A stretch of DNA of 64,000 bases from Desulfobulbaceae bacterium (GCA_011391865.1 JAABPV010000044.1:1-64000); one strand, 5' to 3'; positions 1 to 64,000 are shown, counted from the stretch's first letter. The notes: a model not told the origin generated them from the letters alone. Numbers and translations: made by a program.

Positions 1-433
1 CATGAACTCGCAACACGCCTCTTTATTGTTCGCTATAATCTCAAATTAAGGGCATCACTTTCTATTTAGCCACCACCAAAAAACATTTGATTGGCATCAG
101 GCGCAGCACTGTTTTTTCCTTCCTCGTCGGCCTGAGCAGCCGCCTGTCCGTCAGTGCGGCAGCAAAATTTTGCTGCCACACATTGTGGTTCATGCGCTTG
201 CTTTGCAGGTCTGCATGCGGTTGATTTTAAAAAGCTGACAACCTCCTTATGTTGATGAGAATTATTTGCAAACAGGTGCTGGAGCGGCTGACATATCAGA
301 TTGAAAATACGTTTTAAACAGGGAAGACGAAACTGAGCAGAGTCACCTGTTTGCGTTGTCTTGGCAGCAGGAAAGATGTATAATCAATACAAGGAGGGGC
401 AAAAAACAACTGTGCCGCCCGGAGGGGACTGCT
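1..433. other. Non-coding or unresolved left edge, upstream of the collagen-like gene
   Basis: No convincing complete gene is visible here. On the minus strand one frame ends in a plausible C-terminus, DANQMFFGGG followed by a stop at 66-68, and stays open to about 290, but I found no good start codon for it. It may be a small Cys-containing protein or chance. The stretch just before 434 carries a GGAGGGG ribosome site for the next gene. Confidence 0.3.
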
Positions 434-2167
434 ATGAAAAACAAATTTTCCATTTTGTGTTTGGTGTCGCTCGCGCTGACAGCGGCAGGTGTCCAAGCGC
501 AGGAGGATGACTGTGAAACTACGTTTGCCTACGGTGACAAAAAGATCAATGTCACTCCCAGCGGCGGCGGGCCAGTTCTGAAGGGCTGGCTTATGACTGT
601 GCCCGACGGCGACAGCTTCACCACGCCAATTTATGCAGGCGTGAAGGCGAAAAAACCTGAAAACGGAACGTTGGCCGGTCTTGTCAAGGTCGCCTATAAA
701 AATGATCAGCTTTCCGTCGCTTACGAAATGCTTGACGGTTTTGTCATCAGCGAGACCACTCTTTATGTGAGCGACAAAAAAGCGGCCAGCACGGCCAGCG
801 GCGATTACGAAAAACATCAGCATCCGAATTTAGTCCGCGCTGATACGGACAGCTACGTTCTCGACGCTTCCGCTTACGCAGGGAAAAAACTGCATGTGGC
901 CGCGCTGGCGGTTGTCTGCGGCGGAAGCGGCGGCGGAACTGACCCCGGCGAATGCGACGCGTCCAAAGCGAGCTGGGTGGGCGCATGGCAGGACAGCATC
1001 ATCTACAAGGCTGGCAATATCGTGCAGCATGACGGCAGCAGCTACATCAACACCTGCTGCGAGTCAACGGAAGGCGTTCCCCCTCCTGTGGACATGGTTC
1101 CAGCCAGATGCTGGGAGCTTGTTGCGGCCAAGGGCGAGGATGGCGAAGCAGGCCCGCAAGGCCCGACAGGAGAACCCGGCGCGGCTGGGCCTCAGGGGCC
1201 GACCGGGCCGCAAGGATTGAAGGGTGAGCCGGGCGAACCTGGCACGCCAGGCGAAAAGGGCGCGGACGGCGCGCCCGGCCCTCAAGGCGAACGCGGCCCC
1301 ATAGGCCCGACTGGGCCGCAAGGCGAGAAGGGTGACAAAGGAACTGATGGCAAGGACGGCGAAAGAGGCGAGCGCGGCTCCACAGGACCGCAAGGCGATG
1401 TCGGCGTTCAAGGGCCGACAGGAGCGGAAGGCCCTCGCGGCCTTACAGGGCCAATGGGGCCGATAGGTCCGACTGGACCTCAAGGCCAGAAGGGTGAAAA
1501 AGGCGAGCGGGGACCTACCGGATCTCAGGGGCTGCAAGGTCTGCGTGGCATTGCTGGGCCGATGGGGCCTATTGGGCCGACAGGGCCGCAGGGGCTGCAA
1601 GGCGTTCCTGGCATTTGCAGTTGTCCTTCTTCATCCTCCGTCCCGCTGTACGCATCGAGCGTGGCTCCTGCCCCGTTTGTGGCGGGGCAGTGTTATGAAG
1701 GCGACTTCATGGTCGGACTTGACACGGACGGACAGATTGTCTGCCGGGACGCAGGCGGACTTTGCCGGACAGCCTTCGCTCTTGGCGGAACAAAGCTGAC
1801 AGACATTCTGCCCACCACGCTCTGGGGCTGGCAGCTCAGTGTCAGCAAGGGCGAGACCCTGACTCAGCCGATCTACATCAGCGCGGTCGGCAATGACCTG
1901 AGCAAGGCGGTCAAGGTCGGCGAGCTGACAGTCAAGTTTGAAGCCCAAAAAGTGACTGTCACGTTCACGATGACCGGCGATGCCGCCATGAGCGCGACCC
2001 GTCTGTATGTGGGCGAAAGCAATGTCGCGACCGCGCTGCCGGAGAACTATGGCAATGCGCACGAAGGACTGAACAGAGCGGTTGTCGACAGCTACGAGGT
2101 CAATGTTAGCAGTGAAACGGTTAGCCTGAACATTGTCGCGCAAGCTGTGGTCTGCGACAAAAAATAA
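434..2167 (+). CDS. Secreted collagen-like protein with paired terminal domains
   Basis: 577 residues. I chose the ATG at 434, preceded by GGAGGGG at 421-427, because it begins with a clean signal peptide (MKNKFSILCLVSLALTAAG, then VQAQ-E); the open frame extends further upstream without a signal. An N-terminal beta-rich domain is followed by a short segment with the AWQDSIIYKAGNIVQHDGS pattern of carbohydrate-binding modules of the 5/12 type. Residues about 234-395 are 54 uninterrupted Gly-X-Y triplets, rich in GPTGPQ and KGE, and then a GICSC cysteine pair. The C-terminal domain repeats the N-terminal one: both contain a GW-L segment, a TQPIY or TTPIY motif, a LYV strand, a VDSY or TDSY motif and end in AQAVVC or ALAVVC. 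It is monocistronic, with a strong terminator. The likely role is an extracellular rod- or fibre-forming adhesin or matrix protein; its ligand is unknown. Confidence 0.85.
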   Translation: MKNKFSILCLVSLALTAAGVQAQEDDCETTFAYGDKKINVTPSGGGPVLKGWLMTVPDGDSFTTPIYAGVKAKKPENGTLAGLVKVAYKNDQLSVAYEMLDGFVISETTLYVSDKKAASTASGDYEKHQHPNLVRADTDSYVLDASAYAGKKLHVAALAVVCGGSGGGTDPGECDASKASWVGAWQDSIIYKAGNIVQHDGSSYINTCCESTEGVPPPVDMVPARCWELVAAKGEDGEAGPQGPTGEPGAAGPQGPTGPQGLKGEPGEPGTPGEKGADGAPGPQGERGPIGPTGPQGEKGDKGTDGKDGERGERGSTGPQGDVGVQGPTGAEGPRGLTGPMGPIGPTGPQGQKGEKGERGPTGSQGLQGLRGIAGPMGPIGPTGPQGLQGVPGICSCPSSSSVPLYASSVAPAPFVAGQCYEGDFMVGLDTDGQIVCRDAGGLCRTAFALGGTKLTDILPTTLWGWQLSVSKGETLTQPIYISAVGNDLSKAVKVGELTVKFEAQKVTVTFTMTGDAAMSATRLYVGESNVATALPENYGNAHEGLNRAVVDSYEVNVSSETVSLNIVAQAVVCDKK

Positions 2168-2187
2168 AACTGGCACCGATTGAACGC

Positions 2188-2228
2188 AAAAAAATGGGGG
2201 CTTCCCGGTCGGGAAGCCCCCATTTTTT
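2188..2228. terminator. Bidirectional rho-independent terminator
   Basis: A perfect stem ATGGGGGCTTCCCG / CGGGAAGCCCCCAT with a GT loop is flanked by an A-run on the left and a T-run on the right, so it can stop transcription on both strands. It separates the convergent collagen-like gene (plus) and the small membrane protein gene (minus). Confidence 0.9.
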
Positions 2229-2248
2229 CATGCTTGCGTCAGCCGCGT

Positions 2249-2692
2249 TCAATGTCCAGCCGCAAGAAAGCCGCTGGCAGCCAAGGTCAGAATCACGATC
2301 TCGACGATGGACATGATCATGTACGCGTTTTCACCTTTCTTCTTGAACACCGGTACGATCGCGCCGTAGCAGAGGATGGTTATGCCGGAGAGTATGGCTA
2401 TCGGCAGGAAGTTCATGTAATCGCCTTTGCCGATCAGCTTCATCCATGCCCAGCCAGTGGGCGCGTGATCCATATGGAGGAAGTTGCTGTTCACGGCCAC
2501 GAGATACTCTTTCACCGATAGGCCCCAGTATTTGGACAGCTCGTCCAGCGGAATCACCGGCTCAATGATGCCGAACACGTAGAGGCCAAAGCTGATGACA
2601 AGCAGCGCAAGGCCGATCAGCATTCCTTTCTCCAGCCATTTGGCGTAGAGCATCTGCTCTTCGGATGCGGCCAGTTCCTTTTTATTTTCCAT
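2249..2692 (-). CDS. Small integral membrane protein paired with a TauE/SafE permease
   Basis: 147 residues from the ATG at 2692, which follows a good CAGGAGG site; a longer frame to 2737 exists but has no such site. Three hydrophobic segments are visible: GMLIGLALLVISFGLYVFG, FLPIAILSGITILCYGAIV and YMIMSIVEIVILTLAASGF. A polar, partly periplasmic loop after the first segment contains HMDHAPTGW. I do not recognise a named family. It overlaps the 3' end of the permease gene by 11 bases, so the two are translated from one message and probably act together in the inner membrane. Confidence 0.75.
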   Translation of the reverse strand: MENKKELAASEEQMLYAKWLEKGMLIGLALLVISFGLYVFGIIEPVIPLDELSKYWGLSVKEYLVAVNSNFLHMDHAPTGWAWMKLIGKGDYMNFLPIAILSGITILCYGAIVPVFKKKGENAYMIMSIVEIVILTLAASGFLAAGH

Positions 2693-3686
2693 GAGAAGCC
2701 TCCTGAGTGTGTTGCGCTGCGGGTTTGGCTGGCGCATTCATGGCCTTGATGCCGTCATACAATGATTTGCTCCCTGCGAAGGCGAGGATGCCAATGACCA
2801 CCCAGCGGATGAAAGAAGGTTTGGCGACCTTTAAAATGCGCACGCCGACGAACGAGCCGAGCATGATGCCGATCAGCGATGGCGCGACCAGCATCGGAAT
2901 CACCGCGCCGTTGTTGAGATAGACCCAAGCGGCGGAAGTATCGGTGATACCAAGCAGAAATTTGCTGGTGGCGACGCTGATTTTCAGCGGTGCGCCCATC
3001 ATCAGGTTGAGCACCGGCACATTGGCCCAGCCTGCGCCGAGGCCGAACATGCCCGCCATCACGCCGATGATGATGAAGGTCAGCAGGCCGGGAATGGTGC
3101 GGTGAATCTTCCAGTCAAAGGTTTTGTCCGGGCCTTGGTAGATGCCGTAGATGCCGAGCGCGCTGGAGAGCGCGTCGGCCTTGGGCACGTCCGGGTAGTC
3201 GGATTTTTTGGCCGTGAACATGATCACCACGATGCCGAGGATGGTCACGCCGAGTAGCAGCTTGACGATGTGCGCGGGCAAGGCGAGGCCGAACATCGCC
3301 CCGATTATGGCGCAGCTGGAGGCGACCAGCGCGACCGGGATGGCGAGCCGCAGGCTGGCCAAGTTGGCTTTGAGCAGGCCCGGCCCGGCCGCCAGTGCGC
3401 CGGAGAGAGCGACCAGCAGGCCCGCGCCGCGCACGAAGTCAATATGGAAGGGAAAGAAGCCGCCGATGATCGGCACATAGAGCACGCCGCCGCCGACTCC
3501 GCCCAGCACCGCGACGATGCCCATGACAAAGGTCACTACCAGCAGCAGCAGCGGCCAAACCCACCACTCTGTTGCGTCAGCCGGGACAGCCTCGGCTCCA
3601 AACGCTGCGGCTGGAAGCACCAGCAGCAGGGCGGCCAGCAGGACGGGCATCGCCCCCCAGCCCTTACTTGTTCCGCTTTCCTTCAT
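2682..3686 (-). CDS. TauE/SafE family sulfite/anion permease
   Basis: 334 residues from the ATG at 3686, preceded by AAGGAGAG. The first 30 residues are a cleavable-looking hydrophobic signal (LLAALLLVLPAAAFGAEA), which is uncommon but known in this family. About eight membrane segments follow in two halves, each opening with a Gly-rich stretch (GIVAVLGGVGGGVLYVP and GVMAGMFGLGAGWANVP), the hallmark of TauE/SafE. The middle has a soluble loop of about 40 residues. Members export sulfite, sulfoacetate or related organosulfonates; the substrate here cannot be told from sequence. In a sulfur-oxidising or sulfate-reducing organism sulfite is a reasonable guess. It is the first gene of a two-gene operon with the small membrane protein. 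Confidence 0.85.
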   Translation of the reverse strand: MKESGTSKGWGAMPVLLAALLLVLPAAAFGAEAVPADATEWWVWPLLLLVVTFVMGIVAVLGGVGGGVLYVPIIGGFFPFHIDFVRGAGLLVALSGALAAGPGLLKANLASLRLAIPVALVASSCAIIGAMFGLALPAHIVKLLLGVTILGIVVIMFTAKKSDYPDVPKADALSSALGIYGIYQGPDKTFDWKIHRTIPGLLTFIIIGVMAGMFGLGAGWANVPVLNLMMGAPLKISVATSKFLLGITDTSAAWVYLNNGAVIPMLVAPSLIGIMLGSFVGVRILKVAKPSFIRWVVIGILAFAGSKSLYDGIKAMNAPAKPAAQHTQEASHGK

Positions 3687-3724
3687 TCCTTCTCTCCTTG
3701 GACATGTTAAAAATTGAAATACGT

Positions 3725-3743
3725 CTGTTGAAAAATTCAACAG
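3725..3743. promoter_or_regulatory. Perfect palindrome upstream of the permease gene
   Basis: CTGTTGAA-AAA-TTCAACAG is an 8-bp perfect inverted repeat with a 3-base centre, 39 bases upstream of the permease start. Its size and place fit an operator for a dimeric repressor or activator, or a small leader hairpin. There is no T-run, so it is not a terminator. The rest of 3744-4021 shows nothing I can identify. Confidence 0.35.
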
Positions 3744-4021
3744 CGGCAAACAGGGTTCAGGGCGGCGCGGACTTGAACAATGGAGCTAATCTTATCGATA
3801 TAAAAGAGTATTTTCATTTAGCTGCCGCATGTTGCGCTGACACGTCTGAACGTTAGAATAATGGAGTCAAGCGAAAAATTAAAGTCAAGAGTAAAATGTG
3901 GGCAGAAACGTTCTCTTCTGCTTGATCTTTTCCGCAGCAGTGTTAAGATGATGGAAACTTTGCCGGGTCTCTTCTCCGGGCAAAGGCTGACTTTTCAACT
4001 ATATGCAAAAAGGAGACGGCA

Positions 4022-4779
4022 ATGATAGAAAAAATTGGACGGCTGATCGCGCTAGCGACCGAGACGGCTCTTCCTACACCGACGGCGCGGTGCAGGAGGC
4101 TATTTTTCTTACCTAGGCCTGCGGCGCGAAACTTGTGGTGCTGCATGTCATTCCGGTTGATTCGGAAATGGTGATGGAAATTCATGCTGTTTCCGAGGTG
4201 CTGCGCGAGGAGATCAGCGGCCAGTCAGACAAACTGCTTGCAATGGCCAAAGATGCCGATGTGGCCTGCAAGGTCTTTGTCGAGGAAGCGTATCAGTCGG
4301 ACAAGGCGATAGTCGAACTGGCGCACAGGGAGAAGGCCGACATTTTGGTCATGGGCCGTCATAGCCGGGCTGCTTCATAAGCTGCTGGTGGGCAGCATGA
4401 CTGCCAAAGTCATCGGCCACGGTTTCCGGTGATGGTGGGGGCCGAAGGATTTTTCTATCGGCGGAGAGAAGGTGCTTGTGGCGGTGGATGGTTCCGAGTC
4501 CAGCGACCTCGCAGTCGAGGAGGCGATCGGCATGGACGAGAACTGCTCCAACCTGAAAGAGGTTTACGCAGTCCCTGTGGCCTCATCCAAAGACGGGTTG
4601 ACGCATGCACAGGAACTGGTTGAGGCGGTATGCAAAAAAGGTTTGGCCAGAGCACCTCACGTGGGCTTCCATCCATTGACCTTGGTCGGCAAACATGCGC
4701 CGGATATGGCAACGTGGACATGATTTTGATCGGCGGCCACGGCAAGGGACTGAGCAAGCTACTTATGGGCCACGTATAG
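4022..4779 (+). pseudogene. Decayed tandem universal stress protein (UspA) gene
   Basis: Pieces of two UspA domains can be read, but only by changing frame several times. Domain 1 starts MIEKIGRLIALAT at 4022, shifts frame near 4060, reads GSSYTDGAVQEAIFLT, meets an in-frame TAG at 4114, then continues LVVLHVIPVDSEMV to the UspA nucleotide-loop motif MGRHSRAG, where a second shift occurs near 4370 (HKLLVGSMTAKV follows). Domain 2 begins KVLVAVDGSESSDLAVEEAI near 4468, shifts near 4715 and ends with the motif IGGHGKGLSKLLMGHV. At least five lesions are needed to repair it. Intact neighbours make general sequencing error unlikely, although a local assembly problem cannot be excluded. Tandem-domain Usp proteins normally bind ATP and respond to stress. 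Confidence 0.8.
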
Positions 4780-4942
4780 CTGGAGCGTGATAACTTGACA
4801 TTATACTTAACAGATATCATCTTGTTAAGATTGACAATATCAGCCCAAGTTCTGTCTCGTTTTATCCTGCTTCAGCTATAGGTCACAACTGAGGTTACCA
4901 GTATGTATTTTCGTTGCTCCGGCTGCGGCCCCGGCATGAGGA

Positions 4943-6172
4943 TCAAGCCGCCGCCGCTTCTTCTTCCGGCAAGTTTGCCGCCGCAGGCTCTTCATACCAG
5001 TATTGATTTTTGACCATCACGCCGAGGTCGGCTTCAATAAGCCGCCGCCGCACTTCAAAAAGCCTTTCCATCAGCTTCTCTTCAAAATTTTCATACGCCA
5101 TTGCGTCGGCAACGCGGTTCACCGCCACACCCAAGAGTTCCGTGATGGCATTGCCGACAGAGTTCTGACTGATGGTGACAATCAGCTTGCCTGCATCATT
5201 GCGGTAAATGAGCTGCTTGAACGCGGGCTGCCAGCGGATGGAATTGGCGTATTCCGCGTTTCTGCTGCAATGCTCGCGCACTTTCTTGGCCGTCCTGAGG
5301 AAATCATTGTTGAAGAGCAGGACATTCTCAACTTGCTCCGGGAAATAGACGTGATCAGGCATGGATGAGTTGCGCACAGACACTTGGCCGAAGAAGGTTC
5401 TGTAAAAATCAAGGAACCCTTTCAGAATCATGTCGTATTCCCGCCAGAAGCGGATATCGTGCAAGGCCGCTTCCCCGTCGATGATCTCCCAGCTCGGCAG
5501 CCCGCAAGGATACCCGGTTAAAGATATTTTCGCCGCGTCAGCGTCAGCAGGCTTCAGTAGCTTCAGATCGAGTGCTTTGTCAAAGAACTCGCGGTACACA
5601 TGCGGAATATGCGATTCAAAAAGGCTATGCTGGCCGCCGTCAGTCAGGTTCGGATTGCTCGAATTGGCTAATTTTGCTTGGCGCAGCTCGTCTTTGCTGA
5701 AGACAATGAAATGATTGTGCATCATGCGGATGCTCGGCACGCCGGGAGATGTCAGCGGCCAAGTCGAATCCAGACTAGCCTCGCCTGCCAGAATCAACGC
5801 CTCGTCCGGGTCAGGATACTGCTCCAGCATATAGGAAATGATGATCTGATTCATCCTGTTCCAGACATGCTTGACATTGTCGGGCAGCTGCGTGCGGCGA
5901 ACTGGACGGCCAAGAGGATCAAAAATGCATTCTGACGTGTTGTAAATAATAGAAGCGTCAAATTCCCGGCTGTGTCCCAGTGCCTTGCGGTAGAGCAGCA
6001 AATTCTCAGGACTGAGCAGTAGACCGTTGTTCTGCACCAGATCGTGCAGGTTCTCTTTGCTGTTGAAGAACTCATTCGGCTTCAGACCCTCCGGCACCTT
6101 CAGCGGAATTGGTCTGTACGGGGTGACGATCTCACGCGGTCCTACGATGATCTCATGCGGTGCCATTTTCAT
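4943..6172 (-). CDS. Conserved-looking protein of unknown function
   Basis: 409 residues from the ATG at 6172, which follows GAGGTAAG; an upstream in-frame ATG at 6238 has no such site. I do not recognise the family. The protein is soluble, without signal peptide or membrane segment. A motif SIRMMHNHFIVFSK near residue 150 has an HxH core that faintly recalls HIT-type nucleotide hydrolases, but the third histidine is missing. Other features are a Trp-rich YPCGLPSWEIIDGEAALHDI stretch and an acidic Ala/Glu-rich tail. It stands alone, with about 550 bases of non-coding DNA to its upstream (right) side. Codon use matches its neighbours, so it looks like a real expressed gene. Confidence 0.65.
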   Translation of the reverse strand: MKMAPHEIIVGPREIVTPYRPIPLKVPEGLKPNEFFNSKENLHDLVQNNGLLLSPENLLLYRKALGHSREFDASIIYNTSECIFDPLGRPVRRTQLPDNVKHVWNRMNQIIISYMLEQYPDPDEALILAGEASLDSTWPLTSPGVPSIRMMHNHFIVFSKDELRQAKLANSSNPNLTDGGQHSLFESHIPHVYREFFDKALDLKLLKPADADAAKISLTGYPCGLPSWEIIDGEAALHDIRFWREYDMILKGFLDFYRTFFGQVSVRNSSMPDHVYFPEQVENVLLFNNDFLRTAKKVREHCSRNAEYANSIRWQPAFKQLIYRNDAGKLIVTISQNSVGNAITELLGVAVNRVADAMAYENFEEKLMERLFEVRRRLIEADLGVMVKNQYWYEEPAAANLPEEEAAAA

Positions 6173-6239
6173 GTTTCTTACCTCGTTGCGCTTGAAATGA
6201 AAATAAGGATGAAGCCAGACAGGAGGCGTTTTCCGCACC

Positions 6240-6724
6240 TTTGCTGCTGCTTCTGAAATGCAATGATATTGCTGTCAGCAACGCCGCATCAGTCCTTGGT
6301 TGGAAGAAAATGCGTCAGGAGACTGTTTCAACTTCCATGAAACAGTTCTTGCGCCAAGGACAGCCGTGAGCAGTGCAAGGCGAATGCTCCGCAGCTTTGA
6401 CAGCCATTATCAAGTATCGATAATTATATTCTTGCATGATACCCCTATGTCGATGGAATTGTAAAATAAATAAAATAAATCGCAAGAATCAGCGTTATAT
6501 GTAATTAGCTGAAAATACATAATTTAACACGCGCTCAACATGAGCATATCAATAGGAATTCAGCTTCGCCAAGGTCGGTCGTGAGATGCCTATCACGACC
6601 GATTCGCATTGAGTATCCTTTTCCCGCCTCTTGGCTTTTCTCAAGCTGATCCCACGTAATTAATTTGCTTGCCAACAGGGGTATTTTGATCAACGCCCAA
6701 TCCCAAACCGCTATATGCAGAACT
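6240..6724. other. Intergenic region with a 10-bp inverted repeat
   Basis: No gene is seen in these 480 bases; the middle (6410-6540) is clearly AT-rich. A perfect inverted repeat TCGGTCGTGA / TCACGACCGA occupies 6575-6584 and 6593-6602 with an 8-base loop. There is no adjacent T-run, so it could be a protein-binding site or a factor-dependent terminator for the operon ending at 6725. Confidence 0.4.
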
Positions 6725-8056
6725 TCAATCTGCGTTGTTCCTGTCGCCCTGCTTCCTCGCCCGCGTCAGCTGCCGGACATTCAGCTCGGTGAAGGCGATC
6801 AGGCCGTTTGAGCGGTAGATCATGATTAGGATCAGCAGCAGGGGAATGACGATCCATTTCCAGTGGTTGAGCGGCTTCAGGCCCTCGCTGAGCGCGCTGA
6901 TGCTCACCGCGCCGAGGATCGAGCCGGCGATGGAGTTTAGTCCGCCGAAATAGACCATGGCCAAGGTTTCGGCCAAGGTCTGCAAGCCGTAGCTGGCCGG
7001 GTTGATGAAGCGCACCAGATGCGCGGCCAGCCCGCCTGCCACGCCCGCCCAAAACGCGCCGAACATGAAGGCGGTCATCTTGACGCTGCGGGTGTTGACC
7101 GTCATTGCGCTGGCGGCGGTCTCGTTGTCGCGCACCGCGTTCATAGCCTTGCCCCGGATGGAGACAGTGAAGTTGTGCGCCGTCCAGACGCAGAGGCAGG
7201 TCCAAGCGAAGATCACCGGCAGCGAGGACCAGTCCGGCTGGCTGCTCAGGCCGCTCGGCCCGCCAAGAAAGGGCATGTTCTCAATGGCGCTCTTGACCAT
7301 GAACATGAAGGCTAAGGAGATCACGGCTAAATAATCGCCGCGCGTGCGGAACGAGGGGATGGCCACGATCAGCGAGCTGACGGCCGCTGCCAGGCCGCTG
7401 ACGAGCAGGATCAGCGGGAAAAGCCACGGGCCAAGGGATGGATCAAGCAGGGCCGGGCCGAAGAGCTTGCTGTCCGTGAAGAGCTTCAGGCTGAGATAGG
7501 AAGAGCAGTATGCGCCCACGGCCATGAAGCCGGGATGCGAGCAGGAAAACTCGCCCAGCCAGCCGTTGATGATGTTTAGGCTGACCGTGAGAATGACCGC
7601 AATCAGCGTCAGCTTGACCACCAGCGCCCGGTAGTCGCTGATGCCCGCCCAAAGGTGCAAGATGCCGTAGAACGCGGCCAGATGCAGTAGTGCGGCCAGC
7701 CAAGTTGGCAGCTTCTCCAGCGAGGCGGCGAAGCGGTTCATCAGCGGCGCGGCCAGCCGGGCGACCAGCAATGTCGGCAGGATGTAAAGCAGTAGGTTGT
7801 AGCCGAGCACGCCGGGAACAACCTGCGGCCGCAGCTCCTTGAGAGCGCCGAACAGCTCAGTTATGCCGAAGAGCACCGGAATGTTCGGCAGATAGAGCTG
7901 ATACGCCACCTGCGCGCCGAAGTGATATTCCAGCAAGACCGCCGCCATACAGCCAAGCAGCCAGCCGGAGAGGGGGATGGGGGAGAAGGTGTTCAGGAGA
8001 TTGCGGATACGTTTCATAGCGTCAATGGAAGAGCTTATGTCAGCGGCAGATGACAT
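6725..8056 (-). CDS. LivM-like branched-chain amino acid ABC permease, orphan
   Basis: 443 residues; an alternative ATG at 8017 would give 430. The protein has about ten membrane segments. The C-terminal half carries LivM-type features: NIINGWLGEFSCSHPGFMAVGAY (here split for length) with the conserved NGxxGxxSxxHxxF pattern, RTRGDYLAVISLAF, GKAMNAVRDNE (the cytoplasmic EAA-like loop) and YFGGLNSIAGSILGA. The N-terminal ~130 residues are an extra membrane region. Normally LivM works with LivH, the ATPases LivG and LivF and a binding protein; none of these is adjacent. It is the last gene of a three-gene operon and its start overlaps the acyltransferase gene by 22 bases. The substrate is unknown. 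Confidence 0.8.
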   Translation of the reverse strand: MSSAADISSSIDAMKRIRNLLNTFSPIPLSGWLLGCMAAVLLEYHFGAQVAYQLYLPNIPVLFGITELFGALKELRPQVVPGVLGYNLLLYILPTLLVARLAAPLMNRFAASLEKLPTWLAALLHLAAFYGILHLWAGISDYRALVVKLTLIAVILTVSLNIINGWLGEFSCSHPGFMAVGAYCSSYLSLKLFTDSKLFGPALLDPSLGPWLFPLILLVSGLAAAVSSLIVAIPSFRTRGDYLAVISLAFMFMVKSAIENMPFLGGPSGLSSQPDWSSLPVIFAWTCLCVWTAHNFTVSIRGKAMNAVRDNETAASAMTVNTRSVKMTAFMFGAFWAGVAGGLAAHLVRFINPASYGLQTLAETLAMVYFGGLNSIAGSILGAVSISALSEGLKPLNHWKWIVIPLLLILIMIYRSNGLIAFTELNVRQLTRARKQGDRNNAD

Positions 8057-8772
8057 TCATCCAGCAGCTCCGCCACCCGCTGCTGAAGCAGCGCGGCCAG
8101 CTCCTGCTTGTCCTTTGCCTTGAAGCCTGCTGTCGGCATGGGTGTGCCGATGCGCAGCAGCACCTCACCGCCGCGCGAGAGTAGCTTCCCTTTGGGCAGT
8201 GCCTGATGGGTGCCGTTGAAACCCACCGGCACCAGCTCCACTCCGGCCTTGATTGCCAGCATCACCGCGCCGGTCTTGAACGGCTGAAGATGCCCGTCCG
8301 CGCTGCGCGTGCCTTCGGGAAAGAGAATGACCGAGCAGCCTTCAGCGATGCGCTGGGCCGCGTCGTTGAGACTCTGCACCGCCTCCCTGCCGTGCGAGCG
8401 GTCAATGGGGATATAGTCCACCGCCTTCATGCCCGCGCCGAAGACAGGTATCTTGAACAGCTCCTTCTTGGCGATCCAGCGGTAGTCGTGCCTGATATAG
8501 CCGGAAAAAGCCATGATGTCAGCCATGCTGCAATGGTTGCCGATGAAGATGTACGGCTTGGCCGGATCTAAATCCTCCCCTCCCTCCACCCGCACACGGA
8601 TGTTGGCGATCCAGCAGAGCAGCCGTCCCCAAGCACGGGGAAACTGCTGCGCCTTGGCTTTGGATTGGCGGAACCAGCGCACATCGGCCATCACGCTGAG
8701 GCAGACAGCAATAGTCAGGGGCGGGATAGTGAGCAGGGCCAGCAGGCCGCGCAGGAATTGTATTGGCGACAT
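8035..8772 (-). CDS. plsC: 1-acyl-sn-glycerol-3-phosphate acyltransferase (PlsC family)
   Basis: 245 residues. It has the PlsC/LPLAT signature: the HX4D catalytic motif NHCSMAD (His80, Asp85) and the FPEGTRS glycerol-3-phosphate-binding motif at 151-157, with an N-terminal membrane anchor (LLALLTIPPLTIAVCLSVMA). The enzyme adds the second acyl chain to lysophosphatidate at the cytoplasmic face of the inner membrane, producing phosphatidate. The length is typical for the family. It lies between an SDR gene (9-base gap) and the LivM-like permease (overlapping), so the three are co-transcribed. No strong ribosome site is visible, which fits translational coupling. Confidence 0.9.
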   Translation of the reverse strand: MSPIQFLRGLLALLTIPPLTIAVCLSVMADVRWFRQSKAKAQQFPRAWGRLLCWIANIRVRVEGGEDLDPAKPYIFIGNHCSMADIMAFSGYIRHDYRWIAKKELFKIPVFGAGMKAVDYIPIDRSHGREAVQSLNDAAQRIAEGCSVILFPEGTRSADGHLQPFKTGAVMLAIKAGVELVPVGFNGTHQALPKGKLLSRGGEVLLRIGTPMPTAGFKAKDKQELAALLQQRVAELLDECHLPLT

Positions 8773-8781
8773 ACGTCAGAT

Positions 8782-9984
8782 TTAGGAGTCAGCCTCGCCG
8801 TCATCGGCAGGCTCGAAAACCGCGTCGGCCAGCTCGTCTGTTTGCAGCAGGGCGGGCCACGGCGTGGTGGAGTCGGCATGAACGCTGCCAAGCAGCGCGT
8901 CAGGATGCCGCAGGAAATCGTTGGCCAGCTCATTGCCGATGAACTGGTCGCGGAAACGGGTGATCAGGTTGAGATGCGCCCAGCGGGTCAGATAGTAAAT
9001 GACTAACCTTGGCAGGCGGGTGTATATGTCTTCCTCCGGGGCCGGATCAATAAAGCTGGAGCGGCGCAGCTTCTCAACGGAAAGGGTCTGCGAAAGATAG
9101 ACATTCTTGAGGAACATGTACTCTGGCGGCAGGCGGGCGGTGATGCCGAACCCGTTCAGCAGACCCGCTATCCGCTCCAAGAAGAACTTGCCCGCGATGA
9201 CCACAGGATACGGCACATAAATCTCACGCGGCAGCTTGACCTCCAAGTACGCCCGTATGGTCAGGATCAGGTCATCCAAGGGCACTGGCTCCGGGTCGGC
9301 AAAATGATAGGTCTGGCCGGAGAACTCCTCGCGGTGCAGCAGGGCATGGTGGACGAAATAAGGAATCTTGGCAGCACTGGTGTAGGAGTGCTGCACACCC
9401 CGCTTAGTGAAGAGACAAGGCACGGCCTCATCAGCAATAGCAAAGAGCAGGCGGTGGAAGCCCTGAATCTTGTGGTCGTGCTCGCCATAGACAATGGACA
9501 CCCGGATGACGGTGCAGTCCAGCCCCTGATGCCGTATCATGTGCTCCAGGGTCTTCTCGGCCATCAGCTTGGATTTGGCGTAGTTGCTCAGGCCGGGTGT
9601 CAATGGCAGCTGATCCTCCTCAGCCAAGTTCTCGCCGTGCGGCAGGACAGCTGCGGAGCTGAAATGAATATAGGGAATCTTCAGGGCACAACATGCCCGC
9701 GCCAGATTAACGCAGCCAAGATAGTTGACCTCAAAGGCTAACTGCGCGTCTGAATCGAGCGAGGCCATGGCCGCGTTAATGACAAAGTCCGGCCTGGCCC
9801 TCTTGAGATACACAATGATGTCCTGCGCATTGCGCACAGAGAGCTTCTTTGAGCTGGGCGCACGGATGTCGAAATCATCCGGGGCCTGCGTCTTGAAATA
9901 ATAGGCAAGGGTGCCGCCGATCAGGCCGGAGCCGCCGATCAGCACACCGAGACTGCGTTTCTTTTGTGAGAGCGCCTGAGCCAT
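8782..9984 (-). CDS. Extended SDR: NAD-dependent epimerase/dehydratase-like protein
   Basis: 400 residues. A Rossmann fold begins with GGSGLIGG at 17-24 and the active-site pair YAKSK (Tyr135, Lys139) is present, with HFSSAAVLP as the preceding Ser-containing strand. The last ~130 residues are an added C-terminal region of unknown role. The family converts nucleotide sugars, sterol-like or fatty alcohol substrates; the arrangement with an acyltransferase hints at a lipid or polyketide-lipid modification, but that is inference. It is the first gene of the operon and its promoter must lie in or near the palindromic array at 10.2 kb. Confidence 0.8.
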   Translation of the reverse strand: MAQALSQKKRSLGVLIGGSGLIGGTLAYYFKTQAPDDFDIRAPSSKKLSVRNAQDIIVYLKRARPDFVINAAMASLDSDAQLAFEVNYLGCVNLARACCALKIPYIHFSSAAVLPHGENLAEEDQLPLTPGLSNYAKSKLMAEKTLEHMIRHQGLDCTVIRVSIVYGEHDHKIQGFHRLLFAIADEAVPCLFTKRGVQHSYTSAAKIPYFVHHALLHREEFSGQTYHFADPEPVPLDDLILTIRAYLEVKLPREIYVPYPVVIAGKFFLERIAGLLNGFGITARLPPEYMFLKNVYLSQTLSVEKLRRSSFIDPAPEEDIYTRLPRLVIYYLTRWAHLNLITRFRDQFIGNELANDFLRHPDALLGSVHADSTTPWPALLQTDELADAVFEPADDGEADS

Positions 9985-10167
9985 GTTGTCGTGGAGAAAG
10001 CTGCGGTGTCGAATCTTCTGCCTTTTCCTTTAGCATGTTTGGCCGCAAAAATCACCCTTTTTTCCAAGCGGCAGCACGATGCCGCGCATTGACGGGCAGC
10101 GGTGGATCGGCTATGCTGTCCAAACTTCCAAAGCCGCATCCGTGCAGGATGCCGCCGAGAAACTATC

Positions 10168-10289
10168 TGGTATGTATTGGGGATACAATACAGTATGTAC
10201 CGATGGTACATACCAGTATGTATGGTGGTATATACTGGTATGTATTGGCAGTACATACTGGTATGTATTGGTGATACATACCAGTATGT
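10168..10289. repeat. Array 1: five contiguous ~23-bp palindromic units
   Basis: Five units of 22-23 bp follow each other without spacers, then a partial sixth. Each unit is itself an inverted repeat of the form GTATGTA...TACATAC with a 3-7 base centre, for example GTATGTACC-GAT-GGTACATAC and GTATGTAT-TGGTG-ATACATAC. Differences between units are often matched on the other arm (CC/GG versus T/A), so pairing is kept while sequence changes. The array lies in the divergent gap between the SDR gene (minus, start 9984) and mntP (plus, start 10344), ending 54 bases before mntP. It is unusually AT-rich for this window. Confidence 0.9.
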
Positions 10290-10343
10290 TTTCTCCTGCC
10301 ATCCAGAATGGGTGCTGGGCGCATATGACAGGTCTGCGATCCG

Positions 10344-10913
10344 ATGAGCTTTCTTGAAATCGTCATCATCGCCTGCGGGCTGGCGATGGACGCAGCGGCA
10401 GTCTCCTTGGCCGCCGCTGCCGCTGGTTTTGTCCAAGATGCCCGTTCCTCCTGCCGGCTCGCTTTTCATTTCGGCCTCTTCCAAGCCCTGATGCCAGTGC
10501 TCGGATGGCTGGCTGGAGTCCGCTTCGCCGCCTCGTTTGCTGCCTTTGACCATTGGATCGCTTTTGTCCTGCTCGCCTTTGTCGGCGGCAAGATGCTTTA
10601 TAATGGCCTCAGCGCAGGACACGAGGAAAGCCTTGCCAGCGATCCCTCACGCGGCCTGACGCTGGTGCTGCTCAGTCTCGCCACCAGCATTGACGCGCTG
10701 GCCATTGGCCTCAGCCTTTCCATGTTGGAAGTAACTATATGGTATCCAGCGGCGATGATCGGCATCATCACTGCTCTGCTCTCCACGCTCGCCATCATGA
10801 TTGGCAAGAAAGTCGGCACAGCCTTCGGCAAACGAATGGAGGTTGTCGGCGGGCTGATTTTAGTCGGCATAGGAACACGCATTCTGCTGTCTCATCTCTT
10901 TGGCACACCATAA
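10344..10913 (+). CDS. mntP: Manganese efflux pump MntP
   Basis: 189 residues, the usual size. Six membrane segments in two homologous halves, with the conserved acidic motifs MDAAAVS (Asp16) and SIDALAIGLS (Asp117) that line the metal path in MntP/DUF204 proteins. It exports Mn2+ from the cytoplasm and protects against manganese excess. In many bacteria the gene is controlled by MntR or the yybP-ykoY riboswitch; I see neither, and instead the hairpin array ends just upstream. The next gene starts 6 bases after the stop, so the two are probably co-transcribed. Confidence 0.9.
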   Translation: MSFLEIVIIACGLAMDAAAVSLAAAAAGFVQDARSSCRLAFHFGLFQALMPVLGWLAGVRFAASFAAFDHWIAFVLLAFVGGKMLYNGLSAGHEESLASDPSRGLTLVLLSLATSIDALAIGLSLSMLEVTIWYPAAMIGIITALLSTLAIMIGKKVGTAFGKRMEVVGGLILVGIGTRILLSHLFGTP

Positions 10914-10918
10914 ATGAA

Positions 10919-12085
10919 ATGACAACCCTCGGCATAGAAGAACTCATTGCCGCGCCGCCGCGCTCCTTTACCGGCAAGCGGCTGGCTCTGCTTTGTAATC
11001 AGGCTTCCACCGACAGCCGCTTCCGGCACAGTCGTGATCTGATCATGCAGGCATTTCCCGGCCAGCTGGTCTGCCTCTTCTCACCGCAGCACGGTTTCTT
11101 CAGCGAGAAGCAGGACAATATGATTGAGTCCGGGCATGGCCGCGATTTGACCACAGGCCTGCCGGTCTTTTCGCTTTACGGCGAGACGCGCGAGCCAAGC
11201 GCAGCGATGTTCGAGCACTTTGACATCCTGCTGATCGACCTGCAAGACGTGGGCACGCGGGTTTATACCTTCATCTGGACGGTGGTCTATTGTCTGCGGC
11301 AAGCAGCGGCAAGCGGCAAGAAGGTTGTTGTCCTTGACCGCCCGAATCCCATCGGCGGGCGGCTGGAGGGCAATCTGCTCAGGCCGGAGCTGCGCTCCTT
11401 TGTTGGCCTGCATGAGATACCCATGCGCCACGGCCTGACTATGGGCGAACTGGCCTTGCTCTGCAACCGCGACGGCATTCACGCCGACCTTGAGGTGATC
11501 AAGATGCAGGGCTGGACGCGCTCGATGTTCTTTGCGGACACCGGCCTGCCCTGGGTTTTCCCTTCGCCGAACATGCCCACGCCGCTGACCGCGCTGGTCT
11601 ATCCCGGACAAGTGCTCTGGGAGGGAACTAATGTCTCTGAGGGACGCGGCACCACGCTGCCGTTCGAGTTAGTCGGTGCGCCGTTCATCAGGCCGCAGGA
11701 CGTGCTGGAGCGGCTCTGCCGTATCGAGCTGCCCGGCTGTGTTCTACGCCCGATCATCTTTGAGCCGACTTCCGGCAAGTGGGCAGGCCAGTCCTGCGCA
11801 GGCTTCCATATTCATGTCACGGAGCCAAGCTGCTTCCTTGCGTACCGCCTCAGTCTTGCTCTGCTGGAGGCCCTGCTGCATGTATATCCGCAGGACTTTG
11901 CCTGGAAGCAGCCTCCCTATGAGTATGAATACGAGAAGCTGCCAATAGACTTGATTCTTGGCGACCATGCCGTGCGCGAGGCTGTGGAGAACGGCGCAGA
12001 CATCATCGAACTGGAGCGGTCATGGCGAGAGGAGCTGGCCGCCTTCGATGCAAGGCGGCGCGCTGTTTTCCTTTACCAAGATTGA
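10919..12085 (+). CDS. DUF1343 family protein (NamZ-like exo-N-acetylmuramidase)
   Basis: 388 residues from the ATG at 10919, six bases after the mntP stop; the open frame runs further upstream but only through mntP in another frame. Family motifs are clear: LLCNQAS near the N-terminus, FSPQHGFF, DILLIDLQDVGTRVYTFIWT, LDRPNPIGG, and PWVFPSPNMPTPLTALVYPG followed by EGTNVSEGRGTT. Characterised DUF1343 proteins (NamZ/YbbC of Bacillus) release N-acetylmuramic acid from the end of peptidoglycan glycan fragments, suggesting wall recycling. No signal peptide is visible, so this one would be cytoplasmic unless exported in another way. Confidence 0.85.
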   Translation: MTTLGIEELIAAPPRSFTGKRLALLCNQASTDSRFRHSRDLIMQAFPGQLVCLFSPQHGFFSEKQDNMIESGHGRDLTTGLPVFSLYGETREPSAAMFEHFDILLIDLQDVGTRVYTFIWTVVYCLRQAAASGKKVVVLDRPNPIGGRLEGNLLRPELRSFVGLHEIPMRHGLTMGELALLCNRDGIHADLEVIKMQGWTRSMFFADTGLPWVFPSPNMPTPLTALVYPGQVLWEGTNVSEGRGTTLPFELVGAPFIRPQDVLERLCRIELPGCVLRPIIFEPTSGKWAGQSCAGFHIHVTEPSCFLAYRLSLALLEALLHVYPQDFAWKQPPYEYEYEKLPIDLILGDHAVREAVENGADIIELERSWREELAAFDARRRAVFLYQD

Positions 12086-12110
12086 TGAAATGGATTTCCG
12101 AACTGTCCTT

Positions 12111-13028
12111 TCACAGCCCGGCCTGCTTGCAGGCTTTGTCGAGGATGGTGTTCTTGTTGCCCTGAACCTTCTCAACCAGCCGGGCGCGTTCGCATTCCCA
12201 TTTGTCCACGGGATCCATCTTGTTCCATGCCTCAAAGAGCTTAATGTTTGACTGCGCAATCACGCCACGCCCATAGGCTGCCTCCATGTACATGTAGGTG
12301 CGGGCGATGTCGCCGAATTTGTCATCCGGCGGCTCAGCGATGCGGTTTTCAATCTCCATGTTGCATTTCCCGTACTCACGCTTCTCGCCCTGAATCATGT
12401 CGAAGCGGTAATTGCTGCGGTCGCCGTTGACCTCGCCGATGGCAGGCACAAGGTTGTACATGTCCGCCTCCATGAGCTGAAAGAGCTTGCTGGTCTTGCT
12501 GGCGCACTCACGCCCCTTGAATTGCTCGCCATTCTTTTTGACACATTCAGGATGGCCGTCGCGCCATTCAGCAAAGCTCTGGCCGAAAGATTCTGCCGCG
12601 ACAATATGCTCCCATTCAATCCGGTTCGCCCGTTCTTCGTTTTTACGGAAGCGGAAGCCGCTTTTGCTGTGGTCGAGATTGAAGTTTTCGTCAAAGGTGC
12701 TGCCGCAGTAGAATTCAGTGAAATGCCCCGCTTTGACGTAGAGTTTCTTCAGCTCCCGCTTGGAGCGGTCAAAGGTGGCGATGGTGCTGTTTCCTTCTGT
12801 CGGCGGCAGACCGCTCATTTTCACCCCTGCCGCCTCGGATGGCGCGATGCCGCCTTTTTCTCCTCCTTGCTCAGGATAAAAAAGTGAATGCAGCTGCGGC
12901 GGGATGTATTCGCGCAGGGCTTCCGGCGCTTGGCCTTTGAAAATCAGGAAAGCACCGGCGGCGATGACAACCAGCACGGTAACGACAATGTTTTTCAGCG
13001 AACTACTTTGCTTTTTACGGGCGGCCAT
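12111..13028 (-). CDS. Endonuclease I family nuclease, membrane-anchored or secreted
   Basis: 305 residues. A positively charged start followed by IVVTVLVVIAAGAFLIF forms an N-terminal anchor or uncleaved signal. After a linker of about 70 residues comes the endonuclease I (EndA/Dns) domain: FYCGSTFD, RIEWEHIVAAESFG with the catalytic His, and MYNLVPAIGEVNGDRSNYRF. These enzymes are periplasmic or extracellular nonspecific DNases with a beta-beta-alpha metal fold. Possible roles are nutrient use of DNA, biofilm control or degradation of incoming DNA. It is convergent with the DUF1343 gene, 25 bases away, and stands alone. Confidence 0.88.
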   Translation of the reverse strand: MAARKKQSSSLKNIVVTVLVVIAAGAFLIFKGQAPEALREYIPPQLHSLFYPEQGGEKGGIAPSEAAGVKMSGLPPTEGNSTIATFDRSKRELKKLYVKAGHFTEFYCGSTFDENFNLDHSKSGFRFRKNEERANRIEWEHIVAAESFGQSFAEWRDGHPECVKKNGEQFKGRECASKTSKLFQLMEADMYNLVPAIGEVNGDRSNYRFDMIQGEKREYGKCNMEIENRIAEPPDDKFGDIARTYMYMEAAYGRGVIAQSNIKLFEAWNKMDPVDKWECERARLVEKVQGNKNTILDKACKQAGL

Positions 13029-13207
13029 GAATTATGCTCCTGCTGCGTGGTGTGGTGAGAATGAAGCTGGGTTTGAAAAAAATGATACCCTGCCTGCCGC
13101 CGTTTTGCAATCGGCAGACTGAGGATGGATGGATTCAGTCAGGATTTATCTTGTTGCATACACTTGAATATCGCGTTTCGGGTAATTGATGAATGTCCTC
13201 TACTGCG

Positions 13208-13258
13208 CCTGCTGCTTCTCCGCCCACTCCAGCACTTGGTCGAATTTGCTTTGGCCGG
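13208..13258. repeat. Direct repeat copy A: fragment of the STAND gene's 3' end
   Basis: Fifty of 51 bases match 13948-13998 exactly 740 bp away. Read on the minus strand it encodes SKFDQVLEWAEKQQ and then diverges to AQ and a stop. It is an isolated remnant of the last codons of the large trypsin-STAND-WD40 gene, or of a lost paralogue, and lies just beyond the VapC stop codon. The flanking 13029-13207 holds no gene that I can see. Confidence 0.9.
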
Positions 13259-13262
13259 ACCG

Positions 13263-13670
13263 CTACTTTTCCGTTTTCAGCAGCTCAAATCCTTCCGCTT
13301 TGCCTGCCAGCCGGTCAAAGGTGACGGTCTTCCCACAGCGGCAGTGTTGGTTTGTTCTGCCGACAACATAATCTGAAAAATCGGCTGAACCGTTCTTGTA
13401 ATCGTTCAAGGCCTGCCGGATGATCTGAGGATTTTCGATAGCAAACTGCGAGGTGTTCACGATGCGTTCCAAGATGATGACGGTCTTTGACTTTGAGAGC
13501 TTGTAGCACTTTTTGAATACCCAGACCAGTTCGCAGAGAACAATATGGTTGATGAAGAGTTTCCCTCCAGATGCGCAGTGTCTCTCGATGAACTCGGTGG
13601 CGATCTGCGCCTGCGCCTCGTCATCTTGGGCGATGTATCTCACCAGCACATTGGTGTCAAGACCAGTCAC
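13263..13670 (-). CDS. VapC-type PIN-domain toxin
   Basis: 135 residues. PIN-domain features: GLDTNVLVRYIAQDD with the first metal-binding Asp, an internal Glu in HIVLCELVWVF, and FSDYVVGRTNQH with the third acidic site near residue 97. PIN toxins are Mg2+-dependent ribonucleases that cleave tRNA or rRNA. The start overlaps the AbrB-type antitoxin gene by 4 bases (ATGA), as is normal for such pairs. Together the pair lies between two direct copies of the STAND gene end. Confidence 0.88.
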   Translation of the reverse strand: MTGLDTNVLVRYIAQDDEAQAQIATEFIERHCASGGKLFINHIVLCELVWVFKKCYKLSKSKTVIILERIVNTSQFAIENPQIIRQALNDYKNGSADFSDYVVGRTNQHCRCGKTVTFDRLAGKAEGFELLKTEK

Positions 13671-13906
13671 AACTTGCCTCCCTGCTCCTGCACGGCATCA
13701 TTCATGTCTTCAATGGACACATATTTTTCAGATTTTACAATCATTCCCTTCAATGCAGTGACATCGGAAGCCACTGGCAGGATGGAGACCGCTCCGGTCT
13801 TGTCCACCAAAAATTCGACCCGGCTGCCCCGGTCAATCCTGAGAAGTTTTCTGATATGCTTCGGAATGGTCACTTGACCTTTTGCGGTGACGGTTGACGT
13901 TGCCAT
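13667..13906 (-). CDS. AbrB/SpoVT-type antitoxin
   Basis: 79 residues. A swapped-hairpin AbrB domain fills the first half (TVTAKGQVTIPKHIRKLLRI, RVEFLVDKTG) and binds operator DNA; the second half is the toxin-binding tail. An AAGGAG site precedes the start. It is the first gene of the pair with the PIN toxin and is expected to neutralise it and to repress the shared promoter. Its start is 33 bases from the STAND gene's stop, so read-through from that gene is possible. Confidence 0.88.
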   Translation of the reverse strand: MATSTVTAKGQVTIPKHIRKLLRIDRGSRVEFLVDKTGAVSILPVASDVTALKGMIVKSEKYVSIEDMNDAVQEQGGKL

Positions 13907-13939
13907 GTTTTCTCCTTTTGGTGAGCCAGTAATAAGCTG

Positions 13940-16900
13940 TCACTTTTCCTGCTGCTTCTCCGCCCACTCCAGCACTTGGTCGAATTTGCTTTTGCCGGGC
14001 GGAGGGGGTGCAAGCAGTGCGCCGAAGCGTTCCATATCCGCCGGGGTGCGTTCCTTATGCACAATCTCAAGGCCCTGCACGTCTAATTGCCAGAGGAATT
14101 TCACGGCTTGGATGAAGGTGTGGTAGAGGGGAGTGGGTTTGGTGCCATTCAGAAAGAGGGTGTATGGGCGCACATCCCAGAGCCGGACGGTGCCATCCAA
14201 AGAAGCAGATGCAAGGAATCTGCCATCAGGACTGAATGCAACACTGTGGACTTCTTTTTCATGTCCCTCGTAAACATCCCACAACTCCGCCTTACGGTTA
14301 GCAATATTACAAAGATAGACGATGCCATGTCCTGTGCCTGAAGCGAGAAGTCTTCCATCAGGACTGAAAGCAACGCTATAGACTCTATCAAGCCCATGCT
14401 CAATGACATCCAGCTCCTTACCGCTGATAACATCCCAAAGCCTGACGGTGCCATCTCTTGAAGGAGAGGCAAGAGTCTTATCATCAGGGCTGAAGGCTGC
14501 CTCAAAAACTGCCGCTCCATGACCTTTAAGAACAGCCAGTTCCTTGCTATTGGCAACATCCCAGAGCCGCAAGTTGCCATCCTCCCTCCCAAAATCATCA
14601 AATAACATGTCGTTACCTGAAGAGGATGCTAAAAGTTTGCCGTCATGACTAAAAGCTATACTATTTACCTCAGCTTCATGCCCTTTAAAGACAGCCTGCT
14701 CTTGGCCATTGGTAATATTCAAGAGCCGCAGCGTATTATCATCAAAAGCTGAAATAATATTTTTGCGATCAGGGCTGAAGGCAACAGGACACTCATGATG
14801 CCCTTTGAAAACAGTCAGTTCTTTCCCGTTGGCAGCATCCCAGAGGATGATCTTCTCAGGTGAGACAGAGAGAATTCTCTTGCCGTCAGAACTGAAAGCT
14901 ACGCTACAGATAGAATCTGTATCACCTTTGAGAGTGGTCAACTCGTTACCTCTCTCCACATCCCAGATATGTATCGTTTGGGAGGTGTTATACGAGTCAT
15001 CCATTCTAAAAGAAGTTGAAATAAGTTTTTTCCCGTCTGGACTGAAGGCCACATTTTCGACCATATCTTCATGTTTAAAAACTGTCAGTTCTTTAGTGCT
15101 GGCAATATCCCAAATTTGCACTGATGAAGATGAAGTGTAAGTAAGTTTCCTTCCGTCTGGGCTGAAGGCAAGTTCTGCCGTGCCGTATAAATTTAACTGG
15201 CCAGAATTAGCAGATGTAATTGCGCTATTGGAAACAGCGGTAACGACAATCTGCTGCTCTTTTTTGTCAATATTCCATAGACGCACGATTCCATTCCAAG
15301 AAGACACCGAGGCAATCCGCTTGCCATCAGGGGAAAAGGCGATAGCATGTACAGGAAATCCAGATTCATGTTTTATTGAGGCCAATTCCTTGCCGTTGCT
15401 TGTGTCATACAGGTAAGTGTTCTCGCTAAAAATTGAAGTAGATGTTATCATCTTACTGTCATAGCTAAAGGCAGTTTTTTGTCCTTTAAGGATAATATTA
15501 TTTTTGCTCTTGTCGATATCTATCAATATTGCTGTGTTATCATCTCGAGAAAATGATGATACCATTTTTTTGCCGTCAGGGCTGAATGTCCCAATATTTG
15601 GAAACACAGCCAGTTCCTTGCCGTTGGCAATATTCCAGAGCTGCGCTATATTGTCATATGATAAAGACAATAACCTTTTCCCCTCAGATGTAAATGACAT
15701 TTCAATTACATCTGTCTTAAATTCTTGCAATAAAGCCAACTCCTTGCCGCTATTGATGTCAACTATCTTGATGCTTTTGTCATTTGAAGCATAGGCTATC
15801 CTCTTGCTATCATGGCTAAAGATAACCATGTATCCTTTGAAAGAAATTAGCTCTTTATTGTTGGTAATATCCCAAAGACGAATGATCCTTCCATTGAAAT
15901 TTTTGTCGTTGGCGACATAGGCAAGAATTTTGCTGTCAGGACTAAAAACGCTCCCATCTCCTTTGAAAACAGCCAACTCTCTACCGCTGGGCAAATCCAG
16001 CAATTTGATGGTTCCATCTCCTGAATATAAAATAAATTTTTCCCCGTTTGGACTAAAGATGCCGTAACTGTTGATGCCAGTTTGTTCCATCAATCCGGCA
16101 TAGAATATTTCAGGAGCAAAAAGTTTCCCTGCTGAACTCAACTCTAAAGCGGATTTTTCCTGTTTAATCTCTCGGTTAAATGCTGCGGATGTAAAAAGAA
16201 TGGCCTTTTTATGTCCTTCTACATATCCTTCTGATATATAGCCGCTTTCTTCGGCAGCCTTCAGCGCGGTCAGGGCTTTCTCTTCAAACGCTTTGGCAAG
16301 ATTGTAATTGGCCGCAAGAGTCTGTTGTTCCGCCTTATTTTTCTCTTTTTTTGCCTCAACAGTCTTCTGCTCGGCCACAACCTTCTGCCGTTCCGCATCC
16401 TTCCACAGCAGAAAAAACGTTGCCGCCACTGCCATCACAGCCAGCAGCCCGACCGAAACAGCAACAATCTTTCTCTGCCGCTGCTTCTCCCGCGCCTTCT
16501 CGCTCTCCCGGATAAACTGCCGCTCTTCCTCGCTCAAGTAGTTCTCATGACTTGCCCGCCACTTCAAGGCCTGATCCAGCGGCAGGCCGCGCAGCAGCTC
16601 GCTGCTTTCCTGCCACTGCTTCAGCAGCATCTTCAGCTTCTCACGCCAAACCAAGAACTCCCGCTCCTTGTCCACCCACTGGCGCAGCTTCTTCCAGCAG
16701 CGAATCAGAGCCTCGTGAACAACCTCAACCGTCTCCTCCTTGCCGTCCGCGCCGCCCGAAGTCACCAGCAGCCGCCGGTCGGCAAGCTGCCTGATCAAAC
16801 CGCGCTGCTCCTCCTGAAAGTCGGCAAGAGCGGCCACCTGCCGGGTGTCCTCTGTTCCCTGTCCGGGCCGCACCAGCTTGAGAAAAATCTGCCTGACCTG

Positions 16901-18427
16901 CTGCTCGTCAAAGTCCTTGATCACCGCATCGGCATGAACAGCAAGAGCCTGCTGCACCCCGCCCAGCTCCTTGTAGGCTTCGTGCGTTATCTGCCTGCGC
17001 TGCTGCTTTTCCCAGAGCTGCGATAGGCAGAACTCCAGCAGCGGCAAACTGCCCGGCTCGTTGCCCACATCTTGGACGATCAGCTCGGCCAAGCCCGGCT
17101 CAAAGCGGACATGAAGCAGCAGCGCAGGCCGCTCCACCGCCTCCCGCAGCCCCTGCCCGCTCATCGGCGGAATCATGATCGGCCTGTGTTTGTTCATCGC
17201 CTCGGCCAGCAGGTCATAGGCAATCGCCGCGCCGAGGAAATCTGCCCGCATGGTGACAAGAACGGCAAAGCCCTCGCTCTGCCCGGCGGCCAGCAGTCCT
17301 TCAAGGTAGCGGCGAACCAGTTCCTTGTCCGGGTTCAGCGTAAACAGCTCCTCGAACTGGTCAACAATCAGCAGCAGCCTTGCCCCGCTGTTTTTGCTGA
17401 GAATAGGCCGGAGCAGGTCGGTCAGACTCAGCTTTCCGGCCAACAGCTCGGCAGCACAGTCCTTAGCCTTTCTGATCCGCTCCAGTTCGTCTTCGTACAG
17501 AAAGGGAATCAGACAGGCGGCCAGCTCATCGAATGGCTGGCTTTTGGGACGGCAGGCGGCTGTCAGCCAGCCGCCTTGTTTGGACAAGATCGGCAGCAGG
17601 CCAGCGAACACCAGCGAGGACTTGCCGCTGCCGCTCGCGCCGATGACCGCAGTGAAAGGCTGCCTGTCCGCAGCCTGCCGGAGCAAATCCGCCGCCTCGT
17701 TTCTGCCGAAATAGAAGCGGGCATCCTGTTCCCTGAACGCCTTCAGTCCCCGGTAGGGATTAGCGGCGCGGTTGAACTCATCAATGGCGGGCAGGGCCTC
17801 CAGCAGGCTGAGGGCGGGAATCATGTAGGCAACCGTGGCTTCCCGCCTGCTCAACATGCTCACGGTCATGCCGCAAACTGCGTTCTCTTCCACCGCCCAG
17901 ACTGCCGTGCCGCTGAAGCCCGCCTCAACAAGATTACTGTCCTGATGATGGATTTCCACCCAGCCCTTGGCCGTGCGGCCTTGCAGTCTGCCGTTGGCAT
18001 AGGTGCCGTCATCAACGCCTGCGGGAAAGCCGCACATCCTGACGGGGTCATCAAGAAAAGAGCCTTTGTGGTCAAGCACCTCGATGGGTGCTGGTTGCGC
18101 TCCGGCAGGGAGTATTGCGTCCGTTGGCAGCTCCAGCACGGCGATGTCTTCCAGCTCGCCGACCGCAGAATCCGCCCGTACCGGAAACCAGCGCAGAATC
18201 TTCGCCTGAAGCAGCGGTTGGCCGGGCAGCAAGGGGAAGTCGAGAAAAACGGGGAGATCAGGCTGTTCAGCCGCATTCTGTTTTCTCCCCAGCGCGTCAT
18301 TGACGACATGGGCGCAGGTCAGCAAATGGCGCGGCGTGACAAGAAAGCCCGCGCCAACTGGCCTGCGCGGGCTTTGATCATCAATCAGAATGCGGATAAG
18401 GGCGGACTCCAAGGACGGGGCAGACAT
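13940..18427 (-). CDS. Trypsin-like protease / STAND ATPase / WD40 protein
   Basis: 1495 residues in four parts. (1) Trypsin-like protease, residues 1-200, with His40 (TCAHVV), Asp94 (LEDIAVLEL) and Ser172 (GFSGTAVW): a complete triad and no signal peptide. (2) nSTAND-type ATPase, about 225-640, with Walker A GASGSGKS at 263-270 and Walker B LLLIVDQFEE at 351-360, then a winged-helix-like region. (3) A membrane segment at about 654-675 and a charged coiled coil to about 720. (4) About 15 WD40 repeats from residue 786, enough for two seven-blade propellers, and a C-terminal tail. In STAND systems the repeats sense a trigger, the ATPase oligomerises and the effector, here a protease, is released; defence or programmed death is the usual reading. 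A Trypco1 gene lies directly upstream. Base composition changes sharply near 16.1-16.3 kb, where the WD40 part begins. Confidence 0.9.
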   Translation of the reverse strand: MSAPSLESALIRILIDDQSPRRPVGAGFLVTPRHLLTCAHVVNDALGRKQNAAEQPDLPVFLDFPLLPGQPLLQAKILRWFPVRADSAVGELEDIAVLELPTDAILPAGAQPAPIEVLDHKGSFLDDPVRMCGFPAGVDDGTYANGRLQGRTAKGWVEIHHQDSNLVEAGFSGTAVWAVEENAVCGMTVSMLSRREATVAYMIPALSLLEALPAIDEFNRAANPYRGLKAFREQDARFYFGRNEAADLLRQAADRQPFTAVIGASGSGKSSLVFAGLLPILSKQGGWLTAACRPKSQPFDELAACLIPFLYEDELERIRKAKDCAAELLAGKLSLTDLLRPILSKNSGARLLLIVDQFEELFTLNPDKELVRRYLEGLLAAGQSEGFAVLVTMRADFLGAAIAYDLLAEAMNKHRPIMIPPMSGQGLREAVERPALLLHVRFEPGLAELIVQDVGNEPGSLPLLEFCLSQLWEKQQRRQITHEAYKELGGVQQALAVHADAVIKDFDEQQVRQIFLKLVRPGQGTEDTRQVAALADFQEEQRGLIRQLADRRLLVTSGGADGKEETVEVVHEALIRCWKKLRQWVDKEREFLVWREKLKMLLKQWQESSELLRGLPLDQALKWRASHENYLSEEERQFIRESEKAREKQRQRKIVAVSVGLLAVMAVAATFFLLWKDAERQKVVAEQKTVEAKKEKNKAEQQTLAANYNLAKAFEEKALTALKAAEESGYISEGYVEGHKKAILFTSAAFNREIKQEKSALELSSAGKLFAPEIFYAGLMEQTGINSYGIFSPNGEKFILYSGDGTIKLLDLPSGRELAVFKGDGSVFSPDSKILAYVANDKNFNGRIIRLWDITNNKELISFKGYMVIFSHDSKRIAYASNDKSIKIVDINSGKELALLQEFKTDVIEMSFTSEGKRLLSLSYDNIAQLWNIANGKELAVFPNIGTFSPDGKKMVSSFSRDDNTAILIDIDKSKNNIILKGQKTAFSYDSKMITSTSIFSENTYLYDTSNGKELASIKHESGFPVHAIAFSPDGKRIASVSSWNGIVRLWNIDKKEQQIVVTAVSNSAITSANSGQLNLYGTAELAFSPDGRKLTYTSSSSVQIWDIASTKELTVFKHEDMVENVAFSPDGKKLISTSFRMDDSYNTSQTIHIWDVERGNELTTLKGDTDSICSVAFSSDGKRILSVSPEKIILWDAANGKELTVFKGHHECPVAFSPDRKNIISAFDDNTLRLLNITNGQEQAVFKGHEAEVNSIAFSHDGKLLASSSGNDMLFDDFGREDGNLRLWDVANSKELAVLKGHGAAVFEAAFSPDDKTLASPSRDGTVRLWDVISGKELDVIEHGLDRVYSVAFSPDGRLLASGTGHGIVYLCNIANRKAELWDVYEGHEKEVHSVAFSPDGRFLASASLDGTVRLWDVRPYTLFLNGTKPTPLYHTFIQAVKFLWQLDVQGLEIVHKERTPADMERFGALLAPPPPGKSKFDQVLEWAEKQQEK
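13948..13998. repeat. Direct repeat copy B: 3' end of the STAND gene
   Basis: This is the intact copy of the 51-bp repeat, inside the last codons of the trypsin-STAND-WD40 gene (SKFDQVLEWAEKQQ, then EK and stop). With copy A at 13208-13258 it brackets the AbrB/VapC pair, as expected if the pair entered by duplication of, or recombination at, the gene end. Confidence 0.9.
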
Positions 18428-18469
18428 GTGTACCTCCTGCGACGGAAAAGGAAAAGCTGCCTCATTCTA

Positions 18470-18799
18470 TCATTTCGGCTTCTCGTTTTTCCAGCGCAAA
18501 GAGACCTTGAAAGTTGCCTCGCTGTCTGCCGAGGCAAACACCACGCCAGTCTTCGCCTTGAAATTCAGACCAAACTCAAGGGAGATTTCATCCGGGGTGT
18601 TCATCTCTTTGAAAGCGTTCAACACCACCTCGGCGGCAGGTTTGATACGGGCCACCGCATCGGTAAAGCGGGAAGCCGCCTTCTCTGGCTCGTCCTCTCC
18701 GCCGTTCCGGCTCACTCGGCGTATTCCTTCCGCTTCGCTGATCTCGGTTTCAAAGTAAACCGGCTGGCCGTCCAGTTCAAATTCGATCAGTTTTTTCAT
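18470..18799 (-). CDS. Trypco1 family protein (trypsin-co-occurring domain 1)
   Basis: 109 residues from the ATG at 18799 (an ATG at 18811 is also possible; neither has a strong ribosome site). The whole protein matches the pattern of the small CU044_2847/Trypco1 family as I know it: an N-terminal strand pair FELDGQPVYFETEI, a helix with ARIKPAAEVVLNAF, then PDEISLEFGLNFKAKTGVVFASADSEA (split here for length) and a final FKVSLRW strand. Such proteins are found beside trypsin-like proteases coupled to NTPases in predicted prokaryotic conflict systems and are thought to be adaptors or protease targets. Here it is 42 bases upstream of the trypsin-STAND gene, in the same direction, which supports the assignment. 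Confidence 0.85.
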   Translation of the reverse strand: MKKLIEFELDGQPVYFETEISEAEGIRRVSRNGGEDEPEKAASRFTDAVARIKPAAEVVLNAFKEMNTPDEISLEFGLNFKAKTGVVFASADSEATFKVSLRWKNEKPK

Positions 18800-18838
18800 G
18801 ACAATACCCATGCAATAAAAGGTTCAACGCAATCATCC

Positions 18839-21370
18839 TCAAGAAGATGCCCTCACTCCCGCCTTCACAATCCTCACCAGCTCCGCCTGCTCGTCCTTCA
18901 AACCAAAGACCGCTGCCAGCGTGTCCCTTGGCCCGACACCCGCTTCAGCGCAGGGATGATAGAGATCAAGCAGCAGCCTGTCGCCTTCGCCCAGCTCCAG
19001 CTTCCTGACGAACTCCTTCAGATCAAACTCACGGCTTTTGCCCTTGCGGCGGCGTTCCAGCAGGAAGCGTTCCGCAACCTGAAAGGCGGCGATGCTGTCT
19101 CTTGCCTGCGCTGCATCCACGCTCTCCGGCAGCAGGCAGTCATAGCTGATGATCTCATTGACCGGGGCTTTTTTCTTGGCCAAAGCAAGGGCAGTAATCG
19201 CCATGAAGCTCGGCAATTGCCGGTTCAGCTCGTCCAGCATCTCTGCCGGGCGGCGGATGGGTTCAGCGAGATCCACCTCGAAGAACTCAATCTCGCTTTC
19301 CACGCCAACCGGCAAAGCCGGGCTGAAGGAAACCTTGGGCGTGGGATTGAAGCCCTGCGAGAAGAGCACCGGCAGTCCGGCCCGCTGCAAGGCGCGGAAG
19401 ACGAGGTTGAGCAGCTCCAGATGACCAATGAAGCGGCCATCGCCAAGGCGTGAGTAATCGGCGCGATAGCGGAAGATGGTCGGCTGGCTGTTCTTGTCCC
19501 GCTCTTGCTTAGGAACCGCAGGCGCGGTGCTTGCTGCGGCCTCCTTTGGCGGATTGACTAACGGCCTGATGCTCTTGAAATCACAGAGGCCGCAGTTCTG
19601 GCAGCCCTGATTGCGGCAGTCCGGCGTGTAAGCGCGCTTCATGGCCCGCTCGTATTCGCGCTCCAAGAAACTGCGGTCAACACCACTGCTGAGATGATCC
19701 CAGGGCAGGACTTCGCTGCGGTCGCGCTGGCGCAGGTAGAATTCGAGATCAATGCCCGCCCGTTCTGCTGCCTGCTGCCAGCGGGCCAGCGAGAAATGTT
19801 CATTCCAGCCATCGAGCCGCGCTCCGGCCTGCCACGCAGCTTCGAGCAGGCGCGAAAGTCTTCGGTCGCCGCGCGAGAACACGCCTTCAAGCAAGCATTG
19901 CTCCGGGTCGTGCCACTTGAGCTTGTAGCCCTTGGGCGGCAGCTTCTTCATCAGCCGCTGGATGCGCTCTTTCGACTCATCCAGCGAAATCTGGCCGCAC
20001 CACTGGAAGGGCGTGTGCGGCTTCGGCACAAAGGTGGAGACGGCCACGTTGATGTCCGCCTTCTTGCCGCTCGCCTCACGCCGCGCCCGCGCCGCTAGGT
20101 CAACTATCGCGTCCACATCCTCCAGCGTCTCAGTGGGCAGGCCAATCATGAAGTAGAACTTGAGCACGCTCCAGCCCGCATTGAAAGCATCACGGCAGCC
20201 AGCGAGCAAGTCGGCCTCGGTGATGCCCTTGTTGATCACCTCACGCAGCCGATCAGTGCCTGCTTCCGGCGCGACGGTAAAGCCGGTCTTGCGCACCCGC
20301 CTGATCTGGGCGATGACCTCAGGCGTGAGCGTGCCAACCCGCATCGAGGGCAGAGAAATGGAGACGCGCTCCTCGGCAAAGCGGTCCATCAGCTTGGTCA
20401 GCAGTTCCGGCAGGCAGGAGTAGTCGCCGGTGGACAGCGAGAGCAGGGCCAGCTCGCCAAAGCCGGAGTTCTGGATGCCCTGCTCGGCCAGCCGCATCAC
20501 CTGCTCCACTGTGCGTTCGCGCACCGGGCGGTAGATCATCCCAGCCTGGCAGAACCTACAGCCGCGTGTGCAGCCCCGCGCAATCTCCACGCCGAGGCGA
20601 TCATGCACCGGCTTTACCATCGGCACAAGCGGGCGTTCGAGCAGCTCGGTCGGCGGCAATTGCGCGACAATGCGGCGGCGAATGTGTGTATAGCCCGGCT
20701 TGAGCGGCACGACAGCCTTGAGCTGCTGACCTTCATACTGCGGCGCAAAGAAGGACGGCACGTACACGCCCGCAATCTCCGCCAGCCGGTGCAGCTTGGC
20801 GTTGCGGGACAAGCCTTCCTGCTTGGCAGCACGCAAAGCAGCCGCAATCTCCAGAATCACCTCCTCGCCGTCGCCCAAGACAATGGCATCGAAGAAATCA
20901 GCCAGCGGCTCCGGGTTCATCGAGCAGGAGCCGCCGCCGATCACCAAGGGCGCAGCCTCGCCGCGCTCCGCCGCCCGCAGCGGGATTTGCGCTAAATCAA
21001 GGATGGTGAGGATGTTGCTGAAGCACAGCTCGTAGGGCAGGGTGATGCCGATGACATCGAAGGCCGCCAAGGGCCGCCGTGATTCCAGCGAGAAGAGCGG
21101 CAGCTTATGGCGGCGGAGCTGCTCCTCCATGTCCGTGTCCGGGCAGAAGCAGCGTTCGGCGGCCAAGCCCGGCTCGCGGTTAAGGATGTGATACAGTATC
21201 TGCAAGCCCTGGTGCGACGTGCCGATCTCGTACAAGTCCGGGAAGATGAGCGCGAAGGCGAGATCAACCGCCGCGTAATCAGGCCGCGCCGCGTGCAGCT
21301 CGCCGCCGATGTAGCGGCCCGGCTTGCGCACCAAGGGAAGGATGGAGTCTAAGGAGAGGGTAGTATTCAT
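18839..21370 (-). CDS. TIGR03960-type radical SAM protein fused to a DUF2344 domain
   Basis: 843 residues from the ATG at 21370; a TTG-initiated extension to 21406 would run into the preceding toxin gene. An N-terminal cobalamin-binding-like region (LVIGGGSCSMNPEPLADFFD, DAIVLGDGEE) is followed by the radical SAM core with CTRGCRFC (Cys267, 271, 274). A Cys-rich NCGLC patch sits before the C-terminal ~240 residues, a DUF2344 domain (RYRADYSRLGDGRFIGHLEL, FSQGFNPTPKVSF). In many bacteria this is one or two genes and lies near rng or ribosomal protein genes, suggesting rRNA/tRNA or ribosome-linked modification; the exact reaction is not established. It ends a cluster that begins with a toxin-antitoxin pair. 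Confidence 0.88.
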   Translation of the reverse strand: MNTTLSLDSILPLVRKPGRYIGGELHAARPDYAAVDLAFALIFPDLYEIGTSHQGLQILYHILNREPGLAAERCFCPDTDMEEQLRRHKLPLFSLESRRPLAAFDVIGITLPYELCFSNILTILDLAQIPLRAAERGEAAPLVIGGGSCSMNPEPLADFFDAIVLGDGEEVILEIAAALRAAKQEGLSRNAKLHRLAEIAGVYVPSFFAPQYEGQQLKAVVPLKPGYTHIRRRIVAQLPPTELLERPLVPMVKPVHDRLGVEIARGCTRGCRFCQAGMIYRPVRERTVEQVMRLAEQGIQNSGFGELALLSLSTGDYSCLPELLTKLMDRFAEERVSISLPSMRVGTLTPEVIAQIRRVRKTGFTVAPEAGTDRLREVINKGITEADLLAGCRDAFNAGWSVLKFYFMIGLPTETLEDVDAIVDLAARARREASGKKADINVAVSTFVPKPHTPFQWCGQISLDESKERIQRLMKKLPPKGYKLKWHDPEQCLLEGVFSRGDRRLSRLLEAAWQAGARLDGWNEHFSLARWQQAAERAGIDLEFYLRQRDRSEVLPWDHLSSGVDRSFLEREYERAMKRAYTPDCRNQGCQNCGLCDFKSIRPLVNPPKEAAASTAPAVPKQERDKNSQPTIFRYRADYSRLGDGRFIGHLELLNLVFRALQRAGLPVLFSQGFNPTPKVSFSPALPVGVESEIEFFEVDLAEPIRRPAEMLDELNRQLPSFMAITALALAKKKAPVNEIISYDCLLPESVDAAQARDSIAAFQVAERFLLERRRKGKSREFDLKEFVRKLELGEGDRLLLDLYHPCAEAGVGPRDTLAAVFGLKDEQAELVRIVKAGVRASS

Positions 21371-21395
21371 GAGGATTGAGGCGGTTGTCATTGGG

Positions 21396-21824
21396 TCAGC
21401 AAGCAAGAAGCGTCACGTCAATTCCGAAGAATTGTGCTGCTTGGGCAAGACGGACATCAGCAGTGAGCAAGGTCAGGTGCGCTGTGCAAGCCGCCGCAAG
21501 ATGGAGGCCATCAAGGGTGCGCAGCGGCGTGCTGAACTGGGCAATCCACCCGGCGGCCATAGTGTAATGATGTTCCTCAATCTCCAAGAGGCGGTACAGC
21601 TTCTCCTTGAAAAGATGCCGGTCAAATTGGTGGATGATCTTTAAGCCGTCCTCACGCGCCATGCCTTCCCTGATCTTTCTGGATACTGTCGAAATCAGCT
21701 CAAGCCTCGTCAGATGACTTACAGCAGGATTCTCTGCGGCAAGAATCAGCTCCTCTGCCCGCTCACTGAGCGGTTCAGGACAATAATACGCAGCCAGAAC
21801 GCTGGTGTCGATGTAGCAGCACAT
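21396..21824 (-). CDS. PIN-domain toxin (VapC-like)
   Basis: 142 residues. PIN motifs: MCCYIDTSVLAAYYCPE with the first Asp, SHLTRLELIS with the Glu, and RTLDGLHLAAACTA with a conserved Asp, then LLTADVRLAQAA. It is expected to be a Mg2+-dependent ribonuclease. The start overlaps the antitoxin stop by one base (TGATG), indicating coupled translation. The stop is 25 bases from the radical SAM start, so that gene may be co-transcribed. Confidence 0.88.
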   Translation of the reverse strand: MCCYIDTSVLAAYYCPEPLSERAEELILAAENPAVSHLTRLELISTVSRKIREGMAREDGLKIIHQFDRHLFKEKLYRLLEIEEHHYTMAAGWIAQFSTPLRTLDGLHLAAACTAHLTLLTADVRLAQAAQFFGIDVTLLAC

Positions 21825-22057
21825 CAGCCGCGCTCCTCATCTCGTGCAGCTATGACAGCAGAACTGAGGCTCTGCTCTGGGGCGACGATGCTCTGGCGAA
21901 ACTCTTTCAGGCTGGGCAGGCGCTCAGTTTTCCTTGGTGGAACCAGACAAGCAACTTCCTTGCCGCGTCGTGTCAGCAGAACATCGTGACCATGCTCAAC
22001 CTGCCTGAGCAGCCTGCCAAACTTTGACCTGGCCTCTTTCACGTTCACTTCCAGCAT
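21824..22057 (-). CDS. Phd/YefM-type antitoxin
   Basis: 77 residues. The opening MLEVNVKEARSKFGRLLRQV and VLLTRRGKEVACLVPP are the Phd/YefM N-terminal DNA-binding pattern; the tail after residue 45 is the disordered toxin-binding part. It forms a pair with the PIN toxin behind it, a common combination. It should repress its own promoter through a palindrome near 22060-22100, though I see no clear one. Confidence 0.88.
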   Translation of the reverse strand: MLEVNVKEARSKFGRLLRQVEHGHDVLLTRRGKEVACLVPPRKTERLPSLKEFRQSIVAPEQSLSSAVIAARDEERG

Positions 22058-22239
22058 AATTTCTTCGTTGATGTGTGTTAGCCTTCCATGCCGCAGCCAC
22101 TCAGCTGCGCATCCTGCCTGTTCAGAGTGCAGCTGCTACCATAGCGGAAGATGGAGGGAAAAAGCAAGGAGATAACTGCGGCACAGAGTTTAGCGGCATG
22201 AACGGGCCTGCGCGGCAAGCTGCGCTCCTCCCGGACAAT

Positions 22240-22400
22240 CTCGAAGCATGGTTCGGGCAAGCCTCGAATTACGGTTCGGGTATGTCTCGAACCATGCTTT
22301 CAGCCTTGCCCGAATTATGCTTCGAGACAAACTCGATGCATGGTTCGAGAAATATCTCGAACCATAGTTCCAGTTTTTCCCCGAACCACGGTTCGAGATT
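22240..22400. repeat. Array 2: seven ~23-bp units with a CGAACCATGGTTCG-like core
   Basis: About seven units, mostly exactly 23 bp, follow each other without unique spacers. Each carries a near-palindromic core of the type CGAA-nCATnG-TTCG followed by a variable 9-base part. Strong hairpins result: GGTTCGAGA-AATA-TCTCGAACC is perfect, and AAGCATGGTTCG at 22244-22255 is fully complementary to CGAACCATGCTT at 22288-22299. The period is not a multiple of three and stops occur, so it is not coding. It ends about 108 bases before the DUF4469/HU-like gene. The remaining intergenic sequence from 22058 shows no gene. Confidence 0.9.
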
Positions 22401-22508
22401 CTTTGAAGCGGGCGTTCCGCTTTCCCCGCATTTCTGATTGACAAAACCGCCGTCTATTTCTACCATACTTTGAACGCTGTGCAACCTTTGCCATAAGGAG
22501 GAGCAATC

Positions 22509-23576
22509 ATGACTATTCAATGGCGGCCTGAACTAAACGCCCTGACCACCCCGCCGTCCTACCGGGTGCGTATTGTCCCAAAAGACACCATCGGCTATGC
22601 GCGGCTGGCCGAGCGCATCGTCCTGAAAAACCCGGTGTGCAGCGCGGAGCAGGCGGAATCGGTGCTGCGGACGCGGGACGAGGAAATCAGCGGAATTCTG
22701 CTGGAAGGCGGTCAGGTGACACTGGAGAACGCCTTCACCTATCATCTCTCCGTCACAGCCAGGTTAGACGTGCCGGACGATCCGCTGCCGCCGGACGCGG
22801 CTGTCAATGTCCAGATCTATGCGGCCCGGCCTTTTGTTGATGCCGTGCGCCAAGCGGCGAAGCTGGAGCGGCTACCGCCGGATCAGAAAGCGCCGGTGAT
22901 TGCCGGGGCCGAGGACACGGTGCTGGGCCTGAATGATGTGCTCAATCCCAGCGGTGTGCTGCGCCTGACCGGGACGGATTTGCTTTTCGATCCTAAGAGC
23001 GGCGGCGGCGAATGCCTCATCGAAGGCACCCGCGCAGGCCGAGCCGCGCAGAGCCGCTTCGCCATGATCTCCAATGCCCTGATCCTGCTCGTGCCGGAGA
23101 TTCCGGCCCAGCCTGAACCGTGGAACAACGAGTACCGCGTCCAGGTCTCGGCCCGCTACACCGCCAACGGCAGCCTGCGCTCCGGCGCATACCAGCGCCT
23201 GCTGCGCACGCCGCTGGCAGTCAGCCTGACGGGCGGCACCGGCGGTATTCTCAGCGGCAGCAAGGCCAACCCGCTGGCCCGTGTCACAGGCGGCCAGCTC
23301 AACGGCTCGGCCAGCGCACGGGTGCGGATTCAGGCGGCAATCAACGCGCAGGACGGCAAGCTGCGGCTCAGTCTTTTAGACATGAGCGAAGGCGGCGCGG
23401 TTGGCGACGCGGTGCAGGTGGCGCAGAACGGCGCATACACTGTGCCCGGCTACGCAGGCTCCGCGCTCGCCAGCCTTGAGGTGACAGTGGACAACCATAC
23501 CGCCTTGGCTAAAAAGGTCAAGGAGGAATACACAGGCCGGATGGTGGACATATTGGATGTGAGCAGCGGCGCGTGA
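22509..23576 (+). CDS. DUF4469 / HU-like DNA-binding domain protein with Ig-like fold
   Basis: 355 residues with an excellent AAGGAGGAG ribosome site. Residues 1-120 look like the HU/IHF-related domain of this family (SYRVRIVPKDTIGYARLAER, EEISGILLEGGQVTLENAF, VQIYAARPFVDAVRQ). The middle, 120-230, has the DUF4469 pattern (GLNDVLNPSGVLRLTGTDL, IEGTRAGRAAQSRF, ILLVPEIPAQPEPWNNEYRV with a conserved PWNNEY-type turn). The C-terminal 120 residues are beta-rich with no name I can give. There is no signal peptide. The family is best known from Bacteroidetes, where its function is not settled; DNA or nucleoid binding is the usual suggestion. The palindromic array 2 directly upstream is a natural candidate target. 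Confidence 0.75.
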   Translation: MTIQWRPELNALTTPPSYRVRIVPKDTIGYARLAERIVLKNPVCSAEQAESVLRTRDEEISGILLEGGQVTLENAFTYHLSVTARLDVPDDPLPPDAAVNVQIYAARPFVDAVRQAAKLERLPPDQKAPVIAGAEDTVLGLNDVLNPSGVLRLTGTDLLFDPKSGGGECLIEGTRAGRAAQSRFAMISNALILLVPEIPAQPEPWNNEYRVQVSARYTANGSLRSGAYQRLLRTPLAVSLTGGTGGILSGSKANPLARVTGGQLNGSASARVRIQAAINAQDGKLRLSLLDMSEGGAVGDAVQVAQNGAYTVPGYAGSALASLEVTVDNHTALAKKVKEEYTGRMVDILDVSSGA

Positions 23577-23646
23577 GAGGATGGGGGAATGCGATCACAG
23601 CAGGAGCAAAATTTTTTTTCGCCCCTGCATGTCCAAGAGGGAGAAC

Positions 23647-23874
23647 ATGAAATCAACGAGCAAGATCAGCACGCCTGAAGCCTTTTACCGGCTCTTTCAA
23701 GCCTTGCCTGTGAAAGAGCGTTTTGCTGCAGCCAAGTATATCTTGGAAGATGAGCAAGTGCGTCATCACTTCAAGATACCAAACGAGATGACGCTGGCAG
23801 CGTTTGCGGAGGACAAGCACGACATGCCTGTCTTTACGTCAATGGACGCGCTGCGCAAGGATTTGCTGCAATGA
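23647..23874 (+). CDS. RelB/DinJ-like antitoxin
   Basis: 75 residues from the ATG at 23647, with a GAGGGAG site before it; a longer frame from 23581 is unlikely. I do not see a strong named domain, but size, the Glu/Asp-rich tail (AFAEDKHDMPVFTSMDALRK) and the 4-base ATGA overlap with a YafQ-type toxin define it as the antitoxin. Residues 1-45 are predicted helical (FYRLFQALPVKERFAAAKYI), probably the dimerising or DNA-binding part. Confidence 0.8.
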   Translation: MKSTSKISTPEAFYRLFQALPVKERFAAAKYILEDEQVRHHFKIPNEMTLAAFAEDKHDMPVFTSMDALRKDLLQ

Positions 23875-24143
23875 AACACTCCGTCCGCCATTCCGCGCAG
23901 TTCAAGAAGGATGTCAAACAGCTGCAACGCGGCGGTAAGGATATGGAGAAGCTCCTGCTGGTCATCAGCAAACTGGCCGAGGGCGAGACGCTGCCGAAAA
24001 AATATTGCGATCATCCCTTGAAAGGCGGCTTCAAAGGCAAGCGGGACTGTCATATTGAAGATGACTGGCTTCTGATCTATGCCATTGAAGACAATGAGCT
24101 GATTCTGTATCGGACCGGAACGCATTCACAGCTCTTCCGGTGA
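23871..24143 (+). CDS. YafQ-family RelE-type toxin (mRNA interferase)
   Basis: 90 residues. Typical YafQ pattern: SAQFKKDVKQLQRGGKDMEKL, then LPKKYCDHPLKGGFKGKRDC, HIEDDWLLIYAIEDNEL and a final LILYRTGTHSQLF with the catalytic His near the C-terminus. These toxins bind the ribosome and cut mRNA in the A site. It overlaps the antitoxin gene by 4 bases. The following 270 bases to 24413 contain a 9-bp hairpin (CCGCTGCTC / GAGCAGCGG, about 24273-24309) and no gene that I can see. Confidence 0.9.
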   Translation: MKHSVRHSAQFKKDVKQLQRGGKDMEKLLLVISKLAEGETLPKKYCDHPLKGGFKGKRDCHIEDDWLLIYAIEDNELILYRTGTHSQLFR

Positions 24144-24413
24144 TGCAAACATCTTGGAGGTAAACGACGGGAGGTGAGCGGAGGGAGGCGGGCGCACGTG
24201 AAGATGCAGTTCTTGCATCTCAGAAGAAGAGTGTCGCATGGTGAGGATTCATCTGCTGACACAAGTTTCACCGCCGCTGCTCCAGGTCTGGCTTGACTGA
24301 GCAGCGGCTGCCAGCACAGTTCTCGCCGAAGGGTCTCTGCATATAGGACGCGCGCGGACGGATGTCAATTCTTCGAGGCGCAGCTCGATCACCAAATCCA
24401 CCAGGCAGCGCAT

Positions 24414-27260
24414 ATGCAGCTTCACACTTTGAATTGGACATGGAAGAACCGCGCCAAAGATTTCTTTAGCATTAAAGAGCGTCGTTTCCCTGATGACCTC
24501 TGGACTTGCGAAGGCGCGGCGCGGGTTGCCGCCGAAAATCCATTCGCAGTCAGCGGCAGGGAGAAGGTGACTGTCCATCTCATCACGGCAGGAAAATATC
24601 GAGAAGGGCAGCTGTATATCTGGACTCCGGGCCGCGCGGGCCGCTTTGTCTCATCAAACAGGGAAGACGAGCATGGGCCTGTCTATGATGTTACGTTGAA
24701 AGCGTCGGAGCGCAACCTGTTCCTTTTCAAATTTCTGGACAAGCATGGCACGTTTGAGCCTGATTACGCCAACCGCCTCTGGGTTGCGCAGGACGGCGGG
24801 GAGATATGGGCGCACAGTCAGGCCGCAGCTGTCAGCATTGCCGCGCCTGTCAAGAAACCGCTGATCGTCCATGTCCTCCAAACAGGCGCCCAGGCGCCTC
24901 CGCATCTGCATCTGTGGCAGAACGATTCTGATTTCGTCACCACCATCGAGGAAAGCGAGCCGTGCCAAGACGGCTGGGCGCGGTTCAGGCATGATATATA
25001 CACCGGGCGCGAGTACTGCTTCATGCTGCGCAGCCCGGACCTGCCGGGCGAGTGGGAGAGCAAGGAGGCTGAACGGAACATCCTTTTAGATGCGGATGGC
25101 GGACATTGCACCTTTGCCGGCGACAGCGCCAGACGCAAACTGGGCAAGGAAGGTGTCTGGACATTGGAAGGAGATAACCAGCTGTTCGGCAGGCAGCCGT
25201 TTGCAGACAAAAAGATTTGCCTTGAGATTGCGGCCAGAGATTCCGGCTGCACGCTGGAAACGCCCTTATTCCTCGATGTCTGGATCAACAGAGCGCGCAC
25301 GCAACTGCACACAGGGCTGCTGGCCGACGCGGATGGGCACTATCGCTTCCAAACCTTCCCGGAAGTGATCACATCATTCTCGTTCCGCTCTGACAACGCC
25401 GCCGAGCAGATAGAAGGTCACTGCCTCAAGGCAGCGGATGATGCAAGCGAGATGCATTGCTACGTGGTGCTGGATCGCGCGGATGTTCTGCCAATGCAGC
25501 CTCCGGCTGATCTTTTCAGCAATCCGCCCTTCGACATCGAACGGCCTGGCATGTGGGTTGCCGACGGCCATCTCCGCTTTGCTCTGCACTGCCCCAAGGC
25601 CGCCTCGGTCGAAGTGGTGGGCGACTGGACTGGCTGGCAGGATTCGCCGCTGCCCATGCGCTCGACCCTCGACGGCACCTATTGGTGGGCGCAGGTGCCG
25701 GTCGCGGATGTCACTGCCGCACTTGGCGGCTCCTTTCATGGGGAACGCTACAAGTTCCGGCTCAATCAGGTGCGCTTGGTGCAGGATCCGGCTGCCGACT
25801 GGGTGGACAACTCAGATCTGAGCAGTGCCTCAAGGCTGGTGGATCATCAGGCGTTTGCTTGGCAGGCAGCTGATTGGCAGCGGCCCGGCTGGGAATCGCT
25901 CAACATCTACCAGCTCCATCCGTCGAGGTTCAGCAGCCGCGACGGGCAGCACGGTCTTGATGCTGTGACGCGCGAGATGACCGCCCCTGACGGCTATCTC
26001 CGCAAGGTTAAGGCGACAGCCGTGCTGCTGATGCCCACCTGCGAGTTTGCCGGAGACGACAGCTGGGGCTACAATCCTTCGTTCTTCTACTCAGTTGAGT
26101 CTGCCTATGGCGGCCCGGACGCGCTCAAGCGGCTGGTCGATGCCTGTCATCAGCAGGGCAAGGCGGTGCTGATGGATGTGATCTTCAACCATGCCTCAGC
26201 TTCGGACAACGTGCTGTGGAGTGTCGCGCCTGAGAGCTTCTTTGACGGCGACACGGACTGGGGGCCGATGATCAACTTCGACCATCCACAGGTGCTGCAC
26301 TTCTTTGAGCGCAACTTGACGCACTTCATGCGGAACTACAGGATTGACGGCTTCCGCTTCGATTTCACCCGTGTTGTCCGCTTCGGCGATCAGTGGATCG
26401 CCCATGTCAGGCAGCCTGGCTCCGGCGGCGGCTGGGGCTTCATGCAGCGGCTTCGCGAAGCGGTCCGCCAAGTTGACGGACGCTGCCTGATGATGGCCGA
26501 GAATTTGCCCAATGACTGGGATCTCAGCTATAACAGCGGCCCGATGGACACGCAATGGTGCGATGATTTCCATGACCGCATGGTGGATGCGTGCAGAGGC
26601 TGGGACATGATGAACCGCTTGGCGGATGCTGTGCGGATGACGCACACGGCCTGCACCCGCTGGCATGAGGCAACCAACTATGCCGAGAGTCACGACGAGG
26701 TGGGCAATGAGCCAAACCGCATCAGCTGTGTGGCTGGGCCTGGCCAAGGCCTGCGGCGGAGCAAGGTGGCGAGTGCCGCAACGCTCCTGAGCCGGGGCAT
26801 TCCGCTTTCCTTCATGGGCGCGGAAACGGGCGAGTGGCGGCAGTTTAACAAGGATGGCGAGCAAGTGCTTGATCTCAACCATTATGAACAGGACGGCGCA
26901 GCCTGTTGCTTGCGGAACTGGTGGAACCGGCTCTCCGAGATCCGCCGGGGCAATCCGCGTCTTGAGGGGCCTTCGCCGCTCCGGGTGAAATTCGCGCAGC
27001 AAGGGATGCTGGCCTTCACGCGCGGCGAGGCCAACGATCTGTTCATCCTCCTGAACTTCAGCGGCTGGTCCGGCTGGCGTTCGCTCGCGGAGCTTAATCT
27101 GCCCGATGGGGAGTACAAGGAACTGGTGAATTCAACCTGGGGAGACTACCGGGTTGAGTGGGAAGATGAACACTCCAACGGCGGCTGGGATGCTCACATG
27201 CACCGTGGCCACTGGCTGAATATCCCCGATTACGGAGTCGTGATGCTGGAGAAGCATTGA
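24414..27260 (+). CDS. GH13 family alpha-glucan enzyme (branching-enzyme-like)
   Basis: 948 residues, no signal peptide, so cytoplasmic. The first ~480 residues are several beta-sandwich modules; one at about 380-470 is a CBM48-like domain (FALHCPKAASVEVVGDWTGW). The catalytic barrel follows: DVIFNHA (region I), DGFRFDFTR with nucleophile Asp650, MMAEN with acid/base Glu696, and ESHDE with Asp761, so all three catalytic acids are present. A C-terminal beta domain closes it. The WGYNPSFFYSVESAYGG motif and CBM48 resemble glycogen branching enzymes and related GH13 hydrolases; the long extra N-terminal modules are unusual. Either branching or hydrolysis of stored glucan is possible. The ATG at 24414 has only a weak ribosome site. 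No glycogen genes are adjacent. Confidence 0.8.
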   Translation: MQLHTLNWTWKNRAKDFFSIKERRFPDDLWTCEGAARVAAENPFAVSGREKVTVHLITAGKYREGQLYIWTPGRAGRFVSSNREDEHGPVYDVTLKASERNLFLFKFLDKHGTFEPDYANRLWVAQDGGEIWAHSQAAAVSIAAPVKKPLIVHVLQTGAQAPPHLHLWQNDSDFVTTIEESEPCQDGWARFRHDIYTGREYCFMLRSPDLPGEWESKEAERNILLDADGGHCTFAGDSARRKLGKEGVWTLEGDNQLFGRQPFADKKICLEIAARDSGCTLETPLFLDVWINRARTQLHTGLLADADGHYRFQTFPEVITSFSFRSDNAAEQIEGHCLKAADDASEMHCYVVLDRADVLPMQPPADLFSNPPFDIERPGMWVADGHLRFALHCPKAASVEVVGDWTGWQDSPLPMRSTLDGTYWWAQVPVADVTAALGGSFHGERYKFRLNQVRLVQDPAADWVDNSDLSSASRLVDHQAFAWQAADWQRPGWESLNIYQLHPSRFSSRDGQHGLDAVTREMTAPDGYLRKVKATAVLLMPTCEFAGDDSWGYNPSFFYSVESAYGGPDALKRLVDACHQQGKAVLMDVIFNHASASDNVLWSVAPESFFDGDTDWGPMINFDHPQVLHFFERNLTHFMRNYRIDGFRFDFTRVVRFGDQWIAHVRQPGSGGGWGFMQRLREAVRQVDGRCLMMAENLPNDWDLSYNSGPMDTQWCDDFHDRMVDACRGWDMMNRLADAVRMTHTACTRWHEATNYAESHDEVGNEPNRISCVAGPGQGLRRSKVASAATLLSRGIPLSFMGAETGEWRQFNKDGEQVLDLNHYEQDGAACCLRNWWNRLSEIRRGNPRLEGPSPLRVKFAQQGMLAFTRGEANDLFILLNFSGWSGWRSLAELNLPDGEYKELVNSTWGDYRVEWEDEHSNGGWDAHMHRGHWLNIPDYGVVMLEKH

Positions 27261-27413
27261 GCGCAACGGCGCACGACGGTCGTCTTCACTAAGCTGGATG
27301 TCAGAAAGCTGACGCGGGGGCGGAAGCAGGGAAACAGCAGTTGTTGATTGACCTGCAATCAGGCCGACATCTCTGGCAGCATGGAGAAAAAGCCTTCCTG
27401 TTGCGGCAAGTGA

Positions 27414-28056
27414 TTATGAACTGGGCGCAGGTAGGGCGTAAGTCACTTCTTCCCCGTTGATTTTGACATAGCCGCGCTTCACCAAGGCATCCCAAACCGC
27501 ATCAATTTTAGTAGCAGGCAGCGTTATGCCGCATCTTGCATGAATAGTGCTTCGGAGTGCCTTGGGAGTACGCGGCTTTTTATCCTTCCGTTTAATGAGA
27601 TCATCCACTGCTAATTTGAGCAGCTCTTCAGGTGAAGCAGATGCTGCCGGTGCAGCCTTGCTTTCCTGTTGCGGTGGAGCTACCTTAAAGCATGGCATTT
27701 CTTCTATTGATACAGAGCGGGCGGCGAAAGTTTTCCGCCCCCGCAAATGTCGGATCAGGGGATCAAAGCCAGTATCCTTGGAGATGATGTGGAAAAAGCC
27801 AGCTGGGTGGGTCAGCCGCCGCCAGCGCGCCGAGGTAATAGGCGATATGGAAATCCAGCGCGTTGCTGCCGGAGGTTTCCAGAACTATGTATTCAGCCCG
27901 GCTGCCTAATCCCTGCATGGCTGTGACTAATTCTACCGGCAGCTTGGTGTTGTTTGGGCCAAGAAAGACCCTCACTTGGAATTCCCCGCCTTTGAGCAAC
28001 GCGAGCGACTGCACCTGCACATTTTCGTAGTCAATGAGAACGTAATTACTTTTCAT
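27414..28056 (-). pseudogene. PIN/NYN-like domain protein, split by one frameshift
   Basis: Two consecutive reading frames join into one protein of about 212 residues. The first (start 28056) reads MKSNYVLIDYENVQVQSLAL ... SNALDFHIAYYLGALAAAD, then runs out of frame near 27810-27820. In the next frame the expected continuation appears: PAGFFHIISKDTGFDPLIRH and then the Lys-rich tail KRKDKKPRTPKALRSTIHAR ending at 27414. FHIISKDTGFDPLI is the conserved end of this family's PIN-like nuclease domain (first acidic site in LIDYEN). A single-base change would restore it, so it may be a recent pseudogene, a sequencing error or a programmed shift. The start overlaps the miaB stop by 11 bases, so it is the second gene of the miaB operon. 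Confidence 0.8.
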
Positions 28057-29392
28057 GCGCCGTCAGCTCCCCCTTCAGCGAGTGCTGCCCCGCATGGTTG
28101 ATCGTCACCATGACCAGATCACCGGGCTGGAGATCATCTGGCCCGGCGAAATGGACGATGTGATTGCTGCCGGTGCGGCCCTGCACGCCTGATTCGCTCC
28201 TTCCTTCCACCATCACCTCGATGCTCCTGCCGAGGAAGTCCCGGTTGCGCTCCAAGCTGATTTCGTCCTGCCGCGCCTGAAAGCGTTCCAGCCGTTCGCT
28301 CTTGACCTGCTCGTCCACCTTGTCGGGAAAGGCGGCGGAGCGAGTATTGGGCCGGTCAGAGTATTTGAAAGAGAAGGAGCCGTGGAAGCGCACCGTCTCC
28401 AGCAGGCTCATGGTCTGCTCGAAATCAGCTTCAGTCTCGCCGGGAAAGCCGACGATCACATCGGTGCTCAGGGCGATGTCCGGGCAAAAGGAGCGCAGCT
28501 CATCCACTTTCTCTAAGTACAGCTCGCGGGTGTACTTGCGGTGCATCCGCTGCAGCACGGTGTTGGAGCCAGCCTGCACCGGCAGGTGGAAATGCGGACA
28601 GAGCTTAGGCAGATCGCGGAAGCAGCGCATCAGCTCCGTTGATAAATCCTGCGGGTTGGAGGTGGTGAAGCGCAGCCGCCGCAGGCCGGGCACTGCCGCC
28701 GTCATCTTCAGCAGCTCGGCGAAACTGACTGGCCGCTCCGCCACCGGATTGGTCGTGCCGTAAGAGTTGACGTTCTGGCCAAGCAGGGTGATCTCCCGCA
28801 CGCCACGGCTGACCAGCAGCTCCGCCTCCTCCAGTATGTCCGCGACCGGGCGGCTGATCTCGCGGCCCCGCGTGGTCGGCACGACGCAATAGGCGCAGTA
28901 GTTGTCGCAGCCCTGCATGATGGTGACGAACTTGCGGAATTCGGGCAGGGCAGGGGTGTTGCGCAGCAGCTTCTGGAAGGGCGGAATGACGAAAGCCTTG
29001 TCCAGACCGCAGGCGGTCTCGCGCTTACTCTCGCCGCGCTCCAGCCGCTGGAGCAGCTCCGGCAGCCGCCAGAGCTGCTGCGTGCCGATGACGATGTCCA
29101 CGTGCGGCATCCGCTCGAAGATGCGCTCGCCCTCCTGTTGGGCCACACAGCCAGCCACAGCGATACGCAGGCCGGGTCGCCGCCGCTTCTCCTGCCGCAG
29201 CGAGCCAAGCAGACTGAAGAACTTCTGCTCCGCCTTGGCCCGGATCGAGCAGGTGTTGAGGATGATCAGATCGGCCTGCTCTGCGTCCGCGCCTGCAATG
29301 TAGCCGCTTTGCGCCAAGAGCTGCTCCATGATCTCGGAGTCCCGCTCGTTCATCTGGCAGCCGAAGGTCTTGATGTGAAGATGTTTGGTCAT
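28046..29392 (-). CDS. miaB: tRNA-2-methylthio-N6-isopentenyladenosine synthase MiaB
   Basis: 448 residues from the ATG at 29392 (an in-frame ATG at 29467 would read through the terminator-like hairpin). Standard order of domains: UPF0004 methylthiotransferase part with KTFGCQMNERDSE, NTCSIR and AGCVAQ cysteines; radical SAM core with GCDNYCAYCVVP (CxxxCxxC); and a C-terminal TRAM domain (GRSIEVMVEGRSESG, FAGPDDLQPGDLV). It carries two 4Fe-4S clusters and adds the methylthio group to i6A37 in tRNAs reading UNN codons. The CVVPTTRGRE motif is diagnostic for MiaB. Confidence 0.95.
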   Translation of the reverse strand: MTKHLHIKTFGCQMNERDSEIMEQLLAQSGYIAGADAEQADLIILNTCSIRAKAEQKFFSLLGSLRQEKRRRPGLRIAVAGCVAQQEGERIFERMPHVDIVIGTQQLWRLPELLQRLERGESKRETACGLDKAFVIPPFQKLLRNTPALPEFRKFVTIMQGCDNYCAYCVVPTTRGREISRPVADILEEAELLVSRGVREITLLGQNVNSYGTTNPVAERPVSFAELLKMTAAVPGLRRLRFTTSNPQDLSTELMRCFRDLPKLCPHFHLPVQAGSNTVLQRMHRKYTRELYLEKVDELRSFCPDIALSTDVIVGFPGETEADFEQTMSLLETVRFHGSFSFKYSDRPNTRSAAFPDKVDEQVKSERLERFQARQDEISLERNRDFLGRSIEVMVEGRSESGVQGRTGSNHIVHFAGPDDLQPGDLVMVTINHAGQHSLKGELTAHEK

Positions 29393-29404
29393 GATGTCGT
29401 CGCC

Positions 29405-29434
29405 AAAAAAGAGGGCGGGCCAAGCAGCCCGCCC
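29405..29434 (-). terminator. Intrinsic terminator (attenuator candidate) in the miaB leader
   Basis: Reading the minus strand, a GGGCGGGC / GCCCGCCC stem with a 6-base loop is followed within two bases by TTTTTT, 13 bases before the miaB start codon. There is no minus-strand gene upstream within the divergent gap, so the only transcript it can stop is the miaB leader itself. Confidence 0.7.
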
Positions 29435-29467
29435 GCTTCGCATGAACAAGCTGTCCTTGTTCAGCAA

Positions 29468-29749
29468 TTTCGCTGCAACCTACCGCAGAACACCGCCGGG
29501 CGCAACTGTTTTCTGGCAAGGGCGCGCGCTGGAGCGGCGGATGCTGCGGCCTTGCCTGCCGCAGCATCCCGGAAGACAAGAAAAAACAGCGGCGGATCAG
29601 CTTGCGCAGCCGCTGCCGCACGTTGCCGCATGATTTTTTTTATTGCGTCGGCTATGATGAATGCGGACATCTTCAGCGCGGCCTTTTGACGGACAGCTGC
29701 CGCACGTCAGGCAATCCTTCATCTCTCTCTCTCGGACAAGGAACTTCCC
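29468..29749. other. Divergent intergenic region with strong hairpins
   Basis: Between miaB (minus) and the acyl-CoA synthetase (plus). It contains a perfect 12-bp stem GGATGCTGCGGC / GCCGCAGCATCC (29539-29550 and 29558-29569, 7-base loop), then a CAGCGGC / GCCGCTG stem at about 29587-29622 followed by a run of eight T at about 29636. The last could be a plus-strand terminator of a short transcript. No protein gene is visible; a small RNA is possible but not shown. Confidence 0.45.
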
Positions 29750-32440
29750 ATGAGTAAGCACTATCTCAGCACGCTGTTTGAACCGAAGTCTGTGGCCGTA
29801 TTTGGGGCCAGCGACCGTGAATGCGCGGTCGGCAACTTGGTGTTTAAGAACATGATTGAGGGCGGCTTTGCGGGTGAGGTCTATCCGATCAACCCGAAGC
29901 GCGACGAGGTGCAGGGCCGCAAAGCGTATCCTGACTTGAAGAGCATCGGCCAGCCGGTGGACTTGGCGGTGATCACCACGCCAGCAGCGACCGTGCCGGG
30001 CATCATCGAAGCCTGCGGCAACTACGGCATCCGCTCGGCAGTGATCATCTCGGCAGGCTTTCGCGAGGTGGGGCCGCAGGGCCTGAAGCTGGAGCAGGCG
30101 GTGCTGGAGACCGCCCGCCGTCACGGGCTACGCTTTGTTGGGCCGAACTGCCTTGGCATCATGCGGCCTGAGACCGGCCTCAACTGCACCTTCAACAAGG
30201 GCGGGGCCAATCCGGGCAACATCGCCTTGGTCTCGCAGTCGGGCGCACTCTGCACCGCCATCCTCGACTGGTCAGCAGCGAACAAGATCGGCTTCTCCAC
30301 CGTGGTCTCCACCGGCATATCCGCTGATATAGACTTCGGCGACGTGCTGGATTACCTAGTCAATGACCCGAAGACCAAGAGCATCCTCCTCTACATCGAG
30401 GGCATCCACAACGCGCTCTCCTTCATGAGCGGCCTGCGGGCAGCAGCACGCTTCAAGCCGGTCATCGTCCTCAAGGTGGGCCGCCACGCCACCGGTTCCA
30501 AGGCGGCCATGTCGCACACCGGTGCGCTGGTTGGGGCGGATGACGTGTTCGATAGCGCCCTGCGACGGGCGGGCGTGCTGCGCGGGATGCGCATCGCCAA
30601 CCTCTTCTCTGCCGCCTCCATCCTCACCTTCCCGATCAAGGCAGGCGGCGAGCGGCTGGCGATCATCACCAACGGCGGCGGCCCCGGCGTGATGGCCACA
30701 GACCGCGCCGCTGATCTCACCTTGCCCTTAGCCCAGCTCTCTCAGGAGACGCTGAAGAAGCTCAACGCAGTGCTGCCTGCAACGTGGTCAAAGAGCAATC
30801 CGGTCGATATCATCGGCGACGCGACCCCGGAACGCTACGCGCAAGCCGTGGCAGCCTGCGCGGAAGACCCCGGCGTGGATGGCTTGCTGGTTATCTTGAC
30901 TCCGCAGGCGATGACCGACCCGGCAGGCGTGGCCAAGGCACTGGTAGGCTTGGAGCGGAGCAAGGGCAAGCCGCTGCTGACCTGCTGGATGGGCGAAATT
31001 CAGGTGGCGGAAGGCCGCAGCATCCTCCGCGACGCGAATATTCCGACCTTCAACACCCCGGAAACGGCGGTGGACGCTTTTTCGTATTTGGTCAACCACA
31101 GCCGCAACCAGAAGCTGCTTTTGGAAACGCCTGCGCCGATGTCCTTGGATGAAGCGCCGGGTGTCGAGGGAGCGCGGCTGATCATTGAGAGCGCGCTGGC
31201 TGAAGGCCGCAAAGTCCTCAGCGAGGTGGAGTCGAAGGCCGTGCTGAAGGCCTTCCACATTCCCACCGCCCATGCGAGCATCGTCCGTTCGCCCAACGAG
31301 GCACTGGTGCAGGCGGAAAGCATCGGCTTCCCGGTGGCTTTGAAGATCAACTCGCCGGACATCACCCACAAGTCGGACGCGGGCGGCGTGCGGCTCGGCA
31401 TCAGCAACGCCCAGGCCGCCCGCAGTGCCTACAACGAGATGCTGGCCGCTGTGCGCAAAAACCGGCCAGAGGCGCGTATTGACGGCGTGACCATCCAGCC
31501 GATGCTTCGGCGGCCCAATGGCCGCGAGCTGCTGGTGGGTATCGTCACCGATCCGGTCTTTGGCCCGGTGATCACCTTTGGCGCGGGCGGCATAGCAGTC
31601 GAGGTGATGGGCGACCGGGCCGTGACCCTGCCGCCGCTCAACCACAAGCTGGTGCAGGACTTGATCGGCAGGACGAGGATATCCAAGCTGCTCGGTGCCT
31701 TCCGTCACATGCCGCCAACCAACATGGAGGCACTGGAGCAGGTGCTGCTGCGGGTTTCGGAGATTGCCTGTGAGCTGCCGCTGGTCAAGGAGCTGGACAT
31801 CAACCCGCTGATTGTTGATGAGAACGGGGCTATTGCTGTAGATGCCCGCATCGTGGTGGATTACCACGTGCAGACCTCTGACCGCTACAGCCACATGGCC
31901 ATTTATCCCTATCCGTCGCATCTCGTCACCAAGCGGCAGCTGCCGGACGGCACTGATCTGGTCATCCGGCCCATCCGCCCAGAGGATGTGGAGCTGGAGC
32001 AGACCTTTGTCCGCAACCTCTCTGAGCAGACCAAGTATTTCCGCTTCATGCAGGCGATGAACGAACTCAGCCCGCAGATGCTGGCCCGCTTCACCCAGAT
32101 TGACTACAACCGAGAAATGGCGCTCATCGCTGTGGTGCCTGAGAAGGAGGCTGATGAGGGCAAGGAGAAACAGATCGGCGTGGCCCGTTACAGCATCAAC
32201 CCAGACGGCAGAAGCTGCGAGTTCGCTATTGTCGTGGCTGACGAATGGCAGCGGCAAGGCATTGCCCACCTGCTCATGCAGCAGCTCATTGCTACGGCCC
32301 GCAACCAAGGCCTCCAGATCATGGAAGGCGATGTGCTATCCAACAACCACGACATGCTCACCCTTGCCGAGAAGCTGGGATTCAGCGTCAGCACCAGCGA
32401 TGAAGGCGGCGATGTTGCGCATGTGGTGTTGAGGATGTGA
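29750..32440 (+). CDS. ADP-forming acyl/acetyl-CoA synthetase fused to a GNAT domain
   Basis: 896 residues with an AAGGAAC site. Order: CoA-binding domain (EPKSVAVFGASDRE, 10-23), the succinyl-CoA-synthetase-like ligase domains with the phosphohistidine motif SHTGALVGADD (His256), an ATP-grasp domain (GFPVALKINSPDITHKSDAG, then KELDINPLIV) and a C-terminal GNAT acetyltransferase (DLVIRPIRPEDVE, EWQRQGIAHLLMQQ). The architecture equals the protein lysine acetyltransferases PatZ/Pka, but those usually lack the active His; it is retained here, so acetate + ATP formation from acetyl-CoA (or the reverse) is plausible together with acetyl transfer. Soluble and cytoplasmic. A PNP-STAND gene follows after 13 bases. 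Confidence 0.88.
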   Translation: MSKHYLSTLFEPKSVAVFGASDRECAVGNLVFKNMIEGGFAGEVYPINPKRDEVQGRKAYPDLKSIGQPVDLAVITTPAATVPGIIEACGNYGIRSAVIISAGFREVGPQGLKLEQAVLETARRHGLRFVGPNCLGIMRPETGLNCTFNKGGANPGNIALVSQSGALCTAILDWSAANKIGFSTVVSTGISADIDFGDVLDYLVNDPKTKSILLYIEGIHNALSFMSGLRAAARFKPVIVLKVGRHATGSKAAMSHTGALVGADDVFDSALRRAGVLRGMRIANLFSAASILTFPIKAGGERLAIITNGGGPGVMATDRAADLTLPLAQLSQETLKKLNAVLPATWSKSNPVDIIGDATPERYAQAVAACAEDPGVDGLLVILTPQAMTDPAGVAKALVGLERSKGKPLLTCWMGEIQVAEGRSILRDANIPTFNTPETAVDAFSYLVNHSRNQKLLLETPAPMSLDEAPGVEGARLIIESALAEGRKVLSEVESKAVLKAFHIPTAHASIVRSPNEALVQAESIGFPVALKINSPDITHKSDAGGVRLGISNAQAARSAYNEMLAAVRKNRPEARIDGVTIQPMLRRPNGRELLVGIVTDPVFGPVITFGAGGIAVEVMGDRAVTLPPLNHKLVQDLIGRTRISKLLGAFRHMPPTNMEALEQVLLRVSEIACELPLVKELDINPLIVDENGAIAVDARIVVDYHVQTSDRYSHMAIYPYPSHLVTKRQLPDGTDLVIRPIRPEDVELEQTFVRNLSEQTKYFRFMQAMNELSPQMLARFTQIDYNREMALIAVVPEKEADEGKEKQIGVARYSINPDGRSCEFAIVVADEWQRQGIAHLLMQQLIATARNQGLQIMEGDVLSNNHDMLTLAEKLGFSVSTSDEGGDVAHVVLRM

Positions 32441-32453
32441 GAGGTGCATTGAC

Positions 32454-35213
32454 ATGACCATGCAACATGCTGAATCAGTCCGCCGCGCTTTGATCGTCAC
32501 AGCACTGCCGGTGGAATACGCCGCCGTGCGCGGGCATCTGAAAGACCTTGCTGAAAAGGAGCATCCGCAAGGCGATATCTACGAGCAAGGCATCTTTCAG
32601 GCCGACGGCCAGCAATGGCAGGTCGGCATTGTCGAAATGGGCATGGGCAATCCGAACGCCGCGCAAAAGAGCGAGCGGGCGATTGCCCATTTCCAGCCTG
32701 AAGCCGTACTTTTTGTCGGCATTGCGGGCGGGATCAAGGATGCGAAGATTGCTGACGTGGTGGTGGCGAGCAAGGTCTATGGCTATCATTTCGGCAAGGC
32801 TGCCGAGGACTTCAAAACACGACCTGAAGTTGGCCTGCCCGGCCACCGTCTTCTCGAACGCGCCCGCGCCGAAGCCCGCAAACCGGACTGGCTGACGCGG
32901 CTACCGGAAATACCGCTGCCTGCGCCGAAGGTCTTTCTCGGCGCGATTGCCGCAGGTGAGCAGGTGGTGACTTCCACCCAGTCGGTGAGTTATCAGCTCA
33001 TCCGCAATTCTTATAACGACGCGCTGGCCTTGGAAATGGAAAGCTACGGCTTTTTCAAAGCGGTGCAGGCTCATTCCGGGCTGGAGGCTTTGGCGGTGCG
33101 CGGCATTTCAGACTTGCTGGAAGGCAAATCTGAAGCTGACGGCGGCGGTTCGCAGGAACGCGCCTCGCAACATGCCGCCGCCTTTGCTTTTGAAGTGCTG
33201 GCCAAGCTGAAGCTGCCGGAAAAGAATGTCCGAGTTGAAGTTCGCGAAATCGTGCGCGAGGTTCCTGCCCCGTCCGCGCCGCTCCTCTCCAATCTCCCTC
33301 ATCAGCCCTTCTTCTTTGGCCGGACAAAGGAGCTGGCCAGCATTGCTGAAGCCATTTCACCGGAAGCCCGCACGTGGGGCGCGTTGATTGACGGTCCCGG
33401 CGGCATCGGCAAGACCGCGCTGGCCATCAAAGCTGGACACGATGCGCCTGCCGCACATTTTGAGCGCAAGATTTTCCTTTCCGCCAAGGTGCGCGAGCTG
33501 ACCCCGACGGGCGAGCAGTCGTTGGATGACTTCATTTCCCGCGATTACCAAACCTTGCTGGCCGATTTAGCCCGTGAGCTGGACGCGGACAATGCAGCGC
33601 AGGCCGCGCCGGAAGAGCGTGTCAAAGCAGTGCATCATGCCTTGACCGGCAAGCGCATCCTGCTGGTGATTGACAACGTGGAGACCTTCCCGGAAACCGA
33701 GCGCGTCCGGCTGTATCAGTTTCTCTCCCGCCTGCCTGAGGGCTGCAAAGCGATTGTCACCAGCCGCCGCCGCACGGACATTGATGCCCGCGTCATCCGC
33801 CTTGACCGCTTGGAACGGCAGGATGCCTTTGCCCTGCTGGATGAGCTGGCCAAGGACAACCCGCATCTGAGCAAGGCCACGGCGCAGGAGCGCGGCGATT
33901 TGTACGAAATCACCGGCGGCAATCCGCTCATCATCCGCTGGACAGTCGGCCAGCTGGGGCGCACGGGCAGCCGCTGCCGCACAGTTGCCGAAGCCTGCGC
34001 CTTTCTGGAAGCCGCGCCCAAGGGCAATGACCCGCTCGAATACATTTTCGGCGACCTTGTGGACACCTTCACCGAGAGCGAAACCGCTGTGCTGGCCGCG
34101 CTGGCCCTGTTCAGCCATCCTGCGCCGGTGGAGCAGATTGCGGCTGTGGCCGGAATTGCCGCCCAATCCGCCCGCACCGCGCTGGAAGATCTGAACAGCC
34201 GCGCCCTGCTGGTGGCGGACGAGGAAGGGGAAAAGTTCCTCCTGCCCAAGCTGGCCGCAACCTTTATCCGCCGCAAACGGCCTGAGCATGTGGCTGTCAG
34301 CGGCGACCGCCTGACGGAACGTGCTTTTGCCTTGGCCTTGGAGAACGGCTATCAACAATATGAGCGTTTTCCGGTGCTGGAAGCGGAATGGCCGCTGCTT
34401 GCTGCTGCCATTTCACTCTTTGTTCAAGGCGAGAATGAGCGGTTGCAGCGTGTATGCGATGCGCTGGATACGTTCTTCAACTTTTCTGGCCGCTGGGATG
34501 AGCAGTTCTCCCTATGTCAGCAGGCTGAAGAAAGGGCACTATCCGCTGGAGACAGCAAGAATGCAGGCTGGCGGGCGTATAATGCAGGATTTATCTATTA
34601 CTGGCGCAGACAAACGGCCAACGTCTTGGAATGTGCCGCCCGCTGTGCCAAGCATTGGGAGAAAGCTGGGGCGCAGGAGCTGGCCTATGCTATCCGGCTG
34701 CGTGGCATTGGGCATACATTGGAAAAAAACTACCCGGCAGCGGTTGCTGCGTATCAGGAATCGTTTGCTCTTTGGCGAGCCATTGCGCCGGAGAGCGAGG
34801 ATGTGGCTATTGCGTTGAATGACTTGGCTGATGTAGAGCAGTTACAGGGTAATTTTTCCGCAGCTGAACGTGATTACAAAGAAGCCTTGCGGATTGCGAA
34901 GAAGACAAAGCAGCATGAAGGAGTTGCTAGCTACACCGGTAACTTGGCCGAGCTTGCCCTTGACCGGAAAGACTGGCCGCAAGCCGAAAAACTCGCCCGG
35001 CAGGCGTTAGAACTGACGGAAAAGATCGGACGACAGGAGATGATTGGCTTCGTTTGCCGCGTCATCGCTAAAGCACTTGCCCGTCAAGGCCAGGCCGCAG
35101 AGGGCTTGGACTACGCCCGCCGCTCTGTGGACATCTTCAGCCGCCTGCGCCAGCCGAATGAGCTGGAAAGAGCGCAGGCCGCCCTGCGGGAATGCGGCGG
35201 CGGGAATTCATAA
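32454..35213 (+). CDS. Nucleoside phosphorylase-like / STAND ATPase / TPR protein
   Basis: 919 residues, GAGAGGTG site before the ATG. Residues 10-250 are a purine/uridine phosphorylase-superfamily domain (MTAN-like): ALIVTALPVEYAAV, VGIAGG at 88-93, EMES (Glu196) and RGISD with the catalytic Asp220. Residues 285-560 form an NB-ARC-like STAND ATPase with Walker A GPGGIGKT (314-321), Walker B RILLVIDNVE (401-410) and the TSRRR sensor-like motif. The last ~250 residues are TPR repeats (FSAAERDYKEALRIAKKTK, WPQAEKLARQALELTEKIG). The same order, phosphorylase effector then STAND then repeats, is found in bacterial and fungal NLR-like proteins. Predicted role: when the TPR part senses a trigger, the effector depletes a nucleotide or nucleoside. 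The first gene of the pair may just share its transcript. Confidence 0.88.
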   Translation: MTMQHAESVRRALIVTALPVEYAAVRGHLKDLAEKEHPQGDIYEQGIFQADGQQWQVGIVEMGMGNPNAAQKSERAIAHFQPEAVLFVGIAGGIKDAKIADVVVASKVYGYHFGKAAEDFKTRPEVGLPGHRLLERARAEARKPDWLTRLPEIPLPAPKVFLGAIAAGEQVVTSTQSVSYQLIRNSYNDALALEMESYGFFKAVQAHSGLEALAVRGISDLLEGKSEADGGGSQERASQHAAAFAFEVLAKLKLPEKNVRVEVREIVREVPAPSAPLLSNLPHQPFFFGRTKELASIAEAISPEARTWGALIDGPGGIGKTALAIKAGHDAPAAHFERKIFLSAKVRELTPTGEQSLDDFISRDYQTLLADLARELDADNAAQAAPEERVKAVHHALTGKRILLVIDNVETFPETERVRLYQFLSRLPEGCKAIVTSRRRTDIDARVIRLDRLERQDAFALLDELAKDNPHLSKATAQERGDLYEITGGNPLIIRWTVGQLGRTGSRCRTVAEACAFLEAAPKGNDPLEYIFGDLVDTFTESETAVLAALALFSHPAPVEQIAAVAGIAAQSARTALEDLNSRALLVADEEGEKFLLPKLAATFIRRKRPEHVAVSGDRLTERAFALALENGYQQYERFPVLEAEWPLLAAAISLFVQGENERLQRVCDALDTFFNFSGRWDEQFSLCQQAEERALSAGDSKNAGWRAYNAGFIYYWRRQTANVLECAARCAKHWEKAGAQELAYAIRLRGIGHTLEKNYPAAVAAYQESFALWRAIAPESEDVAIALNDLADVEQLQGNFSAAERDYKEALRIAKKTKQHEGVASYTGNLAELALDRKDWPQAEKLARQALELTEKIGRQEMIGFVCRVIAKALARQGQAAEGLDYARRSVDIFSRLRQPNELERAQAALRECGGGNS

Positions 35214-35220
35214 ACGGCCC

Positions 35221-36912
35221 TCACAACATCCGCTTTGCTTTTTCCACGCCCTCCGCGAGTGTGCGGGAGAAGTTGACTTTTCCGACCTGTTTCCGCAGCC
35301 CGGCCCGGCGCAGCTTGAGAATCATCTGCGGCTGAAGGTTGTTGATGACTAATTTCACGCCGCTTTTCTCCAAGTTTCTGATGATGGACTCCATCGCCAC
35401 AATCGCGCTCATGTCAATCATGTTCACCTTGCTCATCTCCAGCACGACCACGCGCACATCTGGGCTGATTGAGGTGATGTTCTTCATTGATTTCTGTGCT
35501 GAACCAAAGAAGAGCGGCCCGTTGATATCATAAATGGAGATTTCGGCAGGCAGAACACCCAAGCCGTGATGCTCGTGCTCCATTTTTTTAGTCGTGGTCA
35601 GATTGATGGTGTTCTGAATGAAAAGGATGGCGGCCAAGCTCATGCCCACGCCCACAGCTATTGCCATGTCAAAAAGCACAGTCAGCGAGAAGCAGATCAG
35701 GAGAACGGCGACATCGCTGCGTGGGGCAATCCTGACCGTGCGGATGAAGTGCTTCACTTCGCTCATGTTCCACGCGACAATGAAGAGCAGGGCGGCCATC
35801 GAGGCCATTGGGATGTACGACAGCAGCGGGGTGATCAGTAAAATCGCAAGCAGGACAAAAAGGCTGTGGACTATCGCGGCCAAGGGCGTGCGTCCGCCTG
35901 CCTTGATGTTGGTTGCTGTCCGGGCGATGGCGGCGGTGGCCGGAATGCCGCCGAAGAAGGGCGCGACAATGTTGCCGATGCCTTGGCCGATCAGCTCGTC
36001 GTTGGAATCATGCTTGCAGCCGCTCAGGCCGTCGGCGATCACCGAGCAGAGCAGCGAAGTGATGGCACCGAGCACGGCAATGGCGATGGCGGAGGGAAAA
36101 AGATCGTGCAGCATCTGCCAGCTCAGGCCGACAGGCGTGCCGTCCGCGCCGGGGAGGTTCCACGGCCAGTTCAGGCTGGGCAGAAAAGGAGGGATGCCGC
36201 CGCCGCTCACCCCGTTCATCTCATAGTGAAAGCGGCTGCCGATGGTGGCGGCGACAAAATCCGGGCTGATTTTGCTCCCGGCCCATGCGGCGATGGAGCC
36301 GACTAACACGGCAACGAGGTGGCCCGGCACCTTCGAGCGCAGCCGGGGCCAGACCAGCAGCACCGCCAAAGTCAGGATGCCGATGAGGAAATCCGCAAGG
36401 GTGGCAGTTGGCACAGCACGCATGATCGCGCCGACCTGCTCAAGATAATGGCCGTCTACAGCCTCCACCTCAAGCCCGAAGAAATCTTTGATCTGAAAAG
36501 TGGCGATGATCACCGCAATCCCGGAGGTGAAGCCAACCGTGACCGGATACGGCACCACCTCAATCAGGCTGCCGAGCTTGGCCGCGCCCATGATGATCAT
36601 GATGATTCCGGCCATCGCGCCGCTCACCAGCAGGCCGCCCACGCCGAATTTTTGCACAATCGGCAGCAGGACAACCGTGAAGGCGGCTGTGGGGCCGGAA
36701 ACATTGATGACTGAGCCGCCGCTGAGGGAAATGACGATGCCCGCCACAATCGCCGTGTAGAGGCCGTGCTGCGGTGCCACCCCGCTGGCGATGGCGAAGG
36801 CCATGGACAGCGGCAGGGCGACGATGCCGACAATCAGGCCGGAAAGCACGTCGGCCTGAACAGCCGCGAAGGAAGGTTTTGCCTTGACGGTTTGGGTGAA
36901 TGCTGCAAACAT
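35221..36912 (-). CDS. SulP family anion transporter with STAS domain
   Basis: 563 residues from the ATG at 36912 (AAAGGAAC site). The SulP membrane core has the expected motifs: VGIVALPLSMAFAIASGVAP, GLYTAIVAG, SGPTAAFTVVL, GIGNIVAPFFGGIPATAAIARTATN (shown here in the order found) and about 12 segments. The C-terminal ~110 residues are a cytoplasmic STAS domain (IYDINGPLFFGSAQK, VVVLEMSKVNMIDMSAIVAM). Family members move sulfate, bicarbonate or other anions; GGIPATAAIARTA fits both sulfate and bicarbonate types. It is convergent with the STAND gene with only 7 bases between the stops, and no terminator is visible between them. Confidence 0.92.
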   Translation of the reverse strand: MFAAFTQTVKAKPSFAAVQADVLSGLIVGIVALPLSMAFAIASGVAPQHGLYTAIVAGIVISLSGGSVINVSGPTAAFTVVLLPIVQKFGVGGLLVSGAMAGIIMIIMGAAKLGSLIEVVPYPVTVGFTSGIAVIIATFQIKDFFGLEVEAVDGHYLEQVGAIMRAVPTATLADFLIGILTLAVLLVWPRLRSKVPGHLVAVLVGSIAAWAGSKISPDFVAATIGSRFHYEMNGVSGGGIPPFLPSLNWPWNLPGADGTPVGLSWQMLHDLFPSAIAIAVLGAITSLLCSVIADGLSGCKHDSNDELIGQGIGNIVAPFFGGIPATAAIARTATNIKAGGRTPLAAIVHSLFVLLAILLITPLLSYIPMASMAALLFIVAWNMSEVKHFIRTVRIAPRSDVAVLLICFSLTVLFDMAIAVGVGMSLAAILFIQNTINLTTTKKMEHEHHGLGVLPAEISIYDINGPLFFGSAQKSMKNITSISPDVRVVVLEMSKVNMIDMSAIVAMESIIRNLEKSGVKLVINNLQPQMILKLRRAGLRKQVGKVNFSRTLAEGVEKAKRML

Positions 36913-37079
36913 CTTGTTCCTTTCTGCTGAATTTTTGGCAAGCCGGAGCGGAATGCCCCTGATCATGCGGAAAGGTTGCGAAATATAGCGCGGTTTGCCA
37001 GCCTGTAAAGGGGAATGTGCGGGAAAAATGCGCGGCGGAAAAAAGACGGCCCGGCTATGCCTGCGGGCGCGGATTGGGC

Positions 37080-37108
37080 TTGCAAAAATGCTGTTCCGTT
37101 TTTAAAGT
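37080..37108 (+). promoter_or_regulatory. Candidate sigma-70 promoter for aspartokinase
   Basis: TTGCAA (37080-37085), a 17-base spacer and TAAAGT (37103-37108), about 60 bases upstream of the start. No lysine riboswitch pattern is visible in the leader. Confidence 0.35.
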
Positions 37109-37167
37109 AGGGCGTTTTTTTGAACATGTCATCGCATCCTCAAACCTTCAACCAACCAGTTACAGCT

Positions 37168-38403
37168 ATGGCGCTGATCGTGCAGAAATTCGGCGGGACC
37201 TCGGTGGGTTCCACGGAAAAGATAAAAAATGTGGCCAAGCGGGTGCTGCGCTATCAGCAGCAGGGCCACCAAGTGGTCGTGGTGCTGTCGGCCATGTCCG
37301 GCCAGACTGACCGGCTGCTGGGCTGGGCCGGGGAGATGCAGCGGCTGCCTGATCTCCGCGAGACCGACATGCTTTTAGCCACCGGCGAGCAGGTGACGAT
37401 CGCCCTTTTCGCGATGGCGATGAAGGAGATGGGCTGCGACGCGGTCTCGCTGCTCGGCGACCAAGTGCGGATCATCACCGACACGATGCACACCAAGGCC
37501 CGCATCCGCGAAATTGAGCCTGATCTAATCCGCAAACACCTTGACGCAGGCCGGGTGGTGGTGGTCGCGGGCTTCCAAGGCGTGACCGCAGAGGGCGAGA
37601 TCACCACGCTGGGCCGTGGCGGTTCAGACACCACCGCCGTCGCGCTGGCTGCCGCGCTCAAGGCCGACAGCTGCGAGATTTACACCGATGTTGAGGGCGT
37701 GTACACCACCGACCCCAACATCTGCGCCCAAGCGCGCAAAATCAAGATGATCACCTATGACGAAATGCTGGAGCTGGCCAGCCTCGGTGCCAAGGTGCTG
37801 GAAATCCGCTCCGTGGGCTTGGCCAAACGCTACAAGGTTCCGCTGCATGTTCGTTCCACTTTTTCAGAAAACGAAGGCACTTGGGTCGTCGAGGAGGATA
37901 GACTTATGGAGTCCATGCTGGTCTCAGGCATCACCTATAGCAGAAAGGAAGCGCGCATCACTATCAAGGCTGTGCCGGATCAGCCCGGCGTTGCGTCAAA
38001 AATTTTCCTGCCCATCTCCAACGCAGGCATTCTGGTGGACATGATCCTCCAGAACACGCGGGAAGGGCAGCTGACCGACATCACCTTCACCGTGCTTCGG
38101 ACAGATTATCTGCGGACCATGGAAATTTTGAAGCAGACAGCGGCGGAGATCGGGGCGGAGTCAGTGAGCAGCGACGAGTCCATCGCCAAGATTTCCATTG
38201 TCGGCGTGGGAATGCGCAATCACTCCGGCATAGCCTCGACCATGTTCCAAATCATGGCCAATGAGGGCATCAACATCATGATGATCGCCACCTCGGAGAT
38301 CAAGGTGTCCTGCATCATCGCCGAGAAATACACCGAGCTGGCGGTGCGCGCGCTGCATTCGGCCTTTGCCTTGGACAAGGCGAATCAGCCGACGGAGGAG
38401 TAA
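37168..38403 (+). CDS. lysC: Aspartate kinase
   Basis: 411 residues from the ATG at 37168; an in-frame extension to 37120 lacks similarity. It begins with the kinase signature ALIVQKFGGTSVGSTEKIKN and contains GRGGSDTTAVALAAAL and CEIYTDVEGVYTTDPN. Two ACT domains follow from about residue 265 (ITIKAVPDQPGVASKIF; ISIVGVGMRNHSGIASTMF), which usually sense lysine and/or threonine. It phosphorylates L-aspartate, the first step to lysine, threonine, methionine and diaminopimelate. An internal ATG near 37906 (MESMLVSG) could give a separate regulatory subunit, as in Bacillus-type enzymes. Monocistronic. Confidence 0.95.
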   Translation: MALIVQKFGGTSVGSTEKIKNVAKRVLRYQQQGHQVVVVLSAMSGQTDRLLGWAGEMQRLPDLRETDMLLATGEQVTIALFAMAMKEMGCDAVSLLGDQVRIITDTMHTKARIREIEPDLIRKHLDAGRVVVVAGFQGVTAEGEITTLGRGGSDTTAVALAAALKADSCEIYTDVEGVYTTDPNICAQARKIKMITYDEMLELASLGAKVLEIRSVGLAKRYKVPLHVRSTFSENEGTWVVEEDRLMESMLVSGITYSRKEARITIKAVPDQPGVASKIFLPISNAGILVDMILQNTREGQLTDITFTVLRTDYLRTMEILKQTAAEIGAESVSSDESIAKISIVGVGMRNHSGIASTMFQIMANEGINIMMIATSEIKVSCIIAEKYTELAVRALHSAFALDKANQPTEE

Positions 38404-38424
38404 GCGGCAGTTTTGCTGCAAAGA

Positions 38425-38465
38425 GCGAAGCCCCTTCTGACAGACAGAAGGGGCTTCGCCGTTTT
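38425..38465 (+). terminator. Rho-independent terminator of lysC
   Basis: Perfect 15-bp stem GCGAAGCCCCTTCTG / CAGAAGGGGCTTCGC with loop ACAGA, followed by CGTTTT. On the opposite strand there is no T-run, so it serves mainly lysC. Confidence 0.85.
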
Positions 38466-38529
38466 ATCCACCCACTCTATTACGCGCCTTATCGTCCTTT
38501 GTGATGACGATGCGGTGCTTTTTTCTTTC

Positions 38530-39957
38530 TTATCCCGCCACAGCCATAATATTGTCGCTGATCGACGGCAGAATTCCAGCAATAAGCATCGCCGCAGTCA
38601 GCAGAAAGAGGCTGATGAACTGCACGCCATCCAGCATCAGCGGTTTCCGCGCAACCTGCGGCTCAATGATGTAGGCTTCTTTCACCAGCAGCAGGTAGTA
38701 ATAGAGGGAAATGGTCGAGTTAAGGGCGGCGAAGACCACCATCGCATAATAGCCCTGCTTGGCCGCAGCGGCGAAAAGGAAGAACTTTCCCATGAAACCG
38801 GCCAAGGGGGGAATTCCAGCCAGCGAGAAGGCGGTGAGCATTAGCACTGCGGCCAGCACCGGGTTGTTTTTGCCCAAGCCTTGTAGACCGCTGCGCTGCT
38901 CGTCGCCGTCGCGCCCGATTGCGGCAAGAATAAAGAAAATGGCGTAGTTGGCCGCCGCATAGACAAAGAGGTAGAAGATGACCGAGGAGCGGCCAAGTCC
39001 TGCGTCGCCAGCCAAGGCCATGATGATGTAGCCAGCCTGAGCGATGGAGGAATAGGCCATGAAGCGGCGCAGCCGCTCCTGCTTGAGCGCGCCGAGATTG
39101 CCCACCGTCATGGTGGCTGCGGCGAGAATCAGGATGACCGGCTGAAGCTGGCTGTGCAAGGCGGCCAGCGGGCCGTAGAGCAAGGCGAGGAGAAAGGCGA
39201 CAGCCACTGCTTTGGACGACACGGAGATGAAGGCCGTCACCGGGGTCGGCGCGCCGTCATAGACATCCGGTGCCCACATGTGGAAAGGGAAGACGGTCAG
39301 CTTGAAGCCGATGGCGGCCAAGACAAAGAGCACACCCAAGCGGAGCAGTGGCTCGTCAGGATTGGCGGTGCAGAATTTCGCCAGAGCCTCAAAAGTTACG
39401 GAGCCTGCCGCGCCGTAAAGGAAAGACAGGCCGAAGAGCATCAGGCCGGTGGAAATCGCCCCCATCATCATGTACTTGGTCGAGGCTTCCAGCGACAGCG
39501 CGTCTTCCTTGTAGAAGCCGCTGAGGATGTAGAGCGGAATTGCGGACAGCTCGATGCCGATGAACAGGGTCAGCAGGTCGGTGGCGGAAACCACAGTGAA
39601 CATGCCAAAGGTGCAAAGCAGGATGATAGTCAGAAACTCGCTGCGGTGGCGGAGCGTGCCCCGCTTGTTGCCGCCTGGCGTGAAATACGACCCGGAGAGC
39701 AGCACCGTGAAGAGCGCGGAGAGCACAAAGACCTGCTTGAAGAGCAGCGAGGTGCCAGTGACAAGATAGCCGCCCGGATACAGCGCTGTCTGGTCATACG
39801 GCAGGCGCAGCAGGACAACGAAGATGGCGCAGAGTCCCAGCCAAGCGAAATGAAACGGCACGGTCGAGGTCAGGTTGACTTTGCCCTTGTACAGATCGTA
39901 GCCCATGATTAGGGCGGCCAGCAGGACAAGGAGGATATCCGGCAAGAGGAGTTTCAT
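38530..39957 (-). CDS. nuoN: NADH-quinone oxidoreductase subunit N
   Basis: 475 residues. Antiporter-like membrane subunit with about 14 helices; motifs GIELSAIPLYILSGF with the conserved Glu, ASTKYMMMGAISTGLMLFG with the key Lys, and AFSLAGIPPLAGFMGKFFLF. It is one of three proton-pumping subunits of complex I. It is last in the operon and starts 4 bases after nuoM ends. Confidence 0.95.
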   Translation of the reverse strand: MKLLLPDILLVLLAALIMGYDLYKGKVNLTSTVPFHFAWLGLCAIFVVLLRLPYDQTALYPGGYLVTGTSLLFKQVFVLSALFTVLLSGSYFTPGGNKRGTLRHRSEFLTIILLCTFGMFTVVSATDLLTLFIGIELSAIPLYILSGFYKEDALSLEASTKYMMMGAISTGLMLFGLSFLYGAAGSVTFEALAKFCTANPDEPLLRLGVLFVLAAIGFKLTVFPFHMWAPDVYDGAPTPVTAFISVSSKAVAVAFLLALLYGPLAALHSQLQPVILILAAATMTVGNLGALKQERLRRFMAYSSIAQAGYIIMALAGDAGLGRSSVIFYLFVYAAANYAIFFILAAIGRDGDEQRSGLQGLGKNNPVLAAVLMLTAFSLAGIPPLAGFMGKFFLFAAAAKQGYYAMVVFAALNSTISLYYYLLLVKEAYIIEPQVARKPLMLDGVQFISLFLLTAAMLIAGILPSISDNIMAVAG

Positions 39958-39961
39958 GGGA

Positions 39962-41473
39962 TTAACGCATCAGGTTGTTGTAAATGGGATGCACCGCGCC
40001 GTTGACCAGCTCGACAATCCAGCCGGGCAGGATGCCCATTGCGAAGAGACAGAAGAGCAGGATCGTCACCGGAATTTTTTCGATCAGAGAGGCATCAGTC
40101 AGGGTCTTGTAATGGTCGGAGATCGGCCCGTTGACCAAGCCGTTTACCGCCCGCAGGACATAGACCGCTGTCACGACAATGGAGAGCACGGCCAGCACGG
40201 TGCAGAAGCGGTAGAGCGGCGCAGGATTGGCGAAGGCACCGACAAAGACGTTGGCCTCGGCGACAAAGCCCGACAAACCAGGCAGGCCTAAGCCCGCCAA
40301 GCCGACGATCACATAAGCCACCGAAAGAAAAGGCATCACCTTCATCAGGCCGCCCATCTCGCTGACTGTGCGGGTGTGGGTTCTGCCGTAAATCATACCG
40401 ATCAGACAGAAGAAGAGGGCGGTCATCAGGCCGTGGGAGATCATCTGCAAGACCCCGCCCTTGATGCCTGCGAATGTCAGGGCGGTGAAGCCGAAAAGCA
40501 CCATGCCGCAGTGTGAAACCGAGGAATAGGCGGTGATGTATTTCAGGTCGGTCTGCTTGATCGCCCCGAACGCGCCGTAGAGCACGTTGATGGTGACAAG
40601 CACTAAGAAGAAGGACATCCACATGTTCGCTCCTTCCGGCAGCAGGTACATGCCGACACGCAGGCAGCCGTAGCCACCGAGCTTCATCAGCACGCCAGCA
40701 TGGAGCATGGACACCGCTGTGGGCGCGGAGGCGTGGCCGTCTGGCGACCAAGTGTGGAAGGGGAAGATCGCGCCCAGCACGCCGAAGCCAAGGAAGATCA
40801 GCGGAAAGGCCCAGTATTGGAATTCCGGCGAGAACGTGGCTTGGGCCAGCTTCTGGAGGTCAAAACTGTTCATGCCGGATTCAAAGTAGAGGCCCAAGAT
40901 GCCCGCGAGGATGAAGGCCGAGCCAGCCACCAGCATCAGGGTCAGCTTCATGGCCGAGTATTCTTTCCTGCCCGTGCCCCAGAGGCCGATCAGCAGGTAC
41001 ATCGGCAGCACCGCGATCTCGTAGAAGACGAAGAAGGTGAAGAGATCTAGGGAAATGAACACGCCGTACACCCCGGCGACCAGCACGTTGAGGAGGACAA
41101 AGAACTCCTTTGCCTGCTTCTCTACGTTCCAGCTCGCCAGCACCCCGCAGAAGATGACGATGGCCGTGAGCAGCATCATCAGCACCGAGATGGCATCCAC
41201 GCCGATGTTGTACTCGATGTTCAGCATTTGCAGCCAAACCGTCTTGCCGGTGAAATGGAAATGGCTGAGTTTCGCCCCTGCTGCCGCCGGGTGTTCCGAC
41301 GACGTGCTAATAAAGGCGAAGGTCAGGCCGATCACCAGCAGCAGGTTGATCAGGTTCCCGGCCAGCGAAATCTTCTTGATGCGCCGGTGGTCATCGCGGT
41401 CAACCGGCAGGGAGACCAGCGCGGTGAGGAAAGGGACAGCCCAGATCAAGGTGAGCAGAAATGATCCGTTCAT
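39962..41473 (-). CDS. nuoM: NADH-quinone oxidoreductase subunit M
   Basis: 503 residues. FYEIAVLPMYLLIGLWG carries the conserved Glu, FPFHTWSPDGHASAPTAVS and SVSHCGMVLFGF the lysine/histidine helix region, and GLAGLGLPGLSGFVAE the last core helix. Antiporter-like proton-pumping subunit of complex I. The gene is separated from nuoL by 3.9 kb of accessory genes, although in most nuo operons nuoL and nuoM are adjacent; its start is 60 bases from a small antitoxin-like gene. Confidence 0.95.
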   Translation of the reverse strand: MNGSFLLTLIWAVPFLTALVSLPVDRDDHRRIKKISLAGNLINLLLVIGLTFAFISTSSEHPAAAGAKLSHFHFTGKTVWLQMLNIEYNIGVDAISVLMMLLTAIVIFCGVLASWNVEKQAKEFFVLLNVLVAGVYGVFISLDLFTFFVFYEIAVLPMYLLIGLWGTGRKEYSAMKLTLMLVAGSAFILAGILGLYFESGMNSFDLQKLAQATFSPEFQYWAFPLIFLGFGVLGAIFPFHTWSPDGHASAPTAVSMLHAGVLMKLGGYGCLRVGMYLLPEGANMWMSFFLVLVTINVLYGAFGAIKQTDLKYITAYSSVSHCGMVLFGFTALTFAGIKGGVLQMISHGLMTALFFCLIGMIYGRTHTRTVSEMGGLMKVMPFLSVAYVIVGLAGLGLPGLSGFVAEANVFVGAFANPAPLYRFCTVLAVLSIVVTAVYVLRAVNGLVNGPISDHYKTLTDASLIEKIPVTILLFCLFAMGILPGWIVELVNGAVHPIYNNLMR

Positions 41474-41533
41474 AAAAAGACTCCGTTGCTGGGTTCGCAG
41501 GTGCGGCTGAGGTTGGTCATGGTGCGATTGCAG

Positions 41534-41701
41534 TTAATTTCTTTTTTGCTGCCGGGATGCTTCACGGTTCACCAATCTATCAGCATGTTGTTTTTCACCT
41601 TCTTTTATTGCGGCAAAAATCCGGTCAATATCATTGCCGTGTTTCGCGGCATGGGCAGCTCTGAATTTTCGTATTTCTTCTACGATGGGATCATCTCTCA
41701 T
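41534..41701 (-). CDS. Small antitoxin-like protein, 55 residues
   Basis: Short gene found by reading the minus strand: MRDDPIVEEIRKFRAAHAAK, then HGNDIDRIFAAIKEGEKQ and a basic tail to the stop at 41534. It is a paralogue of the next gene upstream (shared DPIVEE-RxxRxxxxAKH pattern) and overlaps it by ATGA. The pattern is common in small proteins encoded next to PIN toxins, so an antitoxin role is likely. Confidence 0.7.
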   Translation of the reverse strand: MRDDPIVEEIRKFRAAHAAKHGNDIDRIFAAIKEGEKQHADRLVNREASRQQKRN

Positions 41702-41892
41702 TGGCTCTTGATCTTCGATGATGCTGCAACAAGAGGCTTGATCTCATTGCTTTCAATGTCGGCAGGCATTGGGCAGCCTTGCTTTTCCCACTGGTTCAGG
41801 TCTTCAACCATTTCATGAATGCTGTAATTATGCTTTGCCGAATATTCGTCACGGAGACGGCGCGTTTCTTCAACAATGGGATCATTCCACAT
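41698..41892 (-). CDS. Antitoxin-like protein, 64 residues
   Basis: Starts MWNDPIVEETRRLRDEYSAK with a GGAG site; the alternative ATG at 41904 is possible. The WNDPIVEEVR-type opening is a common signature of small proteins next to VapC toxins. Helical first half, then a flexible tail. It overlaps the PIN gene's end by 11 bases, so the order is toxin first, antitoxin second, unlike most VapBC operons. Confidence 0.75.
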   Translation of the reverse strand: MWNDPIVEETRRLRDEYSAKHNYSIHEMVEDLNQWEKQGCPMPADIESNEIKPLVAASSKIKSQ

Positions 41893-42394
41893 GAGATGCT
41901 CCAATCAATTCTTCAGGGGTGCAAAGGACAGGCGGTTCAAAACCGCATTCACGACAAACATGCTCAATAAGCGGACGCTTTATGGCGTTTGCAATGTGCT
42001 TGCAGTTCCATGTGAGCAGAAAATCAAGGCGATGGTATGCAGCTATCGCAATATGAAGCGCATCTGCCGCTGCCTTCTCTGGAAGTGCAGCCTGCTGAAT
42101 AAGGCGTTCAGATAATTTTTCCGCCTCCGGTGTAACAGCGACAAGAGGAATGTCTTGCAGCCACTGCAAACGAGCCGATGCTGCTGTCGCATCTCCAGCA
42201 CTGGCCTCTCTGAGTACCAATGCTGAAGTGCAAGCAGCGAAGCCACCGCGTTCCGCAAGCCACCAATCATGCGTAAGCTGCTGATGGCCTGCCGCAATGA
42301 TGTCACGGCTGGGGCGGGAAGCCAGATAGCTGATTATGCTTGTTTCAATATAAACTTTTGGTTTCACCTTCTTATTCTCATCATCAAATGACAT
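41882..42394 (-). CDS. PIN-domain toxin (VapC-like)
   Basis: 170 residues. PIN features: KVYIETSIISYLASRPS (an Asp-less YIETS opening typical of one PIN subgroup), LVLREASAGD, KAAADALHIAIAAYHRLDFL with the acidic ADALH site, and LLTWNCKHIANA. Predicted Mg2+-dependent ribonuclease. Its start overlaps a broken DUF2442 gene by 11 bases and its end overlaps an antitoxin-like gene, forming a four-gene toxin-antitoxin locus directly upstream of nuoM. Confidence 0.85.
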   Translation of the reverse strand: MSFDDENKKVKPKVYIETSIISYLASRPSRDIIAAGHQQLTHDWWLAERGGFAACTSALVLREASAGDATAASARLQWLQDIPLVAVTPEAEKLSERLIQQAALPEKAAADALHIAIAAYHRLDFLLTWNCKHIANAIKRPLIEHVCRECGFEPPVLCTPEELIGASHVE

Positions 42395-42641
42395 CCTGAT
42401 AATTGGTGATGTCTCGATTGCCCATCAATAGCCCTGGCACCCTGATGTCTTCATCAATTTCATCCCAATGAATTCCCATGCCGCCGCTTAACTCATATTG
42501 ATTGCGCTGCTGTGCAGTGGCATTGAGCAAACGGGAAAAATAAGCTAACGGGACAAACAACTGCCGCCCATCATAAAACGCTATGCACAGATTTTATTGG
42601 TCAAACCAAACTGTTGACGCTTTAGCTTCGAGATGTTGCAT
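42384..42641 (-). pseudogene. DUF2442 protein with an in-frame stop
   Basis: From the ATG at 42641 the frame reads MQHLEAKASTVWFDQ and then meets TAA at 42594-42596. Beyond it the frame remains open and clearly DUF2442-like: NLCIAFYDGRQLFVPLAYFS, then RLLNATAQQRNQYELSGGMG and IHWDEIDEDIRVPGLLMGN to the stop at 42384. DUF2442 proteins frequently accompany toxin-antitoxin genes. One nonsense change at the expected FDDENL position inactivates it unless it is read through. Confidence 0.75.
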
Positions 42642-42670
42642 AACGCACCTGCCGGATGCGGTCAACGGTC

Positions 42671-43762
42671 TCATCTTCCATGCGCCCACATGTAACGCTC
42701 TTGGTCTCTACTGAGAAGATCAGCTCGCATAGCTTCTTGTTTAGATTTCTCTAAACGCCGGAAAATGCCCTTTAGTTCAGAATCAACAGAATCTTTACTG
42801 TAACCTCGTTCGACAGCTTTTTCATACCAAGAATGTCCTAAATTGTATTGCCCGGTTTCCATATACACTGCGCCAAGAAGAGTGCATGGTCGGAAATCTT
42901 GAGGGGTATACTCGTGAGCTTGCTTTCCAAGACCTAACGCTTCGTCCCACTTCGCCAAATCCCGTTTGACTCCGCCATGCGTTGTGCAAAGTGCTGATCT
43001 CAATTTTTGATTTTTTAAACCAGACACATCAATTGTCTTCAAGATAGTTGCCGCTGTTCTTGCTTCATCGCATTTGCGATAATGACCGCTTGCATTAACT
43101 GCGAACCACGGGTCTTTATTTTTTTCAAATTCTCCGTGGTAAAATTTTGCTTCGTTCTCGTGATATTTTTTTCTCAGTTCATCAGTGAAATAACTTTCGT
43201 AGCTATATAAATAATCCTCGTCAGAATCATAACGTTTTGTCGAAAGCCAAATGACCTCTTCATCGGATAAACGTTCACCGTTATCAGCTCGGCGCAAAAT
43301 ATCCATGAGCTTTGCAAAATCGTCTTTTTCAATATAGCGAGTTAATCCATATTTCTCCCTTAACTTGGATTGTCTTTCCTTCGCTCTGTTTCTTGGATCA
43401 TTATTTATCTTGGCAAAAAGAGCTTCTTGGTCTGATTTTTGTTTAGCAAACATTGCCTCTTGTTTGGCAAGAAACGCCTCTCTTTCTATCTTTTGTCTGG
43501 CTTTTTCCGTTGCAGCTACTTCTTCTTCCGTTTTAACTCGTGCAGTTTGTTCTAATTTCGCAATTCTTACAAAATCAGCATAGGAAACTTCGTTTCGTGC
43601 ATAACTCAATAGTGCAAAGAAACCTTTTTCTTGCAAAAAACCTTGAGTCATATCAGAAAGTTTTTTATTTAGCTCCAAATTTTTGAGTATATTGGAGATA
43701 CGGCTTCCCGGAATTGACGCGCCAATCAAATCGTCAATTCTATACTTACTTGCTAAATCCAT
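42671..43762 (-). CDS. Unrecognised coiled-coil and TPR-like protein
   Basis: 363 residues. No named family recognised. Residues 75-140 are a charged coiled coil rich in Lys, Glu, Gln (KTEEEVAATEKARQKIEREA). The C-terminal part from about 240 looks like TPR repeats (AKWDEALGLGKQAHEY; RPCTLLGAVYMETGQYNLGH). Soluble, no signal. The gene is visibly more AT-rich than the nuo genes around it (25 of 60 G+C in the single line 43441-43500), which suggests recent acquisition. It is part of the accessory block between nuoL and nuoM. Confidence 0.6.
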   Translation of the reverse strand: MDLASKYRIDDLIGASIPGSRISNILKNLELNKKLSDMTQGFLQEKGFFALLSYARNEVSYADFVRIAKLEQTARVKTEEEVAATEKARQKIEREAFLAKQEAMFAKQKSDQEALFAKINNDPRNRAKERQSKLREKYGLTRYIEKDDFAKLMDILRRADNGERLSDEEVIWLSTKRYDSDEDYLYSYESYFTDELRKKYHENEAKFYHGEFEKNKDPWFAVNASGHYRKCDEARTAATILKTIDVSGLKNQKLRSALCTTHGGVKRDLAKWDEALGLGKQAHEYTPQDFRPCTLLGAVYMETGQYNLGHSWYEKAVERGYSKDSVDSELKGIFRRLEKSKQEAMRADLLSRDQERYMWAHGR

Positions 43763-43835
43763 TGATTTATCACCCTCAAACCAATATGCACGGTGGGCGA
43801 CCGCCTAACCTCTCAGCCGCCCCACCTCCCCCGCC

Positions 43836-44438
43836 TTACAACACCACCGACACGCTGTTGCTCGGCACGCCTTCGCCTGCCCTGTTGACCGCGACGACGC
43901 AGAACTCCAACTCCTTGCCGCGCTTCTGATTGTTGAGCGTGGCTTCCGTCTCAATGAATGTGCCGACCGCTGTCCAGTCGCCTTCGGCCCGTTCGCGCCG
44001 CTTGACCGTGTAATAGGAGACAATGCCGCCGCCAGCCGGGCGTTTCCAGTCCAAATGCAGCCAGCCTGCGCTCTGCTGCACCGTTTCGAGCAGCCGGGGC
44101 TGGCCGGGCACAGCAGGCGGCCCAGGATTTGCCCGCGCTCCCCAGCCGAGAACCGCCAGCTTGGCATCGTTGCCCTGCGCCGCGTCTTCGGCGTAATGCA
44201 GGTTGGTTTTCATGGCCGAAACCAGCCTGTCCTGCGCATCCCGCTTGCCCTCGGTGGCCTGCTGCGCCGCCGCTTGGGCCGCAACCTGCGCGTCGCTTTG
44301 ATTGATGAAGGCATCCAGCAGGTTGCGCAGCTCGGACACCGCAATCGGCGGATTGGGAAAATCCGCATTTTCGGTCAGCCCCGCGATGATGTTCTGGGCC
44401 AAGGCTCTGATTTCCGCTTCACGATGGGGAAAATTCAT
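43836..44438 (-). CDS. Helical N-domain plus fibronectin type III protein
   Basis: 200 residues, CAGGAGG ribosome site. The first ~100 residues are predicted helical (NFPHREAEIRALAQNIIAGL, AAQAAAQQATEGKRDAQDRL). The last ~95 are one fibronectin type III domain (WLHLDWKRPAGGGIVSYYTV, GKELEFCVVAVNRAGEG). There is no signal peptide, so it is either cytoplasmic or exported in an unusual way. Its start lies 79 bases from the 21-bp array, with the array on the upstream side. The function is unknown; with the DUF4469 protein at 22.5 kb it shares the placement behind a repeat array. Confidence 0.7.
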   Translation of the reverse strand: MNFPHREAEIRALAQNIIAGLTENADFPNPPIAVSELRNLLDAFINQSDAQVAAQAAAQQATEGKRDAQDRLVSAMKTNLHYAEDAAQGNDAKLAVLGWGARANPGPPAVPGQPRLLETVQQSAGWLHLDWKRPAGGGIVSYYTVKRRERAEGDWTAVGTFIETEATLNNQKRGKELEFCVVAVNRAGEGVPSNSVSVVL

Positions 44439-44516
44439 GGTGCAAACCTCCTGTGGTTTTGGCTGCTTCCGCCCTGTCGTTCAACCGCGCTCATGGCCCG
44501 AAACGGCTGGCAAACG

Positions 44517-44873
44517 CCTTATTCCGAACATGAAACGTCACATTCCGACCCGCGAATGGGCCGCTCCGAACTCGAAATGCCTCGTTCCGAACCAAAAATG
44601 ACCTATGTCGAACCGCAAACACCGCATTGCGAACAACGAATGCCCCATTTGGAACCACAAATGTCCTGCTCCGAACTCGAAATGCCTCGTTCCGAACCAA
44701 AAATGACCTATGTCGAACCGCAAACACCTCATTGCGAACAACGAATGCCCCATTTAGAACCACAAATGTCCTGCTGTGAATCGCACATGGCGCATTCCGA
44801 ACCTTAAACGCCTCGTTCCGAATTCAAAATGCCTCATTGCGAACAGCGAATGCGGCGTTTTGAACGCCTACAT
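44517..44873. repeat. Array 3: seventeen tandem 21-bp units
   Basis: Seventeen units of exactly 21 bp with consensus close to CCTCATTCCGAACCnnAAATG follow one another without spacers. Units 3-7 are repeated almost exactly as units 8-12 (units 4 and 9, and 5 and 10, are identical; 6/11 and 7/12 differ by one base), a 105-bp higher-order duplication. Because 21 is a multiple of three, long frames with heptad repeats such as EMPRSEP-KMTYVEP occur on the plus strand and FLVRNEA-type ones on the minus strand; I regard them as by-products. The array starts 5 bases after the hicB stop and ends before the fibronectin gene's start. Units share CGAACC with array 2. Confidence 0.92.
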
Positions 44874-44878
44874 CATTT

Positions 44879-45091
44879 TCAAGCGTACATCAATTTTCCC
44901 TTTGGCAGCGGAATGTCTCTTCCTATTTCCTCAGCCGTCTTAATCCATTCAGCAATAATCACTTCCGCGTTGGCGACAGCCTCCTGATACGTTCTGCCAT
45001 CAGCCATGCAGCCTGGAAGCTCTGGCACCTCAGCCAGATATGCGCTGTCTTCATTGCTCCAGTAAATGATTATTTCGTACTTCCAGTCCAT
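44879..45091 (-). CDS. hicB: HicB-type antitoxin
   Basis: 70 residues. A partial-RNase-H-fold HicB core: YEIIIYWSNEDSAYLAEVPE, LPGCMADGRTYQEAVANAEV and the short tail IPLPKGKL. No extra DNA-binding domain is visible, so it is the short form. It follows hicA by 3 bases and its stop abuts the 21-bp array. Confidence 0.9.
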   Translation of the reverse strand: MDWKYEIIIYWSNEDSAYLAEVPELPGCMADGRTYQEAVANAEVIIAEWIKTAEEIGRDIPLPKGKLMYA

Positions 45092-45094
45092 AGC

Positions 45095-45349
45095 TCAATC
45101 CTCAATGTTCAAACCATATCTGAGAACAATCTCTCTGACCTGCTTTACTTGATACGGTTTTGACATGGCACCTTTCGGTTGCAGATTGATAATTTCATCC
45201 ACACCGATTTTGGAAAATATATGATGGCCGCCTCTGATGCGCTCCTCAAAACCTAACTGCAAAAGCAGTTGGCAAAGCCCATCGAAGGGTATGTTTGCAT
45301 CCCCTCGTTTCATGAGGAGATGTTGAAGGAGTTTTTGATAGTGGCCCAT
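45095..45349 (-). CDS. hicA: HicA-type mRNA interferase toxin
   Basis: 84 residues. A dsRBD-like HicA fold: FDGLCQLLLQLGFEERIRGG, then HHIFSK with the catalytic His (42 or 43) and INLQPKGAMSKPYQVKQVRE. Cuts mRNA and tmRNA independently of the ribosome. It starts only 9 bases after the nuoL stop, in the same direction, and so is probably transcribed with complex I unless it has its own promoter inside nuoL. With hicB it forms the left border of the block that splits the nuo operon. Confidence 0.9.
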   Translation of the reverse strand: MGHYQKLLQHLLMKRGDANIPFDGLCQLLLQLGFEERIRGGHHIFSKIGVDEIINLQPKGAMSKPYQVKQVREIVLRYGLNIED

Positions 45350-45358
45350 CAGAGAAAC

Positions 45359-47272
45359 TCACTTCCCCAGAAACAGCAAGACAATCAAGCCAACCACGGT
45401 TGCGCCAAGATAGAGATGCAGCTCGCCGTTCTGCACCAGCCGCACGCCTTTGCCGCCGACTTGCAGCAGCCAGCCGCAGAGGTTCATCGTGCCGTCAACA
45501 ACATTGCGGTCAAACCACTTGATCGGCGCGGCGACACAGTTGAAGATGATCTTGTGGGTGATGAAGAGATACACTTCATCAACGTAGAACTTGTTCTGCA
45601 CCACAGTGTGGACTGGGCCGAACGCCTTTTGCAACGCGGCGGCCTTTTCGGTTTTGCCTTCGCCATACAGCAGCCACGCGCAGCCGATGCCGGTCATCGC
45701 AACCAGTGTCGCCAGCCAAGGCAGCCAAGCCGGATGCGCGAAATGACCTGTCTCGCCGAGATGCGGCGGTAGCACTTGCGCGACAAAGGAATGCTCCAGC
45801 AGACCAGCAAAAATCGTCGGCACAGTCAGGGCGACAATAGGCCAAGTCATCCACGGGTCTTCATGCACATGATGTAGGTGCGAGCGGGCCTCGCCGTGGA
45901 AGATCAGGAAAAAGAAACGGAACATGTAGAACGCGGTCAGACCTCCGGTGATCAGGCCGACCAAGAAAGTGACGGTATGGCCTGACTGCAAGGCGGCGAG
46001 CAGGATTGCGTCTTTCGACCAGAAGCCGCTCAAGGGGAACACGCCCGCGATGGCAAGACAGGCGGCTAAAAGCGACCAGTAGGTTTTCGGCATGAGCTGC
46101 TTCAGGCCGCCCATTTTGAGGATGTCGTTGCTGTGCACTGCGTGAATCACCGCGCCTGCGCCAAGGAAGAGCATACATTTGAAGAAGGCGTGGGTGAAAA
46201 CGTGATACATGGCGGCGGAAAAGCCAAGCGGATTGACATCTGCGCCGTGATGGCCGCCGCCGTCAGCGCAAACCTTGGCCGCGCCGAGCGAGAAAATCAT
46301 GTAGCCAAGCTGCGAGAGCGTGGAGAACGCGAGGATGCGCTTGATGTCCATCTGGGTGATGGCGATGACTGCCGCAAACAGGGCAGTGAATGCGCCGATG
46401 CACTGGATGACGAAAAGCGTAGTTTCGGATGCGGCGAAAAGTGGGAACATGCGGGCGGTCAGATAGACACCAGCAACCACCATTGTCGCGGAGTGGATGA
46501 TCGAAGAAACCGGAGTCGGGCCTTCCATCGCGTCCGGCAGCCAGACATGGAGCGGAAACATCGCTGATTTACCCCAGCCGCCTGCAAAGATCAGCAAGGT
46601 GCCGAGCGTGAGCACGCCAGCGTCCTTGAGCAGCAGGGCGGTGGACGGACTGTTCAATTCTTGGAAGCTGAAGGTCTGGCTGTAGAAGCTGACCAGCAGG
46701 ATGCCCAGCAGGAAGAAGGCATCGGCAAAGCGGGTGACAATGAACGCTTTCTTCGAGGCGGCTACTGCCGAGGGCTTTTCGTACCAGAAGCCGATCAGTG
46801 AATAGGACGACACGCCGACCAGCTCCCAGAAGACGAACATCTGGAGGATGTTGCCGGACGTGACCAAGCCGAGCATCGAGAAGGAAAACAAGGCGAGCAG
46901 AGCGAAAAAGCGGTTGAACGAGCGGTCGCCTTTCATGTAGCCGACTGAATAGATGTTCACCAGCAGCGAGATCACCGTCACCACCACCAGCATCATCACC
47001 GAAATCGGATCCAGATACATGCCCAAATTGGCGGTCAGGCCGGGCGCAAAGTTGAGCCACGCGGCATCATAGGCCAGCAGGGTGTGTTTCGGCTGGGAGA
47101 GATAGGCGAGCGTGGTCAGCAGGGCATAGCCGAGCGACAAACTGGACATCGCAATGGCAAATTTGGCGACAAATTTATTGTCCGAATTGATATGCCCCAG
47201 CCCGATGATTGCAAAGCTGAACAGCGGAAAGAGCAGGATCAGGTAGCTGTTGAATAAAATGAAATCAGCCAT
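45359..47272 (-). CDS. nuoL: NADH-quinone oxidoreductase subunit L
   Basis: 637 residues from the ATG at 47272, overlapping nuoK by 8 bases; a longer frame to 47470 runs through nuoK. Antiporter-like core with FVFWELVGVSSYSLIGFWY, MFPLHVWLPDAMEGPTPVSS and HAFFKCMLFLGAGAVIHAVH, then a C-terminal part with the lateral amphipathic helix and a last anchor. It is the distal proton-pumping subunit of complex I. In usual operons nuoM follows directly; here hicA follows. Confidence 0.95.
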   Translation of the reverse strand: MADFILFNSYLILLFPLFSFAIIGLGHINSDNKFVAKFAIAMSSLSLGYALLTTLAYLSQPKHTLLAYDAAWLNFAPGLTANLGMYLDPISVMMLVVVTVISLLVNIYSVGYMKGDRSFNRFFALLALFSFSMLGLVTSGNILQMFVFWELVGVSSYSLIGFWYEKPSAVAASKKAFIVTRFADAFFLLGILLVSFYSQTFSFQELNSPSTALLLKDAGVLTLGTLLIFAGGWGKSAMFPLHVWLPDAMEGPTPVSSIIHSATMVVAGVYLTARMFPLFAASETTLFVIQCIGAFTALFAAVIAITQMDIKRILAFSTLSQLGYMIFSLGAAKVCADGGGHHGADVNPLGFSAAMYHVFTHAFFKCMLFLGAGAVIHAVHSNDILKMGGLKQLMPKTYWSLLAACLAIAGVFPLSGFWSKDAILLAALQSGHTVTFLVGLITGGLTAFYMFRFFFLIFHGEARSHLHHVHEDPWMTWPIVALTVPTIFAGLLEHSFVAQVLPPHLGETGHFAHPAWLPWLATLVAMTGIGCAWLLYGEGKTEKAAALQKAFGPVHTVVQNKFYVDEVYLFITHKIIFNCVAAPIKWFDRNVVDGTMNLCGWLLQVGGKGVRLVQNGELHLYLGATVVGLIVLLFLGK

Positions 47273-47570
47273 GAAGTTCCTCCATCCGGTACACATCCAG
47301 CCGTTTCTTGCGGCGGTACATGGAAATGATGATGGCCAAGGCCACGGCGATTTCGCAGGCGGAAACAGCCATGACAAAGACCGGGAAGACCGCTCCGGCG
47401 ACCGGATCGGCGGCCCGGAAATGAGCGAAAGCGGCGAAGTTGATATTCGCACCGTTAAGGATGATCTCAACCGAGAGCAGAATACCGAGCAGGTTGCGCC
47501 GGGTCAGCATCCCAAAGATGCCGATGGCGCAGAGAATCAGCGACAGGGCGACGCAGTTGGCCAAGGTCAT
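47265..47570 (-). CDS. nuoK: NADH-quinone oxidoreductase subunit K
   Basis: 101 residues, three helices; ILLSVEIILNGANINF carries the conserved Glu and VFVMAVSACEIAVALAI the second. It forms part of the fourth proton path of complex I. Overlaps nuoJ by 4 bases and nuoL by 8. Confidence 0.95.
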   Translation of the reverse strand: MTLANCVALSLILCAIGIFGMLTRRNLLGILLSVEIILNGANINFAAFAHFRAADPVAGAVFPVFVMAVSACEIAVALAIIISMYRRKKRLDVYRMEELHG

Positions 47571-48097
47571 GGCTTTTCCTCCTTCTTGTTCTCCCGGCGG
47601 GACAGCACTACCGCACCGATCAGGGCCGCGAGCAGCAGCAGCGAGACCACCTCGAACGGCACGATGAAGCCGTTGCTGGTCGAAAGCAGGCGGATGCCGA
47701 TTTCGTCAATGCTCACCGGCGCGGCGCGGTGCTCCGTGGTGCGCAGCAGCAGCGAAGGATTGCTGGTGAAGAAGAGGCAGAGCGCGGTGATGAAACCGGC
47801 GATGATCACGCCCTTGCCGACCTGACGGCCCGCGCTGACCCGGCTCAGGCTGTTGTCCACGCCAAGATCGTTGGTCAGCAGGATGATGATCAGCATGAAC
47901 ACGACAATGCCGCCGACATACAAAGCAATCTGCGCCAAGGCGAGGAATTCCATTTGCAGCATGATGTAGATCGCGGCAGTGGCGAAGAAGGAGCCGACCA
48001 GCGCGATGGCACCATGCAGAAGGTTGGGCAGCGTCACTGCCAGCAGCGAGAGCAGAGCCACTGCCGAGGCAATGACATAGAAAAGGAAATCGTTCAT
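47567..48097 (-). CDS. nuoJ: NADH-quinone oxidoreductase subunit J
   Basis: 176 residues from the ATG at 48097, which overlaps the nuoI stop by one base (TGATG). Five membrane helices; FLALAQIALYVGGIVVFMLI is the conserved third helix with the pi-bulge region. Part of the membrane arm near the quinone site. Confidence 0.93.
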   Translation of the reverse strand: MNDFLFYVIASAVALLSLLAVTLPNLLHGAIALVGSFFATAAIYIMLQMEFLALAQIALYVGGIVVFMLIIILLTNDLGVDNSLSRVSAGRQVGKGVIIAGFITALCLFFTSNPSLLLRTTEHRAAPVSIDEIGIRLLSTSNGFIVPFEVVSLLLLAALIGAVVLSRRENKKEEKP

Positions 48098-48591
48098 CAG
48101 CAGGCTCCCTGAGAGGTGGTTTCCGGTTTGTTGAGCACCCACGTTAGCTCATTGCGGTCATACACCGCCAGCTCGAAATTCTTGCCCAGCGTGATCGCGC
48201 CGAAGGGGCAGGCTTCCACGCAGAGGCCGCAGAAGGTGCATTGCGACAGGCGGTAGATGTATTTGCCCAGCACTTTTTTCCCGGCAAGGTCTTTGGTGGC
48301 CAGCACGGAGATGGTGCCGTTCGGGCAGGATTTCTCGCAGATGCCGCAGGCGGTGCAGACGTTCCTGCCGTTTTCGTCATGCGGCATGTGCAGATGGCCG
48401 CGAAACCGGTCGAACATCTTCAGCGTCTCGCGGTTCTCCGGGTATTCCTGAGTGATGGCGGACTTGGGATTGAAGAAATACTTGATGGTGATGTCCATCC
48501 CCTTCGTCAGGGTGAAAAATCCGCTTATCGTCTTGTGCACGTAGCGGCTGATAAATTCCAGCACATTCTCTTTGGTCGCTGTTGCTTTCAT
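48097..48591 (-). CDS. nuoI: NADH-quinone oxidoreductase subunit I
   Basis: 164 residues. Two 4Fe-4S motifs, CTACGICEKSCP and CTFCGLCVEACP, bind clusters N6a and N6b of the connecting module. Without NuoEFG in this operon, electrons must come from another partner such as ferredoxin or a different dehydrogenase; the alternatives cannot be told from here. Confidence 0.95.
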   Translation of the reverse strand: MKATATKENVLEFISRYVHKTISGFFTLTKGMDITIKYFFNPKSAITQEYPENRETLKMFDRFRGHLHMPHDENGRNVCTACGICEKSCPNGTISVLATKDLAGKKVLGKYIYRLSQCTFCGLCVEACPFGAITLGKNFELAVYDRNELTWVLNKPETTSQGAC

Positions 48592-48636
48592 GGGACTCTG
48601 TTATGATATGGAGACGGTTTGCCCCAAAATGTGGAA

Positions 48637-49731
48637 TCAGCCCACCCAGCCCTGCGCCACGAACAGCCCGGAGAGCATGAGCAGAATTAGGCTGGCGGGC
48701 AGCATGATCCGCCATTCCAGATACATGAGCTGGTCAACCCGGACTCTGGGGAAGGTCCAGCGGAACCACATGTAGAGGAAGACAATCAGGAATGCCTTGG
48801 CGAAGAACCAGAGGAAGCCGGGAATCAGGTTCAGCAGCGGATCAATGACCGGCAGGCCGAAGAGCGGAGCATGAAAGCCGCCAAGGAAAAAAGTGGTAAC
48901 CAAACAGGCGGCCACGAACATGTTGACGAATTCGCCTAAGAAAAACATGGCGAAGCTGATGCCTGAATATTCGGTGGCAAAACCGCCGGTCAGCTCAGAT
49001 TCCGCTTCGGCGATATCGAAGGGGGTGCGGTTCAGCTCGGCAGTTGAGGCGACCAAGTACATAATAAAAGCCAAGATGCCGAGGAACGGCAGCTTGAAAA
49101 TCCACCAATCAAAGATCGTACCCTGCTGGGCGAGGACGATGCCGCGCAGCGAGGCGGTGCCGGAGAGCATGACGATCAGCAGCATCAACAGGGCGATGGA
49201 AATCTCAAAGGAAACCATCTGCGCGCCGGAGCGCATCGCGCCAAGCAGCGAATATTTGTTGTTTGAGGCCCAGCCTGCAAGGAGAATGCCGAGGATGCTC
49301 AGGCCGGAAACGCCGAGGACATAGAGCACACCGCCTGCGGGATCCGCCACTTGCAGATGGTGATCAAAGGGAATCACCGCCAAAACGAGAAAGGCTGCGC
49401 TGACTGGCAGCAGCGGGGCGAGGAAAAAGATGAAGGTATCCGCGCCTGCCGGTTTGATAATTTCTTTGAAAATGGCCTTGATGCCGTCAGCCAGCGGTTG
49501 CAGCAGACCATGCGGCCCCACCCGCATCGGCCCGAAGCGGAGCTGAAAATGGGCGGAAACTTTGCGTTCCAAGAAGATCAGCACCGCGCCCAATGAGCCA
49601 ACCAAAGCCATCAGACTGAGCAGCGCGAGCAGGCCGTTGATGATAGCGGCAGCAGGTTCCGGGAAGATGCTGCGGACAATGTCGCCGATGAAGTTGTTCA
49701 CCGGATAAAGCTCTGCGTAAGAAGACATCAT
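48637..49731 (-). CDS. nuoH: NADH-quinone oxidoreductase subunit H
   Basis: 364 residues, AGGTGA site; a second ATG follows at once (49728). Eight or nine membrane helices with RFGPMRVGPHGLLQPLADGI and the acidic loop NRTPFDIAEAESELTGGFAT, which form the quinone entry site and the link to the proton channels. Confidence 0.95.
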   Translation of the reverse strand: MMSSYAELYPVNNFIGDIVRSIFPEPAAAIINGLLALLSLMALVGSLGAVLIFLERKVSAHFQLRFGPMRVGPHGLLQPLADGIKAIFKEIIKPAGADTFIFFLAPLLPVSAAFLVLAVIPFDHHLQVADPAGGVLYVLGVSGLSILGILLAGWASNNKYSLLGAMRSGAQMVSFEISIALLMLLIVMLSGTASLRGIVLAQQGTIFDWWIFKLPFLGILAFIMYLVASTAELNRTPFDIAEAESELTGGFATEYSGISFAMFFLGEFVNMFVAACLVTTFFLGGFHAPLFGLPVIDPLLNLIPGFLWFFAKAFLIVFLYMWFRWTFPRVRVDQLMYLEWRIMLPASLILLMLSGLFVAQGWVG

Positions 49732-49751
49732 GGCGTGTCACCTGTATTTTT

Positions 49752-50966
49752 CTAACGGTCAATGTCCGGGATGACCAAATCGAGCGTGGACATGATGGTG
49801 ATCAGGTCGGCCACCTTGTGTCCGGCGGCGAGTTCGTTCAGCACATTCAGGTTGGAGAAGTTGGGCGAGCGGTATTTGAGCCGATAGGGCTTGGCACCGC
49901 CGTCAGAGACAATGTACACGCCGAGCAGTCCGCGCGGGGTCTCCACTTGGCTGTAATAACTACCCTTCGGCAATTTGTAGTTCTGCTGCGGCTGGCTGCG
50001 GTGCGGGCCGCTGGGGAAACGAGCTACGGCCTGCTCCAAAATCCGCAGCGACTGGGCCATTTCTTCCATCCGCACTTGGCAGCGGTCGTAGCTGTCGCCA
50101 ACGCTGCCGAGCGGCACATCAAAATCAAACTGATCGTAAATCGAATAGGGATCGTTTTTGCGGACATCATAATTGATGCCTGAACCGCGCAGCACCGCGC
50201 CGGTGCTGCCGTAGGACAGGGCTTTTTCCGGCGAGAGGATGCCTATATTCTTTGTCCGCTCCAAGAAGATGATGTTCTTGTTGAGCAAATTGCTGTACTC
50301 GTCCAGCACCTTGGGCATGATGTTCAGCAGATGCTTGACTCTGGGAATGAATGTCTCCGGCACATCAACGGAAGAGCCGCCTGGCCGAAAATAGTTTACG
50401 GTCAGACGTGCGCCGCAGAGTTCCTCAAAGAGGTCATTGATCAGCTCGCGCTCGCGGAAACCATAAAAGAAAGTGGTGAAGGCCCCCATGTCCATGCCGA
50501 GCACGCCCCACCAGAGCAGATGCGACTGAAGCCGTTGCAGCTCGCAGATTATCAGCCGGATGTACTCGCCGCGCTCCGGCACGCCGATGTCCAAGGCCTG
50601 CTCCACCGCCATGCAGAGGCAGAGGTTGTTGGAGAAGGCGGAGAGATAGTCGAGGCGGTCGGAAAGATGGATGTTCTGGACGTAGGTCTGATTTTCCGCC
50701 ATCTTCTCGATGCTGCGGTGGATGTAGCCGAGATGCGGCACCACTTCCACCACTGTCTCGCCGTTGAGCCGCACCACCACGCGCAGCACGCCGTGGGTGC
50801 TGGGATGCTGCGGCCCGATGTTGACAAAGAACTCCTCGGCCTCTTCGTCCTCCGGCGGCGGCAGTCTGAAGCCTTCCGGCAGCGTGTTTGCGTCAAGACT
50901 GTATTCGCTCAATGATTCTGTGATCATTTTCTTCCCGTTCTTTTCCGTTTCCGCCGCTGTCAACAT
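49752..50966 (-). CDS. nuoD: NADH-quinone oxidoreductase subunit D
   Basis: 404 residues, separate from NuoC. Quinone-pocket signature NIGPQHPSTHGVLRVVVRL, HLGYIHRSIEKMAE and a C-terminal SLDLVIPDIDR-type ending (found as STLDLVIPDIDR). Related to the large subunit of NiFe hydrogenases but without their nickel cysteines. Peripheral arm subunit at the membrane interface. Confidence 0.95.
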   Translation of the reverse strand: MLTAAETEKNGKKMITESLSEYSLDANTLPEGFRLPPPEDEEAEEFFVNIGPQHPSTHGVLRVVVRLNGETVVEVVPHLGYIHRSIEKMAENQTYVQNIHLSDRLDYLSAFSNNLCLCMAVEQALDIGVPERGEYIRLIICELQRLQSHLLWWGVLGMDMGAFTTFFYGFRERELINDLFEELCGARLTVNYFRPGGSSVDVPETFIPRVKHLLNIMPKVLDEYSNLLNKNIIFLERTKNIGILSPEKALSYGSTGAVLRGSGINYDVRKNDPYSIYDQFDFDVPLGSVGDSYDRCQVRMEEMAQSLRILEQAVARFPSGPHRSQPQQNYKLPKGSYYSQVETPRGLLGVYIVSDGGAKPYRLKYRSPNFSNLNVLNELAAGHKVADLITIMSTLDLVIPDIDR

Positions 50967-50992
50967 ATCGCCGCCGCATTGCGGAACATTGC

Positions 50993-51409
50993 TTAATTGT
51001 CCAGCACTTTGCCTCGCAGCAGTTTGATTCTGCTCTGCCGCACCTTGCTTTCCAAGCGTCTTTTTTCCGATGCCTGAGTCGCCTTCGTCGGTTTTCTCGC
51101 TTTCTGAACAGCCAACGCTTTTTTGATCAAGTCCCGCAGCCGCTCCAGCGCGTCGAGCCGGTTCTGCTCCTGCGTCCGGTATTGCTGCGCCTTGATGATG
51201 ACCACGCCATCTTTGCTTATCCGCGCATCATTGAGGAGCTGCAAACGCTGCTTGCAGATGTCCGGCAGGCAGGAGGCGTTGATATCAAAACGAAGGTGAA
51301 TCGCCGAAGCTACCTTGTTCACATTTTGTCCGCCAGCTCCCTGCGCCCGGATGGCCAGCAGCTCAATCTCATGATTGGGGATGGAGATGTTGCGGGAGAT
51401 GTGGAGCAT
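50993..51409 (-). CDS. arfB: ArfB-type peptidyl-tRNA hydrolase (class I release-factor-like)
   Basis: 138 residues. The catalytic GGQ motif is in RAQGAGGQNVNK (26-28) and the C-terminus is a basic tail rich in Lys and Arg (KALAVQKARKPTKATQASEK) that enters the mRNA channel. ArfB rescues ribosomes stalled without a stop codon. It has no functional link to complex I but lies inside the nuo operon, 12 bases after nuoBC and 26 before nuoD, same direction. Confidence 0.92.
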   Translation of the reverse strand: MLHISRNISIPNHEIELLAIRAQGAGGQNVNKVASAIHLRFDINASCLPDICKQRLQLLNDARISKDGVVIIKAQQYRTQEQNRLDALERLRDLIKKALAVQKARKPTKATQASEKRRLESKVRQSRIKLLRGKVLDN

Positions 51410-51421
51410 GGCTTTCTGCCG

Positions 51422-52678
51422 TTAATACGGCCTCTTCACCACCCGCGTTGGATCGTCATAATCCTTGCGGAGCGGATAGCCGGGAAAATCATTTTCCAAG
51501 AAGATGCGCCGCAGGTCAGCGTTGTTGCGGAAGCGCACTCCAAAGAAGTCATAAACCTCGCGTTCATGCCATTCCGCGCCGAGATAGAGGTCTGAGATGG
51601 TTGCAATTTCCGCATCGCCAGTGGCCGGGTCTTTCTCGGCACGGCTGCGGAAGAAGAGCTTGTGGCCGTCTCGGCAGGACAGCATCTGCACCACGATGTC
51701 AAACGAGTCCTTCCAATCCACGCAGGTGAGCTGAATGAGCATGTCCAAGCCAAGGCTCTGCTCATTTCTCACGTATTCGGCGAAGTTACGGTACTGCTCC
51801 GACGGGACAACCAGATCAAGGATGTAGTCCGGCCCCAGTTCAGCAACCTGCTTTGGGGTAATACCCGGATGACTATAGACCTCAATAGCCGGGAATTTTT
51901 CCTGAAGCATTTGCAGCAGCGTCCAGTTGCTGATGCCCTGCGCCGCTGGTTTCCGGCTCGGAACGACAGGGAATTCCTCTTTCTTCACGCGGACCGGTTT
52001 GGATGCCGGGCTGGCCGCGTTTTCACGCTTGAACTGCTCGCGGGCTTCGCGCGATTCTTCGTCACGCTGCTTCTCCCGTGAGGCCCATTCCGCCTGTGCC
52101 TTGCTGAAGATGTCCTCGAAAGGAACTTGCAGCGTTTCACGCACCTTCCAAGGATTGCGGCGGCCTTCTTTCTTAATTTTCTCTTGCAGCTGCAATATGC
52201 CTTGAATCAGAGCTTCGGGACGGGGCGGGCAGCCGGGAATATAGACATCTACCGGCACCAGCCGGTCGCCGCCTTTGATCACATAGTAGGAGTCATAATA
52301 AAACGGCCCGCCGGAGATGGCGCAGGATCCCATCGCGATAATGTACTTGGGCGCGGGCATCTGCTCGTAGAGCGTGACGAGATTCTTCGCCATTTTCTCA
52401 TTGATCGTACCGGCCAAGATGATCATGTCCGCCTGACGGACGCTGGCGCGCATGACCTCGTAGCCAAAGCGGGCTAAATCATGCTTGGCGGCGATGGTGG
52501 ACATCATTTCAATCGCACAGCAGGAAGTGGCGTAGACCAGCGGCCAGACTGAGTTGGCCCGCCCCCACGCCACCACCAGCTCAACTGCATCAACCAGCTT
52601 GATGCCGCCGGGTGCTTGCTCAATCAGCTCGCCCGCTTGGCGGACCAGAACTGAGGCTCCGCTGCTGCTTATTCCCAT
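51422..52678 (-). CDS. Fused NADH-quinone oxidoreductase subunits B and C
   Basis: 418 residues from the ATG at 52678 (AAGGGGG site; overlaps nuoA by 10 bases). Residues 1-170 are NuoB with the N2 cluster ligands in [17 protein letters not shown] and PGCPPRPE. A charged linker of about 60 residues ([20 protein letters not shown]) is followed by NuoC ([15 protein letters not shown] ... [36 protein letters not shown]). The fused order B-C, rather than the C-D fusion of enterobacteria, is uncommon. It forms the cluster closest to quinone plus its supporting subunit. Confidence 0.93.
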
Positions 52679-53052
52679 ACCAGAACCCCCTTGCGCCATG
52701 CGTAGATTAAGCCGGAAAACAGAACAAAGATAAAGCAGAACAATTCAAAATAAAGCAGATTGATGGTGACTGCGCCTGCTGCGCCGGTTGCCACTGCCCG
52801 GAAAATAATCATGCAGGGAAAGAGGAACAGCGTCTCAATGTCGAAGAGGAGGAAGAGCAGGGCGAAGATGTAGTACGCGACTTTGAAGCGGATGCGCGCC
52901 GCGCCTATAGGGGTTTCGGAGCATTCATAGGCCTGCCGCTTGAGAAAGCTGTCCGGCGAGCGATAGGCGAGCAGTCTGGCCAGCAGCATTGCGCCGCCCG
53001 CGAAGATTGCGCCGAGAAAGGCCACGAAACCGATCAGGATATAGCTGTCCAT
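52669..53052 (-). CDS. nuoA: NADH-quinone oxidoreductase subunit A
   Basis: 127 residues, three membrane helices; [20 protein letters not shown] contains the quinone-loop Cys-Ser-Glu stretch, then [13 protein letters not shown]. First gene of the operon. Confidence 0.94.
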
Positions 53053-53105
53053 GAAACCGTGATCTCTGAAAGATTGTTGGATACAGTCGTCTGTTCTGCT
53101 CCCTC

Positions 53106-53134
53106 AGTGAAGAGCAAAATCGGCAGGCTGTCAA
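53106..53134 (-). promoter_or_regulatory. Candidate promoter of the nuo operon
   Basis: Minus strand TTGACA (53134-53129), 17-base spacer, TTCACT (53111-53106), about 55 bases upstream of nuoA. The -35 is consensus, the -10 weak. The rest of the 300-base divergent gap to 53354 shows only a CCCTG/CAGGG mini-hairpin. Confidence 0.4.
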
Positions 53135-53354
53135 GAGGAAAGAACAGTGCGCTCAGTCCGCTGTTCGACAAGAGAAGGGAAAGATGCTTTTTATACCATT
53201 TTCATCGCCGCATGTCAAAGAAATAGATGGTGAGCATAAACGCAATTGATCAGAAATAATTCACGCAGACTGCCTGCTTGACGGGCACCCTGACAACAGG
53301 GTAGTATGTGGGAAATAGTCTTAGCCCTCGAAAAAGCGGAACAAGCGCACAACG

Positions 53355-54773
53355 ATGACAACGATTCTGCTCAAGCTCCTTCAGCGCGGCGCAGCCCTGC
53401 TGGTGATTACCCAGATCTTGCTGCCGGTTCCTGCGCGCGGCTTCAGCATCGGCGACGAGCGGCTGCTCGGCGAGAAGCTGCTCTTCGCTGTCCGCAAGAA
53501 TTTTGCCCTGCTTGACGATCCCGACATTTCCCAGTATGTCAACGGTCTTGGCAGACAGGTGCTGGAGGCCGCCGGGCCGCAGTATTTTGACTATCATTTT
53601 TTTGTGGTCAAGAATGATCAGTTCAATGCCTTTGCCGCCCCTTCGGGTCTGATCTTCTTCAACAGCGGCCTGATCAAAACGATGAAGAGCGAGGATCAGC
53701 TCGTCAGCGTCATGGCCCATGAGGTAGCCCATGTGGTCAGCCGTCATATTTCTTCACGGATGGCCAAACAAACCAAGGTGACGGCCCTCAGCCTTCTCTT
53801 CGGCCTCGCCAGTCTGGCCGCAGGCGATCCGGCTCTGACTTCCGGCCTTTTCACCGGCGCACTGGCTGCGGGCGCGACTGCCGGACTGAGTTTTTCCCGG
53901 CAGGACGAAGAGCAGGCCGACCGGCTGGCTTTTGACTGGATGCGGAGCACGGGCCGCGACCCGGCAGCGATGGAGGAGATGCTCAAAACCATGCGGCGGA
54001 TCACCCGCTACCGCTCTGAGCAGCTACCGCCCTATCTGCTCACGCACCCCAACCCTGAAGACCGGCTCCATTATGTGCAGTCGCTGCTGGAGCAGGAAGG
54101 TCGGGCAGCGGCAGGGCAGGGCGGCAAACGCGGCGACCGCTTTGCCTTTCTCCGCTTTAAGCACCGGGTGTTGAGCGAATCCTTGAATCCGAACGAGATG
54201 CGGACGTGGTGCGTCGGCATCATCGCTTCCGGCAAAGATGCCGAAGAGGTCGGCATGGCCCGTTACGGTCTGGCTCTGCTCAGTGCCAAAGAGATGGACT
54301 TCAGCGGCGCACTCCGCCAGATGGAGCAGGTGCGGATCGAATTGCCCGGCAGGGAGATTCTTGACATCGATTTGGCCGTGCTACATTTGGAGGCCGGACA
54401 ACCAGCCGAGGCCCTGAAGCTGCTGCGTCCAGCGTTCAAGCGCGATCCGGGCGACATCTACGCGGCCTTTCAGTTGGCCAGAGCCTTGGAGCAGGTCGGC
54501 GACCTTGCCGGAGCCGAGAGGCTGCATCTCGAAACCGCCAAAGCCCTGCCTGACTATGCAAAAATTTATTACGAGCTGGGGCGGCTCAAGGCCAGGCAGG
54601 GACAGAACGGGGCCAGTATTTTTTATCTCGGCAAGCATTATCTGCATGAAGGCCGGATTGAGCTGGCCAAACAGCATCTGCGGCGGGCGGAAAAAGACCA
54701 GACCGCCCCGTCCGCCCTGCGCCAAGAAGCAAAATCCATTCTGGAGCGGCTGAAACAGCTGGAGGATGCGTGA
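53355..54773 (+). CDS. Exported M48 metalloprotease with TPR repeats (BepA-like)
   Basis: 472 residues. Signal peptide (LLQRGAALLVITQILLPVPA, cut near ARG). The zinc motif HEVAH at 122-126 and a second-ligand region RQDEEQADRLAFDW near 185, then LLTHPNPEDRLHYV, are all typical of the BepA/YfgC subgroup. From about 320 TPR repeats follow (DLAGAERLHLETAKALPDYA, GRIELAKQHLRRAEKD). BepA degrades or chaperones misfolded outer-membrane proteins such as LptD. Periplasmic. Monocistronic or with nikR, whose start is 55 bases downstream. Confidence 0.92.
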   Translation: MTTILLKLLQRGAALLVITQILLPVPARGFSIGDERLLGEKLLFAVRKNFALLDDPDISQYVNGLGRQVLEAAGPQYFDYHFFVVKNDQFNAFAAPSGLIFFNSGLIKTMKSEDQLVSVMAHEVAHVVSRHISSRMAKQTKVTALSLLFGLASLAAGDPALTSGLFTGALAAGATAGLSFSRQDEEQADRLAFDWMRSTGRDPAAMEEMLKTMRRITRYRSEQLPPYLLTHPNPEDRLHYVQSLLEQEGRAAAGQGGKRGDRFAFLRFKHRVLSESLNPNEMRTWCVGIIASGKDAEEVGMARYGLALLSAKEMDFSGALRQMEQVRIELPGREILDIDLAVLHLEAGQPAEALKLLRPAFKRDPGDIYAAFQLARALEQVGDLAGAERLHLETAKALPDYAKIYYELGRLKARQGQNGASIFYLGKHYLHEGRIELAKQHLRRAEKDQTAPSALRQEAKSILERLKQLEDA

Positions 54774-54828
54774 CACATGGAACCTGAACCGCTTGTTTTC
54801 TTGCATTTCTTCAACACAAGGCCAAGTC

Positions 54829-55239
54829 ATGCTCAAACGATTTTCCGTCTCTCTTGAAGAGCATCTGCTGGAGCGTTTTGACGACTACATCAGTCGGCAT
54901 GGCTACTCCAACCGCTCCGAGGCGGTGCGGGATCTGATCCGAACCAACCTGATTCAGGAGGAATGGGAGCAAGACAGCGAGGTGGTGGGTGTCGTCACCT
55001 TGGTTTACGACCATCATCAGTCCAAGCTGCAAGACCGGATCACTGAGGCCCAGCATGACTACTACCAGTTGATCACCTCGTCAACCCATGTGCATATGGA
55101 CCATCACAATTGTTTGGAAGTGACTATTGTCAAAGGAAAAGCCTCGCAAGTGCGGGTACTGGCCGAGAAGATGATCGCTCTGCGGGGTGTGAAAAGCGGC
55201 AACCTGACCATGAGCAGCACCGGCGACGGGCTGCACTGA
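54829..55239 (+). CDS. nikR: Nickel-responsive regulator NikR
   Basis: 136 residues from the ATG at 54829 (AAGG site). An N-terminal ribbon-helix-helix (FSVSLEEHLLERFDDYISRH, SNRSEAVRDLIR) and the C-terminal ACT-like domain with the high-affinity nickel ligands at the same numbering as in E. coli: His76, His87, His89 and Cys95 (in STHVHMDHHNCLE). It represses or activates nickel uptake and use genes when nickel is bound. No nickel transporter gene is adjacent; the next genes are a DUF296 protein and CbiK, and five Met-rich secreted protein genes follow. Confidence 0.95.
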   Translation: MLKRFSVSLEEHLLERFDDYISRHGYSNRSEAVRDLIRTNLIQEEWEQDSEVVGVVTLVYDHHQSKLQDRITEAQHDYYQLITSSTHVHMDHHNCLEVTIVKGKASQVRVLAEKMIALRGVKSGNLTMSSTGDGLH

Positions 55240-55260
55240 AAGAGGAAAAGGGGGAAGAGT

Positions 55261-55698
55261 GTGGAATATCGGACAGGCACTGTTGGCCGGGTGATTGCGG
55301 CCCGTTTTGATGATGGCGAGGATTTTCTTGGCGGGCTACGCAAGCTGGTGCTGCGGGAGCAGATCGCCAGCGGCTGGTTTCAGATCATCGGCGCACTGGG
55401 CAGGGCAGGGGTGGTGACTGGCCCAAAAGAGCCGGTGGTGCCGCCGGAGCCAATCTGGCGGGAGGTGGAGGCGGTCTGCGAGGTGATCGGCACTGGCTCC
55501 ATCCATTTGGACAACGGCGAGCCGAAAATTCATCTCCACGCCGCATTAGGTGATCACGGCGAGACGCTCACAGCCTGCGTCCGCCGCGACAGCCGGGTTT
55601 ACCTGACCTTGGAGGTGCTGCTTTTTGAGCTGAACGGCCTTGAAGCCTCCCGTCCTTGGGATGAGCAGGGCGGCTTCAGCAAGCTGCGCTTCGCCTGA
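55261..55698 (+). CDS. DUF296 (PPC/AT-hook-associated) domain protein
   Basis: 145 residues starting with GTG, GGGGAAGAG site before it, 21 bases after nikR. A complete PPC domain: LGGLRKLVLREQIASGWFQI, GSIHLDNGEPKIHLHAALGD with the conserved His-rich metal-binding strand. Bacterial members form trimers and probably bind metal; the molecular role is not established. Placement after nikR suggests a nickel- or cobalt-linked task, which is inference. Confidence 0.85.
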   Translation: MEYRTGTVGRVIAARFDDGEDFLGGLRKLVLREQIASGWFQIIGALGRAGVVTGPKEPVVPPEPIWREVEAVCEVIGTGSIHLDNGEPKIHLHAALGDHGETLTACVRRDSRVYLTLEVLLFELNGLEASRPWDEQGGFSKLRFA

Positions 55699-55710
55699 AC
55701 GAACATCCTG

Positions 55711-56616
55711 CTATTTCAAGGCAATGCCTGCATCTGTCGCCGCCTCGGCGGCGTTGCGGACAAACAGCTCCGCAAAAGCGTCAATCTCGCCCAAGCCTCG
55801 CTCTACCGCGCAGACTTCAACGCCTTCTTTTTCCAGCACGCTTTTCCAAGAGTCGTCCTCAGGCCCGGCCATGTCATTGACTGAGTGATCGCCGGCCACG
55901 ACCATGAAGGGCTTGAGTAGGACTTTCCGTGTCCCGGAACGCCGCAGCTCGGCAGTCACGTCGTCAAGGCTTGGAAAGCCCTCCACATTGCCGATCAGCG
56001 TCAGCACGTCTGGATGCAGCGTCCGCATCCGGTGAGCCAGTTCTACATAGGAGCCTGCGGACGGGAAATGCTCGTTGCCGTGCCCCATGTAGACCAGCGC
56101 GGCCTGCGCGGCCCGCGCCCGCTCCGCGTCGGCGGCCAGCGCCTTGGCGGCGGCTGTGATGTCGTCGGCGTAGGGATGGGCCGGGCCGTAAGTGCCGAGA
56201 GCCGGACGGCCCAAAGCGATTTTATGAAAAGGCTTGTATTTCGGCTTCTTGACCGTGCCCATCCGCAGCAGGCCGTCCACGTAGGTGCCAAGGTCGAGAT
56301 ATTCCTCGCCCATGGCGATATGGGTCGGCTGAAGAACAATGCTGTCACAACCCTGATCTTGCAGGTCGGCGATGACGGCCAAGACTGTTCTGACCTTGAG
56401 GATGTCCGCCGGAATGTCAGGGTGCGCTTGGACATAAGCCGGGTCGGCGGCCCGCTTCTGCCAACGGCGGCGGATGATGTTGGAAGTGAAGGCAATCCGC
56501 ACCGGCGTGGCTGGAAACCGCGCCGTCATTTTGGCATGAATATTGAGCAGACCTTGCAGTGCCGGTTCAACCGTTGTCCCGAACATGGCCAAAACAATGG
56601 CTGTTTTATGCTCCAT
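55711..56616 (-). CDS. cbiK: Sirohydrochlorin cobaltochelatase CbiK
   Basis: 301 residues, no signal peptide, so the cytoplasmic type. Catalytic histidines are in LVYMGHGNEHFPS (His179) and VVAGDHSVNDMAG (His244). It inserts Co2+ into sirohydrochlorin for the anaerobic B12 pathway; CbiK can also insert Fe or Ni in vitro. It is convergent with the DUF296 gene with 12 bases between the stops. B12 is needed by a cobalamin-type radical SAM protein such as the one at 18.8 kb, though no other cbi gene is seen. Confidence 0.92.
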   Translation of the reverse strand: MEHKTAIVLAMFGTTVEPALQGLLNIHAKMTARFPATPVRIAFTSNIIRRRWQKRAADPAYVQAHPDIPADILKVRTVLAVIADLQDQGCDSIVLQPTHIAMGEEYLDLGTYVDGLLRMGTVKKPKYKPFHKIALGRPALGTYGPAHPYADDITAAAKALAADAERARAAQAALVYMGHGNEHFPSAGSYVELAHRMRTLHPDVLTLIGNVEGFPSLDDVTAELRRSGTRKVLLKPFMVVAGDHSVNDMAGPEDDSWKSVLEKEGVEVCAVERGLGEIDAFAELFVRNAAEAATDAGIALK

Positions 56617-56642
56617 GATGTCTCACGTCTCTTCTGTATCTG

Positions 56643-56685
56643 TAAAAAACAGCGAAGCCGGAAACGCAGGCTGCGTTTCCGGCTT
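56643..56685 (-). terminator. Terminator after the first Met/Gln-rich gene
   Basis: Minus strand: 14-bp stem of AAGCCGGAAACGCA and its complement with a 3-base loop, then CGCTG and TTTTTT. It insulates cbiK from the Met-rich gene upstream. It shares AAGCCGGA with the stems after the other four paralogues. Confidence 0.75.
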
Positions 56686-56713
56686 TGTCCGGCAGCTCAG
56701 ACTGCTGCCAGTC

Positions 56714-57649
56714 TTACCATTGTTGCTGCTGCATTCCGGGGAATCCGCCGCCACCGTTCATGCCGGGACCGCCGGGAATTCCACCTCCGCCCCACATTCC
56801 GCCGTTAGGCAGCCCCGGCATCATTCCTCCGCTGCCGTTGCCGCCGTAATACGGAGACTGGCCAAACGCAGGCGCAGGCAGCGGCACATTGGGGAAACCA
56901 TTGTTCATGATGCCAGACTGCATGAACTGCATCTGCATCTGCTTGATCGGCGCGCTGACTGTGGGAATCATGGCCGGCATCATCGCGCTCTGGAAGCGGA
57001 TGGGGAAATTCCACGGCTGAATCTGGCTGATCATGCTCTGCACCGCGCCGGGCTGAATCATGGGCCGGAACGTGCTCTGGCCCATGCGGGAAATATCAGA
57101 AATCCGCGAGGTCATGATTGAGTCGCGCACAGAGTTTCTGATCTGGTTGATCGGCGATGACCCGCTTCCCATGTTCTGCTGGAGCTGGTAGATGTTCTGA
57201 CCGGCCATGTTCATCGCCCCGTTGTAGCGCTGATCCTGCGGCAGCCCCTGCATGCCGCCCCAGACCACCTGCCGCAAGTCCAGCATCGGCGAGGTTCCGC
57301 CGCCGCCCTGCGGCTGCATGCCGCCGACTCCGTAGGTGTTGGCTATTGCGGCGGGATTTATGCCCATGACATTGCCGGGAGACATCATCGGCTGCTGCTG
57401 ATAGTATCCTCCTCCATAAACACTCCCGCCCGGCATCGTGCCGCTGCCCGGATACACCATTCCAGACGCGCCAGGCTCAGGGTTGTATCCGGGATTCATG
57501 CCCGGCAGGCCAGGCATGCTGTCAGAAGAGTTGACCATGCCCACTCCGCCAGGCATAGGCCCGCCGCCCATTTGAGCCTGAGCTGAACCAACCGCGCAGG
57601 CCAAGCAGGCGAAGGTCAGGCCAAATGCGATTTTTTTTGCCGTTTTCAT
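56714..57649 (-). CDS. Met/Gln/Gly-rich secreted protein, paralogue 1
   Basis: 311 residues from the ATG at 57649 (GAGGAG site). Signal peptide ending GSAQA-QMGG. A Gly/Pro/Met-rich low-complexity first half (GGGPMPGGVG, MSPGNVMGINP) is followed by the family core: QIRNSVRDSIMTSRISDIS, then IQPGAVQSMISQIQPWNFPI, RFQSAMMPAMIPTVSAPIKQ and MQMQFMQSGIMNNGFPNVP. The tail is again Gly/Pro/Met-rich with a Gln end (FPGMQQQQW). There is no cysteine after the signal. I know no family for it. It is the largest of five paralogues in a row, and with paralogue 2 shares the QIR-VRD-IM block. Periplasmic or extracellular; function unknown. Confidence 0.8.
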   Translation of the reverse strand: MKTAKKIAFGLTFACLACAVGSAQAQMGGGPMPGGVGMVNSSDSMPGLPGMNPGYNPEPGASGMVYPGSGTMPGGSVYGGGYYQQQPMMSPGNVMGINPAAIANTYGVGGMQPQGGGGTSPMLDLRQVVWGGMQGLPQDQRYNGAMNMAGQNIYQLQQNMGSGSSPINQIRNSVRDSIMTSRISDISRMGQSTFRPMIQPGAVQSMISQIQPWNFPIRFQSAMMPAMIPTVSAPIKQMQMQFMQSGIMNNGFPNVPLPAPAFGQSPYYGGNGSGGMMPGLPNGGMWGGGGIPGGPGMNGGGGFPGMQQQQW

Positions 57650-57805
57650 GCTGTTTTCTCCTCGCTTGATGAACAAATTGTTTTTCCCCTTTTTTGGCGG
57701 AGCCAGCCCCTGTCACATCTACAGGGTAGCAATTCCGGCGCGGTTTGTAAAATTTTTTCTGCCCGCCGTAAAGGAAAATCGTATTTTTTGAACTCTCTGA
57801 GCGCA

Positions 57806-57838
57806 AAAGCCGGAGATGCTCACCGCATCTCCGGCTTT
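57806..57838 (-). terminator. Stem-loop after paralogue 2
   Basis: AAAGCCGGAGATGC / GCATCTCCGGCTTT, 14-bp perfect stem with a TCACC loop. The T-run on the minus strand is short (TTT), so termination may be weaker than for the others. Confidence 0.6.
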
Positions 57839-57876
57839 GATTGCGCAGCAGCCTGCTTTCCGGCTGACGCGAAATT

Positions 57877-58638
57877 TTAGTTGCCCATCAACATCTGCGG
57901 ATTGACGAAGTTAGGATCATTCACTCCGTCCTGCATGAACTGCATCTGCTGCTGCTTGACTTGATCGCTCACTCCGCTTGCGCCAGGCAGGCCGGGAATG
58001 TTCGGGAAGCTGTTGTCGCCGATGCCTTCCTGCATGTAGCCGATTTGCGATCCCTTAACCTGATTGCTGACTTGGGTGACAATCTTCGGCATCATCTGGC
58101 TCTTGAAGCGGTTCGGCAGCTCCCACGGCTTGATGCTGCCGATGATGGTCTGCACCATCTGCGGCTGAATGTTGCCTCTGTAGAGATTCGGAGCCATGCC
58201 GGAGATGTTCCGGTAGCGGTCCATCATGATGGTGTCGCGCACTTTAGCCCGGATCTGGTTGGCGGCGGCGGATCCCTGCTGCATGATGGCCAGATTCTGC
58301 TGGGTCATCTGCTGCGCCAGAGAGTCGCGCTGCTGCTGAGGCATGTTCTGAATCGCTTGTTCAATCATATTGCGGATGTCCAGCGTGGGAGCGGGCGCAG
58401 TCTGAGCAGCCTGATCCGCATCCGGTGCCCAGAGGCCGTCCATGGAAACGTTGCTCGTGACCTGCTGATTGATGTTGGACACCATGCCGCTGGCGATGCT
58501 GCTGGCGATGCTGTTGGCCATGCCTGCCATCGGGTTGCTGCTGCTGGCTGCTGGCGCACCCATCTGCGCCCACGCAGAACCTGCGGCAGCGGCGACGAGT
58601 CCAAGTGCGATGGTGAATTTCAGTGCTGTCTTTTTCAT
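57877..58638 (-). CDS. Met/Gln-rich secreted protein, paralogue 2
   Basis: 253 residues from the ATG at 58638 (GAGGAGGAGG site). Signal peptide KFTIALGLVAAAAGSAWA-Q. Core blocks: LDIRNMIEQAIQNMPQQQRD, NQIRAKVRDTIMMDRYRNIS, NIQPQMVQTIIGSIKPWELP, NRFKSQMMPKIVTQVSNQVK and QIGYMQEGIGDNSFPNIPG, and then a second copy of the last motif (QQQMQFMQDGVNDPNF). No cysteines. It lacks the long Gly-rich parts of paralogue 1. Predicted helical, Met/Gln-rich, exported; no known family. Confidence 0.8.
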   Translation of the reverse strand: MKKTALKFTIALGLVAAAAGSAWAQMGAPAASSSNPMAGMANSIASSIASGMVSNINQQVTSNVSMDGLWAPDADQAAQTAPAPTLDIRNMIEQAIQNMPQQQRDSLAQQMTQQNLAIMQQGSAAANQIRAKVRDTIMMDRYRNISGMAPNLYRGNIQPQMVQTIIGSIKPWELPNRFKSQMMPKIVTQVSNQVKGSQIGYMQEGIGDNSFPNIPGLPGASGVSDQVKQQQMQFMQDGVNDPNFVNPQMLMGN

Positions 58639-58883
58639 TTTCCTCCTCCTCTTGTTTGAAAAAACCATCCGCACCATGCGGACGGATGCCTCTCAAAATC
58701 CGGTTCAGCCCCGTTTTTTTTAATGAAGAAGCAAATTCTTCAATGCATCCTCTTTGTAGCACGTTTCGCAAAATTTGTACAGTTTTTTTTACTGTCTTCC
58801 GCGAAAAAATATCCGTGCAGCGGCGGCTGCCCGCAAGGATACCAGAATAATGAGAAGTTCCAAAGCGTTTTCTGCGTGGCTAT

Positions 58884-58923
58884 GAAAAAAGAAAGCCGGA
58901 ACAGCTCAGGGCTGATCCGGCTT
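58884..58923 (-). terminator. Terminator after paralogue 3
   Basis: Minus strand: AAGCCGGA paired with TCCGGCTT, with an inner AGC/GCT pair, followed by TCTTTTTTC. Confidence 0.75.
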
Positions 58924-58947
58924 GGCCGGCTGCGGAGCAGGCGCAGC

Positions 58948-59418
58948 CTATGGAAAAGTCAGCTCCTGTTGTTTGCCTGACTCCTCGGTTCTGCCGGGCA
59001 AATTGGGAAAAGCGGGATCGCTGATACCTTCCTGCATCTGCTGGAGCTGCATCTGCTTGATATTCGCGCTGACCTGCGAAACCATCATCGGCATCATCGC
59101 GGTCTTGAACCGGTCAGGAAACTCCCAAGGCCGCATGTTGCCGATGATGACTTGCACCATCTGCGGCTGAATGTTCTGCCGGTAGGCGGTTGAAGCGTAC
59201 TGGTACATGTTGTTCATCATCTTGCCCGGCAGCTCATCTTTGAGCGGCATGGCCTCATACTGCTTGCGCATGGTCTCCCGCTGCATCTGCGTGATTATGT
59301 CGTCAACGGCCTGAAGCGTCTCCGGGTCAAAATCAAGCGCGCGCGCAGGTGCCGCCGTCATGATTAGCCCTGCGGCACTCAGCAGCAGACCGGCGCGGAC
59401 TGCTCTCAGCATGTTCAT
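58948..59418 (-). CDS. Met/Gln-rich secreted protein, paralogue 3 (A and B modules)
   Basis: 156 residues. Signal peptide ending APARA-LDFD. The N-terminal module A (LDFDPETLQAVDDIITQMQR, then MPLKDELPGKMMNNMYQYAS) matches the two small paralogues; the C-terminal module B (NIQPQMVQVIIGNMRPWEFP, DRFKTAMMPMMVSQVSANIK, MQEGISDPAFPNLPG) matches the two large ones. It therefore links the whole family. No cysteine. The G-rich site GGGGGCAG precedes the ATG. Confidence 0.8.
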   Translation of the reverse strand: MNMLRAVRAGLLLSAAGLIMTAAPARALDFDPETLQAVDDIITQMQRETMRKQYEAMPLKDELPGKMMNNMYQYASTAYRQNIQPQMVQVIIGNMRPWEFPDRFKTAMMPMMVSQVSANIKQMQLQQMQEGISDPAFPNLPGRTEESGKQQELTFP

Positions 59419-59526
59419 TTTCTGCCCCCTTTTCTCTTTTTAAAAAATAATTTCAGCAAATAATATACTACGGTAGCACAGAGCGGGCCAAGAAGTCAAG
59501 CCCCGGCGTGACAACCATGTCCGCGA

Positions 59527-59562
59527 ACAAAGAAGCCGGAGCGGCTGACAGCCCGCTCCGGC
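59527..59562 (-). terminator. Stem-loop terminator after paralogue 4
   Basis: GCCGGAGCGG / CCGCTCCGGC stem (59535-59544, 59553-59562), then TTCTTTGTT on the minus strand. Confidence 0.65.
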
Positions 59563-59608
59563 CTTGTTTCTATCGCAACTGCCTTGCATCGGCAGGTCAG
59601 AACTGCAC

Positions 59609-59944
59609 TTAAGGCAGAGGAATCGGCCTCTCAACCATCCGCTGCATCAGCACGCCTCTGGTGGCGTTCATGTTCGCTTCCATCATCACCGGCTGAATCT
59701 GATTCATCAGGATGGTCTTGGATGCGAACTCCTGCATCATTTTGCCGCGCATCTGGTTCTGGAGCGGAGCTTGCGGATACAGCTCCTGCATCGTCCGCTG
59801 CTGCATCTTGACAATCATTTCATTGATCATCGCTGTGATTTCAGGATCAATTGTCAAAGCTGACGCATTGTGAGCAGTCATTACAGAGCCAAAAGCAGCT
59901 ATTCCAAGAACAAATTTAATGGCGATTCTTTTCATGGACTTCAT
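59609..59944 (-). CDS. Met/Gln-rich small secreted protein, paralogue 4 (module A)
   Basis: 111 residues, AGGAGGAG site. Signal peptide ending HNASA-LTID. Module A only: LTIDPEITAMINEMIVKMQQ, MRGKMMQEFASKTILMNQIQ and PVMMEANM. By my count 16 of its 111 residues are Met, an extreme content, and it has no cysteine. Function unknown. Confidence 0.8.
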   Translation of the reverse strand: MKSMKRIAIKFVLGIAAFGSVMTAHNASALTIDPEITAMINEMIVKMQQRTMQELYPQAPLQNQMRGKMMQEFASKTILMNQIQPVMMEANMNATRGVLMQRMVERPIPLP

Positions 59945-60223
59945 TGCAGTCTCCTCCTTTTAATCAGTTCTGCATGTTTTATTTGGTCATATAGACTCTT
60001 GGCCTCTCCCCGTTTCTCATCGCTGCCAAGAACCATTCCCGTATAAGAACAGGATAGCATGTGGCATGTGACAATGTCAAGGCACTGAGGCCGATTTTTT
60101 CAAACAAGGAAACTGCGCTGGTGCAGGAGCATGTCTGCGCAGATGCGTCCAGAAAAATAGAGTACGGAAGAAAGCGGTGAATGGCGCAAGGAAGGAGCGG
60201 ACAGAACTGCTGCCGCTGATGAA

Positions 60224-60259
60224 AGAAAGCCGGAGAATTTGACGTATCTCCGGCTTTCT
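60224..60259 (-). terminator. Stem-loop terminator after paralogue 5
   Basis: AGAAAGCCGGAGA / TCTCCGGCTTTCT, 13 bp with a 10-base loop, then TTCATC on the minus strand. The remaining intergenic DNA 59945-60297 shows no gene. Confidence 0.65.
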
Positions 60260-60297
60260 GATCCGCTTCTCAGGAACGAAGCGGAGTGACCGCAGGC

Positions 60298-60627
60298 TTA
60301 TCTGGCCGTCTGCATGATCTGCATCTGTTGCGGCTTGATCTGGTTGCGCATCTTCTCCATCATCACCGGCTGAATGACGTTCTGCATGAAGTTCTGCGGG
60401 GTGCGCTCATTCATCATCTTGGTCATCATCTGCGGCTTGAGCAGCATGGCGGAGTAGTTCTTCTGGATCATCTCCTGCTGCATCTGAACCAAAGCCTGAT
60501 CAACGGTGTTCAGGGTGGCAGGGTCGATGCTCAGAGTTGTGCCCTTCTGCGCGAACGCGGAGCCAGCGGCCATGATCAGACCGGCGGCAGCCATGCTCAG
60601 TGCAAATTTTACAGTCACACCTTTCAT
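60298..60627 (-). CDS. Met/Gln-rich small secreted protein, paralogue 5 (module A)
   Basis: 109 residues, GAGGAGGAGG site. Signal peptide ending GSAFA-QKGT. Module A: LSIDPATLNTVDQALVQMQQ, LLKPQMMTKMMNERTPQNFM, NVIQPVMMEKMRNQIKPQQM. Also 16 Met by my count, no cysteine. Closest in layout to paralogue 4. First in order of the series on the minus strand. Confidence 0.8.
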   Translation of the reverse strand: MKGVTVKFALSMAAAGLIMAAGSAFAQKGTTLSIDPATLNTVDQALVQMQQEMIQKNYSAMLLKPQMMTKMMNERTPQNFMQNVIQPVMMEKMRNQIKPQQMQIMQTAR

Positions 60628-60900
60628 TTGTACCTCCTCCTCGTGTTGAACTGATGGACGCGGAATTGTTTCCTTATCCTATCCTTTTGCGCCGGACGCG
60701 AACCTGTTTCACGTCCAGCGAAACAAAGTTCTGTCCGGCCCACACGCCTCGCAGAACTTCATTACTCTTTATTGCAGCCCAGCTTGTTCCGTGCCGGGAA
60801 GAATATTTTTTGATGACAGCGGCCAGCATGAACTGAGCCGTATATTATCCAATACGACATGGGCCAGCCTTTGTCAAGGAGCAAAATTCACAGGGCGGCC
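60628..60900. other. Intergenic region between paralogue 5 and the beta-helix gene
   Basis: 273 bases without a recognisable gene. It must hold the promoter of paralogue 5 and the end of the beta-helix transcript; no clear terminator stem with a T-run was seen. Confidence 0.3.
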
Positions 60901-63717
60901 TCACATTCCTTGGAAATTCGGCCTGCGCCCCTGCGAGCCGCCCACGGTTCCGGCGGATTCGCCCAGCTCTTTGTAGAGCATCATGTCCCGCCCGCCGTTG
61001 CCGCTCACCGTGTTGCCGTCCATGAAGATCTTGGCCAGTGCCTCGTGCGGATACCCGGCGACAATGCCGCCGCTGCGGCTCGCGTTCGGATCCGCGCTGT
61101 TGCCGGAAACCATGTTGCCTTGCACGAAGAGGTCGCTCCGGTTGATGGAGGAGACAAATATGCCGGTTCTGCGGTTGCCGCGCACAGTGTTGCCGCGCAC
61201 GGTCAGACGGCTGCCTGGAGCGGCCAGCACGGCTGCCGCGTCGCCGGGATTGACGGCGATGCCGACAGTGTTGTCGCGCACCTCGTTGCCCTCAATCGTC
61301 GGATAAGCCTCCTCGCGGATGCCTATGCCAATGTTGTTGCCGTAAATGAGGTTACTTTTGACAAACGGCGTGGCCAAGCCGCGCACACCGACACCGGTCA
61401 CTTTGTTGTTGTAGATATTATTGTTGTAGATGTGGCCTGACGCGCCGAGGCCGTTGCTCACGCCGATGGCGTTGTCGTAAATCTGATTGTTGTGGATCTT
61501 CGCCTTCTCGGTGAAGTTCTTCTGGCCGTGGATGCCCACGCCGACGTGCTTGTTGCCGACAATGTGGTTGTCGACGATCTCCGGGGCGCAGTTGAGAATT
61601 TGAATGCCGTGGCCGAACTGGCCGCCGCCGCCGCCGATGACGGTGAAACCTTGAATGCGGCCCGACGAGTTGTCCAAATAGCAGATAAAAACCGCTGATT
61701 CATCAGTGTTCCTGCCGCCACCGTCGATCACCGGCCTGCCCACGCCGATCAGGTTCACCGCCTTGTCGACGATCAGATTCTCTTTGTACACGCCAGAGCT
61801 GACGATGATGTCCTCGCCGTCCTCCGCTGTGTCGATCGCTGTCTGAATGGTGGGATATTCCTCCGGCACCAGCCGTTTGCCAGGCACGCGGCTCTGCTTG
61901 GTGCAGACATAGCCGGTGTCCGGCGCGCTGGTCTTCCTGCCGTTGCTCACCGTCAGGCGCAGGGTGTAGCAGCCTGGCGCGTCCGGAGTCAGGACTGGCC
62001 GCTCGGCTTTGGGATCGGACAGCACGGCCTGGCTGGCCGACGGCCTGCTGGCCAGCGTCCAGAGGTACGTCAGCTCGCCGCCGTTCTGCTTGTTCTTGTC
62101 ATAAGCGGAGAGCGTGACCGGCTTGCCGAGATCCGCCGCGCTGTCCTGCTTGGTGATTTTGGCGGTCGGCGGCTTGTCAGGATCAGCGTTCAAAGTCATG
62201 GTGACCGGCGCGCCGCGCAAGCCCCAGCGGTCAGAAACAGCGAGCTGGACAGCGTACTGGCCACCCTTGTCCGCTGTGAGCTGGCAGGTGCCGTCCTTCT
62301 GCGGCTGAAGCGCGGCCATGCTCTGCGTCGGCCTGCTGACCAGCCGCCATTCATAGCGGAGCGCGTCGCCGTCAGGATCGATGCTGATTTTGCCGTTCAG
62401 CGTCACTTGGTCTCCGGCATAGACCTGCTCGTGCAGCGGCTCTATCCGCGCCTGCGGCGGCTGGTTCGGTTGCTTGGCTGCCGCCACGGTGTCCGGGCCG
62501 CCGTAGGCCCCCAGATCGTTGCTGTCCTCTCCCAAAGAAGGTCCGAAATTTTTGTCGTTATACTGCGGTGAAGGCTCGCCTGCGTCAATGGCGGGCGAGC
62601 CGGGCCGCAGGCGGTAGTCGTGCTGGGCTGGATTGACGAAGAGCGGGTCGGCGAGGATGTTCTTGCTCTTCTCCAGCGTGGCCTGATCCTCGTAGCCGCC
62701 GAACTGAAGGCGGATGTACCAGAGGTAATCTGGGTAAAAACCGTCCGCCCGGTTGTTGGCGTAGAGCAGATTATAGGTGTAGCCGCCGCCGAAGGACTTG
62801 ATGCCTGCCTCGCCGTTGCCCGCCACGATGTTGTTTTTGATCTCCGGCTGGACAGTAGAGACCTTGCCGCCCTCTGGCGCGCTTTTGTTGGCGGCCTCAG
62901 CCACGGAAATGCCCGCCAAGCCGTTGCTGGCGATGGTGTTGTTGGTGACGCGCAGGGCGGTCTGGCCGCAACGCACCCCGGCCTCGCCGTTGCTGTAGAT
63001 CAGGTTGTTGGCCACCCGGCCTGCGGCGAGGGCGACATTCACCCCGGCTTTTTTGTTATTGTGAATGGCGTTGCCGACAATCTCCACCTGGCCCTGCTTG
63101 CCTTCGCCGACATTAATGCCTGCCCAGAGGTTGCGGGTGATCAGATTGCCTTGAATTGTCGCTTGGCAGCCCTCCTCCATGAAAATTCCCGCCTTGCCGT
63201 TGGCGGCGAGAATGCTGCCGGTGACGGTGAGGCGGCAGCTCCGGGCGTAGATGCCTGCGGCGACATTGCTGGTGATGACGCAGCCTCTGACCGTGAAGGC
63301 GGCTCCGTCGCAGTACACGCCCGGCCCGATGTCCAAATCCTGCGGCAGGATCATGGGCGGTCTGCCGCCGGTGATGACAAAGCCGTCAATCACCGCATTG
63401 TCCGCGCCGAAGACCACATAGCCGCCACGCGCACTGCCGTCAATGACAGTGCTGTGCTTAGTCGGGTCGCGCTCCTGAAAGTTCTGGTCCCAGCCGCCCT
63501 CCAAGGTTACGCCGGGCTGAAACATAATGTTGTCGGAATAAGTTCCTGCGGCCACGCGCACGGTGTCGCCGGGCGCAGCGGCTCCCATCGCTTGGCTTAT
63601 AGCCTGATATTGACTGGGAACAAGCAGAATTTTGGCGGCGGCGGGCGAGCAGTAACAGGCCGCGAGCAGCAGCGCAAACAGAACGCGCAGGTAAACGCGG
63701 ACAGATAATATATGCAT
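60901..63717 (-). CDS. Exported double right-handed beta-helix protein with PKD-like domains
   Basis: 938 residues from the ATG at 63717; an ATG at 63729 and a TTG at 63813 are possible alternatives and none has a strong ribosome site. The hydrophobic start RVYLRVLFALLLAACYCSPA has an LAAC sequence that fits a lipobox, so it may be a lipoprotein; otherwise a cut after SPAAA is possible. A first beta-helix (about 30-400) opens LVPSQYQAISQAMGAAAPGD and has repeated NxI-xxN-xxAGI turns. Two PKD/Ig-like domains follow (ISIDPDGDALRYEWRLVSRP; LTYLWTLASRPSASQAVLSD). A second beta-helix (about 610-900) opens with the similar LVPEEYPTIQTAIDTAEDGE. Such folds bind polysaccharides or act as surface proteins. 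It lies next to the Met-rich cluster. Confidence 0.88.
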   Translation of the reverse strand: MHILSVRVYLRVLFALLLAACYCSPAAAKILLVPSQYQAISQAMGAAAPGDTVRVAAGTYSDNIMFQPGVTLEGGWDQNFQERDPTKHSTVIDGSARGGYVVFGADNAVIDGFVITGGRPPMILPQDLDIGPGVYCDGAAFTVRGCVITSNVAAGIYARSCRLTVTGSILAANGKAGIFMEEGCQATIQGNLITRNLWAGINVGEGKQGQVEIVGNAIHNNKKAGVNVALAAGRVANNLIYSNGEAGVRCGQTALRVTNNTIASNGLAGISVAEAANKSAPEGGKVSTVQPEIKNNIVAGNGEAGIKSFGGGYTYNLLYANNRADGFYPDYLWYIRLQFGGYEDQATLEKSKNILADPLFVNPAQHDYRLRPGSPAIDAGEPSPQYNDKNFGPSLGEDSNDLGAYGGPDTVAAAKQPNQPPQARIEPLHEQVYAGDQVTLNGKISIDPDGDALRYEWRLVSRPTQSMAALQPQKDGTCQLTADKGGQYAVQLAVSDRWGLRGAPVTMTLNADPDKPPTAKITKQDSAADLGKPVTLSAYDKNKQNGGELTYLWTLASRPSASQAVLSDPKAERPVLTPDAPGCYTLRLTVSNGRKTSAPDTGYVCTKQSRVPGKRLVPEEYPTIQTAIDTAEDGEDIIVSSGVYKENLIVDKAVNLIGVGRPVIDGGGRNTDESAVFICYLDNSSGRIQGFTVIGGGGGQFGHGIQILNCAPEIVDNHIVGNKHVGVGIHGQKNFTEKAKIHNNQIYDNAIGVSNGLGASGHIYNNNIYNNKVTGVGVRGLATPFVKSNLIYGNNIGIGIREEAYPTIEGNEVRDNTVGIAVNPGDAAAVLAAPGSRLTVRGNTVRGNRRTGIFVSSINRSDLFVQGNMVSGNSADPNASRSGGIVAGYPHEALAKIFMDGNTVSGNGGRDMMLYKELGESAGTVGGSQGRRPNFQGM

Positions 63718-63960
63718 TATGGCGAGCATGGCAAAAAATTGAAAAAAGGCTGCGCTTTCAAAACCGACAGCGCAGAGCGGATTCAGCCGGGCAAAACTGG
63801 ACTGTTTTGGCAAAAAAAATCCGGCGGGCAGTTCCGCCCCTTTTCCGGCATCGCCGCCTCAGTTTGGCGGCCCACTGAAACATGCTCATCACTCTCCTCT
63901 ATTTTTAGACAAAGCGGCGGAATCCCCTTGTTCCGCGCCGTTCCGAGGCTCTCCATTCCC
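63718..63960 (-). promoter_or_regulatory. Structured leader of the beta-helix gene
   Basis: Three hairpins in order on the minus strand: GCGGAA / TTCCGC near 63915-63935; GCCGCC-AAACTGA-GGCGGC near 63855-63875; and a GGCGG / CCGCC stem near 63832-63848 immediately followed by TTTTTTTT (63812-63819). The last looks like an intrinsic terminator about 100 bases before the start codon. No known riboswitch pattern is recognised. Alternatively it ends an upstream gene lying beyond the window. Confidence 0.5.
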
Positions 63961-64000
63961 CGTTTCCGCACAATGTATAACAAAGCGGGGCAAATGGACA

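Follow-up and report, generated by a model that had tools for sequence, protein, structure and literature searches.

Methionine-rich exported proteins of Electronema and their relatives in cable bacteria: candidate components of the envelope

Introduction

What are five consecutive genes for exported proteins rich in methionine and glutamine doing in the genome of a cable bacterium? The genes (P1 to P5) lie in a 64-kb stretch of DNA, the whole of which we refer to as the window. Its genome (2.8 Mb, 95% complete) belongs to Electronema, a genus of cable bacteria, and shares the gene cluster with Ca. Electronema aureum GS and Ca. Electronema sp. KV (GS and KV in what follows). Cable bacteria are centimetre-long and conduct electricity. 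The protein of their conductive fibre is still unidentified (PMC11976967, PMC11247825), and a 2025 comparison of both genera covered recognisable nickel and iron proteins only and stated that an unknown family would be missed (PMC11976967). The literature we searched contained no report on Met-rich proteins in cable bacteria.

Results

The genes, the hairpins that follow them and the two flanking genes are given below in the direction of transcription; A and B are the domains described further on, and Met and Gln contents are those of the precursors.

60901..63717, minus strand: upstream gene, exported parallel beta-helix/PKD protein, 938 aa
60298..60627, minus strand: P5, 109 aa; signal peptide; A only; 14.7% Met, 13.8% Gln
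60222..60268, minus strand: terminator-like hairpin after P5, z -5.3
59609..59944, minus strand: P4, 111 aa; signal peptide; A only; 14.4% Met, 9.0% Gln
59520..59575, minus strand: predicted terminator-like hairpin after P4
58948..59418, minus strand: P3, 156 aa; signal peptide; A and B; 10.9% Met, 10.9% Gln
58885..58935, minus strand: predicted terminator-like hairpin after P3
57877..58638, minus strand: P2, 253 aa; signal peptide; low-complexity front; B-type domain; 8.3% Met, 12.6% Gln
57795..57850, minus strand: terminator-like hairpin after P2, z -6.4
56714..57649, minus strand: P1, 311 aa; signal peptide; Gly/Met/Gln/Pro low-complexity N-terminal part and tail; B-type domain; aromatic C-terminal residue; 10.6% Met, 10.0% Gln
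56640..56695, minus strand: strong terminator-like hairpin after P1, before cbiK
55711..56616, minus strand: downstream gene, CbiK-type chelatase

The original prediction of five minus-strand genes, each for a signal peptide followed by a Met- and Gln-rich protein, is borne out. The five ORFs (56714-60627) are each preceded by a purine-rich ribosome-binding site, and by inspection each precursor opens with a short basic segment, followed by a hydrophobic one and an AxA-type site; a signal-like N-terminus was seen in the same way in every member of the family. Gln makes up 9-14% of the precursors and Met 8-15%, the two smallest being richest in Met at the predicted 14-15%. Met accounts for mostly 1-5% of the other ORFs in the window, which excludes a chance composition. 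The predicted lack of cysteine holds for the mature proteins, which contain neither Cys nor His, but not for the P1 precursor, which has two Cys, both within the signal peptide. Between orthologues dN/dS is 0.08-0.38 in comparisons whose silent sites are close to, but short of, saturation; the coding is therefore real and the proteins are under purifying selection. The KV orthologue of P1 has a low-complexity tail in which a 21-bp unit (GYGGGMG in translation) is repeated 7.4 times.

The hairpins after P1 to P5 have z values of -2.8 to -6.4 and a GCCGGA...UCCGGC-type stem, in most cases with a U-rich tail; comparable sites follow P5, P3, P2 and P1 in GS. This arrangement suggests that P1 to P5 are five separately transcribed genes. 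With one hairpin to each gene, the cell could make the products in differing and possibly large amounts.

Domains were assigned by profile-profile comparison with reversed-sequence controls. The A domain unites P3, P4 and P5 (E 1e-10 to 1e-14) and the B domain P1, P2 and P3 (E 1e-19 to 1e-30), as the original prediction of two shuffled modules required. The match between P3 and P2, however, starts inside A and runs through B (mature residues 27-118 of P3). The second half of A therefore occurs in P1 and P2 too, and a stretch ending in IQPxM is found in all five proteins. The proteins are thus better read, at the level of sequence, as a single domain family with or without a C-terminal extension and with differing N-terminal extensions, rather than as shuffled modules. 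Put most plainly, the domain would be complete in P3, would lack its C-terminal part in P4, P5 and P6 (a sixth A-type copy, which the same genome carries on a different contig), and would carry low-complexity fronts in P1 and P2 and a tail in P1.

The same comparison places P6 and ET5, an Electrothrix protein with two repeats, with P3 to P5 in the A domain. Among P1 to P5, it is P5 that has the closest Electrothrix relatives. Two further exported, Met-rich Electrothrix proteins are ET3, which is P2-like (E 2e-5) and encoded next to A-type genes in two genomes, and ET4, which matches P5 (E 1e-6). The Electrothrix proteins ET1 and ET2 match one another (E 3e-13) but show no demonstrable homology to P1-P5 (hhalign probability at most 21%).

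No described family was known to the original prediction, and we found none. P1 to P5 have no Pfam match at E<=1, the 15 A-type members give scattered chance matches only, NCBIfam scores fall far below the cut-offs, and no PDB chain is a significant sequence match (best E 0.64-0.8). We consider the sequence family to be categorically new; its function we infer. AlphaFold models of P3 and P5 are of low confidence (pLDDT 46 and 54) and were set aside. P3-P5 and the other A-type proteins are, at low confidence, probably helical; the helices of the family are not clearly amphipathic on amphipathic-helix analysis.

Small size and this probable helicity would suit periplasmic chaperones or adaptors resembling Spy or CpxP, which might hold cytochromes or enzymes, for example by docking periplasmic reductases to the electron network. 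The location of P6 is consistent with this: in three Electronema genomes it adjoins genes for a periplasmic nitrate reductase and multihaem cytochromes, a locus described in PMC10030654. On the other side, the Pfam scan of P1-P5 and the A-type members gave no match to the Spy/CpxP family models, the reading has no structural support, and the low-complexity P1 is unlike a chaperone. We regard a chaperone role as unlikely.

The use of Met differs between the proteins. It is better conserved than the average residue in P5 (91% vs 72% overall), P4 (80% vs 61%) and P3 (71% vs 61%), and no better kept in P1 (64% vs 62%). For the neighbouring genes the values are 80% vs 76% in CbiK and 46% vs 69% in the beta-helix protein. 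Where Met is replaced it is mostly by I, L or V. Met is thus favoured in P3-P5, at hydrophobic positions; this would fit hydrophobic packing at least as well as metal ligation.

The beta-helix/PKD protein encoded upstream of P5 is present in all 13 cable genomes; in Electronema, and in one genome of Electrothrix (G060), it has a P5-type gene next to it. Its relatives outside the cable bacteria, from a few other genera, are 41-46% identical, and in the five such loci read a Met-rich neighbour is absent. Its NosD match was considered as a sign of copper insertion and rejected, as the score is far below the curated cut-off and reflects the general beta-helix fold. Downstream, cbiK is followed in relatives by genes for a FecCD permease, an ATPase and, in Electrothrix, a binding protein. 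GS and KV keep the order beta-helix-P5-P4-P3-P2-P1-cbiK-FecCD permease-ATPase, and the window has the same order as far as cbiK. The Met-rich, Cys-free, exported pair ET1 and ET2 adjoins the cbiK-permease-ATPase-binding protein locus in 8/8 Electrothrix genomes; six have the pair upstream of cbiK, and two have it at the opposite end of the locus. Met-rich exported genes beside cbiK are thus a trait common to both cable genera; in four non-cable relatives (L132-L135, of which L135 is a short contig) cbiK has no adjoining Met-rich genes.

This shared position is the main point in favour of soft-metal or metal-tetrapyrrole handling, in which the thioethers would bind or pass on periplasmic Ni, Co or Cu together with the CbiK chelatase and the FecCD-type ABC transporter. 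The need of cable bacteria for periplasmic nickel (PMC11247825) and the above-average retention of Met in P3-P5 are also in its favour. Against it, the mature proteins lack His and Cys and exchange Met mainly for I, L and V, while CbiK is present in all 14 genera of the family and so is no cable adaptation. The genes also appear to be regulated apart. A cobalamin riboswitch precedes cbiK in 4/6 cable loci scanned; in three of them (L009, L125 and L126) it separates cbiK from the Met-rich genes, and the fourth is L130. In these four loci cbiK would thus be separately controlled by B12; the riboswitch is absent from GS and the window. Taken with the terminator-like hairpin after P1, the riboswitch means that the place of the Met-rich genes beside cbiK may be mere inherited position. 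A function shared with CbiK, weakened by these signals between the gene sets and by the family-wide occurrence of the chelatase, was set aside, and metal handling as a whole seems to us improbable.

A scan of contigs returned three loci only, in GS, KV and 'Desulfobulbus sp. F5', all within the cable clade; the last very likely belongs to Electronema despite its name. Among the genomes of the family, a P3 profile matches 5/5 Electronema and five Electrothrix genomes. An A-type profile matches 5/5 Electronema and 6/8 Electrothrix, hence 11/13 cable genomes, and one non-cable genome at E 0.0995, which we take as chance. The two Electrothrix genomes with no A-type match are G061 (93% complete) and G062 (69%). 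Across the order (258 genomes) the matching genera are two of 69, Electronema and Electrothrix, with no relatives in the other 67. In a draw across the phylum neither the A profile nor the P1-P3 profile matched any of 394 other genomes; only the window's own genome, the 395th, was matched. ET1 and ET2 are present in 8/8 Electrothrix genomes, ET1 being confined to that genus. The family is thus conserved in related genomes, and the profile search of modules A and B, proposed along with the original prediction, gave matches confined to two genera of cable bacteria and led to no characterised family.

Exported, repetitive, lineage-restricted and multi-copy proteins, whose paralogue sets differ between the two genera, might also be lineage-specific surface, sheath or interaction proteins unrelated to conduction. 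Strong purifying selection and the kept order of the cluster are less typical of surface proteins in an arms race, and we doubt that this is the explanation. Sacrificial antioxidants or redox sensors, whose surface Met would be oxidised when filaments reach the oxic zone, to protect other proteins or to switch assembly as in Met-rich low-complexity domains, would agree with the high Met content and the low-complexity P1 (the part that Met residues play in regulating phase separation of such domains is reviewed in PMC8394241), but are quite unlikely given that the 13 cable genomes contain no candidate for an MsrP-type periplasmic Met sulfoxide reductase (PF00174).

Discussion

Proteins that are exported, cable-only, under selection, multi-copy and without known relatives are best read as envelope components. 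Our preferred, if tentative, reading gives P1-P5 a structural or scaffold role in the envelope of cable bacteria. In such a model these small proteins would leave the cytoplasm by the Sec route and become structural or scaffold parts of the filament envelope. The conserved, probably helical A/B domain would mediate assembly through flexible, Met-rich hydrophobic contacts, and the Gly/Met/Gln/Tyr low-complexity parts of P1 and P2 might form a matrix-like material. The proteins would probably sit in the periplasmic system of fibres and ridges or where cells join, because these structures are common to all cable bacteria and absent from relatives.

The original prediction had offered envelope or fibre material as one possible use of such proteins. 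The envelope part agrees with the reading we prefer, through the restriction to cable bacteria, the repeat tail of KV P1 and the independent terminators; the fibre part sits less well with helical P3-P5. AFM-IR suggests that the protein of the fibre sheath is mainly disordered and not alpha-helical (PMC8238962). This would fit P1 and P2 better than the probably helical P3-P5, and speaks against P3-P5 as bulk fibre; the two Electrothrix genomes with no A-type match also count against a direct part in the fibre. In a bolder version, P1-P5 and the corresponding Electrothrix proteins would make up the conductive periplasmic fibre or hold it in place, as a Met-rich protein rope with the nickel cofactor hosted in its thioether-rich low-complexity matrix; in our view this is distinctly improbable. 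In GS fibres sulphur is co-localised, with an S:Ni of about 8-19 (PMC11976967). A nickel bis-dithiolene has four sulphurs, fewer than this ratio implies; a Met-rich protein could help supply the excess, as could ordinary protein. If the fibre role were true, the gene family behind centimetre-scale biological conduction would already lie unannotated among public genome sequences, poorly visible to tryptic proteomics.

Met is present in most of the usable tryptic peptides of P1-P5. Trypsin would leave P1 with pieces of 100-110 residues, peptides of 7-30 residues covering only 18-35%. The family may thus be easily overlooked by default tryptic proteomics. In an older proteome of Ca. E. aureum it was PilA, and no member of this family, that was reported to be most strongly expressed (PMC10580974). 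This counts against the reading we prefer, though that proteome had a coverage of about 10% of the genome (PMC13293266). More recent data sets, named in PMC13293266, are public: the filament proteomes MSV000099163 (Electrothrix communis RB) and MSV000099164 and MSV000099166 (Electronema aureum GS, whole and fractionated), and the transcriptome PRJNA575166. Envelope proteins specific to cable bacteria would be expected to show certain features in genomes first, and this family has them, being exported, confined to these bacteria among the genomes searched, conserved and multi-copy. It provides a short list of named candidates that can be tested in existing public proteomes and transcriptomes.

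Several known systems invite comparison. The periplasmic Met-rich copper and silver proteins of the SilE/PcoE and CopC kind are, like P1-P5, small and exported; P1-P5 differ in having no His, no Pfam match and no adjoining copper locus. The Spy/CpxP chaperones share small size, export, probable helicity and richness in Gln and Met with the family, but P1-P5 are without a Pfam match even at E 1. DUF2059 (PF09832) comprises exported helical proteins with Met/Gln-rich stretches. A kinship of module B with it was considered and rejected, as the PF09832 model matches no protein in five Electronema genomes (G000, G054-G057). Met-rich prion-like or low-complexity domains such as that of ataxin-2/Pbp1 resemble the Met/Gln-rich low-complexity parts of the family, which could likewise self-associate; P1-P5 are, in contrast, exported and bacterial, with no demonstrated sequence relation, and P3-P5 have a conserved domain with invariant residues. 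Closest to home are the periplasmic conductive fibres of the cable bacteria themselves. The helical family members misfit the disordered amide signal reported for these fibres, yet P1-P5 are cable-specific, exported, present in both genera and rich in sulphur, and P1 and P2 are partly of low complexity.

Further A-type and Met/Gln-rich proteins

The sixth A-type paralogue, P6, adjoins genes for periplasmic nitrate reductase and multihaem cytochromes in three Electronema genomes. Its copies are located at:

G000 (the genome containing the window), C87:66042-66365, equivalent to locus L046 9042-9365
L049 11984-12310
L050 4849-5184

Repeats such as MPDVSGIQQQMQEQMMRQMTQQMQ make up additional exported proteins, in which Met accounts for 10-15% of residues and Gln for 20-25%. 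Two were located:

G000:C9, L086 7458-8537, Met/Gln-rich repeat protein with an A-like tail
G054:C1, L085 7732-8451, Met/Gln-rich repeat protein

In Electrothrix genome G060 (L040, 374-9646), genes annotated by eye as apparent CODH/ACS, the nickel enzyme of the Wood-Ljungdahl pathway, are followed by a pair comprising the P2-like ET3 and an A-type protein. The Electrothrix Met-rich exported protein ET1 (L125-L131 and L084) has a conserved C-terminus, ...APPPF/PPMF; the last residue of P1 orthologues is W or Y.

The genus to which a matching genome is assigned, together with the Met-rich cluster, makes it very likely that ‘Desulfobulbus sp. F5’ (JAGIXO01, L007) is a member of the cable-bacteria genus Electronema.

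Other genes of the window

Three further genes were noted:

356-2167, plus strand, exported protein of 603 aa with collagen triple-helix repeats
13940-18427, minus strand, nSTAND1-WD40 protein of 1495 aa, STAND/NLR-like
32454-35213, plus strand, PNP-NB-ARC-TPR protein of 919 aa, STAND/NLR-like

STAND/NLR-like proteins are frequently associated with defence.

The CbiK-type chelatases of the window (55711-56616) and of Ca. Electronema aureum GS (L008 12872-13807) lack the signal peptide present in the Ca. Electronema sp. KV and Electrothrix copies; their genes also lack the riboswitch found at those copies. Two loci of non-cable Desulfobulbaceae carry a second cobalamin riboswitch close to cbiK (L134 8443-8644; L133 3337-3599).
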